Part shown: piece after piece, positions 1-64,000 of the stretch
How positions within the stretch are numbered: the first letter of the stretch is position 1
Layout: every line of letters begins with the position of its first letter
Assembly (NCBI GenBank): GCA_000697665.1
Contig: KL197721.1
Span: 28,400 to 92,399 of the forward strand
DNA from: Jaapia argillacea MUCL 33604
Lineage: Eukaryota > Basidiomycota > Agaricomycetes > Jaapiales > Jaapiaceae
Direction: 5' to 3'
DNA: 64,000 bases
Notes under the pieces: generated by a model
Database searches by the model: none
Told to the model about the DNA's origin: nothing
The model's input: only the letters and a program-made list of their open reading frames with translations
Program-made: the position numbers and the translations under genes

Positions 1-390
1 TACGTTCTCTCCCATTTTTCTATGTTACAGTGTACAGTCTGAAAAGCTGGTCCATGTATCTGCCAAAAATGCCTTACCTTTCCTACGCGCTTGCCCCTAC
101 CAGCCCCTACCTCGGTCCTCCTCGACCGGAACTCCTTTTAAAGAATCAGTTAGATGTCCTCCTCAGGCTCAAGGAAGGTCGCGTCGTCGACCTGGCAGTA
201 CACCTCTTGTGGTCAGCGCAAGCGAAAGGCCGGCGATGGACTTCCATGGGAGAATGTGCTCAAAAGGATGTCTGATTGCTTTTCGGGTGTCGGATCACAT
301 CCTGTATAGTACATGATTAGACTCTCGAGGGTGAAGCGCTGAAGCTGAAACGAACATGTCGTAACTCACCTGGCGAGGTTCGTCCCCACC
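1..390. other. Upstream stretch, no gene assigned
   Basis: Short open stretches exist on the + strand but none shows a recognisable domain. A frame around 180-300 reads as possible coding sequence up to a stop near 312, so the tail of a gene lying left of the window cannot be excluded. Confidence 0.3.
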
Positions 391-3300
391 ATGACCTCTG
401 ATCTTACTTCAACTCAGTCGCCTCCACTATCTCACTGGCTTATACCATCACAGAATATCGACATCTATCGAGACCAACCCCTGGAACTTGCACATTCATC
501 GGAGACGGGCAACAATTTCAAGGGTGTATTCCGCGGTAGATTGGTCGCCGTCAAAATCCTACCGAGTAACACGCCAGTGGCTGTGGGTTTAAATATGTCT
601 CCCACCATCACATTATCTTGACATGCCTTCAGAATATCTTCAAGCGTGAACTCTGGAAATTTGTCTTACACCCAAATATCCTCCAAGTTTTTGGCGTCTC
701 TACCTTGAATACGGACCCACCCTTTATTATCACTCAGTTATGCCCCAAAGGCAACGTAAACGAATTTCTCGCAGGGAATCCCGTCGCTGATAGGGCTTTA
801 CTCGTAAGTGTTCAGATTTCTTCGCGCGCGAACGTCTCGTCATTGTCATCTGATCCCCTTCCAGACTTACCAATGCATCCTCGGGATGAAGTACCTTCAC
901 GACGTGCGCACCTTCGCGTCTCACTCCATATACTTCTAACCTCACCTATTCAGCTCGGAATCGTTCACGGCCACCTCAACCCGAGCAATGTTCTGATTAC
1001 GGAGGATGGAGAAGCCTGCGTCGCTGATGCCGGTTTTATACAGATGATGCCCAGCAGAAACCCCAAGATGCATATGTATCTCAGTCCCGAAGCTTGGAAA
1101 GGGGTGTGTCCGTCAGAATTGTCTGTGATGTTCGTTAAATTCACATTTGAGCAAGATCGTCTACCTCCCGTCGGACGTATTCGCATTTGCTATGACGGCG
1201 TTTGAGGTATTGAATTCGCCGCATATATGCAGACGTCTTGACCCACATTCGCTCAGATATTCACGTCGACGCCACCTTGGGGTGTACTCTCAGAGACTCA
1301 AACCTACCAGATGGTTGTCAGGGAAGGGGATCGCCCGGACAGACCAGAAGCTGACCTTGCGCATGGCCTCACCGACATCAAGTGGGAGGCAATGGAAGCG
1401 GCTTGGCAGAAGGAATCTAGCCTTCGGCCTACATTCGACGAGATTGCGAACATGTGGAAGCGGCCAGAAGGTGAGAGTCGGGGCGACATAACGAGTCTTA
1501 ACCCCCGCTCCCTTGCTGATAACCTCGCCGGCAAGTCCCTTCGGAACTTGATTCGCCCCCTTGTTCACCTCAACCCATCTAGACGCAAGTCTTCATCGAT
1601 TGTCAATTGCCACTTTCCCCAATCTTTGGGAGAACCTTGAGCAGGACTTTGACTCGATGTCAACGATGACTGAGCGTCCTGCGGATCACTCCCCCTCGAT
1701 CGAAACCACCGCTCTTCCTGCGCATACTGGGCCACTTGCTGTCCCCGTCGATGATGTGATGTTTAAGGCTCTTGTCACGAGCACGTCAACTTCCGTCGAA
1801 GATTCATCACCAGGCTCGTCAGCACGTAGTACACGTCCACAGACTATATCGGAACTCGTTCAACGGGCCTTGGAAGAACCCTTTGATTCTTTCAAAGAGT
1901 TAAATGACTACCTCCGGGCGGCTGAGAAAGCTAGAGATGCAGGGAGAGATGCTATAATAGCGTGTGATTTGGAGAATGCTTTCGTGCAATTTGCGAAAGC
2001 TGCTACCATCGTTTTGGAGTGGTTACCTGCACATCGGGATTACACGACTCTGTTGACGCCATCGCAAAAGCATAATCTCGGATTGGTACGTACTCCCTAC
2101 CCATTTACTGTGGGTTGGTCTGTCGGCGCTGGTGAGATTCGATTGGTTGCATGGGATGGAGAGGCGGGTTGGCGTTAGTTAAGTTGGGACGGAAGGTGGT
2201 TGCATTGGCTCTGGTTCGATATCTTCGGGGATCAGTGGGGGATGACACAGATATGATCTGGTTTCCTACTTTACCTCTGATTTATGTCGTGAAGATCTGT
2301 TTGAGGCGTGCTGGAGGTGTTATCATCGGCGATCTGAAGGACGTCGCAGAACCCACGGCCTTTCATGGTATGCGCACGAGCGCCTCCGTAGCTAAACTTA
2401 GGCCAGGGACTTAACCCCCCCCGTCGAATGACTTTCACTTTCATCTTCCCTTCCTTACCCTCAATCATTTCTAACCTCCCACACTTCTCTTACAGAATGG
2501 CCAAGAGATCCTCAAGAAAATAAATAGTCTCAAACCGATTCTTGTCGAACGCCACGAACTATGGGTCGTATCCAACCCGTTCTCTTCCACCTCTTCCTTT
2601 CTCAAACCTCCTTACCAACCTCCATCACAAACACCTCAACAACAACCCCAAACAAACCTCTCCCCAGTACTCTCCACCAAAATCCGCGAATCTCCTGCTT
2701 CTCTAACCGTATGCGAAGCAGACGCTCGTAGAAATACCGATTCCCAAGCCCGTAGAGAGACAGAAGACAGAGCATGGAGGAGAGAAGATGAAGAAGCCGT
2801 TCGTTGTCGACAAGCTGAAGAGATCAACACTCGCAGGTTGATAGAAGCTGCAGAAAGAGTGGAGGACGCTTTTGCCGCCTTTGGTGTTCATCCCAGGGCG
2901 CATGGAAAGTTATCTGGGGGTGATTTGTTGGCTGGTAGGTTTGACGGGATGAGCGTTGGTGATGATCATGGGATGGGGGTTCAGTGGAGTCTGAGAGATG
3001 AGGTTTCGAGAGAGGACATGCCGGGCAGTTCGAGGGATGACGATGGGAGGGGAAGTGAACGGCAAGATGATGTGACAAGGAGGATGCAGGAGGGGAGGAT
3101 GCAGGAAGCTGATGCGATTTTGATGAGACTACAAGAAGTTGATGCGACTGCTGGGGTCAGTGGACTGGAACGCGCCGTTGTCCAATGTCACCACCGAAGG
3201 GTCTATTCTGACCCTTCCTCCTCCAACTCCCCCCCTCTCCAATCCACGTATCAATTTCCGCCACAGCAGCCCCAACCAAATCGCTCCGCTATATCCCCCA

Positions 3301-5508
3301 CAGACTTCCGCGAACCTTCTGTTTCTCGGACCCATAGTGAGGCAGAAGGCCTAGCATCGGGGCGAGAAAGCGCAGAAGCTTCTCTTGTCCATTATCGTAC
3401 CGGCAAGTTATCTTTTTGGTCCTCGATTAGCTTTCTTGTTCACCTCAACCACTCTAGACCGGGATCCGCTGCTATCATCACCCATGAATTTTCCCAACTC
3501 GACGGAGCATCTCGAGCAGACCTTCGACTCGATGTCAATCATGACTGAACTTCCTGCATATGGCTCTCCCTCGATCGAAACGAGCTCTCTTCCAGAGTAT
3601 ACCCCATTTGTTGTCCCCGTCGAAGATTCAGCATCAGGCTCCTTGGCACATACTGTCAGTCCGCCACCAAGTTATGTCAGTCCAGCTATCCGAAGGATAC
3701 ACTCACAATCTCCGTCCACTTCGATTGGTTATCACATCAATTCCATATCAAGCGCCAATCCCACCTCCCTTTCCCATAGCCATGGCCCTTCTTCAGACTC
3801 TGGTAAGTTCTCCAATCTGCTTCTGATTCATTCCATTCACCACCATCTTAGAATTCGTTTTCGTTTCAACTCCCCGACGAAGCGATGTTCAACGATCTCT
3901 AGGACACAGGCGGGTTCAATCGAGTCCACAACTCGAGCCTCGCCGCCGATATGCAGGGCTTTACGAGTACACGGAATCAGGATACCCCGACTATGAATCT
4001 TCCATACGTGGCTTGTCGGAGGGGCGCTCCTCAGAAGGGTGGTTAGCTCAGATGGATCGGAACAATCAACGAGAAACGCAACGTTCAGCTGAAGTGAATC
4101 AACCGAGCTCAGGGACCCAACCCGAAACAGCCAATGCGCTCCGTATGTGACCACCTCCCGATAACTCTACCTCACATCTATATCTTCATTCCAGAAGTGC
4201 AACGAAATGCTGTACAACTTGCCGCTACTCTCCATGCGAAGATCCTTACGGGCAGCACGCGCCCGGTGATAGACCAGTGTTTTCAGAACATTCAAACACT
4301 CGCGTTTCAGTCCGAGAAGGCTGCGAAACACCTCGTCATGGCCGGAGTTGTTCCCGACATTGTGAAGCTGCTGGGCCAACGACGCGAACTTGAAGATGTT
4401 TATGGCCTGGAACTAATTCTCGTAGCGCTAGGTGCATTAGCGTATGTTACATCTTCTTTCTTACCACCATCGGGTTGCTGATGACCGCAACATCACTAGA
4501 TGGGACGCTGACACTGCGACCATGATCCACGAGCAAGAGATATCTCCAACGTTAATCCAGATCATAATGGATTCATGTTCGGACAATATTTCGTCCTTGG
4601 CAATTTGGTGCATGAATCGAATGTGCTGGAGCTCAGAGTTAGCTTCCAAGTTGATCGAGGACGACTTCCCCAGCCTGCTAGTCCAGCAATATGCGGAAAT
4701 TGGTCAACTAAAGTCACGCTTCTCCGCCTGGTTTTTGGGTTCCCTTGCCTATACCAAGGCTCAGGCTGATATCCTTGCCGAACATTCCATCCCATGGTCT
4801 GCTCATTACCTTCTGGCTTGCGTCAGCGCCCCAAGGTCCCAGTCACACGACACGTGTGCGTCCCTCTTCCTCGTCGCTCGCATGGCTCGATCGACATCCT
4901 TGTCCCAATCACTGGTGCAAGCTGGTTGCGTCCCAGGGATCGTATACTACCTGTCGACATCATATTGCCCAAAGGTTCTCTATTGGAGTGCTGTTGCTGT
5001 GGGATGCCTACTGCATTTGGATGAACAAGACAGTGACAAATCCATCTCTGATGCATTGCTAGAGGCAGGTGTTGCACAGGCGCTAGCGCGGTTGCCTGAT
5101 GTTCTCTCTGCGAATCAAGTGGAAGCTCTCACCGCCTTTGCCATTGCAGTACAGCGAGTTGCATGGGCTGGGTCCAGAAGTGACAGTTGCAAGGCTTTGG
5201 TTGATGCAGGAGTAGTCGACCCGCTTCTGGCCGCTCTAAGAACAGCGGTTAGAATACAAAATCCAGAAGTACAGTATGAGTTGGTTATGGCAGTGGCCAT
5301 ACTTGGTGATTTCGGTGGGTGGGGTGTTCGGAAACAGTTGCGGGTCGGCGGTGCGTTGGACGTCCTCGATCAAATTAGGCCAGTGGGGCATCCCCATCTA
5401 CGGCAGGCCCGCAATAAAGCTATGGGCGCTGTTAGCTGGATCCCGTGGAAGATAAATCATGGTACGTATCATCCTTCTCCTCTACTTATGGGAGCACGAC
5501 GATTGTGA
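391..5508 (+). CDS. Composite protein: pseudokinase, AMSH N-terminal (USP8-dimerisation-like) module, ARM-like repeats
   Basis: Twelve GT-AG exons keep phase throughout: 391-582, 633-803, 865-903, 954-1103, 1156-1206, 1257-1470, 1583-2085, 2496-3396, 3458-3802, 3852-4142, 4195-4441, 4500-5508, giving about 1370 residues. Residues 1-272 form a protein kinase fold with VAVK intact. The catalytic loop reads HGHLNPSN instead of HRDLKPxN, and DFG is DAG, so it is probably a pseudokinase. Residues about 357-440 match the USP8/AMSH dimerisation region of the gene at 6768-10343, and exon 8 continues with its charged coiled-coil-like middle. No JAMM domain follows. Residues about 953-1370 are helical ARM-like repeats with alternating Leu/Ala. 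A linker is present twice, in exons 7 and 9, on either side of the AMSH-like part. The last exon could instead splice at about 5461 to 5537 and end at 5558. The alternative is two or three genes: if exon 8 is not spliced at 3396 it stays open to a stop at 3548, and an ARM gene could start at 3486. RNA is needed to decide. Confidence 0.6.
1583..1830 (+). repeat. Linker repeat copy 1 inside the composite gene
   Basis: About 250 bp around the acceptor at 1582, clearly similar to 3458-3640. Both copies have a CTCAAC branch-like site just before a CTAG or TCTAG acceptor, then encode the run LEQ-FDSMS-MTE followed by SPSIET. The intron tail from about 1530 is similar as well. The copies bracket the AMSH-like insert. 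Confidence 0.75.
3398..3640 (+). repeat. Linker repeat copy 2 inside the composite gene
   Basis: Partner of the repeat at about 1530-1830. The similarity begins inside the intron, at the shared word CCGGCAAGT (3400 versus 1529), and runs through the acceptor into coding sequence. Left of it the sequence is AMSH-derived. The breakpoint therefore lies at the start of the present intron 3397-3457, suggesting that the rearrangement itself produced this intron. Confidence 0.7.
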
Positions 5509-5558
5509 CTGAATTGTGGGAAGATACTGCTAGGAACATCTTCTACCCTTGGATGATG

Positions 5559-6767
5559 AGTCCTTACTGCTGTCCAGACTACCGACCATCATGCCTTCGG
5601 AGTCTGTGATTGGATTTGGACCCTGACATCCCAATGTACTTTCGTCTATGTATCGGTGATTCGGTTTGATAAAACTTTCCCCCCTTTTCTTTTGCCCAAA
5701 GTGTGACGTTTGCCCAGGATCACGTTCCAGTTCTACTGTCTACACATGCGTGCCATCTACCTTGATGAGCTGTCCCTTGCGCTGCCTTTCGGCTTGGAAA
5801 TATTAGTCAACGCATACACCCGATTGATCATTTTGACATATACACTGAGAGCTACAGCATGCTCTGGTGGCTCGATCATATAGTGTCGATGATGACGATG
5901 AATTTCATGGAACTGCAACGCACGACTACTGTAACGAGTACAGACGGGGAGCACAGGGCCAACTATCCCGAATATGTGGTACAAAGGCCTGAGGTGATCG
6001 AGTGGGTATAATCGGGCCCGGGTTGAGGAGAGGTGGTAGGACTGGATACTTGAATTTAACTCCGACGCATTTGTTTGTGCGAGGGGAATCCTGTTATCGC
6101 TCCACATTATGATGTACATCTCACATCCGCCAGCAAGGGGATGCTTGTTCAGATCCCTCAAGGTCCGTAAGTCATACGTACCATTACGAGATCTAGAGGT
6201 CCTTGCACAGTTTTCCGAGCGAAGCTGGTTTGGAGTCCTAAACACACACCTTGAGTCTGACGTATTCACTTCCTTGAAGTTAGAGGACTCTAACTTTCTC
6301 TATCCTCGTATACATGTGAACTGAGTGGATGACTCGCTGTCAAACCTCTCAGTTACTTGGACGTGCCCTGGCGGACGTTACTTGGAGTACTCAGACGACC
6401 ACTACATAGTATCATCCCACTAGTATAAGTGGGAAGCGCTTAATTGAAGAGGAGTACGTCCAGATGTCAATGCCAGCACCGCAAATGGTGGTCTTCCACA
6501 CGCAACCCGCTTCTTGTTGTGAACTACTCTACGCACCCATTGTATTTTCTCATTGCAGGATGCTGGAACCACCGGATAAGTACTCACCGTCATATGTAAA
6601 TGCGGAGTGGCGAACTGCTGGACATGATATATGGGGAGTAATGTACCGCCACAGCAGGCCCAAAAAGGCAAGACCGTAAGCATTCTTCGCTGGTCGACTG
6701 CGATTACAAGAAACCAGCCAAAGTCTCCATGCCTATCCTTCTTTCCTTCCATCATCTCGCTCAATAA
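5559..6767. other. Intergenic, nothing convincing
   Basis: A 170-codon open frame on the - strand (5757-6269) has no recognisable domain and an unremarkable composition, so it is not called. The last 60 bases before 6768 probably include the leader of the AMSH gene. Confidence 0.5.
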
Positions 6768-9700
6768 ATGAGTCACAGAACATCATATTCTTCCTCCCCG
6801 TCCTCCACCCTTATCCACAACCCTTCCGCCCTTTCCCCCTCATCGACACTAGTAAATTCTGGTCCTACTCGCCCCCTCCTCCCCAGCCTTGATTCCACAT
6901 CTTCTCGCCCTGGCGGCGGCGGCAACACAGGCAACACACGCCCAGCGACTATCGCAGAGCTCGCCCAACGTGCCTTGGAGGAATCCTTCGATTCGTCTAA
7001 AGAGCTAAAGTATTACCTACGGGCGGCTCAGAAAGCTAGAGATGCGGGGAGAGATGCTATAAGAGCGGGTGATTTGGAGAATGCTTTCGTGGAGTTTGCG
7101 AAAGCTGCTACCATTGTCTTGGAGAGGTTACCTGCACATCGGGATTACACGAGTCTGTTGACGCCTTCGCAGAGGCATAATCTTGGATTGGTACGTACTT
7201 CCTACCTATTTGCTGTGGGTCGGTCGGTGTTGGCGAGATTTGATTAGTTGTATGGATGGAGAGGCGGGTTGGGTATTGGTTGGGTGAAGACGAGAGGTGG
7301 TTGCCTCGAGTCTCGTTCGATATCGTCGGGGATCAGCGGGGGGTGATCCAGATTTGTTCTAATTTTTTACTGTTTCCCTCTGAGTTATGTCGTGAAGATC
7401 TGCAGGAGACGTGCTGGAGATGTTATCATCGACGATCTGAAGGACGTCGCAGAACTGATGGCCTTCCATAGTATTAGCGGACGAGCGCCTCCATAACTAG
7501 GTCAGGGACCTAACCTCCCGCCTCGAATGACTCATCCTTTCTTCTTCCTTTCCTTTCCCTCATTTCTAACCTCCCAAATTTATTTTGCAGAACGGCCAAG
7601 ACATCCTCGACAACTTAAGTAGACTCAAACCTACTCTTGTTGAACGCCACGAACGATGGGTCGCATCCAACCCTTCCTCTTCCGCCTCTTCCTCTCTCAA
7701 ACCCCCCTACCAAACTCCATCACAAGCACCTCAACAACAACCCCAACCAAACCTCTCCCCAATATCTCCCACCAAACTTCGCGAATCTTCCGCTTCTCAA
7801 GTCGTACGCGAAGCAGAAGCTCGCAGAGACGCCGATTCCCAAGCCCGTAGAGATGCCGAAGACAGAGCGCGGAGGAGAGAAGGTGAAGAAGCAGTTCGTC
7901 GTCGACAAGCTGAAGAGATCAATGCTAGGAGGTTGGCAGAAGCTACTGAAAGAGAGAGGGGCGCTACAGCTGCCGCTTCCGCTGCTCTTGGTTTTAATCC
8001 CGGTTCGTATGGAAAGTCGTCTGGGGGTGATTTGTTGGCTGGTAGGTTTGATGGGATGAGAATTGGTGACGGACAGGGGATTGCGACGCAGAGGAGTCCG
8101 AGGGATGAGTTGGGAAGGGGTTCGTCCAGAGAGGATATGCAGAGGAGTTCGAGAGAGGATGTGAGTAGGAGTTTGAGGGATGATGATGGGAGGGGAAGTG
8201 GACAACAAGATGATCTGAGGAGGAGGATGGAGGAGAGGAGGAGACAGGAAGCTGAAGGAATTTTGAAGAGACAACAAGAAGCTGATGCAGCCGCTCGGGC
8301 TGTCGCGTCTGGTGCACCACCTACTACCTCCGCCAATGCGAGTATCCGGCCTGAAGCGCAAGGACCGAAACCTCTCGGGTTGAGCGCTTCTTATCCAAGT
8401 TTACCGCCTCCGGTTAGCTCGTCTCAGCAATCAGCGATGCATTACCAGGAGCAGGAGGGGATCGCGCGGAGGCAGAGGGAAGCGGATCTTGCTGCCCGCT
8501 CGAGTCGACTCCAAGGACAGGGTTATGGTTCGAATCCGGTATCAATTCCGCAACAGCCTCACCATTCAAGCTCTGCTCCGAATTTCTCGAGTTCGAGACA
8601 ATCTGCTTCGGGTTATGACCAAGAAGAGAGAGCGAGGAAACAGAGAGCTGCCGAAGCTGCTGCTCGTGCTGCTCTTGATCCTAACACCACTCTTCGTGGC
8701 AAAGTATCGACTGCCTCTGCTTCTTCCTCTGCTTCGTCAAATTGGACTGCTCCAAACAATCCTCCGCTTACCGCCAACAACTCAAGCTCCTCTGTGATGC
8801 CGGCGCCGACTGCCGTCAGTTCTGCTCAATACGCGTTTTTGGAGTCGCATCATAAGAGTGGTATCCCGATTATGCCGTTGGAGAGTCCGACGAAGTATGA
8901 TGATGATAGTTCGACTGATGCTTCTGTAGCCGACGAGCCGTCGTCATCTCCTTCGGTTTTGTTGGGTGCGAGAGGTGGACATCATTCCAGACAGGCTGCT
9001 GATTCCACGCCTACTAGGATGCCAAGGCGAACGTACGTCCCGACAAGTTCTCGTTCCTCTACCCTCTTCGATCTGTGACTGTATGCTGAATCCTTTGTTT
9101 TTTATGTTTTCTGTTTGCGTAGGGCATCGTATCCGCCACCGATAACAACAACATCTCCTCCACCTGCCGAAGTGGGTCTTATTCGGTACCCGTCCTTAAT
9201 GACCACCCACCAACTGTCTCAGGGGTACACACCCTCTCTACAGTCGATGTTCTTACAATCTATGGGCCCTATAAACCACACCACCACACCACTCTTGTTT
9301 CAACCTCACCCGCCAACTAGTGGGTTGTATTCGGGGATCCTTCCTCAGCAGTCATCTTCGGCGTTTGAGATGCCTGTCGCTCAGCACCATCCGCCTCATC
9401 CACACTACCAACAACAGCCACAACAATCGATTCAATACCCCACGTATAACTCCCGTACACCCGTTTCGAATTCTCGTCCTCCTCCTCAATCCCAGCCCCC
9501 ACCTACCACCCAACCACCCGAACCCGAACCACAAGCTCCCCGTATCACTCGTGCTGATTCCAAAGTCGATAATAACCCACGCGAATTGAAAACTGTTAAC
9601 CTCCCTCGAGAATGTTTACCTCGATTCCTTTCCATTGCTGCTGGCAACACGGCTAGGAATCGGGAGACGTGTGGGTTGTTGCTTGGGAAGGACAAAGGAC

Positions 9701-10343
9701 ACAAGTTCGTGGTTACGACGTTGTTGATACCGAAACAACATTCGACGAGTGATACGTGTACTATGGATGAGGAGGAACTTGTTATGCAGTTTACGGAGGA
9801 GAGGAATTTGATTACTTTGGGTTGGGTGAGTATATGCGGTCCTTTTGGGTCTTGGGATGGTTGATAACTGATGCATCTTGTAGATCCATACGCATCCTAC
9901 TCAGTCATGTGAGTGTTTTGTGTGTGATGGACGCTATAGACGAGTGTCCTGAGTGTTTCCTAGGTTTCATGTCCTCGGTGGACCTGCATACCCATGTTGC
10001 GTTCCAGAGAATGCTCCCCGAATCTTTCGCAGTCGTCTGTGCTCCCACTTCCACGCCAAAGTAAGCACACTCTGCCGTCTCTTGCCGTTATCGTCCACCT
10101 GGAACTAACCGTGATGAAGCTTTGGTATCTTCCGACTGACCGACCCTCCTGGTCTTCAAACCATCTTGAGTTGTAACGCTAAGGAAGCCTTCCATCCCCA
10201 TCCTGACCTACCCATATATACCGTGAGTCCTCCTTCTCCCTTCAACCGCCGTCGCAGATGAGTTGATGCTCGTTGGTCAGGACGCCGACAAGGGTCATGT
10301 ACAGATGAAGGACACCTCATTAGAGATCGTGGATTTACGTTGA
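6768..10343 (+). CDS. AMSH/STAMBP-like JAMM deubiquitinase (Sst2-type)
   Basis: Seven exons keep phase (6768-7190, 7591-9032, 9123-9825, 9884-9908, 9964-10060, 10120-10222, 10281-10343) and give about 951 residues. Residues about 65-141 form the USP8/AMSH dimerisation (MIT-like) region. A long middle part, rich in Gln, Pro and Arg/Glu repeats such as RRxAEExARR, is probably coiled coil and disorder. The C-terminal MPN+ domain has the conserved Glu in ETCGLLLG and the zinc motif [14 protein letters not shown], so it should be an active zinc isopeptidase. AMSH enzymes cleave K63-linked ubiquitin chains on endosomal cargo with ESCRT. The protein is much longer than human AMSH because of the middle region. 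The first intron (400 nt) is unusually long, and the partial copy at 2086-2495 has one of similar size. The start is the first Met ahead of the dimerisation region. Confidence 0.92.
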
Positions 10344-10583
10344 AGGTTTGGTATGGATCTTTCCTTCGTCTATCTATTTATGACAGTCATTGTTGCTTTA
10401 CTCCCATAATATCGAGCTCATCGTGCATGACCATCATCGAATTCAAGTCATTGTTGTACCTTGTAGTCTTGTCGTGATCTGTGGTTGTACATCTGTTGTA
10501 TTCCATTGACTGTCAAATCTATTATACATGGTGGGTTATTATACAGGGTCCTTGTAAGAGGCGAACTTGAGAGTCTAACAAAA

Positions 10584-13500
10584 TCAGGTTGACTTGGCGC
10601 GGACACGAGTCTGCACACGCATACCAACATCCCGCCATTGGCGGATTCGGAACAAGTAAGTGAAAGTAAAGATAGCACAAGTCTGCAAGGTGTACAGCGT
10701 CAGCCACAATAACAACGAAAACAAACGCTCCGACTCACATTGAAAGCGACGAAGACGAACAACAACGCCCAGTCTCTCCAACGATGGCTGTAATAGATAT
10801 TGAAGTTGCTCCCAAGGAAATCGTCAGCGGAACGATACGGGCAGTACAGACAGCCGTTATTTGCGGTGGGGTTTGTCAAATAACCACCAGCCCGAGAAAT
10901 GAAATTCCCCAAGTAAGTTCCGCACGTCAGTCCAGAAGGAGGTGTGAGTTTGACGTATTCCACTGGGCTGCACTCGGTTTCAGTGTGACCAAGCGCTACC
11001 AGAAAACCTTTGAGATTGTTGGACGGGAGGAAGGAAGTCATGGTGCTCACCATTTCCCAAAAGACCCTCAATTAGATAGGTGTAGGGAGAAACACGGTAC
11101 ATCCATTTCCACCAACCAAGCAGGCGGAACGGTTGAAGGACACCATTGCTGGCAGATAGCATCGAGTCAGCACCGTATGGGAAGGCAGACGTGGGAACTC
11201 ACAAGGTTAGAACGAACGCAAAGAGAAAACTGAATAGGATTGCAGCGATCTCAGTGTTGGCTGACATAGCGGCAACTGCTTGTCCGATTGTTGTGTGATA
11301 CATCGGCGAGACAACCGCCATCATTAGATACGTGTACCCGGCCCTGCTGCTTGGAAAACCGACTGTCCAGAACCAACAGAAGAACCAAAGGGTCGAGGCA
11401 CCCATGTTCCATGGTAGCTCAACGAGTATTTGGGATGTCACCAATGCCGTCCAACTGTACATGCGGCTTGGACGCTCGCGGGTTTCGTATATGTCGCGCA
11501 TATGGATGAAAGGAACTTGAAGCTGATGAGCAACGGCCACGTTGACTATCGTCCCCATGAAGATCGCCTGGAAATACATTCAGAAGGCGAGAAGGTCAGG
11601 AGAGCAAGGCGGCTCACGAATAGCTTGTTTTGCGTTCCCTGCAACGTATTCTTCGAGTGGAAGAAAGTGAAACCCACGAAGAGGCCTGATATGATATTAA
11701 GGAAGACCTTGGCGAAGACGTACACTGGACTGCGCCAGTGGCATTGCATGTCACGAACGAATAAGAGATAAACCTGGCGAGCCCAAGAGGTCGAAAACTC
11801 CGTGTGGAACGCCGCTTCTACGGGCGGACGGGTCCGCCCTTCGCTGTGGATTTCTTCGATTTCTTCTTGTACCTTTTCTGCTTGAGCGGAGTGGGACCAT
11901 TTGTCGAACCAATCGATATCGCTGGTTGAAGTCGCGCCGGCACCGATGACATCCAACATGAACTCAGCTCTGTTACACCGTCAGCGTTACTCGGGGGACA
12001 TATAGGAACAACTACTCACGGATTTTCACCCGGGGCGATCGGTCGCGAGCCGTTCGATTCAAAGTAGTGGATCAAGTTGGTTGAATTTTGTCCAAGATCT
12101 CCAAAGAAAACGGTCTGACCACCTTTGCGAAGGAGCAGAAGACGGTCAAATAGATGGAACAATTCAGCTGAAGGTTGATGAATGGTGCTATTCCGACACC
12201 ACATGTTCAGAACTAAAAGCCTGGTGAAAGGAGGTAGACCAACCATAATATTGCCTGGCCACTGCGAGCCAACGATTGCAGGAATGTCATAATAGCCCAA
12301 GCGCCCTGGGAGTCCAAACCGGAGGTGGGTTCATCAAGGAAAAGTAACAGCCTCGGCTGAAGGAAAATCAGAGAAACAGTTATGAAGGGTAAACACAGTG
12401 ATCCTACCTTCGCAGCAAGCTCTACTCCGATGGTTGTGCGCTTTCGGTGCTCTACACCAAGCGATCCAATAACAGCGTCTGCATACTCCTCTAATCCGCA
12501 CATTTTCAAGCACAGTTCCACACTGAAATCGACGCATCAGAGTAGTTGGAAGGAGAAACGCTTACGGCACTCACTATTCTTCTTTCTCCGATAATGGAAC
12601 TGAATTCGGCTGTCGCAATTTGGCCGAGAATAGCAACGCTTCGCGAACGGTGGCGGTCTCCAAGTGGACATCCAATTGTTGACAGTACCCGCTGAGCTAA
12701 TCTTCAGCTCGACTTAATGGCAAAAGATAGGCACGAGAACTTACGTTTGAGCTTGGAAGTCGACAGGTAGAGGCTGCCCATTGACATATCTTTCGCCAGT
12801 GACAATGCCAACGTCAGTCCTCTCGGCCAGCGCGTTCAACAGGGTTGTCTATATCGTGTTCCGGTCAGAGCAATTAGCGACAAATGATGGATGGAACTCA
12901 CTTTTCCCGCTCCAGACTCCCCCATTAGAGCAGTAAGCTTTCCCGGCGCCACATATCCAGAGACGTCATCCAACAGCTTCCTGTGCTCTCCTCCCGAAAG
13001 AGGGACGACATAAGAGATATGTTGCCAGGTGAAGAGGTCCGTCATCTTCGGCTGATCGCCAAGAGCTTTCTCCACGTGCGATTGTCCATTGGGGACTCCG
13101 GGTGAGGGTAAAGCTTCTCCCAGGCCCTTCTCTTCGTCCCCATTAGTTGCAGCAGCCTGAGCAGCACGATGTCTCGCGACAGCTTCCTTCGCACCTCGCT
13201 TGAACTGAGTAACAGCAGAGCGAACCGATGAGCCAGTGTTGAGTTCCGTCAGCAAGAGCATTATCAAAAAGAATCCGATGGCGAATGCTATCGTGATTCC
13301 TAAGTTCTAGATGGAATATAGGTGAGCACGTTAATCGTGTCAGAAAAGCGAATTTTTCATTTACCATCCAAGTCTTGCTGAAGTGATATCCATATGAGAG
13401 TGCGACGAAAGTAGCTCCATTAACCCGACTTTGACCAGCAACTGCACCAACATTCGGACAAACTTGGTTTGCCAGTGTGATGTTTTCGTACCCAGGACCT

Positions 13501-16247
13501 TGTGGGATAAGTTGGCATGGGCTGTTTAGCGTGCGGAACTCGTTGGTAAGAACGGCTTCATAACCGTAACGTAGAGGCTAAAGATAGGGGAGTAGGATGA
13601 GTTCGGTTGGTCACATGGACGAGAAGGATGGCACGAACATCAATATAGGTGATCCACTTCAACGCCCCAATCATGTATGGCTTAGGAATGTTATAGCCGG
13701 TATAAAGGACGAGACCGAGCATAACGACACCGCCAAATGCCTGAGAGGGAGCGGGATCGCTGAACGCTGCAGCGAGGAGCCTAAACCACGACTTGAGAAC
13801 CTGGGACATGATGAAGATGACTTGAAGATAGACATTATTAGGAAGGTTATGAAGGATGGCTAAAAACGATGAACATACAGAGGTAGAAAACGCTGGTGGA
13901 GGTGAGGTATTAGCGAGGTGATCCAAAAGGTTAGCATGGTGAGACGCACAAAAATTGAGAAGCGCTCCGTTGAAGCCCAACTAAGAAGTAGAGCACGACA
14001 GCGAATACGGCTAAGGTGATGAAGGTAATCGGTATATCGACCAACGTTAAGGCGAGCCCCTCAATGAAGGGATGGTACATCGCTGCCATGTGATGTCTAT
14101 GCACAATGGGACGTTGTGCGAACAAGGCAGGGATTTCGGACATGGCTGTAAGAGCTGAGAACAAGATGGCGCTGTCCAGGAAGGGATCATCAGTAAAGCA
14201 CGGTTTCCCGGGAAGCTATTAACGTACAAGAAAAGGACGCCTCCGCGGGAGTAGGCCGAAGTCGAATCAGGCACCTTGTAGAAGACGGTGCCCATGATGA
14301 TGCCTTGGATGAGGAAGGTTCTATAGGGATGACTTATCAGTGACCAGAGGCAAATCAACCGCACATTCGACGACTTACGCGATGGTGATAATCTGTGCTC
14401 CAAGGTTGCCCTTCAGGATTTGCACCCTCCTCACCATCACAGCCCTCGTCTGCATCGCCAAGGAAATGGTATAAGGACTCTTCTTCTTCATACCTTTCGC
14501 ACGTTCAGCTCGCGCGCTTTCCATATAAGCCGTCGCGACCTCGGGTTTCCCGACGAATTCAGCTCGATAGGATTCGATGTCTTCTCGGTTGAGTCGACCG
14601 GCGAGTGAATTCTTGAAGTAGGCCGCAAACTCTGCAGAAGTACGTGGAACTGGGTGGTCGACGTTCGATCGTGGAATACGGCCGTTCGGGTCCGTCACTG
14701 GTGGCAAGTGTTAGTGAAAAGGATGTCTAACAAGACGAGACACTGGACGTACCGGCTACCAAGAAATCGGCAGTGGTCTGCCTATCTGCAGGTTCGTATC
14801 CAAGATCAATGAAATATTGTCGAGCAGCGTTTGCAGGGCCAAAGTACGCCATCCGGCCCTCGTAAAGAACACAGACTTTATCGAACATTCGGTATAGGGA
14901 CTCTCCAGCTTGGTACATTGACACGATAGTGGTGGAATGAGCGAGATCGGTCGCAATACGAAGCGCTTGAATGAACTCTTGTGCAGTGGACGCATCAAGG
15001 CCACGAGTGGAGCTGAGGCGATCGTGATCATTGGAATCAGTTTCGCCTGTGACATGACAGAGGAAGATGGAGTAACGCACTTATCCCAACAAGTCAACAG
15101 AGCCCTGGTAGCTAAGGTCTCAGCGATAGATACCCTCTTCCTCTCCCCTCCACTAACACCATGCACACTCGCATTCCCCACCTTCGTCTTCCTCGCATGT
15201 TTCAACCCAAATATCGTCAAAAGGACCTCTGTATACACCTTGGCAAAGTCTTCTCTGCTGAGTCCCGGGAACCTAGAACGAGGCGTCCTGGTCTTTACAG
15301 CAAAGTTCAAAGTCTCTTCGACGGTGAGAGTAGGGAAGTGAACGTCGTCTTCGGGACAGTATTGTACGTCACCGCGGTAGTGATTATGGATATCGGCTGG
15401 TGAGAAAGCATCGTAGTGGACTTCGCCTTCGACTGATCGGTACTCCTTGCGGTGATTGGCTAGGACTTTGAGGAAAGTCGAGCAACCAGCACCTGGTCGA
15501 CCGAGAACGGCTAAAGTATAGGGGAGTAAATTTGAGAAGGAGAGAAAAGAACAATTAGAGGAGTAAGTACCTAGCATTTCTCCGGGTCTGACAACACCTT
15601 CAAAACCGTTCAAAATGTCGCACAACGGGGGATGGCGAGCCTTGTGGATATACTTCAAAACGTTGTAAGGATTGAGAACGGATCCAAAAGTCGTTTGGTA
15701 TGATGCCAGAGCACCTAACCCCACAACCCGTAGATCTTCGAACATAACGCCAAGCTCTCTACCCTTGATATCGTGCTCTTCCTGTCTACACTCAAATACG
15801 TTAGCGTGGAACGAAGTGTAGGAATCGATGGAAAGCTCACTTCCTGATGACATTCTTCAGGACCTTTTCGAGATTGAAATGACCTTCGTCCATTGTAACG
15901 TCGGAAAACACGCTTGTGGTACGTCGAAGAGTAGATGTTCTCCCCGCCGTGGATAGGCGGCTGAGAGCTCGGGTTAAACCTTGCACACCTGGAGGATCGA
16001 AATGGTTGATAGGAACGTGTTTGGTATGCGATTTGCGCCCTCTGAAGGGACGACGACCGTGGAAGAGTCTTCGTTTCCCATTATCCGCGACGGGCTCTGC
16101 AACGTCGCCAGGCGAGTCATCGTGCGACTCTGGCTCGTCCTCAGCATCACTCAATCCGTTCTGGTCCCCATTACCATCAACCGACAGGGAAGGAATAGCA
16201 GTGTGATCTTCTTCGTGAGCCTCTTCTGGTGGAGTAGAATCCCCCAT
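10584..16247 (-). CDS. PDR-type full-length ABC transporter (ABCG)
   Basis: A gene of many exons encoding a (NBD-TMD)x2 fungal pleiotropic drug resistance transporter of the plasma membrane. NBD1 has the fungal-type Walker [10 protein letters not shown] (Cys in place of Lys), the signature [13 protein letters not shown], and [10 protein letters not shown] restored by splicing. NBD2 has the canonical GESGAGKTTLLN across an intron, a degenerate signature region ([16 protein letters not shown]) and [10 protein letters not shown]. This asymmetry is normal for PDR proteins, in which NBD1 is not thought to hydrolyse ATP efficiently. The last exon ends after the conserved FRIRQWR region. The acidic N-terminal 90 residues are less conserved. 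The start at 16247 is the first Met before the ABC N-terminal region. Family members export azoles and other xenobiotics, but the substrate here is unknown. Confidence 0.93.
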
Positions 16248-16446
16248 TATAAGACAGTAGTAGTAGTGATTCTGGAGTCTCAAGTAGTTTCGTGGCGTAG
16301 TGGCGAGCACAGTCGTTCATTTTGTACTCCTCCGCACCGGGAAACCTTATGGCCCAGCGCAGACATTCTAGCCATATGCGTTCATAACGAGAATTCGAGA
16401 CAAGCTTGCCAGACAGCACCAGACATCAGCACGTCTGACAAAGGCA

Positions 16447-16908
16447 TTAGCGTTTGTCCCGCTGCTCGCCGATATTGCGTTGTCTTTCAGACGCTATCCA
16501 CGGAATAGTGGAGCCGCATAACCCTCGCGCGCAACGTTGAAAACCATAAGATACGATGTGCGGTCGAAATAGACAGCTACACGAAGCTGGGCATCCAGCC
16601 AAGATGGAGTCTGGAAGGAGGCCATAGTCTTCGGGCCAATAGTAAGAGAACATGTGAATGAAACTTGCCAGATGCATGAGAGTCGTCAGAGTTAAAGAGT
16701 CATGAAGACCGCGTAATCGGGGCACCGTAGATAGAGACAAGCTCAGAAACTTTAGGATCTGGTCCGCATAGGGCGGATTGCGGCACAACTGTTCGAAAGC
16801 AGCAGCGACGAGGGCTGGACAGTGGAACATCGGTGAGTCAAAGAGGATGAGGGATCGGCAATGGCTCGGCCCTTTCTGTATGTGGCTGTGCCCCGTGACA
16901 TCACTCAA
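16447..16908 (-). CDS. Possible short hypothetical gene between ABC transporter and methyltransferase
   Basis: An open frame of 153 codons rich in Leu, Phe and Ser, with no domain I recognise. It lies upstream of the ABC transporter on the same strand, and its start region faces the methyltransferase gene. It could equally be leader sequence or chance. Confidence 0.25.
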   Translation of the reverse strand: MSDVTGHSHIQKGPSHCRSLILFDSPMFHCPALVAAAFEQLCRNPPYADQILKFLSLSLSTVPRLRGLHDSLTLTTLMHLASFIHMFSYYWPEDYGLLPDSILAGCPASCSCLFRPHIVSYGFQRCARGLCGSTIPWIASERQRNIGEQRDKR

Positions 16909-16963
16909 GTCACAACGTCGGTTTGATTCATTCGAATTCGTTCAAGTCCAACTCGAGCCCGAG

Positions 16964-18895
16964 ATGCCATACACCCAGTCCCAGATCGATGAGGAACAGG
17001 CCCATTTCGCCAATGTCATAGAAACATTCCGCCATTATGTGCCCTACTCGGTATGATCTCCCTTTCACATGTTCTGATTGACAAAATCAGGCTGAGCTGA
17101 GCTTTGCACGCAGCTCGCAGCGAACAATCGCCGCCGAAAGGACTTATTCACGCTACCGTTCGAGGATCGAGAACTCCTAGAAGGACTCGGTTATAAGCAG
17201 AAACTATCCGAGGTCGATAAGGCTATCCGTGCCAACGGAGAGTTCTTGAGCGAGATTGTCAAAAATCCCGAGATCTTTGGACATGATGCCGATGGTTTGG
17301 AAGATGGTGAAGATGTTAACGTTGATGAGGCCCGGGACCAAGTTTCTCGATCTGACGATGAGACGATGACGAAGAAAGGTTTGTTATCAGACATGGTATA
17401 GTCGTTGATGCTGTGATAGAACGAATCCGACAGCATCAGGACACCCACCCCATTCCCATTCGCACGGTGATCACTCCAATTCCCATTCTCACTCCCATGA
17501 CCACGCGTCAAATCACTCCCACTCCCATTCTCATCCCCCGGCCGATGCTCATCGTCTCAACATCACCAGCACGGGCCGAAAGAAGCCTTATCGCCCCACA
17601 GATTTCGACATGGATAAACTTCGCAGCACTCTGAAACAATTCGTGCGTGATTGGAGCGAGGAGGTACGTTTGCCTTTCTTGAAATTCTTAGCTATATGAG
17701 GACGGATCGCACACGTAGCTGGCTTCTTCGACCAACTCAAAACATGGCAGGGTAAAGCTGAGCGAGAGGCAGCGTATAAACCCATGAAAGATGCATTGTT
17801 GGCGCACTTTGAAAACAAGTCCGCTGAGGAGAGGTTAGCCATGGTGTGATGACGCGTGAAGCCCGCTCAATATCTGCTTTAGATCTAAACTCAGAGTCCT
17901 CGTGCCTGGTGCTGGGCTGGGTAGACTTGCATGGGACATCGCAAGCTTGGGTACGATATTTCTTTAGCCCCTGAAATCTCTTGATGGCGAGTTCTCATCA
18001 TTTGCCTGGATTTAGGATTTGCTTGCCAAGGGAACGAATTCTCCCATTACATGCTTCTCTCTTCCTACTTCATTCTTAACAGGTGTGTTCCTCTATTTCA
18101 ATGTGAACTCTGATTCAAGCCCTGACCTTTCTTTGTACCTCCAGGACGGACAAGATCGACAAATACAAGATCTATCCATACGTTCATTCCTTCTCCAACG
18201 TTAAATCCAAAACCGCTCTCCTCCGACCTATCTCAATCCCAGATGTGATGCCCTCTGCTCTACCTCCTGGATCGAATTTCTCTCTCGTGGCAGGTAACCC
18301 ACTTCCCTTACCCCGAGCTATGACCGTACAACTCACTCTGGTTGTATAGGCGACTTTGAAGAGATATATGGCGCCGAGGACGAAGATGACGAACTCGAAC
18401 CTCATTCGGGACAGTGGGACGCCATCATGACTTGTTTCTTCATCGATACGGTATTTAACCTGGTTTACTCCTCCCCCCTAACATCGAATTCAAGTGGATG
18501 TGAATGCAGGCTAAGAATATCGTGAATTACTTACGCATCTTACATCGTATTTTGGCTCCTGGTGGCGTTTGGATTAACCTCGGTGCGTTCCTTCACGTTT
18601 CACCCCTTGGAACTGAAGGGTGACCGTTTTTGTAGGACCGTTGCTTTGGCACTTTGAGAACAATTCGACGAACGACCCTTCCATTGAACTAGACTTGGAA
18701 GAAGTAAAGACACTGGCTTGGAACATTGGGTTCGAGATTTCGGTTCGTCTACAGCCCGCAGCCTTGCCGTTGTTTCTTCTGACAGCACAAGTGTAGAACG
18801 AGAAGACGATCAGTACGACGTATGTGAACAACAAGGAAAGTATGCTAGGATATGTATACGAAGCAGCATTTTGGACTGCTACAAAGAAATTGTAG
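16964..18895 (+). CDS. Carnosine N-methyltransferase (N2227/CARNMT1 family)
   Basis: A gene of several exons of the N2227-like family, SAM-dependent enzymes that methylate carnosine at the histidine N-pi in animals; the substrate of fungal members is not well defined. Diagnostic stretches are the SAM-binding loop [16 protein letters not shown], then [40 protein letters not shown] and [14 protein letters not shown]. The C-terminus [11 protein letters not shown] is typical. Between the N-terminal helices and the core lies a His/Ser-rich insertion at about 17430-17565, with runs of HSHSHS and HSHDH type, which may bind metal. The start at 16964 opens the conserved N-terminal helix ([12 protein letters not shown]). 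Confidence 0.9.
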
Positions 18896-19062
18896 AGATA
18901 CTATGCCTCTCCTTGTAAATGAGGGAATAGAGTTTGCGAATCATAACACCACCGATTAGATTAGATCCATTCATCAAGGGCTCCAGATCAGCTCACAAGC
19001 CCCCCCTCAGATGACTCGGTTTCGACCATGACTTACATCTTCTCCCTGGGACCTGACGTCGT

Positions 19063-19069
19063 TATAAAA
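19063..19069 (+). promoter_or_regulatory. TATA box of the PhzF-like gene
   Basis: TATAAAA stands 40 nt upstream of the ATG at 19109, a spacing that fits a short 5' leader. Confidence 0.6.
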
Positions 19070-19108
19070 TCGACGCCCTTCTGTTCCTAACGCAACCCCT
19101 CACCAACC

Positions 19109-20062
19109 ATGCCCCAACTACACTTTACAACACTCGACGTCTTCACCACCACCCGTTATGCAGGGAACCCTCTCGCCATCGTCGAAGTTCCTTCATCCGT
19201 CACCCTTACTCCTTCCCAGGAACAAAAGATCGCTAAGGAGTTCAACCTTTCCGAGACCGTCTTCTTCTACGTCCCCAACGCCACTTCGGCGGAAGGAGAA
19301 GCGAGGATTAGCATCTACACCACAGAGCAAGAACTACCATTCGCGGGACATCCCACTGTAGGGACGACGTACTTCTTGCTGGAGTTGAAAAAGTTCAAAA
19401 CGGATAACGGGAGAGCAGCCTTGAAGACACAATCAGGTCGCATCCCTATCACTTACGATCCTCACACATTATTGGCGTCGGTGAACGTCGCCCACGACGT
19501 CTTGATCCATCGCCCTTACACCGACGTGCAGCACCTCGCCGAGGTACTCGGATTGACACCACCCGATATCGTCATTCCCTTGGAAGGTGGAGATGGGGTG
19601 GGACTGGCCTCGATCGTCAAAGGCATGACTTTCCTCCTTGTGGAGTTGCGAGATGTCGGGACGTTGGGAAGGATCAAAGCCAATGGTCAGGAGATCGTCG
19701 TGTTGGGAAGCGGGGTCCGTGCAGGAGAAGCACCTTGGCTCGCTGGAGGGTTTGTCGGCATTTATTGCTTCGTCCTTGACCCAGAAAGTGGGAAAGATGG
19801 GCACAGGAAGCTTCGAACTAGGATGTTCAGTGGTTCGTTGGAGGATCCTGCTACTGGTAGTGCTGCGTGCACTCTGGGTGCGTGGATGAGTTTGACGAGA
19901 CCGCTCGCAGGGAAGGAGGAGAGGTTCGAGATTACGCAGGGAGTCGAGATGGGAAGGAAGAGTGACATTATTGTTAGTGTTGTTAAGGGGGAGCAGGGGT
20001 TGGAAGGGGTGAAGCTAGAAGGAAGTGCTGTGAAAGTTATGGAAGGAGTTTTGGAAGTTTGA
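19109..20062 (+). CDS. PhzF-family isomerase-like protein
   Basis: A single uninterrupted exon of 317 residues. It has the family hallmarks: N-terminal LDVFTTTRYAGNPLAIV, FNLSETVFF with the catalytic Glu of PhzF, the FAGHPTVGTTYFLL loop, and the second-half motif EDPATGSAACTLGAW. PhzF-fold proteins are diaminopimelate-epimerase-like; outside phenazine-producing bacteria the substrate is usually unknown, and no phenazine cluster is present here. Its last 110 bases are copied at 23863-23972 as the left edge of a tandem duplication. Lack of introns is unusual for this window and could point to retroposition or bacterial origin, but it proves neither. Confidence 0.9.
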   Translation: MPQLHFTTLDVFTTTRYAGNPLAIVEVPSSVTLTPSQEQKIAKEFNLSETVFFYVPNATSAEGEARISIYTTEQELPFAGHPTVGTTYFLLELKKFKTDNGRAALKTQSGRIPITYDPHTLLASVNVAHDVLIHRPYTDVQHLAEVLGLTPPDIVIPLEGGDGVGLASIVKGMTFLLVELRDVGTLGRIKANGQEIVVLGSGVRAGEAPWLAGGFVGIYCFVLDPESGKDGHRKLRTRMFSGSLEDPATGSAACTLGAWMSLTRPLAGKEERFEITQGVEMGRKSDIIVSVVKGEQGLEGVKLEGSAVKVMEGVLEV

Positions 20063-20365
20063 GGGATGGTGCTCTTCAAGTTGCTGGTCAGAATATTGAA
20101 CTCTTGCTTTAGTTGTATTCGCTCCCGGGTCGCTGTAACTGCTTGAATAGGGCTCAATTCCTGTATTCTCGGTTGTCCTCACCTAGCCAGACGAACAATA
20201 ACCTGCCAGCGTAAGACGGCTTTTCCAGTGAAAAGGGTGGACGCGACCAAGGCGCGTGGTGTTCCGTGATTTATGTTTCTCCACGTTATTATCCGATTAT
20301 TACTTGTGTCGGACCCACACTCGTGTTCAGCGAGCACCGCATTTTCTTGCTCCAATCCTTCGTCC

Positions 20366-20781
20366 ATGTCCAAGCGAGCGGTCTTATTTTTCCACCATAT
20401 CATGAACAAGAACAAGAAGCGAGCGCTTCAGGACATGTCCATAGATTTCAAGTTATCTGGATGGTGCAAGTTCGGTTTCCCTGGCGTCGTAGTCGTTCAA
20501 GGGGAATCCCTTGGTATGCATGAGTATGTCAGGCGGATCAAGGTGAGTTTGACGGTCACTCAAGCCTTGGAAAGTTACCTACTTGACTTTTGGTTTACTA
20601 GGCTATGAGATGGCAGCAAGTACGCGTTGAGACGATTGACGACGTGGACGATGACAAGTCCTTTGGCAACCATCGCTCTGGTCTGCAAGAGGTTGAAGCC
20701 ATTTCAGATATCACTCAAGCCCTTCGACCTCTAGGTCTTGAGCCTTGGTTCCGCAAGGCAATGGGTTATGCACCGAAGTGA
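20366..20781 (+). CDS. DUF1115 (RWDD2 C-terminal domain)-like protein, copy 1
   Basis: Two exons (20366-20542, 20602-20781) encode 118 residues. The pattern HHIMNKNKKRALQ, then GWCKFGFPGVVVVQGES, then EYVRRIKAMRWQQVRVE resembles the DUF1115 domain found C-terminal to an RWD domain in RWDD2 proteins. No RWD part is present. An in-frame Met at 20273 is possible, but the conserved region starts at 20366. The second copy at 24248-24674 differs mainly near the end of exon 1; exon 2 encodes the same protein in both. Confidence 0.65.
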
Positions 20782-21564
20782 TCTCACAACCATTTCTGTG
20801 GATGTCGTCCCTCAAGATCAGCGTGCAAAGTGTCGGTCTTCGTATGCATCGTTCAAACGAGCTCGCTAATATTCTGGTTTCAGCTCGCGCTCCATTATGG
20901 GGACGACTGTAGGCTCAGTACGTCGAATGGCATCAGAGAACCCGAATCCTGGCGTGGAAGTCGACGTTCCCGAGGTAGGGTTTCCTGTTCCACACCCAGA
21001 AGTTGAAGATTGTTTGGGCTTATCTCGCCCTCAATGACGGTGAAACCGGCAGAAATTTCCTATTCATTGGAAGATAAACAAAGTTGTCGTCAATCTGACT
21101 CTGCGAGAGGGCACCATACACTTGTGCCTTTTGCGGGGGCGACGGTTGTGACGACGTGATGGAGGCCGTTGCGGTCGTTCCTTGGGGAGGAATGGTTGGG
21201 GTATGGGAACGATGAGTATTGGTATTGACCTGATGGGGTGGTTAGGGGATGTCGAGGCTACGGCAGCAAGTTGCGAGGGGATGGCAGAAGAATTTCAGTG
21301 CGAGGTGTACCAAAAAAAAGCGTGCCTTTTTTTCACTGCGTTCTATTACCAGGATTACTACGTGTGTGTATCTCATCATGTAAAAGTGTTGGTATATGAG
21401 GAATGACCCTATCAGCTGACGAGCATCAATCACAACTACGCATGAGCGACGGCTGCGAAAGTGTGTCGAGTAAACTGGTCAGAGACTTGTGCCTTTGGGT
21501 TTCGCGGTGAACTGACATACCGACAAGGTTCTGATGCTGAGCTGAACGCCTCTCCAATCCCTCT
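20782..21564. other. Spacer of duplication unit 1
   Basis: No gene called. Its sequence recurs in diverged form at 24675-25583. Open frames here are not conserved between the two copies, which argues against coding. Confidence 0.5.
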
Positions 21565-22601
21565 TCACGCGGACGATGCAGCAATCAGCTCGTTCCAAGG
21601 CGGAAGATCGAAGAAGGATGGAAGCTTGTCCCATATCGTCCGACGGGCTGCTTCAAACCTCTCCTTTCCATCAACAATACAAGCGGGACACAAGTCATCG
21701 CTCCAGTCTTCATCCCAATCTTCGAGTGCCCAGATTTCAGGCAAAGGGTCCCATAGACGGATAAACAAGTCTTTCCTCGCCTGGGTGCAATCGCCAGTGC
21801 TGCCACAGGCAGTGTGGTCATGTAACCATGCAAACGACGTGGTAGCTTGCTCTCACAAGACGTTTACTCTGCCGCCCAGACAACGTCGCTGGTCGTCAGA
21901 GGACAGTTTGGCGATGGTACCATCCATCCGTCGTTCGCCTTCCATGACCCATGTTAAATCGTTATAAAGACATTTATAAAAAGCGACGGGAAGGATGGAT
22001 AATACTCCGGTCTGTAAAGCGAGGGATATTGCATCAATCGTGACCCCTGGTTCGTCGCAGATGACCACGAAGCCATCAACGGTGAGGTGCTCGTCCAGAG
22101 AAGATGGCCATTCTCTTTGAAGGAGCTCCATGGAATCCTCTCGCAAGTGATCAATGCCATATTTCTTGCCCAAACGCAGCAAAGAGCCGACAACTGCGAT
22201 TGGCTGAAGAACGTCTGTGCGGAAATATCTAAGTCGTCGTAGAAAAGGTGTAAGACTGAATGAGATCCAGTGACGTGGAAGCAATCAGTGATCACTCACC
22301 GCCTATTATGGAGAGCTCGAAGCATGTGTTCCACCTCCTCAGCAGTGTCCGATAAATGCACTACTGGACAACCGTCGATGGTCTCTGATGCAGACGGCGT
22401 GGAAAGCGAGAACATGTCACGAAATATTGGGGAGTTCTCAGACAAGATGCCTCCGAAAATCTTGAACTGCGTTGAACCGGCCACAAGAATGACATTGCCG
22501 TCGTCGTACCAAACATCGGATCTACGCAGCGACTGGGCGGTGTCATCGGCGGTCGTATCGATTCGAGGACGTTTTGGAACCCTGTCAAGGTCGGATGACA
22601 T
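21565..22601 (-). pseudogene. BTB/POZ family protein copy A, interrupted by a nonsense codon
   Basis: The same two-exon layout as the intact copy at 25584-26620. Exon 1 encodes the BTB domain (DVWYDDGNVILVAGSTQFKI, DGCPVVHLSDTAEEVEHML). In exon 2, a TGA at 21853-21855 stands where the other copy has TGG (Trp). Beyond the stop the frame stays open and readable to the family's end (LCPAC, DLPPWNELIAASSA), so this single change separates the C-terminal cysteine/LPPW module. A truncated BTB-only protein could still be made. A sequencing error is possible. Confidence 0.8.
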
Positions 22602-23009
22602 GGGAGACACAGGTTTGATTGGGGCGGATAACGCAGGATTGTGGGCTGTTGGTAGAGTCTGACTCGTGGACTGAGACGCTGGTGGTCACAGTAATGCAGC
22701 ACAGTGATGTCACCTTGCCAGGACGCCTGTGTGATTAAGGTCATTATTAGGGGGATTGCATTTACAAAACTCTCGGAAGAATAGATACGGGGTGGCCGTT
22801 GCTCAAAAGTACGATGCGAAGTTACATGCAACCATGACACAATCGATATCGATATATCGAAGAGTCACAGAGTAGGAAGACAGATACACAGCTGGTGTTG
22901 TACGGGGGAGACGTAAAGAGTTGCCTTCAGGTTGCAGGTAAGTATCAGGGTTCTAATAAGAATACGGTCGCAAACCTTGCAGATTTAAGATGACCGCCTG
23001 CACAACCCA
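22602..23009. other. Spacer between BTB copies A and B
   Basis: No gene seen. Contains sequence shared with 26621-27055, including the word AAGTATCAGGGTTCTAATAA. Confidence 0.5.
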
Positions 23010-23870
23010 TCAAGATGTTCCAAGGAGTTCATTCCACGGTGGCAGGTCGAAGAAAGATGGCAACTTGGACCACGCCACCTGCTTCCTTGCTTCAAAAGCC
23101 TCCCTTCCAAAGTTGAGACAAGATGCGCAAAGTCCAACTTCCCACACCACAGACCACGAAGCCAAGCTGTAGAGATACGGGGTAGGGTTCCAGAGCCTTG
23201 CAAATAACCGCAACTTCTTCATTTCACAATCTTTCCTCGTCACTCCGCAATTGCTGGGTTTGTGAAGCCAACCAAACGAAGTCTCTGCTTGAAATTGAAA
23301 GAGCTTCTCTCCCCCTTGCATACATCGCCGCTGATCCTCCGGAGATAGGATCGCAGTCGAGCCGTCTGATCTGATCATCCCTTTCAGCAGATAACTCGAA
23401 AAATCGTCGACGAGGCAAAAGCAGTAAAAGGCAACCGGAAGTATGGAGAGCACTTTGGTCTCCCATGCCAACGCGATTACATCGAGTAGGGCGTCTTGAC
23501 CTTCCTCTATAGCAACCCAACCATCTTCGGCATTTTTATACGCTTCGAGAGAGTGAGAAAATTCCGACTGTAGGCGGGCCGTGGCATCCTTCACGAAATG
23601 TGTGATATTTTACTTCATGCCAAGTCGGAGGATGGCACCGATGACAGCAATGGGCTGGAAGCCTTGGTCCCGGAAGTATCCAAAGTTTCATAGAATCAGC
23701 GGGGAAAGTCATACATGGGCCATCCACTTACCTCCTATCGTGAAGGGCGCGCAGCATGTGGGAAACATCGGCCGCGGTGTCCGATAAGTCTGCGAATGGG
23801 CAACCGTCAATGGATTCTTCAGGTACCTCCGTAGACAGCGAGAACATATCCCGAAAGATCGGGGAGGAAG
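23010..23870 (-). pseudogene. BTB/POZ family protein copy B, 5'-truncated with a lost splice acceptor
   Basis: A counterpart of the intact gene at 27056-28052. The N-terminal third is missing because the duplication junction cuts exon 1: reading leftwards, the BTB domain begins only around FRDMFSLST. The intron acceptor AG used in the intact copy (CTTTAG) reads CTTTGG here. Exon 2 still encodes the C-terminal module (SNCGVTRKDC, LCASC, FFDLPPWNELLGTS). Confidence 0.85.
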
Positions 23871-23972
23871 GGTGAGATTAGTGTCAGTGTTGTTAAGGGG
23901 GAACAGGGACTGGAAGGGGTGAAGCTCAAAGGAAGTGCTGTGAAAGTTATGGAAGGAGTTTTGGAGATTTGA
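23863..23972 (+). pseudogene. PhzF 3' fragment
   Basis: About 110 bases matching the last codons and stop of the PhzF-like gene (19951-20062), joined to exon 1 of BTB copy B. The word GGGAGGAAG is close to both parents at the joint, which suggests microhomology. Confidence 0.85.
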
Positions 23973-24247
23973 GGGACGGCTTGCTGGACAGAATATTGGA
24001 CTCCTGCTTTAGCTGCATTCGTTCCCGGATCGCTGTAACTGCTTCAATATGCCTCAATTGGCTACATTCTCTGGTGTTCTCACCTAGCTAGACTGACGAG
24101 CGATAACCTACCAGCATATGCACAAGGCATGGTCTTTTCCCATGAAAAGGGTGGACGCGACCAAGACGCGTGGTGTTCCCGTGATTTGTGTCGAACCCAC
24201 ACTCGCGTTCTGCGAATACCGTGATTTTATTGCTCGAATCCTCGTTC

Positions 24248-24674
24248 ATGTCCAAGCGAGCGGTCTTATTTTTCCACCATATTATGAACAAGAACAAGAA
24301 GCGAGCACTTCATGACATGGCCATGAATTTCAAGTTATCTGGATGGTGCAAGTTCGGATTCCCTGGCGTTGTAGTCACGGTCGTTCAAGGGGAATCCCTT
24401 GGTATGCATGAGTATATCAGACGAATCAAGGTGAGTTAGATCGCCAGTCATTCAGTCCTAGAAAGTTACCCATTGAGTCGACTTCTGGGATTAGGCTATG
24501 AGATGGCAGCAGGTTCGCGTTGAGACGATTGACGACGTGGACGATGACAAGTCCTTTGGCAACCATCGATCTGGTCTGCAAGAGGTTGAAGCCATCTCAG
24601 ATATCACTCAAGCCCTTCGACCTCTAGGTCTTGAGCCTTGGTTCCGCAAGGCCATGGGTTATGCACCGAAGTGA
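24248..24674 (+). CDS. DUF1115 (RWDD2 C-terminal domain)-like protein, copy 2
   Basis: Two exons (24248-24430, 24495-24674) encode 120 residues. Compared with copy 1 there is a 6-base in-frame insertion in the GVVV-VQGES loop. Exon 2 encodes an identical protein with only a handful of base differences, whereas the intron and flanks differ much more. Domain evidence is as for copy 1. Confidence 0.65.
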
Positions 24675-25583
24675 CCTCACAACCATTTCTGTGGATCTCA
24701 TACTCAACATATACCTCTGGTTGCAAAGTGTCGGTATCCATGTGCACTGTTCTAAAGAGCTCGCTAATACTCTAGTTTCAGCTCGCGCTCTATTATGTGG
24801 ACGACCGTGCGCTCAGGACGGCAAATGGCATCAGAACCTGAATCCTGGCGTGGATCTTGAATCGTTCCCGATTCCTGTCCCACACTCAGGAATTGACGGC
24901 TGTTTGAGTTGATCCGCCCTCGTTTATTCACTCCTGAAATTTGTCAGTTTCCTCGACCTCACAGCCGCACCGCTGCATGATTACGGCGAAGCCGGCAGAA
25001 ACCTCCTTTTCCTTGGATGGTTGCCGCCAATGCGACTCTGCGAGATGGCACCATACACTTGTGCCTTTTGCGGGGGCGATGGTTGTGATGATGTGATGGT
25101 GGCCATCGCGGTCGTTCCTCGGGGAGAAATGGTTGGGGAATGGAAACGATGAGTATTGGTATTGACCTGATGGGATACTTAGGGGATGTCGAGGCGACGG
25201 CGGCAAGCTACGAGGGGATGGGAGAGGAATTTTAGTGCGAAGTATATCAAAAGAAGCTTGTGTTTTTTCACTGCCTCCCTGTACTTGGATCCATTCATGC
25301 ATCGTTCGGGGCAGAATCAAGATTTGGGGGATGGGGAGCCCACCCACAGCCAGTGTCATTACTATGTGCGTATCTCATCATGTAAAAGTCTTGGTATACG
25401 AGGAATGACCCCGTCAGCTGAAGAGCGAAAACCATAACTCCACATGAGCAACGGCTGGGAAACTGTGTGCCGACTCGGAGTTAACTATGTTCGGGGAGTT
25501 AATGCCAATGGGGTTCATTATGCATGATGAACTGACATACCGACGAAGGTTTGATCTCGAAATAAACGCGCCTCCAATCCCTC
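24675..25583. other. Spacer of duplication unit 2
   Basis: No gene called. Diverged copy of 20782-21564 with several insertions and deletions. Confidence 0.5.
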
Positions 25584-26620
25584 TCACGCGGACGATGCCG
25601 CAATCAGCTCGTTCCAAGGCGGAAGATCGAACAAGGATGGAAGTTTGTCCCATATTATCTGGCGAGCCGCCTCAAACCTCTGCTTTCCACCAGCAATACA
25701 AGCGGGACACAGATCATCGTTCCATTCTTCATTCCAATCTTCGAGTGCCCAGCTTTGGGGCAAAGGATTCCAAAGATTGATAAACAAGGCCCTCCTCGCC
25801 TGAGTGCAATCGTCAGCGCTGCCACAGGGAGTAAGGTCATGTAGCCATGCAAACGAAGCGGCAGCTTGCTCCCATAAGACCTTTTCTTTACCGCCAAGAT
25901 AACGTCGCTGGTTGTCAGAGGACAGCGTGGCGATCGTTCCATCGTTCCGTTGTTCGCCTTCCAGGCCCCATATTAAATCGTTGTTGAGGCATGTATAAAA
26001 AGCGATGGGAAGGATGGATAATACTCCAGTCTCTGAAGCGAGGGATATTGCATCGATGGTGACCGCTGGTTCTTCGCAGATTGCCACGTAGCCGTCAATG
26101 GCGAGGAGTTCTTCAAGAGAGGATGGCCATTCTTTTTGAAGGAGCGCTATGGAATCGTCTCGCAAGTGATCAATGCCGTACTTCTTGCCCAGGCGCAGCA
26201 AAGCACTGACAACTGCGATCGGTTGAAGAACATCGGAGCGGAAATATCTAAGTCGTCGTACAACAGGTATAAGGCTGGATGAAATCCAGCGACGTGGAAA
26301 CAATTAGTGATCACTCACCGCCTGTTATGGAGAGCTCGTAGCATGTGTTCCACCTCTTCAGCAGTGTCCGATAAATGCACTACTGGACAACCGTCGATGG
26401 TCTCTGAGGCAGAAGGGGTGGAAAGCGAGAACATGTCGCGAAATATTGGGGAGTTCTCATACAAGATACCTTTGAAAATCTTGAACTGCGTTGAACCGGC
26501 CACCAGGATGACATTGCCGTCGTCGTACCAAACATCGGATCTACGCAGTGACTGGGCGGTGTCGTCGGCGGTCGTATTGATTCGAGGACGTTTTGGAACC
26601 CTGTCAAGGTCGGATGACAT
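25584..26620 (-). CDS. BTB/POZ family protein A', intact
   Basis: Exon 1 is 26620-26319, exon 2 is 26247-25584; phase is kept and the product is 321 residues. Residues about 30-100 form the BTB fold (SDVWYDDGNVILVAGST, SPIFRDMFSL, GCPVVHLSDTAEEVEHMLRAL). The middle is helical and includes LLRLGKKYGIDHLRDD. The C-terminal third has CGSADDC, LW-P-P, LCPAC and WDKLPSLFDLPPWNEL, shared by all family members here. BTB proteins of this kind often act as adaptors for cullin-3 ubiquitin ligases; for this fungal family that is inference only. The intron sits at the family's fixed place, just before YFR. Confidence 0.88.
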
Positions 26621-27055
26621 GGCACCTGGGTTGTACCCTGTCGGAGGCGGCAGGGTGCGACTGAGGTGCCTGGTTACACTGTACTTACAGTATGTAATAT
26701 TGCAACGCTGTGATGCCACCTTGGGCCTTGGGTCAACACCTGGCGTGTGATTGGGGTCATTATTGTATTAGCTCCACGTCATAACATAGTAGAGGGATTA
26801 CATTTACAAAACTCTCGGAAGCATGTATATAGGGCGGCCGTTGCTCAAAAGTACGTTGCGAAGTTACATGCAACCATGACACGATCGTATATCGACAGCT
26901 TGACGAAGAGTCCCAGAATAGGACGACAGATCCACGGTTGGTGTTGTATGGAGATGTCAAGAGTTGCCTTCAGGTTGCAGGTAAGTATCAGGGTTCTAAT
27001 AAGAATACGGTCGCAAACCTTGGAGATTTAAAGAGACGGCCGCCCGCACAACCAA
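26621..27055. other. Spacer between BTB copies A' and B'
   Basis: No gene seen; diverged copy of 22602-23009. Confidence 0.5.
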
Positions 27056-28052
27056 TCAAGATGTTCCGATGAGCTCATTCCACGGCGGCAGGTCAAAGAA
27101 AGATGGCAGTTTGGACCACGCCCCCTGCTTCCCTGCTTCAAAGGCCTCCCTCCCGAAGTCAATACAAGATGCGCAAAGTCCAACTTCCCACTCCGCGGAC
27201 CACGCATCCAGGATGCAGAGCTCCGGACTAGGGCTCCAGAGGCTTGCAAATAATCGCAACTTCTTCATTTCACAATCCCTCCTCGTCACTCCACAATTGC
27301 TTGATGTGTGAAGCCATCCAAACGAAGTCTCTGCTTGAAGTTGGATGAGCTTTTCTTTCCCAAATATACATCGTCGCTGATCCTCCGAAGATAGGATCGC
27401 AGTCGAATGGTCTGATCTGATCTTCCCTTTTAGAAGATAAGTTGAAAAATCATCGCCGAGGCAAAAGCAGTAAAATGCAACCGGAAGAGTGGAGAGCATC
27501 TTGGTCTCCCATGCCAACGCGATTACATCAAGTAGGTTGCCTGGAGCTTCCTCTATAGCAACCCAACCATCAGGCAACTTTTCATACTCTCCGAGAGAGT
27601 GGGGAAATTCGGACTGCAGGCGAGCTGTGGCATCCTCCACGAAATGTGTGATATTGTACTTCATGCCAAGGCGGAGGATGGCACCAATGACAACAATGGG
27701 CTGGAAGCCTTGGTCCCGGAAGTATCTAAAGTTTCGTAGAATCAGCAGGGAAAGTCATACATGGGCCATCCACTTACCTCCTATCGTGAAGGGCGCGCAG
27801 CATGTGCGAAACATCGGCCGTGGTGTCGGATAAGTGCACGACTGGGCAGCCGTCAATGGATTCTTCAGGTACCTCCGTGGACAACGAGAACATATCTTGA
27901 AAGATCGGGGAGGAGGCAGACAAGATGCCCCGGAAAACTTTGAACTGTGTCGATTCGGCGATCAGGATGACATTGCCATCGTCGAACCAGACGTCGGCAC
28001 TGCGAATGAGCGGTTGAACATCATCGGTACATGCGCGCTTTGTCGCAGGCAT
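27056..28052 (-). CDS. BTB/POZ family protein B', intact
   Basis: Exon 1 is 28052-27778, exon 2 is 27725-27056; phase is kept and the product is 314 residues. The N-terminus is short and basic, then comes the BTB domain (ADVWFDDGNVILIAESTQFKV, IFQDMFSL, GCPVVHLSDTTADVSHML). The helical middle includes LRLGMKYNITHF, and the C-terminal module has CGVTRRDC, LCASC and WSKLPSFFDLPPWNEL. It is the complete parent of the broken copy at 23010-23870. Function is unknown beyond the likely protein-interaction role of the BTB fold. Confidence 0.88.
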
Positions 28053-28658
28053 GTTAATGTTGCCTTGAGGTCAGATGTGTTTGGCCGTAAATCCTCGAGT
28101 GGTTGGCAACACGTACGACTGGCGCAGACAAAAACATGACTAGTGCAATGTTACTATAAGAACGTGACCACATACACGTGATATGTGACCGTATTAATCC
28201 ACTGAAAATTGTACAACGCGATAGACGAGCACAGTGGACGAAGCAAAAGATTATGACAGAATATCGCAAGGTGAGTTACCCAACGCCGAAAACCCGCAGA
28301 AAAGTAAAACAAAAGGCCTCTCCTGTATTCGCAATCCTACTCCGCCCAAAACAGAAACTTGTTCGGAACCACATTGGTGAGTATAGCTCAATAATCGACT
28401 GGGTAATGTCGAGCGAAGCTTTCGTATGTAGACGTCTGGCGAATCAAGTGTGCCGGGGAAGGATGGGAGAGACCCGGAAAATGGGACGGTAAAATTGATC
28501 GCGTTCTTCTTGGCGGACCGAGGAAGTGCGATTGGGATCGAGGAAAGTAGAATAAATTATAACATTAGTGAGATATGGCAGACAACGAGTTGAAGTGTGC
28601 GCGAATGGATGACGAGAATGGGATATGGCCATCGGTTCAAGCTGAAGCTGGTAATTCA
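28053..28658. other. Intergenic, nothing seen
   Basis: AT-rich stretch with no convincing open frame or repeat. Confidence 0.5.
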
Positions 28659-29722
28659 TTAGCCTTTGAAAGAGAAGGTAGTAAATCGACGAAACAACGA
28701 CGCACCAGCTAGTAACATTTCCCAAGGTGGTAGATCAAAGAACGAGGGTAGAAGCTCCCAAGTTTTGGATTGACTTGAAGTGAAGGCATCCTTTGCCGCT
28801 TGACGGCAAGCAGGGCAAAGGCCGGCTGCCCAACGATCATTCCATAACGAAAGGGCAAGAACACGTGGTATAGGGTTCCAAAGCCTGGCGAAATTGACGA
28901 GTTTGGCCATATAGCAGGTCCTGACCCCGCCATCGCACTGGGTATGCAACCACGAAAAGGCGTGTTCGGCCTGGTGATTCAGCAACCTCTCTCTTCCGCG
29001 GATGCAGTTTCTCATGTCATCGACGGGAATTGTGATAAAACGGGTGTCGGACCCTTGAGGCCGCCCCCAACCTAGTTCAGGAAGATCTTTGGATCGGGCG
29101 AGGCAGAGATAGGCGTATGGGAGAAGGGAAAGGACGTTGAGATCTCGCACCAACGTTATTATTTGTAGGACAGGGAATTTGATGGGTACTTTGCTGGTTG
29201 AAACTGACTGAAGTCCTTCCAATGTGTGGGGGTGGTTTGCTGGATGCGAGCTATGGCATCTTCGAATAAGTGGTTGATTTTGTATTTGTGACCCATCCGT
29301 GCAACCGCACATATGGTAGCAGGAGCTACCGGTTGATCCCCGCAGAAGTACTTGACGAAGGTGTAAAATAAGCACAATACAAATAAGACAAAGGAATCAA
29401 ATTCATACTGATGATTGTAGACAGCTTTTAACATGTGCTCGACCTGACTAGGAGTGTCAAATAAACGAACTACGGGACATCCTTCAACTTTGCCCTCCTC
29501 TGATGTGGGGTCAGATAAGGTGAACATGTCTCGAAATATCTCCGAGTTTTCTGAGAGAACACTGCGATGGACTTTGAAGAGCGTCGTCTCCACAAGCAGA
29601 ACAATGTTCCCATCCAAATACCAAACTTCCGAGCGAGTTGGAGGTTTTTCTGGAAGGCTTTCTGCAGTTTTCGAGTCTGCTCTCAGTTGTTTAGGGGGTC
29701 GTTCAGCCTGTTCCGTTGCCAT
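28659..29722 (-). pseudogene. BTB/POZ family protein C, apparently frameshifted
   Basis: The BTB exon (SEVWYLDGNIVLLVETTLFKV, SEIFRDMFTL, GCPVVRLFDTPSQVEHML) and the C-terminal module (CDGGVRTC, LCPAC, WELLPSFFDLPPWEML) are both readable. Two joints do not fit, however. The exon 1 donor after NHQ and the only nearby acceptor leave the wrong phase for YFCGDQ. About 29,160-29,200, the frame of HLFEDAIARI must also shift by one base to reach LVRDLNVLSLLPYAYL. It is either a decaying gene or the assembly has indels. Related most closely to copy D at 31388-32400. Confidence 0.6.
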
Positions 29723-29734
29723 TATGACTATGGG

Positions 29735-29819
29735 TGGGCCGCAATGGCCTAGCGGTACCATTGAGGCTGAGTGCTTGACCTTTGTCCTGCACTCACGGGT
29801 TCGAATCCCGTCAGGCCCA
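29735..29819 (+). tRNA. tRNA-like gene, isotype uncertain
   Basis: An internal A box (TGGCCTAGCGG) and B box (GGTTCGAATCC) are present, with a clean T arm (ACGGG/CCCGT) and ends that pair (TGGGCC with GGCCCA). A seven-pair stem TGAGTGC/GCACTCA replaces an ordinary anticodon arm and encloses a 14-base loop. The acceptor and D arm do not reach standard spacing. It may be an intron-bearing tRNA or a tRNA pseudogene; I could not assign an anticodon. It lies 13 bases from the start codon of BTB copy C, in the opposite direction. Confidence 0.6.
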
Positions 29820-29822
29820 CCA

Positions 29823-31387
29823 TTCTTCGACCGCTCCCATTTTGCACTTATCATCACTCCTTATCGACCACGTTCACTTCACGTTCGCCGACTTCGCAAA
29901 GCCGATTGCGTAACCCCACACATCCCCATTACAACAACCTCTCCGAAAACGGCGACCCAGAGTATTCAACTATTTCGGCAATCGACGGATCACACCCTTT
30001 CACATCATACCCCCCGGGTGACATCCCCGGACAAGCAATCGTAACCGTGTAAGCCCTGTAGTGTCTCAATGGAGTCCAACCCGAATGGGGCAGGCATCGG
30101 GTGGGTAACCACCCCGTTGAAGCTGGAGTCGTGGCCGACGGGACGGATGCTGTGACTGATTGTTGGTAAACGAGTTGGCGGGGTTGGGCGGAAAAGTGAC
30201 ATCGCATGATTAATAATTAGTTCTATAACCATTGTGTTGGGTTTAGGCTAGACTCCACCATAGGCGCATCAGCGCCTCAAGGAGAATAATTGAACTCATC
30301 ATCATCATCATCATGACTATGGGTAGGGCGGGATGATGGGGTGATGGGTAGAAGTCTTGTGTGATGCGCCATTTCTTTCGTCTGCTTCTGTTTGCATCCT
30401 TCCCCATTAGGGAATTCCTGAATTGTCTAAATCTGCGAGCCTTCCGACTCCAGATCGCGCCTGCATCCTCGCGGCATTCACAAATACCCGCCGCACCCGG
30501 TATCGCAGCAGCATTGCGAAGCTCGTTCAGACGAGCACCTATATGCGTTGGGGACACCGAGGAAAATTATCTCTCGATTTCCTCGAAGCTCACTGCCCAT
30601 TTACAGCTAAGGCTAACCTCGATTGACGTCCCTCCTCACTGTCCTCAGAGTGTTCGACTCGAGATTGGTTTTCGCTACACTTCCACCCATATCCTGATTA
30701 TCATACTGTATTCTCGTGTATTTGTTACACCAGTATCGGAAAACAATAAATTAGGCTGCCTCGGTCTTACTGAGCTGAGGCAGTTTCTTCGACGGTAAGT
30801 ATCTTTGTTCTACCTCGTTCGAGGCGATGGAGATTAGACTGCCTCACCCAACCTTGACGTTAGAGCGCCGTGAAGAGGCCAGTACGTGAATAGTCGGTCG
30901 TCACAATATCATGAGAACGTGCAGACATCGGCCAACCAAAACATCAGATGGTTATCCGACAGCTCGCTCGGGACAAATGATGGCAGGATCTAGTCAGAGG
31001 TCTACCCCATTCAAGACGGATGAAAAATAACAGAAGGATGAAAGGACGAAGGAAATCCCTGTTCGTTTCGACTGGGCGGAGGCGAGCGAAATTGACCATC
31101 ATGTAGCGGGGCATTTAAAATATCATTATTGTGGGAGGGAACAAGAAGGCGGATGCTACGTATATATTTGTGCGATAGTGGTGCTTTTGATGAGGAGCGG
31201 CGAGAGACAGGATTGGTCGCGGGAAACGTTGGAGACAGGCTTTGGGACGGAGGAGACTCCAAGTATGAGCATCGTAGCATTGATAGAATGAGGTTCGAAA
31301 GATTGAATTGGCGTGGGATTCGAAGTCGGTCAGGACGCAGCTGAAAATCTATACACTTAGAGGACGGGTGTAGCGGGCTGATGAGAA
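29823..31387. other. Intergenic, nothing convincing
   Basis: Contains a short CAT microsatellite at about 30296-30315 and several open frames without recognisable domains or agreement between frames. Confidence 0.5.
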
Positions 31388-32400
31388 CTACGTACCTTCC
31401 GCTAGCGTTTCCCAAGGAGGTAGATTATAGTACGAGGGAAGAAGTTCCCACAGTTTCTGTTGGCCAGAAATGAACTTTTCCTTTGCTACATTTCGGCACG
31501 TCGAACATAAAGCATCCTCCCACTGCCCATCTTCCCATGTGAGGAACGCGAGAAATCGAGGCATGGGTTGCCAAAGACGGATGAACCATTTGGTCCTGTA
31601 ATCGCGGCATGACTGCACTCTACACGCTCCCTGCAGCCAAGAGAAACATATATTTGCTTGGTTTCGCACTAGCCTTTCCCGACCTAGGGCGCATGCTTTG
31701 ATATCTGCCTCTGGGAAGGTCCCGACTGAGGCGTCAGAAAGTCGGAATCTGCCCCATAGGATGCCAGGAAATTCCTCGTGGGCCGAGATTTTGAGATAAG
31801 CGACGGGCAAAAGCGATGGGACGTCGAGTTCGCGTGCCAACAGCAGTGTCTCGAGGCAAGAAAATTCATCGAAGTCAGAAATTATAGCGGGCATATCGAG
31901 GAATGAGGAGAGGGTGGAGGGGAATCTCAAGCGAAGCCGGTGAATGGCGTCCTCAAACAAATGGTCGATCTTGTACTTGTGAGCAATTCGTGCGAGCGCA
32001 TATGTTGCTGCACCTGGTTGTGGTTGATCACTACGATAGTATCTTGAAGCTCCCAATGAAGCAAGCACAGAGGGACACGTAAATTGGGAAGACATCCGTA
32101 CCGACGATTATAGAGTGCTTTGAGCATATGCTCGACTTGGAGAGCAGAGTCGAAAAGGGTGACCACAGGGCAGCCTTCAATATCACTCTCCTCGGTGGGC
32201 TGAGACAGAGTGAACATGTCCCGGAGGATTTCTGAATTGTCGGAGAGGATGCTCTTATGTACTTTGAAAAGAGTCGTCTGGGCGAGGGGTACGATGTTGC
32301 CGTCAGGGTACCAAACCTCCGAACGGGATGGAGATTTGTGTGGCTCATTTTCAGCAGCGTCGGTTCGGTTTCGCTTTACAGGGGGCTGTTCGGTGGCCAT
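31388..32400 (-). CDS. BTB/POZ family protein D, intact
   Basis: Exon 1 is 32400-32102, exon 2 is 32042-31388; phase is kept and the product is 317 residues. BTB domain: SEVWYPDGNIVPLAQTTLFKV, SEILRDMFTL, GCPVVTLFDSALQVEHMLKAL. The middle part has IAHKYKIDHLFEDAIHRL. The C-terminal module has CRVQSC, LCSTC and WELLPSYYNLPPWETL. The start MATEQ is shared with copy C. Possible cullin-3 adaptor by analogy only. Confidence 0.88.
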
Positions 32401-32567
32401 GTCTCAGACACCAGATGCTGGATGGGTGAGGTGATGAAGGTTATCAGTTCTTGATGCGCCATCCGCACCGTTTTTTACTGCTCGGACCAAGTTTGGAAAT
32501 TCCCGACTTCATTCTTTTCCACAAAGTTTTGCAATCCTTCGAGACTAAGCTCCCAAAGACTTCCATC

Positions 32568-34336
32568 ATGTCTACATCACTCAAGCGGAAGAAGTCTGCT
32601 ACATCTCTTGCAGCGACTAAATCAAAACCATCAGAGGCAGGGAAGCCTCAAAAATCAGCTGGTCCCGCACTGGGAGCACCCTCACAGCATAAGCAGTCGA
32701 GTCGAAAAGGCAAGCGTGCATGGAGGAAAAATGTTGACTTAGGAGATGTCGAGGAAGGTCTCGAAGGTCTGAGAGCTGAGGAGAGGGTAACAGGGTACGT
32801 GGTCAACCTCTCTCCGACTTTCGTCCACTAGTTTGGCATCAAAGTTCCACCAACTGTACTGACAGAAGCATGGATATACTAGATCAACGCTGCAGAAGAA
32901 AACAGATCAAGAGTTGTTCCAGATAGATGTCAAAGGCGATGAGAGAGGTGAGCATTGCTTGTAGCCTCTTGACGTTCTTGCCCTTCACAGATGTCATGCA
33001 GTCCGCAAAGCCCTCCCACGATTTTCCAAGTCCCTCCTCTCATCCACCAAAATTCTCAATCAACGATCAGCCGTCCCAGCCGTCTTTTCTCGGGGCGCTG
33101 ATTCTTCTATAATCAAGAAACGCAAGCTGACCCACGAAGACAAAGAACGTCTTCTACGTATTGGCAGGCGCATGCGGAAAGGCCCACTCAATACCGTGAT
33201 GGATCCTACCGACTTTGGGAAGGGAAGCGCGATACTGGATGTGACTGAAGCAGTGAAGAGTAGCGGGACATATGACGTATGGGAAGCGAATGATTCTGAG
33301 GAAGAGGAGGTTAAGGATGGACTTGAGCATCTGAAAAAGCGCAAGGCTAAAGTGGGTATCATGCAAACTATACTTGCTGCAAGTTTTACTCAAATCATTT
33401 CTTTTAGCCCGCCAACGCCCCTCATCCTCACTCGTTGATCAAAGTGCCTGCCGTCGCTGAGCCCCACCAAGGGGCGTCCTACAACCCTCCCGTTTCCGCT
33501 CACCAAGAGCTCCTCCGAACAGCACACGAGATCGAGGAGAGACGGGTAAAAGAAGCTGAGAAGCTGAAAGCATGGTCTGAAAAGATGGAGAAGGCGAGAA
33601 AGGTTGCCGCGGAAGAAGCAGAACGAGTGGGAGTTGCTCCAGGCATGACCGTTGGTATCGTTGAAGAGGATGGAGTGGAGGCCGAAGCGGAAGAGGTGAT
33701 CGTAAAGAAGGCGCCGGAGAGAAAGACCAAGCAACAGAGGAACAAGGCCGCCAAATTGCGCGCAGAAGTACGTTCCCCCGTCTTATCGTTTAGCGAACTT
33801 TTTCTAATACTTTTTTTGGTTCGCAGAAGCGTCTCTTAGCCGAAAAGATAGCCCGAAAGCGACTCCTCGCCTCCATCACCACGGTGAAAGCTCTGCGCTC
33901 CAAAGTTGACCAGAGCCTGAACGAACGGAAACGTACACAATCTCAACGTGAACTTGCACTGCAAGAAAGGTTGACGAAGGGGCTTGCTGGACAACGGCTC
34001 GGCCGTCATAAGGTCCAGGAAGGTGACATTGACGTTCAGTTGGGAGAGGAACTCAGTGAGAGTTTACGGACGCTAAAGGTGAGTTCCTATTGAGACCTCG
34101 GTGATTTTGTTCGTGCTGAAGGCTTGGGCCCAATGTAGCCTGAAGGCAACCTTTTCCGTGATCGATTCCTCAGCATGCAAAACCGAGCATTAATAGAGCC
34201 TCGGGTACCAGTTTTGTAAGTTCTTCGCAACCCTGGTGTTCGACCAACTGACAAACCACATCCTCTTTGCAGGCCAAGAAAACGTGCGACCAAGGACAAG
34301 GTGTACGAGAAGCACGCTTGGAAGAGATTCGAGTGA
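32568..34336 (+). CDS. NOP53: Nop53/GLTSCR2-like 60S ribosome biogenesis factor
   Basis: Seven exons keep phase (32568-32794, 32883-32947, 33002-33351, 33408-33767, 33827-34078, 34139-34215, 34273-34336) and give 464 residues. Hallmarks of the family are the basic N-terminus with SRKGKRAWRKNVD, the LFQIDVKGDE segment, PHQGASYNPPVSAHQELL, the long Lys/Glu/Arg coiled coil, the basic KTKQQRNKAAK run, and the C-terminal LFRDRFLSMQNRALIEPRVPVLPRKR. Nop53 is a nucleolar protein that recruits the exosome helicase Mtr4 to pre-60S particles for ITS2 processing in yeast. No defect is visible. Confidence 0.93.
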
Positions 34337-35877
34337 TGTTCTTAAACATTGCTATTTGTGATTTGGCGAACCTCTTCCGAATTTACCATGCTCTCACAAC
34401 CGAACCTACTTGCCTGATGTGAGACTTCGGTGAAGTCCATCTCCACCGAACGTGGCGCTGTCCGCTGTCCTTTGGGTTTACTTACTTCGTGCTGAGAGTG
34501 TCGCTTCTGTTCAGTTTATTTCAATGGCTGCTTGGTCCAGCCCCCTGAACGGTCTTCTCCCTCTCGAATTATGGGCGTCAGGCTCATCATGGGCCGCTCT
34601 CATTGTACATCTTTGGTTATGTAGGACCGATGAACCACGACGGCGACCAACCAACCACGAAAAATATGAAGAATAGCCGTCAATTCGATATTTTGGACGC
34701 CTAGTACAACTGAGATGCATTTAGGTCCTTCCCTCCGCCAAAATTCTGTCCGGAGAGTGGAAGGGGGGTCTGATACCAAGCATTTCTGAGGATTTTCGGG
34801 GGGTCGTGTTGCTCGCCCCAACCACGGCTTGCTTGGCTTACGGCCTGCCCGAAATACAGAGGTGTCGCGGAGTTGGATCAGGGCGGAGTTTCAAATCCCC
34901 CCATAAGATCCAATTTTTTTTCTCTGCTCAACGTCCTCTTTCCCGATGGCTCTCGAGTTTACTTGATTGTGAGTTCTTTACCAAATTTGCCTGTCTATGT
35001 TGTCCCTGCTCTTCGTATGATGAATATCCGAATCACAAATATCAAGCTCAACAGTCTTATCCATTTCGCGTGGACCTGCTGACTTCATTCTGCAATCCTG
35101 ATCCATCCATTTTTTTTTCGTCCTTGTTTACTTGATGTTACCGAAGTTGCTGACCACCCCTTCAAATATAGGTCGCACAAGCGCCTGCACTTCGTCCCAT
35201 CTTGGTCGTGTTTAGTCTACTGTTGTATCTATGGCAGTATGGTCGTCCGGAATACATTTTTTTCGACTCTTTTGTTCGTCCCTCCGCACTGGAGATGGAA
35301 ACGACTTCACCTGCGAGCAAGCCCTTCACCAACTACCACTGCTCTCCTTTGGAAGGACTTGGGGTAGTGTTGTTCCTGCTTCCGCTGGTCGGGCTCCAGT
35401 CGCGACTGGTGCATAGGTTCGACGGCCTCTGCCCACCTCCAAACCCCTACCTCCATGGTCTTCGACATCAACAGGACCACGTGATGATTATACGGAGCTT
35501 ACGAGTGTACGACAGCGCCATACGGAGTCACTTCGAAGTCCTTCCGTCCGATCGCGATCCAGTTACCCTGCCAAAAAGGAGGCTGAACTACCCGTCCTTC
35601 AGTGCAACAATGAACGGTCTCGATGATCGACACCCCTCACTCAGCCCAGTGATGACAATCAAGGGAATGTAAGTCTGAGATCTGAACGCGTTCAATGACC
35701 GTACATAAGTTTGGGCAACAAATTCGTCCCGTTGACCATCTCGATTCTCAGTCAAGGTGACCGTGACGCGACGCGTTATGGTCACCGGAATTGTCACCTA
35801 TCGTCCCCCAACGAGCCGACTGCCACTTGCCCAGGTTTCCTGTATTTAGCATTATTCCTGCTCGACGACTGATCATC
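34337..35877. other. Intergenic, no gene assigned
   Basis: About 1.5 kb with a 156-codon open frame at 35202-35672 and shorter ones, none with a domain I recognise or credible splice continuity. Confidence 0.45.
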
Positions 35878-37744
35878 ATGGATGTTGAAATGGTCGACCA
35901 GACTGAGCTTCCGAGCTCATCGACGACGAAGAAAAAGCCCCGTATTGTCCTTGTCGATGACTCGCATCCGTTTGAGCTCGAGTCCTACATCTCAAGCTAC
36001 TCAGGTTCGATAAGGCCCTCGCCTTTAATCCAGTAAAGGGGCTCACGAATGATGTCTCGCAGGTCGGACTGTCGTTGATCGCTTGACCCATATTATGGGG
36101 TTATGTCCACCCCTGGCGCCTCAAGCTCTCCAATTAGCAGTGCAAGAGATCCACAAGATGCGGGATCCTTCGATGTACCAGACCGTCATCTCCACATATG
36201 ATCAAACCTGCGCATTACCCGATACTCAACTCCCAGCGGCTCTTGACGTCGTTCAGATCAATCAGAACTGGGTTGAAGAGATGAATGCGAAGAATCAAGC
36301 TGAGAGGATGAAGTTAGAAGTAGAGTTGAAGACGTATACGAATAACATGATCAAGGAGAGTATCAGGGTATGTTCGATCTGTTTGAACTGTACGTTCATA
36401 CACTAATGATGTGCAGATGGCACACCGAGATTTGGGTGATTTCTATCGCAATGTCGGAGACGCCTCCACTTCCATGAAGCATTATACCAAATCGCGAGAG
36501 TTTTGCACTACGAGCCAGCATGTCCTCGATATGTGTTTGTCTGTTCTTGAGGTGCGTATCGCACCGCCCTTGTCCCCGATGACTCTCGACTCAAAAGTCT
36601 TCAGCTTCTCATTGAACAAAAGAACTATTCTCATATCGCCACATACGTCTTCAAAGCTGATGCTGCGTTAGATACAGCATCAGGAAACAATGGCAAGGAG
36701 AAGGAAGCTGCCCCTTCCCAACCAACAACGGCGACCACAGCAAAGAAGAGCGTTGACCGCGAAAGGATCCAGACGAAACTAGATTTTGCGACGGCACTCT
36801 CACATCTCGGAACAGGTAACTACGAAAAGGCTGCCATCTCATTTCTGAAACTAGGTCCCGTCAGTGGCTTGGGTGATTGGGTTGGAAAGGTACGACCTTT
36901 CGAGTGGCACGAGCCCGTCAACGATACTGATGCGTAGGGATGCTAGCTCGTTTCTGCATCTGATATCGCCATCTATGGTACACTTTGCGCCCTCGCAAGT
37001 CTTTCCAGAGGTGGTATCAAAGCTCAAGTACTTGATAACGACAACTTTGGTGTCTACATCGAGAATGAACCCTACGTCCGAGAAATCATCGAAGCCTACA
37101 TGGGCAACAGATTCAAGACCGTTCTCGAACTCCTCGAGAGATATTCTGTGGGTGCAATAGACAATGTTCCCGGAATTAAGTTTGATTTTGACTAAACTTG
37201 GTTGCTAGACTCGTCATTCAATTGACATCCATCTCACATCACATGTGCAAGACTTGACGACTCTCATCCGGAATCGCGCGATCGTCCTTTACTTCCAACC
37301 TTTCGCAACTATCAAACTCGAGAGAATGAGCGCTGCATTCGGTTGGACCGTCGAAGAAGTTGAGAAGCAAGTCGTTGGCTTGATTCAGTCTGGGGAGATT
37401 CAAGGTCGTGTGGATAGCCAAAACAAGGTCGGACACGATGGTGTCGTTGAATATCTGGTCTTGAAGGCGCTAACTTTGGTGGTGTTGTGCAGATCCTGAA
37501 AGCAAAGCAAACTGACTCAAGAGCGGCGCTATTTGCTAAAGCCCTTCAAGCTGGTCAGGATATGCAGAGTGCTAATCGGAAGTTGCTCTTGCGGATGCGA
37601 TTGTAGGTCTCCCCCGAGGTGGTCATTTGTCAATCGCTTATCATGTTTGTTGACAGACAACAGGCGGACCTTGTGGTCAAAGCTCCCAAGGGATACAGAA
37701 TGGATGGGGTGCACCCAAGCGAGATGCTCTTGCAGGCGGATTGA
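35878..37744 (+). CDS. CSN1: COP9 signalosome subunit 1 (CSN1/GPS1)
   Basis: A gene of several exons. The N-terminal part ([31 protein letters not shown]) leads into an Rpn7-like helical repeat region ([45 protein letters not shown]-type helices). A PCI winged-helix domain follows ([51 protein letters not shown]). The C-terminal [11 protein letters not shown] tail is typical. CSN1 is a scaffold subunit of the complex that removes Nedd8 from cullins. The stop at 37744 is 114 bases upstream of a tRNA-Ala gene on the same strand. Confidence 0.92.
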
Positions 37745-37858
37745 GCGTTTGAGGTATCTGCAGGAGTATCTAGTAACAGCGGACTTGTAGGTTACTGGTT
37801 GTCGTCGCCACTGTTGCCCTTCGCTGAATCGGATGGGCCTGGAGGCACCCTCGGCATC

Positions 37859-37930
37859 GGGCACTTGGCACAGTGGTAGCGCGCACGCTTTGCATGCGTG
37901 AGGTCGGGAGTTCAATCCTCCCAGTGTCCA
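37859..37930 (+). tRNA. tRNA-Ala (anticodon TGC)
   Basis: Seventy-two bases with a full cloverleaf: acceptor GGGCACT/AGTGTCC (one G-T pair), D arm with A box TGGCACAGTGG, anticodon stem CACGC/GCGTG around loop TTTGCAT (anticodon TGC), T arm GGGAG/CTCCC with TTCAATC, and discriminator A. No intron. Confidence 0.95.
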
Positions 37931-38303
37931 TTTGGCTCAAAGACAACAATGTTTTGGTGGGGTAACAACTTCTCCGTACTTGCACAAGTACATGGGCAAG
38001 GGGTAGCCCGCATTCTCCTTAGGCATCATGAGGACCCAAGGTCTCGACATCGCAATCATACACGGCTCGACCATGCACCAACTAAAGCGGAATCAGACAT
38101 GTCCACCAAGCCAAGTTTTTTTAAACAACACATCCAACAGGCCACGTGCACGATGTGAGATACAATAGAATGTATTGCACAACCACCACACAACCACAAC
38201 CCATCCCCGAACATTGCTACAAACCAAGCCTGGATAGAGTATCCTGGGTATTTAACAATAGGAAGAGTAAGGTATCTACAATACATAAAGGACAGACAAA
38301 GGC

Positions 38304-38909
38304 TTAGAGAGCGAGGGCAGAAAGGGCTACAGCTGCGAGGCCAACAACGGCGTTGATGCCGTAGGTCACGGCACCGCTTTTGGCAGTGGATCTGGGAGAG
38401 GAATATCAGTGACTGTATGGTTTACTGAAAGATCACAGATACTTACGAGGGAGAGGCCGATGAGGGTGCAGTAGAGGAGGGCGCGGCGGAATGGGAGGCG
38501 GAACCCGTGGAGGCAGGAGGGGTGAGAGTGACGCCCTGTATCATGGAACACCTGAGCATCGAAACAAGCTGAGGATTCGAAAAATATAAACTTACAACGG
38601 CTGCGCACAGCGCCTGAGCAGCTGCCTCGGCATTGGTAAGGTCAGAGCCTGTGCAGTTGGCCTGGATGCACGCGGTGGTGCTGCTGATGAAAGCCTGGTT
38701 CTTGCATAAGCAAGCATTGTCCGTCGCGGCACAGCCGCCCAAATTGGCGTTGGCCAGACAAGGTGTCGCGCAGGCTGCAGAGCAGGAGGAAACGCGCTGA
38801 TCAACACGAGATTAGACGAGCAAAAAGGACGACGCGTACCAGGGATGGATTGGGCCGAGACGGCAGCCAAAGCGGAGGTGAGGGCAACGATGGCGAATGT
38901 GAAGCGCAT
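38304..38909 (-). CDS. Small CFEM-domain, probably GPI-anchored, cell surface protein
   Basis: Four exons (38909-38840, 38774-38596, 38535-38447, 38391-38304) encode 141 residues. A signal peptide (MRFTFAIVALTSALAAVSA) is followed by one CFEM domain with all eight cysteines: CATPC, GGC, ACLC, TAC, NC and LC, spaced as in the family. A Ser/Pro/Ala/Thr-rich stalk then leads to a hydrophobic C-terminus (VVGLAAVALSALAL), as expected for a GPI-anchor signal. CFEM proteins sit on the fungal surface; some bind haem, but the Asp used for that should be checked structurally here. Confidence 0.9.
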
Positions 38910-39614
38910 TTTGATAATAATGATAAGACAAAGAGGGTTGGAGATGACTGAAGGTCGAAAGGCTGGAGAATGGAAGACTCGAAGGTGAGCTGGGTTGTAC
39001 GACGTTGGAGTCGTGGCTCTTTATACCCTCCAACAATGTGCTTCCTGGCCTTGCCTATAAAAGGACAAGAACAGGAGGTATTGTGTCACCGTGTGGTGCC
39101 TGAGCTTGCTATCGAAGATCTTGGCAATGCTGCCGAATCGGACATTCGACTTTCCTCCGAGTCCGAGGCGACCGACGCGCCTCTTCAGGCCAACACAGCG
39201 AAACATTTGAGCGCTTGGGAAGAGCATCGCAAACTCGAAACAATAGTCAGTAACCGCATCACAGTCGGGGTCGTTGGAGAACAAGGCAAGAAAGGGATTT
39301 CCATTGTTGGCCAAAACACTCCACCAAAAGGAATTTATGGCACGGGAACAGTGGGTAGAAAATACAACGCTATTTTTGCGGAGGTTCCATTTTGTTTGTT
39401 CCCTAAATTGGGTATATGTTCTACCTTACGTACGCGTTGCCCATGCAACCACCACCCTTCTCGGGGGATGCCGATAAACTGTACAGTTCTTCAGCCACTG
39501 AACCTTCTTGTCTTTGATGCTATTTGCATCTGGTGGCTGAAACATCCGAGGGTGGCTGAATACCAGCAATTCTGACCATACCGCAGAGCTCATCGACTCG
39601 GACATCTTCAAGAC
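38910..39614. other. Intergenic between divergent CFEM and eL31 genes
   Basis: Holds the promoters of two divergent genes. A 201-codon open frame at 38970-39575 on the + strand has no recognisable domain and is not called. Confidence 0.5.
39019..39025 (-). promoter_or_regulatory. TATA box of the CFEM gene
   Basis: TATAAAG on the - strand, about 110 bases upstream of the start codon at 38909. Confidence 0.5.
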
Positions 39615-40229
39615 ATGGTACGTCGTTACGCCGCTCTTGCATCCCTCAACTTCCCTAATCGTAGTATGTATCACAGGCCCCCAAGACATCCTCCAAGAAA
39701 AAGGTTTGTACGACCTTTCCAAGCACCCGATCTTTCGTTCTTGACACTTTGATAGACCGGCGGCAAGACTCGCTCTGCCCTCCAAGACGTCGTCACCCGC
39801 GAGTACACCATCCACTTACACAAGCATGTCTTCGGTATGGGCTTCAAAAAGCGGGCACCACGAGCAGTCAAGTCCGTTGTTGAGTTTGCGCACAAGGCGA
39901 TGGGCACTTCGGATGTACGGATCGACCCTAAGCTGAACCAAGCGCTATGGGAGCAGGGTATCAAGAACGTTCCCCATCGTATTCGGGTGAAGCTTGAGCG
40001 TGAGTTGCAGATCCTTTCTTAACCTTTGAATTGGAGCAGGGGGGATTGATGGTATATTGTTTGACGGATAGGGAAACGAAATGACGATGAGAACGCCAAG
40101 GAGAAGCTTTACACATACGCATCCCATGTGCCCGTTGCAACCTTCAAGGTATTCCTGCCCCTCCGTTGGTCATATATTCACGCTCATCATCCCATCTGCC
40201 AGGGTCTGCAAACGGTCGTCGTCGAGTAG
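39615..40229 (+). CDS. RPL31: 60S ribosomal protein eL31
   Basis: Five coding exons (39615-39617, 39677-39703, 39756-39999, 40072-40148, 40203-40229) encode 125 residues. The sequence covers the whole family: [24 protein letters not shown] (read in two parts), [32 protein letters not shown], the [17 protein letters not shown] region and the ending [11 protein letters not shown]. The first coding exon is only the start codon, directly followed by a GTACGT donor, a layout known from other fungal ribosomal protein genes. eL31 lies at the exit-tunnel side of the large subunit. Confidence 0.95.
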
Positions 40230-42276
40230 ACATCTTCTTTCCTTCCATTGCACCGGTGCCAGGGGAGAGTGGAGGAGGAGAGAGGACGATGGCCCTCGTT
40301 GTATCTCATGCCAAGCATTCATGTCTTTTGTCTCAGCACATCCAGGTGCACTTATCGTCTATGCTATGCCGAGCAAAATAAAAGCCATCAGGTGTACAGA
40401 GGGCTATCGGCTCCTCCGAGGGTTATTCAATTGAACTGGACACCAGATTCAAGAATTTTGACTCAATTTCTCCAAAATATCAATGTCTCCTCCGCCGCCA
40501 AGAAACTCCAGTCTTTCGAAGGAACCTAGGAAGGCGAAGGTGTCGACGCCTGATCCTCCTCCATATGCCTCAAATTCAACGATGACGAGCCTCCCTTCCA
40601 AAAGGCAATCGTTGGACAAATTCACTGTGAATTATCTCAACGTGATATCCCCCACAACGCCGAGCATCCAACCCTATTGCCCGCATGATTGCGTTCCATA
40701 CGGCTCCTCCTAAGATGCTCCACACCACGACTCATACGGTATTCTGAATACCCGTCGCGATTAACATTCACATTGCACAAGATGGCCGCCCAGCGAGTTG
40801 AGTCAGTCGACAACATGTGATTTGATGAGAAGTTCGATGGGTGCAGTAGCCTGCACCGGAGGCGAAGAGAGTGTGTAAGCCCATTTATCCTTCCCTGCAA
40901 GTAGTGACGTTCAGTTCGACATCAGAATATTCTGATCCACCACACTGGTCCTGAGTTCGGAGCACCGACACATCGCGGTTACAGTGAGGTAAGGACTTTA
41001 TCACAACTATTGCTTCCTCTCGGGTGCTCAGGTCAGACCTCTTTACATGCGCCATGTTCCAACCTTGACCAGTATACGGCATGCACGAAATAGCATCTTA
41101 GCCAACATCACTCGAACTTGGCCTGAACACCCCCATCTTAACCCTCCCACGCCCGTTTGCCATATGGTGACAGAGGACGAGTCTTGGGTTCAATACCCTG
41201 ACATCTCATTCCCCTTCATATTAGGGTGAGCAGGGCTCAGCAGCCGATCTGTGCAAACAACTCAACCTCCTCCGTCTGAGATCTTCACCTCACGGTGCAA
41301 GACTGACCGTGGCACTGCTGACTCGATTCCAGGCATAGTGAGGTTTGGTTGCCCTTGACGTTGTTCAGCATCACCCTCGGGTGAATCAATTACTCCTACT
41401 TGTCCTTGTGGTGGTTCCGCATGGTAAACCCCCTTCGAGATACCTTGGAACCTGCGCTCTTCTACAAGAGCTCGGAGTATGTTAGCAAGTTAGGTGGCTG
41501 CTGCAATATCGCTCTGCCCCACAAAACCTTGCAGGTTGTTGCCCCACTGGGAGATAATACCCGCACTTCGATCCCACATCGAAAGCGTCCTAAAGATTTG
41601 GACGTGCGATGCACTTGTGGCGGCCGCTACTTTGTAGAAGAGGTGAGCTACCGTTCCTCCAAATGTCGTCTTGACTCACTGTGAACTTTTCGCGCTGACG
41701 ACAAAAATATGGTACAGCTCTGACAGTGTCCAGTTTCAACTTTTCAAATCAGATCTGGTATGTCGAAGGTACCCGACGCCCATGTATTGTGGACCACGCG
41801 AACCTCCCAACCACGGTGAATGCTTGTGTCGTTCCTTTGCTGGGGTCGCAACCACATTGGATGGGTATGAGACAAGGTGAAGACATGTTTAATTACTCGG
41901 TTTAGGTGGGTGAAGCCCCGTGAATTTAATTCATCACATCTATGTCACTACCAATTTAGCACCCTTTCGCTGCAATTGAATGGGCTCCTTCAGAAGACCG
42001 TGGCTCATATAGGTTATCAGAGATTCGTTATGTGTCTCGACAGAGGCACTGTGGTCGCAACTCGCAAGCCTCCAAGGCCACATCCCAGGGAACCATTGAC
42101 GGGGACACCATGCAAACTGATCTCAGTCAACCTCTTCACCATACCGTGTGCATATTACTTAGCCCAAAACCCTAAACTACGTATCTACAAGCATCCAGTG
42201 AATGTCTCATAGCAAAACCCATAGAATAATATGAACAGGGCCCATTTCAAGCCCACATAGTCCAAGTCCAAGTCCC
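40230..42276. other. Two kilobases without a supportable gene
   Basis: The best candidate is a Ser/Pro-rich frame at 40483-40713 starting MSPPPPRNSSLSKEPRKAK, which could be a first exon, but no continuation was found. The rest holds only short, interrupted frames and looks like decayed sequence. Confidence 0.45.
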
Positions 42277-44252
42277 TCAATTCAGCCTGATATTCCGATC
42301 ATGCTTCACCGAAACTGACTCTGGTCTCGTTGACCTATTCGTCCGATGTTCCCAGATAGGATCGACATCTGGTCCGTCCAAGTCACCTGCACCATCCCAT
42401 CCCCAACACCATACTGCAGATGAAATGTGAGTGGAAGATTATGATTGGGGAAGGTGAGGGGACATACCGGATTCTGGGCCAGGGAGGAATTCTAATGGTT
42501 CGGCTTCCTCTTCTACGAATAACCGGTCGTGAGGACCAAACCATGAGCGATCTTGAGGGTCTGTGCGCGGGTCGTCTGGTAATCCTCCAAGGCGGACGTA
42601 TCCCCGGATGGCGGTCAAGTTTCTTCGTATCGGATGGATAATATCGTATACTTTCTGAAAAAAAAAATCGGGTCGTTAGTATGCGCCAACAAATTGAATG
42701 ACCTCAAGCAAGCCAACCAACCCGATCGTAAGCCAACTTGACTCTAGGAACCATTAAAATCCTCCCATACCCCGCATCCCAATAATCATTACAAACCAAA
42801 CTACACTCGCTAGCCGAACACTCTCCCTCCGTGATCCTAGCCATCCTGAACCGGACGTGAGGGGGAGAGTAGATGGGCGCGGGATCGAGGATGGCGATAC
42901 CGTTCCAGCAGGATTGGACTTGGACTGGAAGATGTCTTTGGAACCGATCCGAGGACTCTTCGTGGTGGAATACAGTTTCGAATGGGGCGTTTTCGAGTGC
43001 GGTTCCGTTGAGGTCTCGGGCGACCCAATTGTCGTAGAACACGGGGGCACCCTTGATGAACGAGGCGTTAGCACAAGAAAGATGGGAGGGGGTTGAAGAC
43101 TCACGATTTCGTCGTGATACATGTAATCTGCCGCACATGTAATCCCAGCGTTGTTCCTTCGGCTTTGCCAAAGCAGCTCCAAGATATCGTCCACACAAGG
43201 TAGAATGTCGTTCATGAAGATGATGGAATCGAACACCTCATTGTTCGCATCCCTCAACTCGTACAACGGTCCAAACGCCGCATTCCGCACTTCTGCCAAG
43301 TACTCGATACGATGATTGAATGCACCCCTAGTACGCATGGAGGTCCGAATCGTGACCCGCATCCCAACACTCCTAGTGAGGGCATCGAATATCCGTAAAA
43401 GAGCCTTCGTCTGATCCGTCGATCCATTCTCATAAATGGAGACGTAGACGTTTTGGTAACCCACAACAGCAGCAACTCTAAACAGCGTGGCGAAAAGATC
43501 GGGAATGACGTCGAAAGAGTTGTACAAGTTGATGGCGAAAAAGTACTTGTGATCGTCCCCACTCAAATCACGTCGGATATTTCGGATGGAGAGATCTTCT
43601 TGAGCAGGGGAGAAACCTAGTCCGCTGAACCAGGATGAGTGGGACTGACGGTCGTGGCCGATGAGAGTTGCGTAACGTTCGCGGGCTTGGTTGGCGTATA
43701 AGGGTTGGGCGTGTCGGGTGCATTCTTTGGTGTAGTGAGGGGAGAGTGTGGTTAGGAGTTCGAGGACGCGATGACGTTGTTCAATGCTTGGGAGGGGGAT
43801 GGCGTGTCGTGATGAAGGGGATGTGGGGCCCGAGATTGGTCTCCAGGTCGGAGGGGCGGGCTAGACGTGAATACGTTAGTTCTCGCAATGACGTTATTTT
43901 TTCCGAGAGGAAACGAAGTCGAAGTTCCATGCACTGGAAGAACAGGTGGAAATCAACGTAGCTGCCGCCTGTTTCAGAACGTCGAATGGTTCGGGCGGTC
44001 TCAACGATCGAGGACCTCCTGTCCCAGATATGAAACATTCGACGTGCCTACCAACACCTCTCTCGAACCAGCCTGAACCCCATTTCTTTCTTTCCTCCAC
44101 AGCAGACATCCCCAGGATGGATGAACACTCACATTCAGAGATATGATTTTCGGTAACAAGAAACCACACAGTAGACCAATGAGCAGGGCTAGTGGTGGGG
44201 GTATTCGTTTCAGCTGGGCCACAAACGGTATATCGTCGTCCTTGGGGCGCAT
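42277..44252 (-). CDS. GT69-family alpha-1,3-mannosyltransferase (CMT1/CAP59-like)
   Basis: A gene of several exons. Exon 1 (44252-44133) encodes 40 residues with a signal anchor (LALLIGLLCGFLL), giving a Golgi type II protein. The catalytic part has YQNVYVSIYENGSTDQTKAL, RIEYLAEVRNAAFGPL, IIFMNDILPCVDDILELL, ITCAADYMYHDE, FYDNWVARDLNG, VQSCWNGIAILD and ECSLVCNDYW, all typical of the Cryptococcus CMT1/CAP59 family. The MNDILPC segment is where metal or donor sugar would be expected to bind. The last exons read VYDIIHPIRRNL and end DVDPIWE... to a stop at 42277. The exact borders of the second exon (near 44075-43860) are uncertain. Its start is 493 bases from that of the divergent SGNH gene. 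Confidence 0.88.
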
Positions 44253-44745
44253 GTCGATCCAAGAAACCTCTCAAAGGCAAGGAAATGCCTTGTGTACAGT
44301 GACGGGGGCGTGCAAAATCCGAAAGGATAAGGCGGAGCCAGAAATAGTGAACCAGGCACCCTCGGTGGATTAGTTCCGGAATGGGGTTGTTCCAGCGCTG
44401 TATGCTCTTTCCGCCGATCGGTTGGAGCGCACAGACCAGCGGCGAGGAAATAAGGACAAGTTTGGGGGGACCGAGAACGATGTTGAAAACAGTGGCAAGG
44501 CCAAATGATGGCGAAGACGCGAGGGTTTTACGACACGTTGACAGACGATGCCGGGGCTTGGAAAGTTCCGTAGATACTTTATCTGTGTATATTGCTGGCA
44601 TCCCCCATTTGTTGGGCTCACAGTTCAGTATCGACTTGGCACGACGGTTCAACGATAGGAGCCTCGTTGCTTCCGATATATGCAGCGGCGCGCTCGAAAA
44701 ACCCAAGCACACATTTCTCCTCCCATCCAGCATCACTTTGCCGGT

Positions 44746-46657
44746 ATGGATCACGAAAAACCCCTCTCAAGGCTCAATCGCAAGTCTTTGGGTGTCAATA
44801 ATCGCATCTGGCTCATCCTGTCGCTCTTTTTCCTCCTTGTCCTATTCACTCGCTATGTTACTCCCCATGAACGACCCTCACCCCACCGGACAATGGACTT
44901 TTCAAACTTGAAGCCAAAAAACTACTTGAATGCAACCGGTGACGAACCAAGTCCGTTCGCCTTTTGCCCTGTCTATGGAGAAGGAGACGAGCTGGCGGCA
45001 AAGTATGGTCCAGTGACGTTGTCCAAGACGAGACATCATTTGGGTAGCGGTGCTCGTGTGCAGCGCCTAATTCACAAGGCATTGGCAGGACAGCCTGTTG
45101 TCATCAGTATCATTGGAGGTTCAGGTGAGTTGACGTATTCTACTATTCACGCCTTGATGCCGTCCTCTAACCGCTGGCTATTCGCAGTATCCGCTTGTCA
45201 TGGTGCAGGAGACGATCCCTTGTCTCCAAGCTGTTATCCTTCACGGTTCTTCCATTGGTGGAACTCAGTCTTCCCGCATCCCGCATCCGAACTAACAAAC
45301 GGTGCCATGCGGAAATCCAACTCTGCCTACTTTGGGTACTGCAACGCCCATCACGTCCCAGAAAACACCGACTTGGTGATCATCGAACTTGACGCTGATG
45401 ATGAACCGTGAGTCTATCTTGCGCATATACTCTGTTAGCCGTCGTTAATGAAGATTGTACTTGCCATTAGTAATGACGACTTCTTGGCAACCTTTGAACT
45501 TCTCGTTCGGTCACTGCTCCTGCGCCCTGACGCACCAGCCATTATCCTGCTCGGCCATTTCAGTCCCCAAGTACACGAAACGCACGGTTTCGCCGGGCCC
45601 GAACATTGGCATAACATGGTTGCCCAATTTTACGACGTTCCCCATGTCAGGTCAGTCTCTCCCCTTCAAATAGCACAACGCATATACTGAAGTCAATTGT
45701 CTATTTTCAATTCAGTATCAAACCCATAGTCTACTCAGACTACATCACCGACCCAACCGGTACTACCCGCCGATACTACGTAGATCCCGTCCTCGCAAGT
45801 CCAGGAGGTCACGAAGTCCTCGCCGACACCCTCATCGCCTACCTCCAATCCCAAATCTGCTCCGCCTGGAACGCAATAATGGGACACTCAACAGACGTCC
45901 TCCCCCTCCTCGCCAGTGGCTCCAACTTCAAACAGCCCACCGATGCTCGAGGGCTTTTTGGTGGGATTGGTCAGAGGAAAGGGGCTGCGTCTGGTAGTGA
46001 GGGGACGGAGGAAGGTGATGAAGCGGGTGTCGGGAAAGTGAGGATATTGGACGCCGATAGTAATCCGGTTATATTGACTCAGTTGAGAGTCCCGCCTACG
46101 AGGTTGACGACGTTACCGAACTCTGGTCGGGCTTATGAAGAGATCCATCCCTTCTGTGTATCCGCCAACGACCTCATTAACCCACTCCCGCCCTCACTCT
46201 TCTACGGCTCTGGATGGCACGCTTACCACCCTTCGACTGGATCCAATAGTTTGGAGAGTACGGGCCATTATTGGTATTCTACTTTGCCGATGAGCAAGAT
46301 TAGAATCCCGGTACAGGTTGGAGCGGGTGATATTGGTGTTTATTATTTGAGGGAGAACAGGCAGGATGTTGGGGGTGGGCTGGGGAGTCAGATTGAGTGT
46401 TGGGTGGATGATAATTATGGAGGTGCTGTGGAGTTTGGGAATGGAGCGGATGTTGGGGAACCTACGCCGACGTGAGTTGCACTCTCTCGATCATCTTCTG
46501 TTATACAAGCTAATGATCTGCGGTTTGCGTGATGGATAGACTGCAAGTCATTGATCACTTCGTCACTCGAGGTTCTCACTACGTCGAATGTCAACTATTA
46601 GGCGAGGAAGGACGCGGAGTACCCGCTTTCAAAATCTTGGGCGTCTTCACTACATGA
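44746..46657 (+). CDS. SGNH-hydrolase-fold type II membrane protein (capsular-associated-protein-like)
   Basis: Five exons keep phase (44746-45124, 45188-45407, 45471-45650, 45716-46471, 46540-46657) and give 550 residues. A cytosolic basic N-terminus and one membrane segment (IWLILSLFFLLVLF) suggest a Golgi or surface type II protein. The lumenal part has VVISIIGGSVSACHGAG, with a GDSL-like block I Ser restored across intron 1, then SAYFGYCNAHHVP and TDLVIIELDADD, matching an SGNH-type fold. Basidiomycete homologues are often labelled capsular associated proteins; the reaction (perhaps O-acetylation or deacetylation of a glycan) is inferred. Shares a promoter region with the GT69 gene. Confidence 0.8.
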
Positions 46658-48037
46658 TCACCTCCATACACATGGCACCCTTTCTCACACATGTCTTCAT
46701 TTGCGAACTAGTTCTGGGGCAATTTTTTATAGATGCAGCCGATGATTTTGATGGACAATAAATTCATTCGGACTCCCGTTCCATATGCAAACGCATCGAG
46801 TATTATCGTACTTGTATTATTTCATTTTGACACCAATGCAGACGATGGAAGGAGGTCTAATATGTATATAGCAATAGGATGGGATCTATTTCGTCGTCGT
46901 TATTTGGGCTGGAGGTGGCTCCTGCCAGTATACGACAAGCGGAATTGACAACAGCAGACTGAGCTGTCAATGGACCTTGTCCCGTCGATTCCGGATGGTT
47001 ATCTTGGTTCGGGTGGCGGGCACGCATGTTCCGTGGACATCGAAGGGATGTCGGGAGAGGACGGTCATAGATCCGCCTCCCGAATGAGGCTGACGGGGCG
47101 GTCTCTAGGGTGAGACGTCGTTGTCGGCATGACATGCGATGTAGGCCGAGAGCCACTCAGTCAGCCTTCATCAATGCACTTGAGCGATATGCCCTCCTTG
47201 GAGGTTTGAGGTTTGGTAGTGTTTAGAGAACCGTGATAACCGCGAGCATGTAACCTTTAAGAGAGATCCAATTGGGTCGCAGGGAAGGGACCATACGGCA
47301 GTGCTATCTTCTGATGCTCGTTTGCAACCAGGGAGGAAACGAGGTAGAGCTGATGATGGTGGCCTCCGTTGCGCTGGATGCGCTTAGTACGCCTCTGATG
47401 GGCGTCGACCGAGGAGTCCGATGTGGCCTATGAAGAGCGATTGTACTCGAATTTGCGTGTGGGGGCTATGCCTTTGTTTACGGGTAGGACAAATCCACTC
47501 CGTTTTGTGTGTTACAAGTTCGTGGAGGAAAATCGCCTCAGATTCAGAACTGTAGACCCCCATTGGCTGTAGTCGTAGGCAGATAGGTTCTGTCTCAGTT
47601 TGCGGGGCAAAGATACACAGGCTTCTGAAACCCCAGGACAAAAGCGTCGACTGCGGTAACGAAGAAGAAAGCAGAAGATCTTGATCCCCAACTGGGAATA
47701 TTCTGAGCATCACCGAAGGTCGTTTGTGGTCCCCATGGCAGAAAGAAAGTAGTAACGAGACGAAGGTAGCTCGTTGCAGAGGGCAACGATTGAACAAGAT
47801 AGAAGGCTATGGTCCGGGCGGGACCATGGCATCACAGCTGGGTGGCGTGGGAATAGACCCCTCCACCCCTTTGTCTCCACCCTTCAACTTGCAGCGCCTT
47901 ATAATTCCGCAGTGCAGGTCACCTCTCTTAAACCTTTCGACGTACCTGCAAGCTATCTGTATATTTCCTCGCTAACGAAACAATCCCGTCACCCCATCTG
48001 AGTTTCGAAACATCGGATTCAAGCCCTATCCGACACC
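46658..48037. other. Intergenic, nothing convincing
   Basis: A 137-codon - strand frame (47384-47797) and a 99-codon one (46857-47156) lack domains and splice support. Confidence 0.5.
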
Positions 48038-49768
48038 ATGAATACGACTCGACCACCCCCGCTACAAGGTGCGTACGAATGCGAATTCATTCAAGGAAAC
48101 GCTGCTGATCGCTTTCCCTCTTGAATCTCTCGAACCGATGATGACTTTCACATCCCAACTTTACTCCTACCGAACTTCTTGCGGCCGGCCATTATACTGA
48201 CATTTGTCGCCATGTGATAACACTTAGGCAACCCCCCTTCATATGCGTTCGTCACTCGTGTGTACCGACGCAGTCTAAGGCCTGTAATCATCGTCAGTAA
48301 GTAGCCTTTCTTCCTTTGCCAATGAGTTGGAGCATGGAGTAAACTTTGGTGGCAGTTGCCCTCCTTTCTGCCATCTGGACTCTCCTATGGTAGGTTTATC
48401 GGTATCGCAACTCTTTCATCTCCTAACCCTCGAATTTCTAGGTCTGTGAGTACTCGAAATGACGGAAACCTCCACCGCGATCTCAAACTTTTTACAGATA
48501 AGCTTGTTCCAAGAAGTCGGACTGGATCAGGACCGTTCGTATTCCACTCCTTCCCATTTGCCAGCACAAGTTGATGTCTTATATTTGCATTCACCAGAAC
48601 ATGAGCACAAACTCTCGATCATGGCCATCGTGCTGGGCGCGATGTACCTTGCTATTGCCGTCATTGGGTTCTTTGGTGTCCTTGCTGCCTCACTAGTGCG
48701 CTCAGTCCTCTATCGTTGTCTGCGTCCCTAACACCCTATTCTTCTTCCGCAGCAACGACTTTTCCTTATCCGACTTTACGTTATGGCAACAGTGATTGCT
48801 GCAGTGCTGGTCGTTGCGGCAGGCATTATGCGTGTTGTTGTTCACTTCGTTTTCAAGGTGATAGACGAGTCTTCTGTGCTTCGCAAATGTCATCGCTTAC
48901 TTACCTATTCCTTCGTTTCTCAGAACGACCTAATCACGGAGTGCACGAACTTGTCGACAGGTGCAACCGTTGATTATGTAAGCCCTACCTTCTTTCTTGC
49001 CTTCCACCGGCCAGTGATGCTTATTTTATGTCCAATCTACAGCGATCGGGTATCTGGGGGCCGTATAGCGAGACCCAACTGACCCAGCCCGAAGCCCAAT
49101 CTTGTGAGCTGAATGACACTCCCATTGCTTTGAGCCTTCTGACCTTAGATGGTGAATATAGTCTGTGACAACGCCTGGTCGCACGACTCGGCAGGCGAGA
49201 TCATCTCCCTCCTCATCGAAATAGGTCTGTACTTTCCCTCCTTCCTTGCCTTCTAACTCAAACGCTGAGACCGTGTGTCAAAACTCCAGTCATGGCCGCG
49301 CTCTTCTGCTCAATCTCTGTCTCCTACTATCGTCAAATGCTCGATCCCACAAGTGTAGTCAACTCCTCCAGAGCTCCCTCAAGCCAATACCGTGGCGGTG
49401 CCTTCCCCGCGCGCTACAATCCCCCTTACTCCACCTCCGTCCCCGAACTCGCATATGACGCACCTTACGGACACCCGGCGCCGGCATACGCACCTCCACC
49501 AGGTGCACCACCCAAAGCTTACGGAGGATTAGGGGGGAAAGATGGGTATGATTCAGATCACGATGAGGAGTTTGACCCCGCGAGGTTGCCTGGGTATACA
49601 CCTGGTGATGCGAAGTATGGAGCAGGGGATAGTAAGACTGATTTGAAGGATCCCTTTGCGGACTTTGAAGCACCAAGTTTGAGTGCGAGGAGGGATGGAG
49701 CCCCTGGAGAGGAGAGGGATGTTACTAGTAGACCAAGGCCTGGGGAGAGAGAAGGGTTTAATGTGTAA
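48038..49768 (+). CDS. Multi-pass (tetraspan-like) membrane protein with proline-rich tail
   Basis: A gene with many small exons. The start MNTTRPPPLQ is followed by NPPSYAFVTRVYRRSLRPVIIV and a first membrane segment (VALLSAIWTLLW). Further membrane segments are IMAIVLGAMYLAIAVIGFFG, VMATVIAAVLVVAAGIMRVV and IISLLIEIVMAALFCSISV. Cysteines lie in the loop between the last two (TECTNLS, IVCDNAW), as in tetraspan proteins. The cytosolic tail of about 130 residues is Pro/Tyr/Gly-rich (NPPYS, APAYAPPPGAPPKAYGG) then Asp-rich (DSDHDEEFDPARLPGYTPGD), so it may bind WW or SH3 domains. The exon borders around 48350-48620 are uncertain. The specific family was not recognised. Confidence 0.75.
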
Positions 49769-50400
49769 AATGATTGGCTTTTATGATTTTTTTCATGAAT
49801 GTGGACGATTGGGTCGTGTGGTACACTGGTAATGCAGGTGTTGATTTTTTTGTACGTGTGTAGGGAGAGTTGTATCTTGATTGCAGTACTATTCGTAGTC
49901 GAATCATGCTTTGCGATTCACTGCGTGAAAGGTGTTGCTGTTCAAGCTCCGAGCAGCCGAGAGTAGGTGAGTGTTCAAACCCCTGACCAGTTGGACGGAT
50001 CATCCCCTCAACCAGCTTGGACCAGGTGCAATACGCACCAGTAGTTCATACTTGTTTGCATCTCTGACCAGCTGTGACCATCCCAGCTTCAAACGGCTGC
50101 TGGTTCGGGTCGATATAGTGCATATATTCAAATAAATAGCAAATAAATCATTTTATTATCGACCACTAACAGCTACAACACCTCGAGTCTCGGCAGGTAC
50201 ATTACTTCACATGAATATCCCTGCAAACGGGGGAGTATGGGGTTGATCCAAGCGACTGTCTCGAGATGCAATCCAACAGCTAGATGTATGCATATTAGCT
50301 GAGGTCAAATTATTTTAGGCATAATGGAGGACTTACAAGTTGCCTAGGGCTTTCATTACGATCCAGCTGAGTGAGGCGATGCGGACTTTAGGCAGGAAGG
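49769..50400. other. Repeat-bearing spacer left of the gap
   Basis: Contains the 289-base repeat described separately. Between 50206 and 50400 the - strand carries a possible exon ending (reading VRIASLSWIVMKALGN) with a GTAAGT donor, which belongs to whatever lies in the gap. Confidence 0.5.
49918..50206 (+). repeat. Exact 289-base repeat, copy 1
   Basis: Base-for-base identical to 63712-64000, 13,794 bases away. It contains several GACCAG-type words (GACCAGTTGGAC, ACCAGCTTGGACCAGGTG, GACCAGCTGTGACC) and an AT-rich end, but no open frame. The second copy is cut by the window end, so the true length is unknown. Confidence 0.95.
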
Positions 50401-51269
50401 NNNNNNNNNNNNNNNNNNNNNNNNNNNNNNNNNNNNNNNNNNNNNNNNNNNNNNNNNNNNNNNNNNNNNNNNNNNNNNNNNNNNNNNNNNNNNNNNNNNN
50501 NNNNNNNNNNNNNNNNNNNNNNNNNNNNNNNNNNNNNNNNNNNNNNNNNNNNNNNNNNNNNNNNNNNNNNNNNNNNNNNNNNNNNNNNNNNNNNNNNNNN
50601 NNNNNNNNNNNNNNNNNNNNNNNNNNNNNNNNNNNNNNNNNNNNNNNNNNNNNNNNNNNNNNNNNNNNNNNNNNNNNNNNNNNNNNNNNNNNNNNNNNNN
50701 NNNNNNNNNNNNNNNNNNNNNNNNNNNNNNNNNNNNNNNNNNNNNNNNNNNNNNNNNNNNNNNNNNNNNNNNNNNNNNNNNNNNNNNNNNNNNNNNNNNN
50801 NNNNNNNNNNNNNNNNNNNNNNNNNNNNNNNNNNNNNNNNNNNNNNNNNNNNNNNNNNNNNNNNNNNNNNNNNNNNNNNNNNNNNNNNNNNNNNNNNNNN
50901 NNNNNNNNNNNNNNNNNNNNNNNNNNNNNNNNNNNNNNNNNNNNNNNNNNNNNNNNNNNNNNNNNNNNNNNNNNNNNNNNNNNNNNNNNNNNNNNNNNNN
51001 NNNNNNNNNNNNNNNNNNNNNNNNNNNNNNNNNNNNNNNNNNNNNNNNNNNNNNNNNNNNNNNNNNNNNNNNNNNNNNNNNNNNNNNNNNNNNNNNTGTG
51101 GACGTGGAGACTCAGAGCCAAGGTTGGAAGAGTAGAGGGTAGCATACACGAGCAGGTGACCGAGAGGGGGATGGCGGTGGTGGTGGTTGTGCGTTAAGGA
51201 GCGTGCGCGTGTTGCTCCGGGTGGTTCGGGGTTGAGGGTGTTCTTCGTAAATTCGAAGTCCAGAGACAC
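50335..51269 (-). CDS. Possible gene interrupted by the gap
   Basis: Right of the gap an open frame starts at 51269 (MSLDFEFTKNTLNPEPPGAT). Left of the gap a frame reads VRIASLSWIVMKALGN up to a GTAAGT donor near 50340. Whether they belong together cannot be told. Confidence 0.25.
50401..51096. other. Assembly gap (696 Ns)
   Basis: Unknown bases. Related degenerate repeat words stand on both sides (50011-50028 and 51443-51460), so the missing part is probably repetitive. Confidence 1.
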
Positions 51270-51631
51270 TGCAAACGGAGTGGACGGCTGGCGGAGTACT
51301 GATTAGGTGACCTGATCAGACCTGATCAGACCTGCTTACAGACTCGGAGTGGAGTGGGAGGGTAAACAAACAAGTAGATGTGATTGTGTGATTGGTTACA
51401 ACAACTGAGACACATGTCTAGGTTAGCTGATCTGCGACCTTGATCAGCTTCGATCAGGTGTGTGCAGGTCTCCTGGTCGGATTTCAAGCAGAAAGACCTT
51501 TCACGCAGTGATTTGTTTGCCTTCAAACTCGTCTGACTACACGGCAATGGCGGCATAATTGGTCCCAGCCCCGGAACTTACGTCCGACCACCTGCTGCCT
51601 TCATTCATACTACACTGTCAGTTACTAGGCG
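51270..51631. other. Promoter region of BTB copy E with short repeats
   Basis: Holds tandem ACCTGATCAG words at about 51308-51330 and the degenerate repeat word ATCAGCTTCGATCAGGTG at 51443-51460; no gene. Confidence 0.5.
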
Positions 51632-52683
51632 ATGTCGGACGACAAATCTCGAGTGAAGCGTCGAAGAACAATTTATAGCCCAAGCTCAGATACCGATGCT
51701 GACCAGCGGGTCCGTCGATCCAGCATTTGGTTCGATGACGGGAACATTGTTATCATTGCCGAAGACACGCACTTCAAAATCTACGGGGGATGGCTCTCTT
51801 CGAGATTTGCCTCCATTGCTTTTGCAGATATGTTGTCGCAAACCTCTCCCACAGATCTCCTTGACGGTTGTCGGATCCTGCGACTATCTGATTCTGCGGA
51901 CGACATTACCCATCTGCTGAACGCATTACTCGATAGGCGGTAAGCTGCCTGCTTCAGGGTTTGCAACTGAAACCAATCTTCGTCTGACACAACATCCTCA
52001 GGTATTTCCGCGACGAAGGATCCCAACCATTCCCCATTGTGAAGGCGCTTTTACGCCTGGGAAAGAAGTATGGCATTGATCATTTGTGGGAGGACGCCAA
52101 GTCTCGCCTGCAGACGGACTTTCCACACCGACTCGAGGAATGGGACGAGATGGCCGGCTGGGTCGCCATTAGTGGATCTCTCAGTGTCCAGATTGATGCC
52201 ATAGGTCTTGCTTGGGAGACCGGCCTGCTCTCAATCCTACCCGCGGCCTTTTACTCGTGTTGCTACGAGAAAGACTATCTGGAGGTCGCCTTCACTGGAT
52301 CGCGTCGCCCCGATGGATCAATTGCCAGACTTTCGCAAGAAGACCAGGCCCGGTTTGGGAAAGGGAGACGGGAGCTACTTCGTGCCCAGGCGAAGTACTC
52401 GTTTAGTTGGCTGGATCCAGAGAACTTGACGAATAATCCGACTGGATGCGTAACAGTCATCGGTTGTCGAAAAGTGAAGGATAACCTTTTCCGACGGCTA
52501 TGGAGCCCCGTTCCGGATGTTTGGGCTCTCGAGGCATGGAATGTGGAGTGGGAGGTCGATCTGTGCTCCCATTGCACTACGTCTGCGAAAAAGAGCTTCA
52601 TCAATGGCCAGAAGCAGATTTGGGATGAGCTCCCTGCCATTTTTGAGCTACCGCCGTGGGCCGAGCTCATGCGAGAACCGTGA
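51632..52683 (+). CDS. BTB/POZ family protein E, intact
   Basis: Exons 51632-51939 and 52002-52683; phase is kept and the product is 329 residues. A basic N-terminus (RVKRRRT) precedes the BTB domain (SSIWFDDGNIVIIAEDTHFKI, GCRILRLSDSADDITHLLNAL). The middle has LLRLGKKYGIDHLWEDAKSRL, and the C-terminal module CVTVIGC, LCSHC, WDELPAIFELPPWAEL. The residues after HFKIYGGWLSS differ from the other copies (an extra short segment before ADMLSQ). Same intron place as the rest of the family. Confidence 0.88.
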
Positions 52684-53143
52684 TCAATGTACCATTCTCC
52701 TCGGTATGTCGCTGTTCGCTCTGTTTTAGCAATATGGCATCCCTTCTTACAAGCACTTTTTACTTGGTCCCGGTATTCACCATAGCTTATTTTTAGGAAT
52801 ACAACAGAGGCTAGCGACTTGAACTGAGATTTTGCTATTACATTCCTCCATGGTGCCGGCATTACAGAAACATTGAGACCCCAACCTCTCTTGACGAGCT
52901 TGTCTGGTTCTGCCCATTGAAGCGGTGTTCTTGGATGGTGCACAGCTTATAATCTTAATGCTTCATCTATTATCCCATCATAATCAGTTGTCACTGGTGT
53001 GTTTGTCTCGAACACAAGGTGATGCTCCGACATCCTCAACCGCCAAGACTATAAGCCTCCCAGCTAATGCGATGTGAAACTCCATCATGGTACAAATGAA
53101 GGGACAGGCGAATAATTGCCACCCAGTCACCGCCACTGGTTTA
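52684..53143. other. Intergenic between convergent BTB-E and kinase genes
   Basis: No gene seen; probably 3' leaders of both genes. Confidence 0.5.
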
Positions 53144-54952
53144 CTACAGCAGCTTCAGACGTCGCAAGGCACCCGTAGCATTGGGTCTAGTTGCCGGATT
53201 TCCATCCCAGCATTCGTTGATCAACCCCCAAAGTTCCGGAGGAATGACTCGACCGTACCATCCGCCGCCCGGGTTTGGTGGGTGAACACTACCGATTACG
53301 TTCAGCATGATTTGTAGGTCGGGAACAGGATAGAATGGTATCTGGCCGCTGTAGAGCTGGGTTATAGGTCGTCATCGGCGCGTAAGTATTGACCTATCTC
53401 GGCCAGTAGGAGCGAGTAAGGAGACCAACCTCTAGAGCGACGCGTCCGAAAGCAAAGATGTCGCTGGCGAAAGTGGGTTGACTGAGCGTCGGTGGAAGCA
53501 TTTCAGGGGCCATCCACCTGACAGCTCCGCTACTCATACTGCTACCACTAGCAGAATTGACAAAAGATGTCGAATTCGCGAATAGCGAAGTGAGGCCAAA
53601 ATCGCATAACCGCGCGTGAAACTCCCCGTGTTCTTCGTCGACTAGGATATTCCTCTACAAGTGGTATCATTCAGTCAGGGACCTCGGTATAGATTGGTGA
53701 GATGGGAACGAACACCAGCCAGGTCTCCATGAATCATCCCCTCCTTGTGGAGATATTCGACACCTTCCATGATCTGGATTAACTGGAAGCCTGCCTTCAG
53801 ACGGACTGATGAGAATTAAAGCTTAGAGCTCACGAAGTGATTGACAACTGCAGGGAGAACGATTGGTTTCTGACAGAACCTGTAGGCATCGCCGTGTGTC
53901 ATCCATGGCAAAAGCAGGTAGGGGATCGATTCCATGACTGGGTCATGACACCAAACACCGTAAAATGGGAGGATCGATGGGTGGCTCGCCTGTCTCCAGA
54001 ATAAGGTCTCTTTAAGAACAGTCTTTCCGCCCAAACGCATGAGAACTGAGAGGTGAAATGGATAACCGACGCATCGCTCACCTTCCGTTTTTTCTTGTCG
54101 TTGACGTCTGTGATGAAGATTCGCATACGTTTAAATGCCGCATCTCGTCCCAGGTAAACTCCTTTGAAAATGTCCGCAAAGCCCCCAGCTTTGAGCGGAT
54201 CCCTGCCAGGCGGGGTATCCACGCCGATAGAGACAAACAAAGATGGAGGTAGTTCATCTGACGATTTCGAAAGGTCGACCAGGAGTCGAATGCACCGTCG
54301 GCGGAGATCTTGTATTTCGTTGGGTGGATATTTTGAAATATCAGCGAACTCCTCTTTGCGCTCTCGCATCCAATCAAGAAACTAAGAGGGTAGTTCAGGA
54401 CGATAGCACACCTTCAGATGAGAACACTTGACTTGCCTTCTGGAGAGCGTCAAGGTAACGCTTCGCATCATCACCCCGAAGGGAATACCGGATATATCGA
54501 AGTGCCTCCTCTGAGCTGAGGATCGACTTGAGCCAAATAATGATCATAGCGCGGGCCATGTTCCCGTCAAGTTGGCCATTGCGAACAGCTGACTGCAAAA
54601 GCTTGATGTCCTTCTCTTCACCCAAGGATATAGGCTGGTGAGCACCAGGAAGGATATCAGCTTTCTCTGCCAGGACGGTCGCATCCTCAACAATGTTCTC
54701 CTTCTCCGAAGCAGAAAGTTCGCGGAGCCTCCTGTCATCATAGAGCAGATACGCATGGTGAGGCCAAGACAATACACTCTTCTTGGCAAAATCGGGAAGG
54801 GGGGACTGAAACAGAATACAGACGGTGAAGGTGATCAGACACTCGGAAGGGACGCGAGCGAGAGTGAGGGATGAACTTACGTCGACTGTCGGGGGACTTG
54901 GACCCTCGGAAGTTTGCATCGACCCCGGCGGCGACAAGTAATCCGTGTCCAT
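53144..54952 (-). CDS. Tyrosine-kinase-like (TKL) protein kinase
   Basis: Exon 1 is 54952-54883 and exon 2 starts at 54805; further short introns follow. The N-terminal 150 residues are helical with no known domain. The kinase domain has GGFADIFKGVYLGRDAAFKRM (glycine loop and Lys), SHPSILPFYGVW, GVEYLHKEGMIHGDLAGRNILVDE with the catalytic Asp and Asn kept, LCDFGL, AVRWMAPEML, SDIFAFGRVALE and PELWGLINECWDGNPATRPNA. All catalytic residues are present, unlike the pseudokinase part of the composite gene. Such TKL-like kinases are expanded in Agaricomycetes; the substrate is unknown. The predicted stop is TAG at 53144-53146. Confidence 0.88.
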
Positions 54953-56011
54953 TCGTACTGAATCCGCGGCGACTGCGAGGATAAGAGGGGCAGGGGTGAT
55001 CTGCTAGATTTCAGTAGACAGAATAGTATAAGTACTTGTCAGTTTGACAGGCTCCACCGGCTTATAGCCATCGCCCAATGATCATCTGATGTTGCGGTAC
55101 CTAGGCGCTTCTCAGAAGACAAGGCAGTACATTTCGGGCGATGACAATCGTGATTGAATACCTGGAGCGCTCAGCGCTAGCGACACGCCTGCTCAGTAGC
55201 TCAGTGACGGTGCACCAAGTTTAGAAAGTTCATCATGAGGAATCTGCTTATCGATTGGCCTTGTTCGGATGGATGCTAGACAGCAACCCGAAATACAAGC
55301 CAAGCTCCGTGGAAACAGTCCCAAATGAGTGAGTTGGCGCTCTTCTGGACTGGTACCTGCTCCTCATGGTCTCCTCCTCCCACGCACGGCGATACGCAAG
55401 GAGACGAAACCGGGCAGGTTACAAATAAAGCATTAGGTATGAAGCGCCAGTGATGTCGTCGGGCTGGGTGTTTCCGCAAGATATTCTTCCAGGAAGCAGG
55501 TACTTAGGACGAAAGTAATATCGACAGTCCAGGGTCAGGATACTCCGGGCGTACGCTGGCATACCCTGATCACATCCCTTCCTATCCTAAGTTTGTGAGC
55601 CTTGGTGAACAAGGGCAACAATCGAGGACATTGTTTGGGATGTTAATCAACGCAATTAAATCCCAGTCGATTCTAGATATGGACGTACACGCCGTCTTTT
55701 CTCGGTATCCTCGTAAATCCTCATAGCGAAACCCCAAAGGCTGGCAGCAGACGCTGCAATCACCATCAAAAACCTGATACAAAATCGAAAACCCCACCAG
55801 GTTAAAGCCAGTGGTCTCCCACCTTCGCCCAGAGCAATATGCGTGCAAACTTGGTGGAAGAAAGAGCAGTCGATCCAAACCGTCGCGCTTGCCGCCGGCA
55901 ATTGGTGGCATCACTTCACGGTGGCGTTGAAACCTGCCACCCTTGGTTCAAACTACCGCTCGCGTTCTGTGACACCCTCATTTTTCTCGACTCCTTGACT
56001 CAACTTCTACC
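54953..56011. other. Intergenic, no clear gene
   Basis: A 81-codon - strand frame (55656-55901) has a hydrophobic stretch (FRFCIRFLMVIAASAASLWGF) and a basic tail and could be a small membrane protein, but nothing else supports it. Confidence 0.4.
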
Positions 56012-57080
56012 ATGCTTCCCGATCAACGCGACGTGAAGCCTCTGAAGAAGCGTGCGCGTACAAGCTCAAGGGAGGAGAATTCCCCCACCGACTCAACTTT
56101 CTGTCGGTCGGAGATTTGGTACGACGATGGCAATGTGATTCTCATCGCGGAGAATACAGGTTTCAAAGTCTACAAAGGGCTTCTTTCTGAGGTCTCCCCC
56201 GTGCTTGCTAAAATGCTCTCCCTCCCGACTATCGATAAACCTCTGGATGGGTGCCAGGTTTTGACGTTGACGGATTCGGCTTCAGACGTAACCCATCTGT
56301 TCAAGGCGCTTCACAAGAGGCAGTAAGTTTCTCACCGATGTCGAAGATGACCTAACGCATCAACTGAACTTGGGATACTGTAGCTATTTTCGTGACGATG
56401 CCACGCACCCTTTCGCAGTGGTAAGCGCAGTTTTGCGCTTGGGACGGAAGTATTGCATCGACGATTTACGAGGCGATGCACTATCCTGTTTGGAGACGGA
56501 TTTTCCCTGCACCTTAAAGGAATATCTCAAATTCGGTCGTGATTGGCAGGCCATCGATGGGTCCTGTGGCACGACGATTGAAGTCATACGCCTTGCCCGA
56601 GAGGTTGACCTGTTGAAGATCCTCCCAGTCGCATTCTACGTGACTTCAGAGTTTGACTCTCCCATGTGGCTCGAGCTTGCCTTCGATGGAAAGAGGCAAG
56701 ATGATGGCACTGTTGTCAAGTTATCCTCAGAAGATCAGGCTCGTCTGGTGAACGGAAGAGAAAGGCTCGTTCGTGCTCAGGCGAAGCACTCGTTTTCCTG
56801 GTTAGACGGATGTGTACCAAACAAGAAAGCGGGTTGTCGATGGGCGAAAGCCAAACTTCTCCGGAAACTATGGTACCCGTGTCCGCAAGTCGTGGCTCTC
56901 TCGCCCTGGGACGAGGAATGGGAGAGCGGTCTGTGTACCGAGTGCATCGCGGCAGCGAAGCATGCCTTTGAGGAGGGCAAGAAGCAGGTCTGGGATGAGC
57001 TACCTGCCATCTTTGACCTCCCACCATGGGGTACACTCATCCCAGACAGGGTTGATGGAGACGCACCAGATTCTTCTTAG
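56012..57080 (+). CDS. BTB/POZ family protein F, intact
   Basis: Exons 56012-56322 and 56384-57080; phase is kept and the product is 335 residues. A basic N-terminus (KPLKKRARTSS) is followed by the BTB domain (SEIWYDDGNVILIAENTGFKV, GCQVLTLTDSASDVTHLFKAL). The middle has VLRLGRKYCIDDLRGDAL, and the C-terminal module CVPNKKAGC, LCTEC, WDELPAIFDLPPWGTL. A short acidic tail after LPPW is special to this copy. Confidence 0.88.
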
Positions 57081-57631
57081 TAAGTCGTCACTACGAGGAC
57101 TGGCAAGTCACCTTCATAGAATCAACATTTCTCTCACAACCTTATTCTTTCGATGGTAGGAGCTCTCGCCATTCCAACAAGTAGCGTTTCCAAAACCACC
57201 GCCTCAGCTCCCCTCTCTGTCGCCGAGTTGTCGAGGGCGATCTTCCGACTGCTGTACTATCTTAGTGACACTTTGAATAAACCGTTCCGTCATTGGCAGC
57301 TTCAGGCTCATTCCCAACTTCTTCAATCCGTTCCACCGACTGGGCACTAATCATGTCTATGAAGTGGTCTGCCAGTGATGGACGCAACAACATTCGTCCT
57401 CCCATGCTGTTGCTCTGATTTGGGCACTACGCTCCTTCCCTTCAACAACACTCTTTGTCTACCGGGTACAACCTTTCCCAGCCTGAGCTAAACGAAGCCG
57501 AATGGAATCGGACTGCGTTATGGACAGTAACTGACGTAGTCCTCTTTGTGCTCAGTAACATCGCCACAACTTATCTACGGTATTGTACTTTTTATACAAC
57601 AGACAACTGCCTCTTTGCCGAAGGCTTCGCT
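57081..57631. other. Intergenic, nothing convincing
   Basis: Only short open frames; lies between the convergent BTB-F and MYND genes. Confidence 0.5.
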
Positions 57632-60188
57632 TCAAGATACATCTAATTCCTCATCCTCATCGGCACCATCCTCATCTTGGTTTGAATCTGGATACTCTTC
57701 GTCGTTGTGTTCGTTGGGCTCCGGATCAGGTTCATCGTCCTCCTCGTCCTCGTCCTCCTCCTCCTGACTCAATTCCGGCTCATCGTCGTCATCTTGTCTC
57801 CATTCTGGACACTCGTCGTCGTCGTCTTCGTTTGGCTTTAGATCCCCCTCCTCTTCCTCCTCCTCCTTTTCACTCGATCCCAGCTCGTCGTCATCGTCGT
57901 CCTCAACGGCCTCATTTTGGATGGATTCCGCGTATTCCTCTTCCTCGTCATCTTCATTTGGCTCTGGATCAGGGTCTTCATCTTCATCTTCGTCTCCAAT
58001 CGATCCCGACTCGTCGCCGCCCTCATCATCATCAGTAGCCTCCTCCTCCTCGTCTAGCTCTGGATCAAGGCCTTCATCTTCCCCTCCACTCGATTCCGAC
58101 TCGTCGTCGTCCTCACTCTCCTCTCCGTCTTGATCACTATCACTTTCCTCCTGCGAAGAAGTGGGATCCTGGATGTCCTCCATATGTGGGAGGTAAACCT
58201 GCAAAAATGTATGGACATCATCACCAGGGGCACCCACAGTCGCCAGTTTATCGCGGAGACGAGCGATATTACTTCGCTCATGCAACTGGGGACCGACAGC
58301 TGAGTCACGAGGGATCGGACATGTACCCAACGCGAATAAATCGAGTGCACCTTGCTGGACCCTTGCAAGGACAAGGAAAAGCATTTGATCTGTTTGCACG
58401 TCTGCGATTAGGTGGTCAGAATCCAGATAAAACTCCAGTTGCGATGCTTCTGCTCGGCTTGCAACTTCGATAGATAGGATACACTTGCCACGTCAATTGT
58501 ACTTGGAAATGTCCGGCAATCCAACCTTATAATCATGGCAAAGGGATCCTCGTCCGGAAAATGGTGCGCCATCATCATCGAGGTATCGGGAAGTCGCATC
58601 CAGGTGAAACAGTTCACAAAACCATGAAAGTAATCAAAATCTTTCCTCGAGCTATGGCTCTGCTGGCGAACTGGCAGTTAATTAAGTGATTGGAATGAAA
58701 GTTCAAATCCCAATAGGGAGAAAGCTCACCCTGGTGTCGATTACTCAGGGTCTTACATCGTCTTCGGTGATTCCCCTCTTTCCAGTCAAGGACTTGACAT
58801 TCCTTGGAGCAATAATGTGCGTCAAGACACCTAACGCAGCGCTTGAAGTTTTGTTTGCTATCTATTCTGAGGCTTTGATAGTGCCGTCAGCTAGTGCCCG
58901 AGGAGACGACAAAAGCACTCACCCGCTTTGAGTGACACACCCTACGAGACTCCTCCTGACCGTCTACCCACTCTCTCACCTGCGTTCCCATTTTTGTGTA
59001 CTCCTTTAGTAGTAGCCACGCATCCCAAAGCAAACCAGAGGTAGGGATGTGCTTTTTCGAGGCGAGATCATCAAGTCTCTTGACTGCCTTTTCCATAACG
59101 AGAACCACCGGTCGATGAAAAACATATGTCGGAACAATGCGAGTAAGGACATCGGAGACAGAAGAGATCTGCAATTCTTGCATGAGGGGCAACCAGGGCT
59201 GGGTATTCAGCACTGATACGAGAAAATCGTGCTGAATGGCTTGGCAAATCCACAGGACGCCATCAGATGTCCGGACTGCAGCTGTCATATACAGGCAGAC
59301 GAAAGTTGTAATCCGTATGAGTTCGTACGCTCCTACATCTTGGGGATCTGGATGTGAGTTGGCGAACCCAAAGGCGCGCATCATAGCTGGAACCGAGCCT
59401 TGATCCAGTAGGCTGGTTCTCAGAAGTCCACCGTACTGGGGCGAGGTGCTGATGGACGGCCGAGCTAGCATGGCAACGTCGGTTCCAAGTATTTCTAAAT
59501 TAGGCTGGGTTCGTCGTAGTTCATAATTCAAATGACGCAGGACCACAGCGCAGATGTGGTTAATGTTGTTTTCCAGGGCATCGACCAGATGGTCCACCCG
59601 CGATTAGCGTCCATCTGAGTCCTCGCCGCACATTATGGACTCCAGGGTGAATCCAAAGCTTAGATTGCCAAAGACAGTCCGCATTCCCCCGACTTCCGCC
59701 TCCATACGCCACAGTCTAGCGATCATCTCCAAAGATCCCGGAGTGGAGGCCCATAGGTCGAACAGTCCACCAGCACCGCTGAAGAGGAGCAGAAGGGCGA
59801 AGAACGAGGGGGACATTTTGATCGCGAGCCTTCTCCGTTCCGTTTGGGAAAGGTCCTTTTCGAGGATGAGAGTAAAGCCAATGAACGAGAGCCACTTCCA
59901 GATGGCTGGCCATGACCGGCGCAATATACGGATAATGACCGGACTCGACAATGATGCACGTTGTGACGGGCCCTTGAAGCACTGTTGAACCGTATTGAGA
60001 AGAGGGGAGCATTCACTCGCCTCTAATTGAGGAGGTGGGTCCTGTTCGGTGAGATGATGGCAAAAGATCGACACAATTTCACCAGGAGGGGGACCCGGGA
60101 TGTCAGCAACATAGTCTGCCATGATTTGAACGGTGACAAGGTCCCCATGCCTAGCTGAAGGGATTAATTCCTGGTGAGCGATGGTCAT
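57632..60188 (-). pseudogene. MYND zinc-finger protein with acidic tail, one in-frame stop
   Basis: The N-terminal helical region (60188-58930) is read in one frame except for a TAA at 59604-59606 inside DSDGR-stop-SRVDHLVDAL; the frame is open on both sides. A MYND finger follows at about 58750-58850: CVRCLDAHYCSKECQVLDWK, then a conserved His and Cys (NHRRRC). Next come exons reading NCFTWMRLPDTSMMMAHHF and VARVQQGALDL-like helices. The last about 170 residues (57632-58150) are almost entirely Asp, Glu, Ser, Gly and Pro, with short repeats such as EPDPEPNE. MYND fingers bind PxLxP-type peptides. Either a decaying gene, a sequencing error, or an unrecognised splice. Confidence 0.7.
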
Positions 60189-61402
60189 CAGAACACGGCG
60201 CTTCTACATAACCCAGACGATTATGTAATCAAGTGGTTTTCGCTCACCCTCATCCACAGAGGGGTTTGAGTTCGTCGATGCGACCCATTCCCTGCAGACT
60301 CATTGTCAGGACCAAGTCAGGACGGACGACTCGGACCCTCATACGAGACAAACTCCCGCGATGTGTATCTTCAGCCGTTTTATGAGGATACGCCCTTTGG
60401 TGGATCCAGGATAGCGTTTAGGCCAAACCAGATTGTTCACACGATAACTTGTCGAGGCTATGGACCTGCCTCGAGCTCCACCTCCCTCTTGCACTCTTCC
60501 ATCGTCATGGTTGGCATAACAAACAGCTCTGAGAGCCAGATTCCCGTGCTAATACTGGTCATGAATAACCAGCAGTGCTTCCTTCACGGGACCGTTGCCA
60601 GAATGTCACCCACCAGCCACCATTGACCCCCGAGTTTTCGCTGGAACGTTCATCTGCTTTACTTTTGTTACGAGGTCTTTTGAACACACAAATCTCGCCG
60701 GAACTCACATATGTCGACCCGCCGGTTCCCAGATGCACGAAGTTGAACCTTTCGTACCCCCAACGGCGACGAGGAGGGAGATTCCGAGTCTCACGTCCCA
60801 CAACCCTCTTTCTTCGGGAGGGCTTGGTACACAGTACGTCTCCGCCCGGACACTCGCTAGTCCGTTCTGAATTGCTGACTGAGCACCATCCCTTGTAGCC
60901 ATACTCCTCGTAGATTCTTAGACGGTAGCAGTATCTCTGCTTTTGCGCGTATCCTACTCTTCGTTGTCGCTGGCGTTCTCGTCTCTATTGGCCACCACCT
61001 CTTCTACCACTCGAACCACACGAAATTCGCAGACGGTATTTCTACCGTCGCAAGCTTCATCCCAACAACGAGCCGAGTTCGCCGGCAACGCCTTCATATT
61101 CGTTGCCAAACGCAGCGGCGGCTCGATGATATTCGACTTCGAGCTCTCGTTCAGTGCTTCGCCTTCAAAAGCGATCTTTGTTCCTCTTGAGATGTGGCGT
61201 TCTCCGGACTGCTGACAGGGAGACCATTGGTCATGGCAACCGCTCTCAGAGGGAAGATGGTACAAATTGCATGGAGACCCCGAACGATGATAGAGTGATG
61301 ACAATCGTGAATGTGAAGTAGGTAAATGTGTAAAATACAATGATGAAGTCCTTGTCCATGATAGTTAGTAAGTTAAACAAACTCGCTCAAAGCGAAAGGT
61401 CC
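60189..61402. other. Intergenic with a possible membrane-protein remnant
   Basis: At about 60915-61180 the + strand reads AFARILLFVVAGVLVSIGHH, LFYHSN and, in another frame, QQRAEFAGNAFIFVAKR. This resembles a fungal multi-pass protein broken by frameshifts. It is too short to name. Nothing else is convincing. Confidence 0.35.
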
Positions 61403-62013
61403 TCAGTCGTCCATCCCAATCGGCGCCCGCTGTCTCCTAACCCGCTTAGCGTGATCGACAACATTAACAGTTACAGTCTTATACTCCAGCATCGGTGCCG
61501 GGCCAGCCTACACGAGAAAAACGCAATGAGTATGAATATCAAAAAATGCTTGGGCGATATAGAGAAAACGTACGCCAATCAACGCAAGATGCGTGACACT
61601 CAAAGTCGCTTTCCCAGTCTTGAACCAAGCAGGTACTTGGACGTCAAAGACCTGATGGGGCGGCTTCTGGTCGGGCGGGCTGGAATATTGTGGGTTGTAA
61701 GGACCCGAATAGAGGACGGTTCCCAATGCGGATGCTGGGTCGATGCAACCAGAAGGTTCACATGGGAGTATAGAGATAAGCAGTACTACTTCTTGCGAAG
61801 ATGAGAGGGAGTTCTAATTGAATTTAGTGAGTAAGAAATGGGGTCTTCGATTGAGGTTGAGAGAAAGGTGCTTACTGGTTTGTCGACTTCGACAGTGATG
61901 GTGCTTCCGGCACTGATAGTCGCGCCATCGGCAGGAGAAGCGATACTGATCGTTTGTGCCAAAGCAGCTACGGCGAGTGTAGCGGCGACAAGGAAGGATT
62001 TCATGAACATCAT
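61403..62013 (-). CDS. Small secreted protein, intact copy
   Basis: Three exons (62013-61876, 61813-61574, 61507-61403) encode 160 residues. A signal peptide (MKSFLVAATLAVAALAQ) is followed by a mature beta-rich protein (TISIASPADGATISAGSTIT, PCEPSGCIDPAS, GTVLYSGPYNPQY, VFDVQVPAWFKTGKATLSV, MLEYKTVTVNVVD). The pattern suggests an Ig-like fold as in Kre9/Knh1-type N-terminal domains, but that is only an impression. Two cysteines in the CEPSGC loop may pair. No GPI signal. Any of three nearby Met codons could start it. Confidence 0.8.
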
Positions 62014-62516
62014 CGTGGGTGTCGGTGAGTTGATTAGAGAGGGAAGTAGTTTAGTACTAGTGTAGACGGACTCGAGTAGAGAGGATATTGATAGGGATAC
62101 ATTGGAGAGGCCAGTCTACTTATAGTCGGATGCCGTTCATTACTGAGCGTGAAGGGGGCCCGGGTACACTCTAGTGGATAGGTTTTGAGATACGCCCGTT
62201 TGATGACGAACGGACACTCAGCCTCTTGAAGGGCTATGCAGCTGGTGGCGGCCAAGTACATATGTCAGGTTTGGTTGAGTACGTATACGAGTCGGATGTC
62301 AGATATTATGCAATTTCCAGCCGTTAGATCCCCGTCAGGAAGTTTGGAGAGTGCCAGTTGTGAGCAAGATCATTGCTTTCCTGCTAGGAGACGGAAGTAC
62401 TCGAGGAAGCATACACCGGCAGATTCCGAAGACACGCTCTTTCGTACATCATGCCAATTCCACATTGTGACTCCGCACTGCCTCCTGCCTCTTTCTGCAA
62501 CCTGGCGGCGCGGCGG
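62014..62516. other. Spacer between inverted gene copies
   Basis: Carries the promoter of the intact - strand copy. No TATA-like element was clear on the + side in front of the truncated copy. Confidence 0.5.
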
Positions 62517-63088
62517 TGCACTCGCCGTAGCAGCTTTGGCACAAACGATCAGTATCGCTTCTCCTGCTGATGGTGCGAATATCAGTGCTGGAAGCACCAT
62601 CATTGTCGAAGTCGACAGACCCGTAAGCACCTCTTCTCTCAATCTCAAATCCCTTTTTTTTTTACTCACTTTGTTCAATTAGAACTCCCTGTCATCTTCG
62701 CAAGAAGTAGCACTCCTTATCTCCATCCTCCCATGCGAACCAACAGGTTGCATCGACCCAGCATCGGCATTGGGAACCGTCCTCTACTCGGGTCCTTACA
62801 ACCCACAATATTCCAGCCCACCCGACCAGAAGCCGCCTCATCAAGTCTTTGACCTCCAAGTGCCTGCTTGGTTCAAGACAGGGAAAGCGACTTTGAGTGT
62901 CACGCATCTTGCGTTGATTGGCGTACGTTTTCACTATATTGTCCGAGGATTTCTTGATACTCATTGCATCTTTTGTCGTGTAGGCTGGCCCGGCACCGAT
63001 GTTGGAGTATAAGACTGTAACTGTTAATGTTGTGGATCATACTAAGCGGGTTAGGAGACAGCGAGCGCCGATTGGAATGGATGCGTGA
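62517..63088 (+). pseudogene. Small secreted protein, inverted copy lacking its signal peptide start
   Basis: Same exon layout as the - strand copy: exon 1 homology runs 62517-62622, then 62683-62922 and 62984-63088. Exons 2 and 3 have the same lengths (240 and 105) and are nearly identical in protein. The homology starts at ALAVAALAQTISIAS; the Met and first part of the signal peptide are replaced by unrelated sequence (SATWRRGG). The frame upstream is open to 62236, so an unsecreted fusion product is formally possible. Confidence 0.8.
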
Positions 63089-63711
63089 GTGATTGGATAT
63101 GAGGCTTATAAGCGACTCCGGGAGTGGATACGGACCTATTCATTGTGGACATGGACTTCGTTATTAATTTATAGTAGTCAGTTGTACTAGTTCACGATCA
63201 TTTTATGTCGCTACACATGCACCAGCCACGGCACATAGTGTAACGGAGTAATTCTGCTGATTCAAAGGCTTCATCGATGCTGACGGCTCAATAAGAATAC
63301 TCTTCGAATATGGCGAGGATTGAAACGTTTTTCAACACCCTCTCGCGAAAGCACCGAGTACTCGTACCTCCACGCCGAGGGCTTGCGCGGCGCGGCCCCC
63401 TTGGCCGATCTAAGAACCCTAACCTTTGCAGTCCGCATTTAGGCACACATCGTCCATGCGCCGGCCTCGGCTTCCGGAGAAGCCGAACCTATTGACCTCC
63501 TCGCCACCTCGTCGATGTACTTTTGCGTCCATCTCGGTTGCCAGGCTGAAATCACTGACATCCCACCAACGTTTGCTGCATCTCCCGTCCAAGTTCCAGT
63601 GTTCACGCAATCTGATGACGCGACGCGGCCCCGGCTCGGTGGCTTTGTCCCGTGCCTTACGGGTTCCGGTTCATCTAGACCACTTTGAGAGAGGGGGAAA
63701 GTTATGGTTAA
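63089..63711. other. Terminal spacer, nothing seen
   Basis: No gene or motif recognised. Confidence 0.5.
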
Positions 63712-64000
63712 TCACTGCGTGAAAGGTGTTGCTGTTCAAGCTCCGAGCAGCCGAGAGTAGGTGAGTGTTCAAACCCCTGACCAGTTGGACGGATCATCCC
63801 CTCAACCAGCTTGGACCAGGTGCAATACGCACCAGTAGTTCATACTTGTTTGCATCTCTGACCAGCTGTGACCATCCCAGCTTCAAACGGCTGCTGGTTC
63901 GGGTCGATATAGTGCATATATTCAAATAAATAGCAAATAAATCATTTTATTATCGACCACTAACAGCTACAACACCTCGAGTCTCGGCAGGTACATTACT
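63712..64000 (+). repeat. Exact 289-base repeat, copy 2 (cut by window end)
   Basis: Identical to 49918-50206. It continues to the last base of the window. Confidence 0.95.

Follow-up and report, generated by a model that had tools for sequence, protein, structure and literature searches.

A candidate chimeric gene of Jaapia argillacea joining a predicted pseudokinase, a copied AMSH MIT region and armadillo repeats

Two neighboring gene models and their domains

The locus lies near the start of a 64,000-nucleotide (nt) stretch of contig KL197721.1 of Jaapia argillacea, hereafter called the window, and holds a composite gene followed by an AMSH gene (Table 1). As originally predicted, the 12 GT-AG exons of the composite gene join in phase over 4,113 nt, giving a protein of 1,370 amino acids (aa) with no internal stops. 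The predicted composite order of pseudokinase, AMSH N-terminal copy, and armadillo repeats is also supported by motif loss in the kinase, absence of the JAMM protease, and repeat matches. Across both models, 13 of 17 introns are 49 to 61 nt long, and codon-position G+C was of no help in separating exons from introns.

Table 1. Positions of features in the window
Feature	Position	Strand	Basis or remark
Exons 1-6	391-582, 633-803, 865-903, 954-1103, 1156-1206, 1257-1470	+	GT-AG model
Exons 7-12	1583-2085, 2496-3396, 3458-3802, 3852-4142, 4195-4441, 4500-5508	+	GT-AG model
Predicted TKL-type pseudokinase domain, exons 1-6, ~aa 1-273	391-1470	+	Pfam PK_Tyr_Ser-Thr 1.3e-26; ABL1 alignment
Intron 6	1471-1582	+	Exon model
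AMSH-bearing cassette, exons 7 and 8, symmetric phase 1	1583-3396	+	503 + 901 = 1,404 nt
R1, first host-linker-exon copy, 5' part of exon 7	1583-1830	+	blastn, alignment
MIT/USP8_dimer coding part from AMSH, exon 7 portion	1831-2085	+	blastn, alignment
AMSH intron carried with the copy	2086-2495	+	blastn, alignment
AMSH-derived MIT end and charged helical linker	2496-3156	+	blastn; dN/dS 0.65
Second, apparently older AMSH linker copy, sharing the frame of the main copy	3178-3396	+	blastn, alignment
Intron 8	3397-3457	+	Donor GTACCG at insert edge; acceptor from repeated host intron
R2, second host-linker-exon copy (exon 9)	3458-3802	+	blastn, alignment
Exon 10, linker	3852-4142	+	Exon model
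Armadillo-repeat domain and stop, exons 11-12	4195-5508	+	Sequence and structure matches
AMSH donor gene, 7 exons, 951 aa, USP8_dimer + JAB (GWIHTHP...SSVDLHTH)	6768-10343	+	Gene model, Pfam

In the alignment of the kinase part with ABL1, the catalytic Asp is replaced (HGHLNPSN) and DFG has become DAG, so that the active-kinase signature is lost. The nucleotide-pocket residues (VAVK Lys, alphaC Glu, and DxG Asp) are retained, as is the catalytic-loop Asn. The motif loss supports the prediction of a pseudokinase. At the other end of the protein, sequence searches placed exons 11 and 12 in the armadillo family by matches to importin alpha (3.4e-7) and Vac8 (9e-4), which have the repeat family in common with the chimera, the likeness being general only. 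Foldseek matched designed armadillo proteins (E = 2.8e-6) with a model of mean pLDDT 62, and the Pfam ARM models stayed below their cutoffs, with ARM_ARMC5 at 0.0054.

Literature searches listed no paper whose title or opening abstract lines present this domain order. Pattern searches for relatives gave 5 matches in viral contigs (0 confirmed; a second search gave 0) and 177 in prokaryote genome contigs (0 confirmed), null results from non-fungal collections that say nothing about fungi. Within the window, blastn found no further copies of 1-5600 (E ≤ 1e-3) or 6500-10500 (E ≤ 0.01), and tblastn with the 1,370-aa protein (E ≤ 1) gave one extra match (23.7%, E = 0.94).

Layers and flanks of the AMSH-derived insert

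The original prediction traced about 1830-3390 to AMSH, and that origin held, although the extent did not: the main copy stops at 3156, and the remainder is a second copy. By blastn, positions 1831-3156 match AMSH 6936-8299 with 79.6% identity over 1,380 columns (E = 0.0). The carried intron (410 nt) aligns with AMSH 7191-7590 (400 nt) at 82.5% over 395 sites; because this AMSH intron is still inside the copy, the insert must have been copied as DNA, and a retrocopy origin was rejected. An intron-hosted RNA as the explanation for the long conserved intron was also rejected, given that no Rfam family reached its gathering score there (best E = 0.46) and that the folding of 2250-2400 is not unusual (z = 0.10). 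The chimera shares the MIT/USP8_dimer region, the charged helical arm, and the intron with AMSH (STAMBP; Sst2 in S. pombe). In contrast to AMSH, it lacks the first 56 aa and the entire JAMM and has gained kinase and armadillo parts. The expectation that the protease was left out agrees with the JAB search, in which the 1,370-aa protein had 0 matches at E ≤ 1 and the AMSH parent scored 1.1e-18.

The second copy is recognizable from a non-collinear blastn match of 3178-3327 to AMSH 7637-7798 (68%, E = 6e-10), with weaker similarity to about 3395, where the MAFFT alignment ends in a 5-nt gap as similarity fades. Translated, 3156-3395 scores 142 against AMSH, compared with a maximum of 75 in 2,000 shuffles. 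The same AMSH stretch has a dS of 0.20 to the main layer and 1.26 to this one. The insert thus apparently has at least two layers, a recent one at 1831-3156 and an older one at 3178-3395. A single-event origin of the entire insert is not favored because the layers differ in dS, though the older value comes from only 66 P/Q/S-rich codons.

The insert is flanked by direct repeats, 1528-1828 and 3400-3652, each made of host linker exon and the 3' half of a host intron. The 3' part of intron 6 (1528-1582) recurs at 3400-3457 (78% over 55 aligned sites), and homology between R1 and R2, which spans about 3400-3652 on the R2 side, gives a protein comparison score of 147 (shuffle maximum, 65 in 2,000). 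Their dS of 0.57 to 0.65 (95%, 0.27 to 1.27) is undatable relative to either AMSH layer. The flanking repeats carry a half-intron with its acceptor, which ties the armadillo part to a preceding exon already ahead of the insertion, and kinase and armadillo were therefore probably a single gene by then. Since the repeated host sequence supplied a second acceptor of the same phase, the AMSH part forms an in-frame two-exon cassette; its length is divisible by three, and skipping it is predicted to leave an in-frame kinase-armadillo protein of 902 aa.

Frame retention and the intron 8 join

Indels separating copy from parent in the MAFFT alignment measure 12 and 36 nt in exons and 1, 2, 2, 4, 1, 6, and 4 nt in the intron. 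Were the copy lineage to account for half of these intron indels, its 915 exonic nt should have taken about 7 frameshifts, and none is present (P ~ 0.001); blastn shows two pairs of opposite 1-nt gaps, one within exon 8 and one within the older layer, each netting to zero. The chance of the copied codons staying free of stops is 0.004, 0.017, 0.03, 0.065, and 0.11 if the copy took 156, 120, 100, 78, and 60 substitutions, respectively. These tests lend statistical support to the view that the reading frame was retained since insertion while the carried intron gathered indels.

The dN/dS measurement proposed earlier for the inserted part gave 0.19 for the MIT exon (85 codons of exon 7, 83% protein identity with AMSH; bootstrap, 0.09 to 0.36), 0.65 for exon 8 (0.45 to 0.94), and 0.29 for the older layer. 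Reading 0.19 as proof against a neutral copy would be too strong: in simulations of the MIT exon, so few replacements had a P of 0.02 to 0.09 under neutrality and 0.71 to 0.95 at a dN/dS of 0.3. An earlier simulation with assumed shares gave neutral P values of 0.06 to 0.85 at shares of 0.8 to 0.5 and of 0.0002 at 1.0. A neutral copy would be compatible with dN/dS alone, and with the stop test when few changes fall on the copy; gene conversion from AMSH could be another way of keeping the copy open. It is accordingly conceivable, if unlikely in our estimation, that the insertion disrupted the gene and left a recent, decaying chimera that is open by chance or through such conversion. The dN/dS of exon 8, a USP8_dimer score 7.6 bits below that of the parent, the upper neutral and no-stop probabilities just given, and the lost catalytic residue of the kinase would all fit this account. 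Against it stand the absence of stops and frameshifts throughout the 12 exons, the frameshift test, and an apparently older layer (dS 1.26) that is still open with a low dN/dS.

Intron 8 apparently arose at the insertion junction. The proposed join 3396/3458 is indeed in phase, but it is not the only such join: a donor after 3336 also leads in phase into 3458 and scores 0.38, a value reached by 11% of GT dinucleotides. Donor 3396 scores -2.86, the second worst among 17 donors and a value equaled or exceeded by 35% of the 590 GT dinucleotides in 1-10500. The weakest point of the gene model is the poor donor of 3396/3458, with 3336/3458 the better candidate. A GC-AG donor (GCAAGT) near 3400 was rejected by hand, as the phase into 3458 would be lost.

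It is possible, though we lean against it, that the gene yields partial products: mainly a 790-aa pseudokinase-AMSH N-terminal protein if splicing leaves intron 8 in place or passes over its donor, or the 902-aa protein if the cassette is skipped, with the armadillo part perhaps also made separately from an ATG at 3484. Such products would be consistent with the weak GTACCG donor, with the open frame through a retained intron 8, with the in-frame join 1470/3458, and with the in-frame position of that ATG within R2. However, the better in-phase donor after 3336 and the homology of acceptor 3458 to acceptor 1583 speak against this, the skipping intron would span 1,987 nt where most introns are 49 to 61 nt, and the armadillo exons are still open.

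Candidate docking on ESCRT-III and related proteins

The copied region had been read as a dimerization module acting on ubiquitin cargo, but a different reading fits better. The name USP8_dimer comes from Pfam; in AMSH, the region so labeled is the MIT domain, whose binding partners are ESCRT-III tails (PMC9313428, PMC9477494). The only two solved-structure matches at E ≤ 10, 2xze and 9le4, are both human STAM-binding protein (AMSH), with 2xze matching the copied MIT region at 1.9e-4. USP8_dimer scores 27.8 bits in the isolated domain and 21.6 in the full-length protein (Pfam cutoff, 24.6). Of the five AMSH residues reported to contact CHMP3 (E72, Y80, K88, E104, and K107; PMC9313428), copy and parent both retain E72, Y80, and K107 and both have Q in place of K88, whereas at E104 the copy has N and the parent S. 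A structure search with the MIT exon model (mean pLDDT 69) gave no match at E ≤ 0.001; the best had an E value of 1.7, and the USP8 N-terminal structure 2a9u ranked 39th (E = 6.7). Given the MIT identity of the region, we favor docking of a pseudokinase scaffold on ESCRT-III over action on ubiquitin cargo, and a decoy role is possible.

With middling confidence, we propose that the locus holds a chimeric protein-coding gene in which the MIT and coiled-coil part of AMSH sits within a kinase-armadillo gene and whose product would be a non-catalytic scaffold docked on ESCRT-III. The ancestor would have been one gene with a TKL-type pseudokinase, a linker, and armadillo repeats, whose linker exon gained a DNA-level copy of the MIT and coiled-coil part from the adjoining AMSH gene. 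To judge from the sequence, this insertion, flanked by repeated host linker and intron, would have provided the second same-phase acceptor and hence the two-exon cassette. The MIT would dock the chimera on ESCRT-III polymers at endosomes with the helical arm as spacer, and the pseudokinase and armadillo parts would recruit a partner or compete with AMSH for ESCRT-III; deubiquitination is not expected because JAMM was not copied. More tentatively, the AMSH docking module may have been taken up at least twice at the same spot as a possibly skippable cassette, the scaffold rivaling AMSH for ESCRT-III and tuning sorting, and recurrent recopying keeping the pair similar.

Wheat studies of Lr9 (PMC10260399), Sr43 (PMC10260397), and Pm57 (PMC11153570) reportedly describe kinases that fusion or duplication has built into multi-domain proteins of unusual composition. 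The chimera is similar to these in its unusual build, and their setting is plant immunity. By analogy, an immune-type pseudokinase might bear, as an integrated decoy, the copy of a host component (AMSH) attacked by parasites or selfish elements. That a neighboring gene was copied minus its catalytic end, apparently more than once, and that such fusions exist in wheat would suit this idea, which we nevertheless consider quite improbable, the MIT being a conserved rather than a fast-evolving portion.

For a scaffold at ESCRT-III, a closer parallel in working is offered by human RPS6KC1 and RPS6KL1, which combine a predicted pseudokinase and an MIT domain and bind CHMP3, RPS6KC1 also binding IST1 (PMC9477494); the chimera has the same pairing and could act likewise. 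It differs from them in its best profile (tyrosine kinase/TKL), in the AMSH source of its MIT, and in the armadillo part that follows; the likeness is one of working. Its best Pfam match, PK_Tyr_Ser-Thr, recalls the FslK kinases of Agaricomycetes, which are related to tyrosine kinases and are reported to be mostly catalytically complete, with extra domains in only 16 of 241 (PMC3937382); this resemblance comes from Pfam and that paper, and, unlike FslK, the chimera has lost the catalytic Asp and added two domains.

The donor, recipient, flanking repeats, and carried intron all lie within about 10 kb, making the steps of linker insertion, acceptor duplication, in-frame cassette formation, and frame retention readable. 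New genes from domain shuffling are mostly noticed long after the event. If translated, the chimera would be a fungal MIT-pseudokinase fusion, an arrangement that two human proteins are known to have (PMC9477494), and would connect a TKL kinase of the mushroom type with ESCRT-III.

A chimeric gene model with predicted pseudokinase, AMSH-derived and armadillo parts

Rebuilding the gene model at 391-5508 from the sequence bore out the original prediction: its twelve GT-AG exons total 4113 nt and encode 1370 aa with no internal stops. Pfam placed a kinase domain at aa 51-266 (PK_Tyr_Ser-Thr, 1.3e-26); USP8_dimer was weak in the full-length protein (2.6e-4; 21.6 bits, under the 24.6 cut-off), and the armadillo models were also under cut-off (ARM_ARMC5, 0.0054; ARM_PUB, 0.38). 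Among solved structures, the kinase part matched ABL1-type kinases (top E, 4.6e-17), the sole hits of the AMSH-like part at E<=10 were two sequences of human STAM-binding protein, 2xze and 9le4 (~2e-4), and the C-terminal part matched importin alpha (3.4e-7) and Vac8 (9e-4). Designed armadillo proteins (E 2.8e-6) were retrieved by a single-sequence structure model of 4501-5460, which comprises most of exon 12 and has a mean pLDDT of 62 but values under 50 for almost every one of its first 130 residues. No useful structural match was found for a model of the MIT exon, the AMSH-derived part of exon 7 (1831-2085).

Aligned to ABL1, the kinase domain retains the lysine of VAVK, the alphaC glutamate, the asparagine of the catalytic loop and, in DFG (here DAG), the aspartate; the catalytic-loop aspartate is replaced by histidine (HGHLNPSN). 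We therefore predict a pseudokinase in which nucleotide may still be bound. As a lead only, the domain might belong to FslK, described by Zhao and others (PMC3937382) as a lineage of kinases that lies near the tyrosine kinases and has expanded in Agaricomycetes, with mostly conserved catalytic residues and extra domains in 16 of 241 members. According to an earlier kinome survey, the TKL set of Laccaria bicolor is unusually large (PMC2838846).

No relatives were confirmed in viral and prokaryotic sequence collections, and judged by titles and opening lines of abstracts, none of the open-licence papers that our searches listed describes this domain architecture. The chimeric gene model is real and of a familiar evolutionary kind; its choice of partners and its readable history are unusual.

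The AMSH donor, its copies and the surrounding window

The donor is the intact downstream AMSH gene, which encodes USP8_dimer (29.9 bits) and JAB (67.6 bits) domains and GWIHTHP...SSVDLHTH, which we take to be the JAMM motif. The main copy (1831-3156) matches AMSH 6936-8299, about 5.1 kb away, at 79.6% over 1380 columns (blastn). An AMSH intron was carried along (410 versus 400 nt, with 82.5% of 395 aligned sites identical), and copying therefore took place at the DNA level. Of the 17 introns of both genes, 13 measure 49-61 nt; this one (2086-2495 in the copy, 7191-7590 in the parent) has several times that length. Its divergence of 0.20 is below the dS of 0.44 of the adjacent MIT exon, and yet fourfold sites differ at 8/34 and 11/63. 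No Rfam family was found for it at gathering score, and folding of 2250-2400 within it showed nothing unusual.

A second match to AMSH (3178-3327 against 7637-7798; 68%, E 6e-10, blastn) is not collinear with the main copy, and translated 3156-3395 reaches a score of 142, whereas the best of 2000 shuffles reaches 75. This apparently older layer (3178-3396) has a dS of 1.26 (0.73-2.52) and a dN/dS of 0.29 (0.13-0.52), estimated from 66 codons in which proline, glutamine and serine are frequent; as similarity dwindles, their alignment closes with a 5-nt gap. Compared over that stretch of AMSH, the main copy has a dS of only 0.20 (0.09-0.38). Such unequal divergence implies either at least two uptakes of AMSH sequence at this locus or an overwriting of the main copy by conversion from AMSH.

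The insert is flanked by direct repeats (1528-1828 and 3400-3652), each running from the 3' part of an intron through its acceptor into a linker exon. Their intron portions are 78% identical over 55 sites, and the protein-level score between the repeats is 147 (shuffle maximum, 65 in 2000). The armadillo-side repeat bears half of the intron behind the kinase; before the insertion, splicing therefore very probably joined the armadillo part to an exon further upstream, presumably one of the kinase. The upstream linker-exon copy, R1, holds a small internal duplication at 1745-1828 (CCGTCGATGAT at 1745, CCGTCGAAGAT at 1793); the motif is single in the downstream copy, R2, at 3617.

An ad hoc motif (such as YFRD..QP...I..LLRLG) matches six places, about 22227, 23678, 26249, 27724 and 32044 (-) and 52003 (+), which suggests a repeated gene family, perhaps BTB-like. 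Pfam gave nothing at E<=0.001 for the ORF pieces 25587-26303, 27059-27754 and 51988-52680. Of 10 ORFs tested in the window, the three in the table below matched Pfam families; the remaining 7 gave nothing at this threshold.

Donor gene and other features of the window
Feature	Position	Strand	Remark
Donor AMSH gene	6768-10343		seven exons, 951 aa
ABC transporter match	ORF 14759-15856	-	Pfam
PhzC-PhzF protein match	ORF 19091-20059	+	Pfam
tRNA gene	37859-37930	+	sole Rfam match at gathering score in window
CAP59-type mannosyltransferase match	ORF 42757-43860	-	Pfam
Run of N	50401-51096		assembly gap or masked stretch

Reading frame and splice joints

Between the main copy and AMSH, the MAFFT alignment places exon indels of 12 and 36 nt and intron indels of 1, 2, 2, 4, 1, 6 and 4; blastn breaks the exon gaps into more pieces and introduces an opposite pair of 1-nt gaps netting to zero. 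If each lineage bears half of the indels, the intron rate predicts about seven frameshifts in the copy lineage (P ~0.001 for zero). The copied codons gained no stop, an outcome whose probability is 0.004, 0.017, 0.03, 0.065 or 0.11, given 156, 120, 100, 78 or 60 substitutions on the copy. The dN/dS is 0.19 (0.09-0.36) for the MIT exon and 0.65 (0.45-0.94) for exon 8, with differences at codon positions 1, 2 and 3 of 9, 6 and 20 in 85 codons and 41, 30 and 50 in 220, respectively. A simulated neutral copy beside a constrained parent had MIT-exon replacements this few with P 0.02-0.09, varying with transition bias and the parent's constraint; at a dN/dS of 0.3, P was 0.71-0.95. Codon-position G+C did not discriminate. 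As an isolated domain, USP8_dimer scores 27.8 bits in the copy and 35.4 bits in the parent, a deficit suggesting that the copy took the larger share of change. Together, these patterns favour a translated copy in which the MIT part is constrained and the coil constrained little; conversion from AMSH could contribute to its open frame.

Judged by donor scores, the join 3396/3458 is the weak joint of the gene model. Donor 3396 (GTACCG; -2.86) ranks second worst among the 17 donors of both genes; of the 590 GT dinucleotides in 1-10500, 35% equal or exceed it. An in-phase alternative at 3336 (GTGAGG) would yield 1350 aa from 4053 nt; scored against the other 16 donors it has 0.38, a value reached by 11% of GT. 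Donor 1470, whose score 9% of GT reach, is adequate. Retention of intron 8, 7 or 6 would give products of 790, 470 or 328 aa. Further, the acceptors at both repeats agree in phase, and the cassette of exons 7 and 8 is 1404 nt long; it is therefore skippable in frame, giving a 902-aa kinase-armadillo protein, a point absent from the original prediction. Skipping may be rare, since its intron would span 1987 nt by coordinates against the usual 49-61 nt.

Possible docking on ESCRT-III

The original prediction envisaged a decoy or scaffold on ESCRT/ubiquitin cargo. We retain the scaffold and, in place of action on ubiquitin cargo, favour docking on ESCRT-III, because the corresponding region of human AMSH is an ESCRT-III-binding MIT domain and human MIT-pseudokinases bind CHMP3. 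As reported in PMC9477494 and PMC9313428, the human domain binds 10 of 12 ESCRT-III proteins, CHMP3 most tightly (KD, 0.011 uM), and a helical extension is proposed to keep the protease off the polymer. Among five CHMP3-contacting residues taken from PMC9313428, E72, Y80 and K107 are identical in copy and parent; K88 is Q in both, and E104 is N in the copy and S in the parent. Human RPS6KC1 and RPS6KL1, according to PMC9477494, pair MIT with predicted pseudokinase domains, as the chimera is predicted to do, and bind CHMP3. The chimera would be a non-catalytic scaffold docked on ESCRT-III, where it might compete with AMSH. Fission yeast, whose AMSH homologue Sst2 is reported to be required for multivesicular-body sorting (PMC2885615), would offer a simple test bed for this docking.
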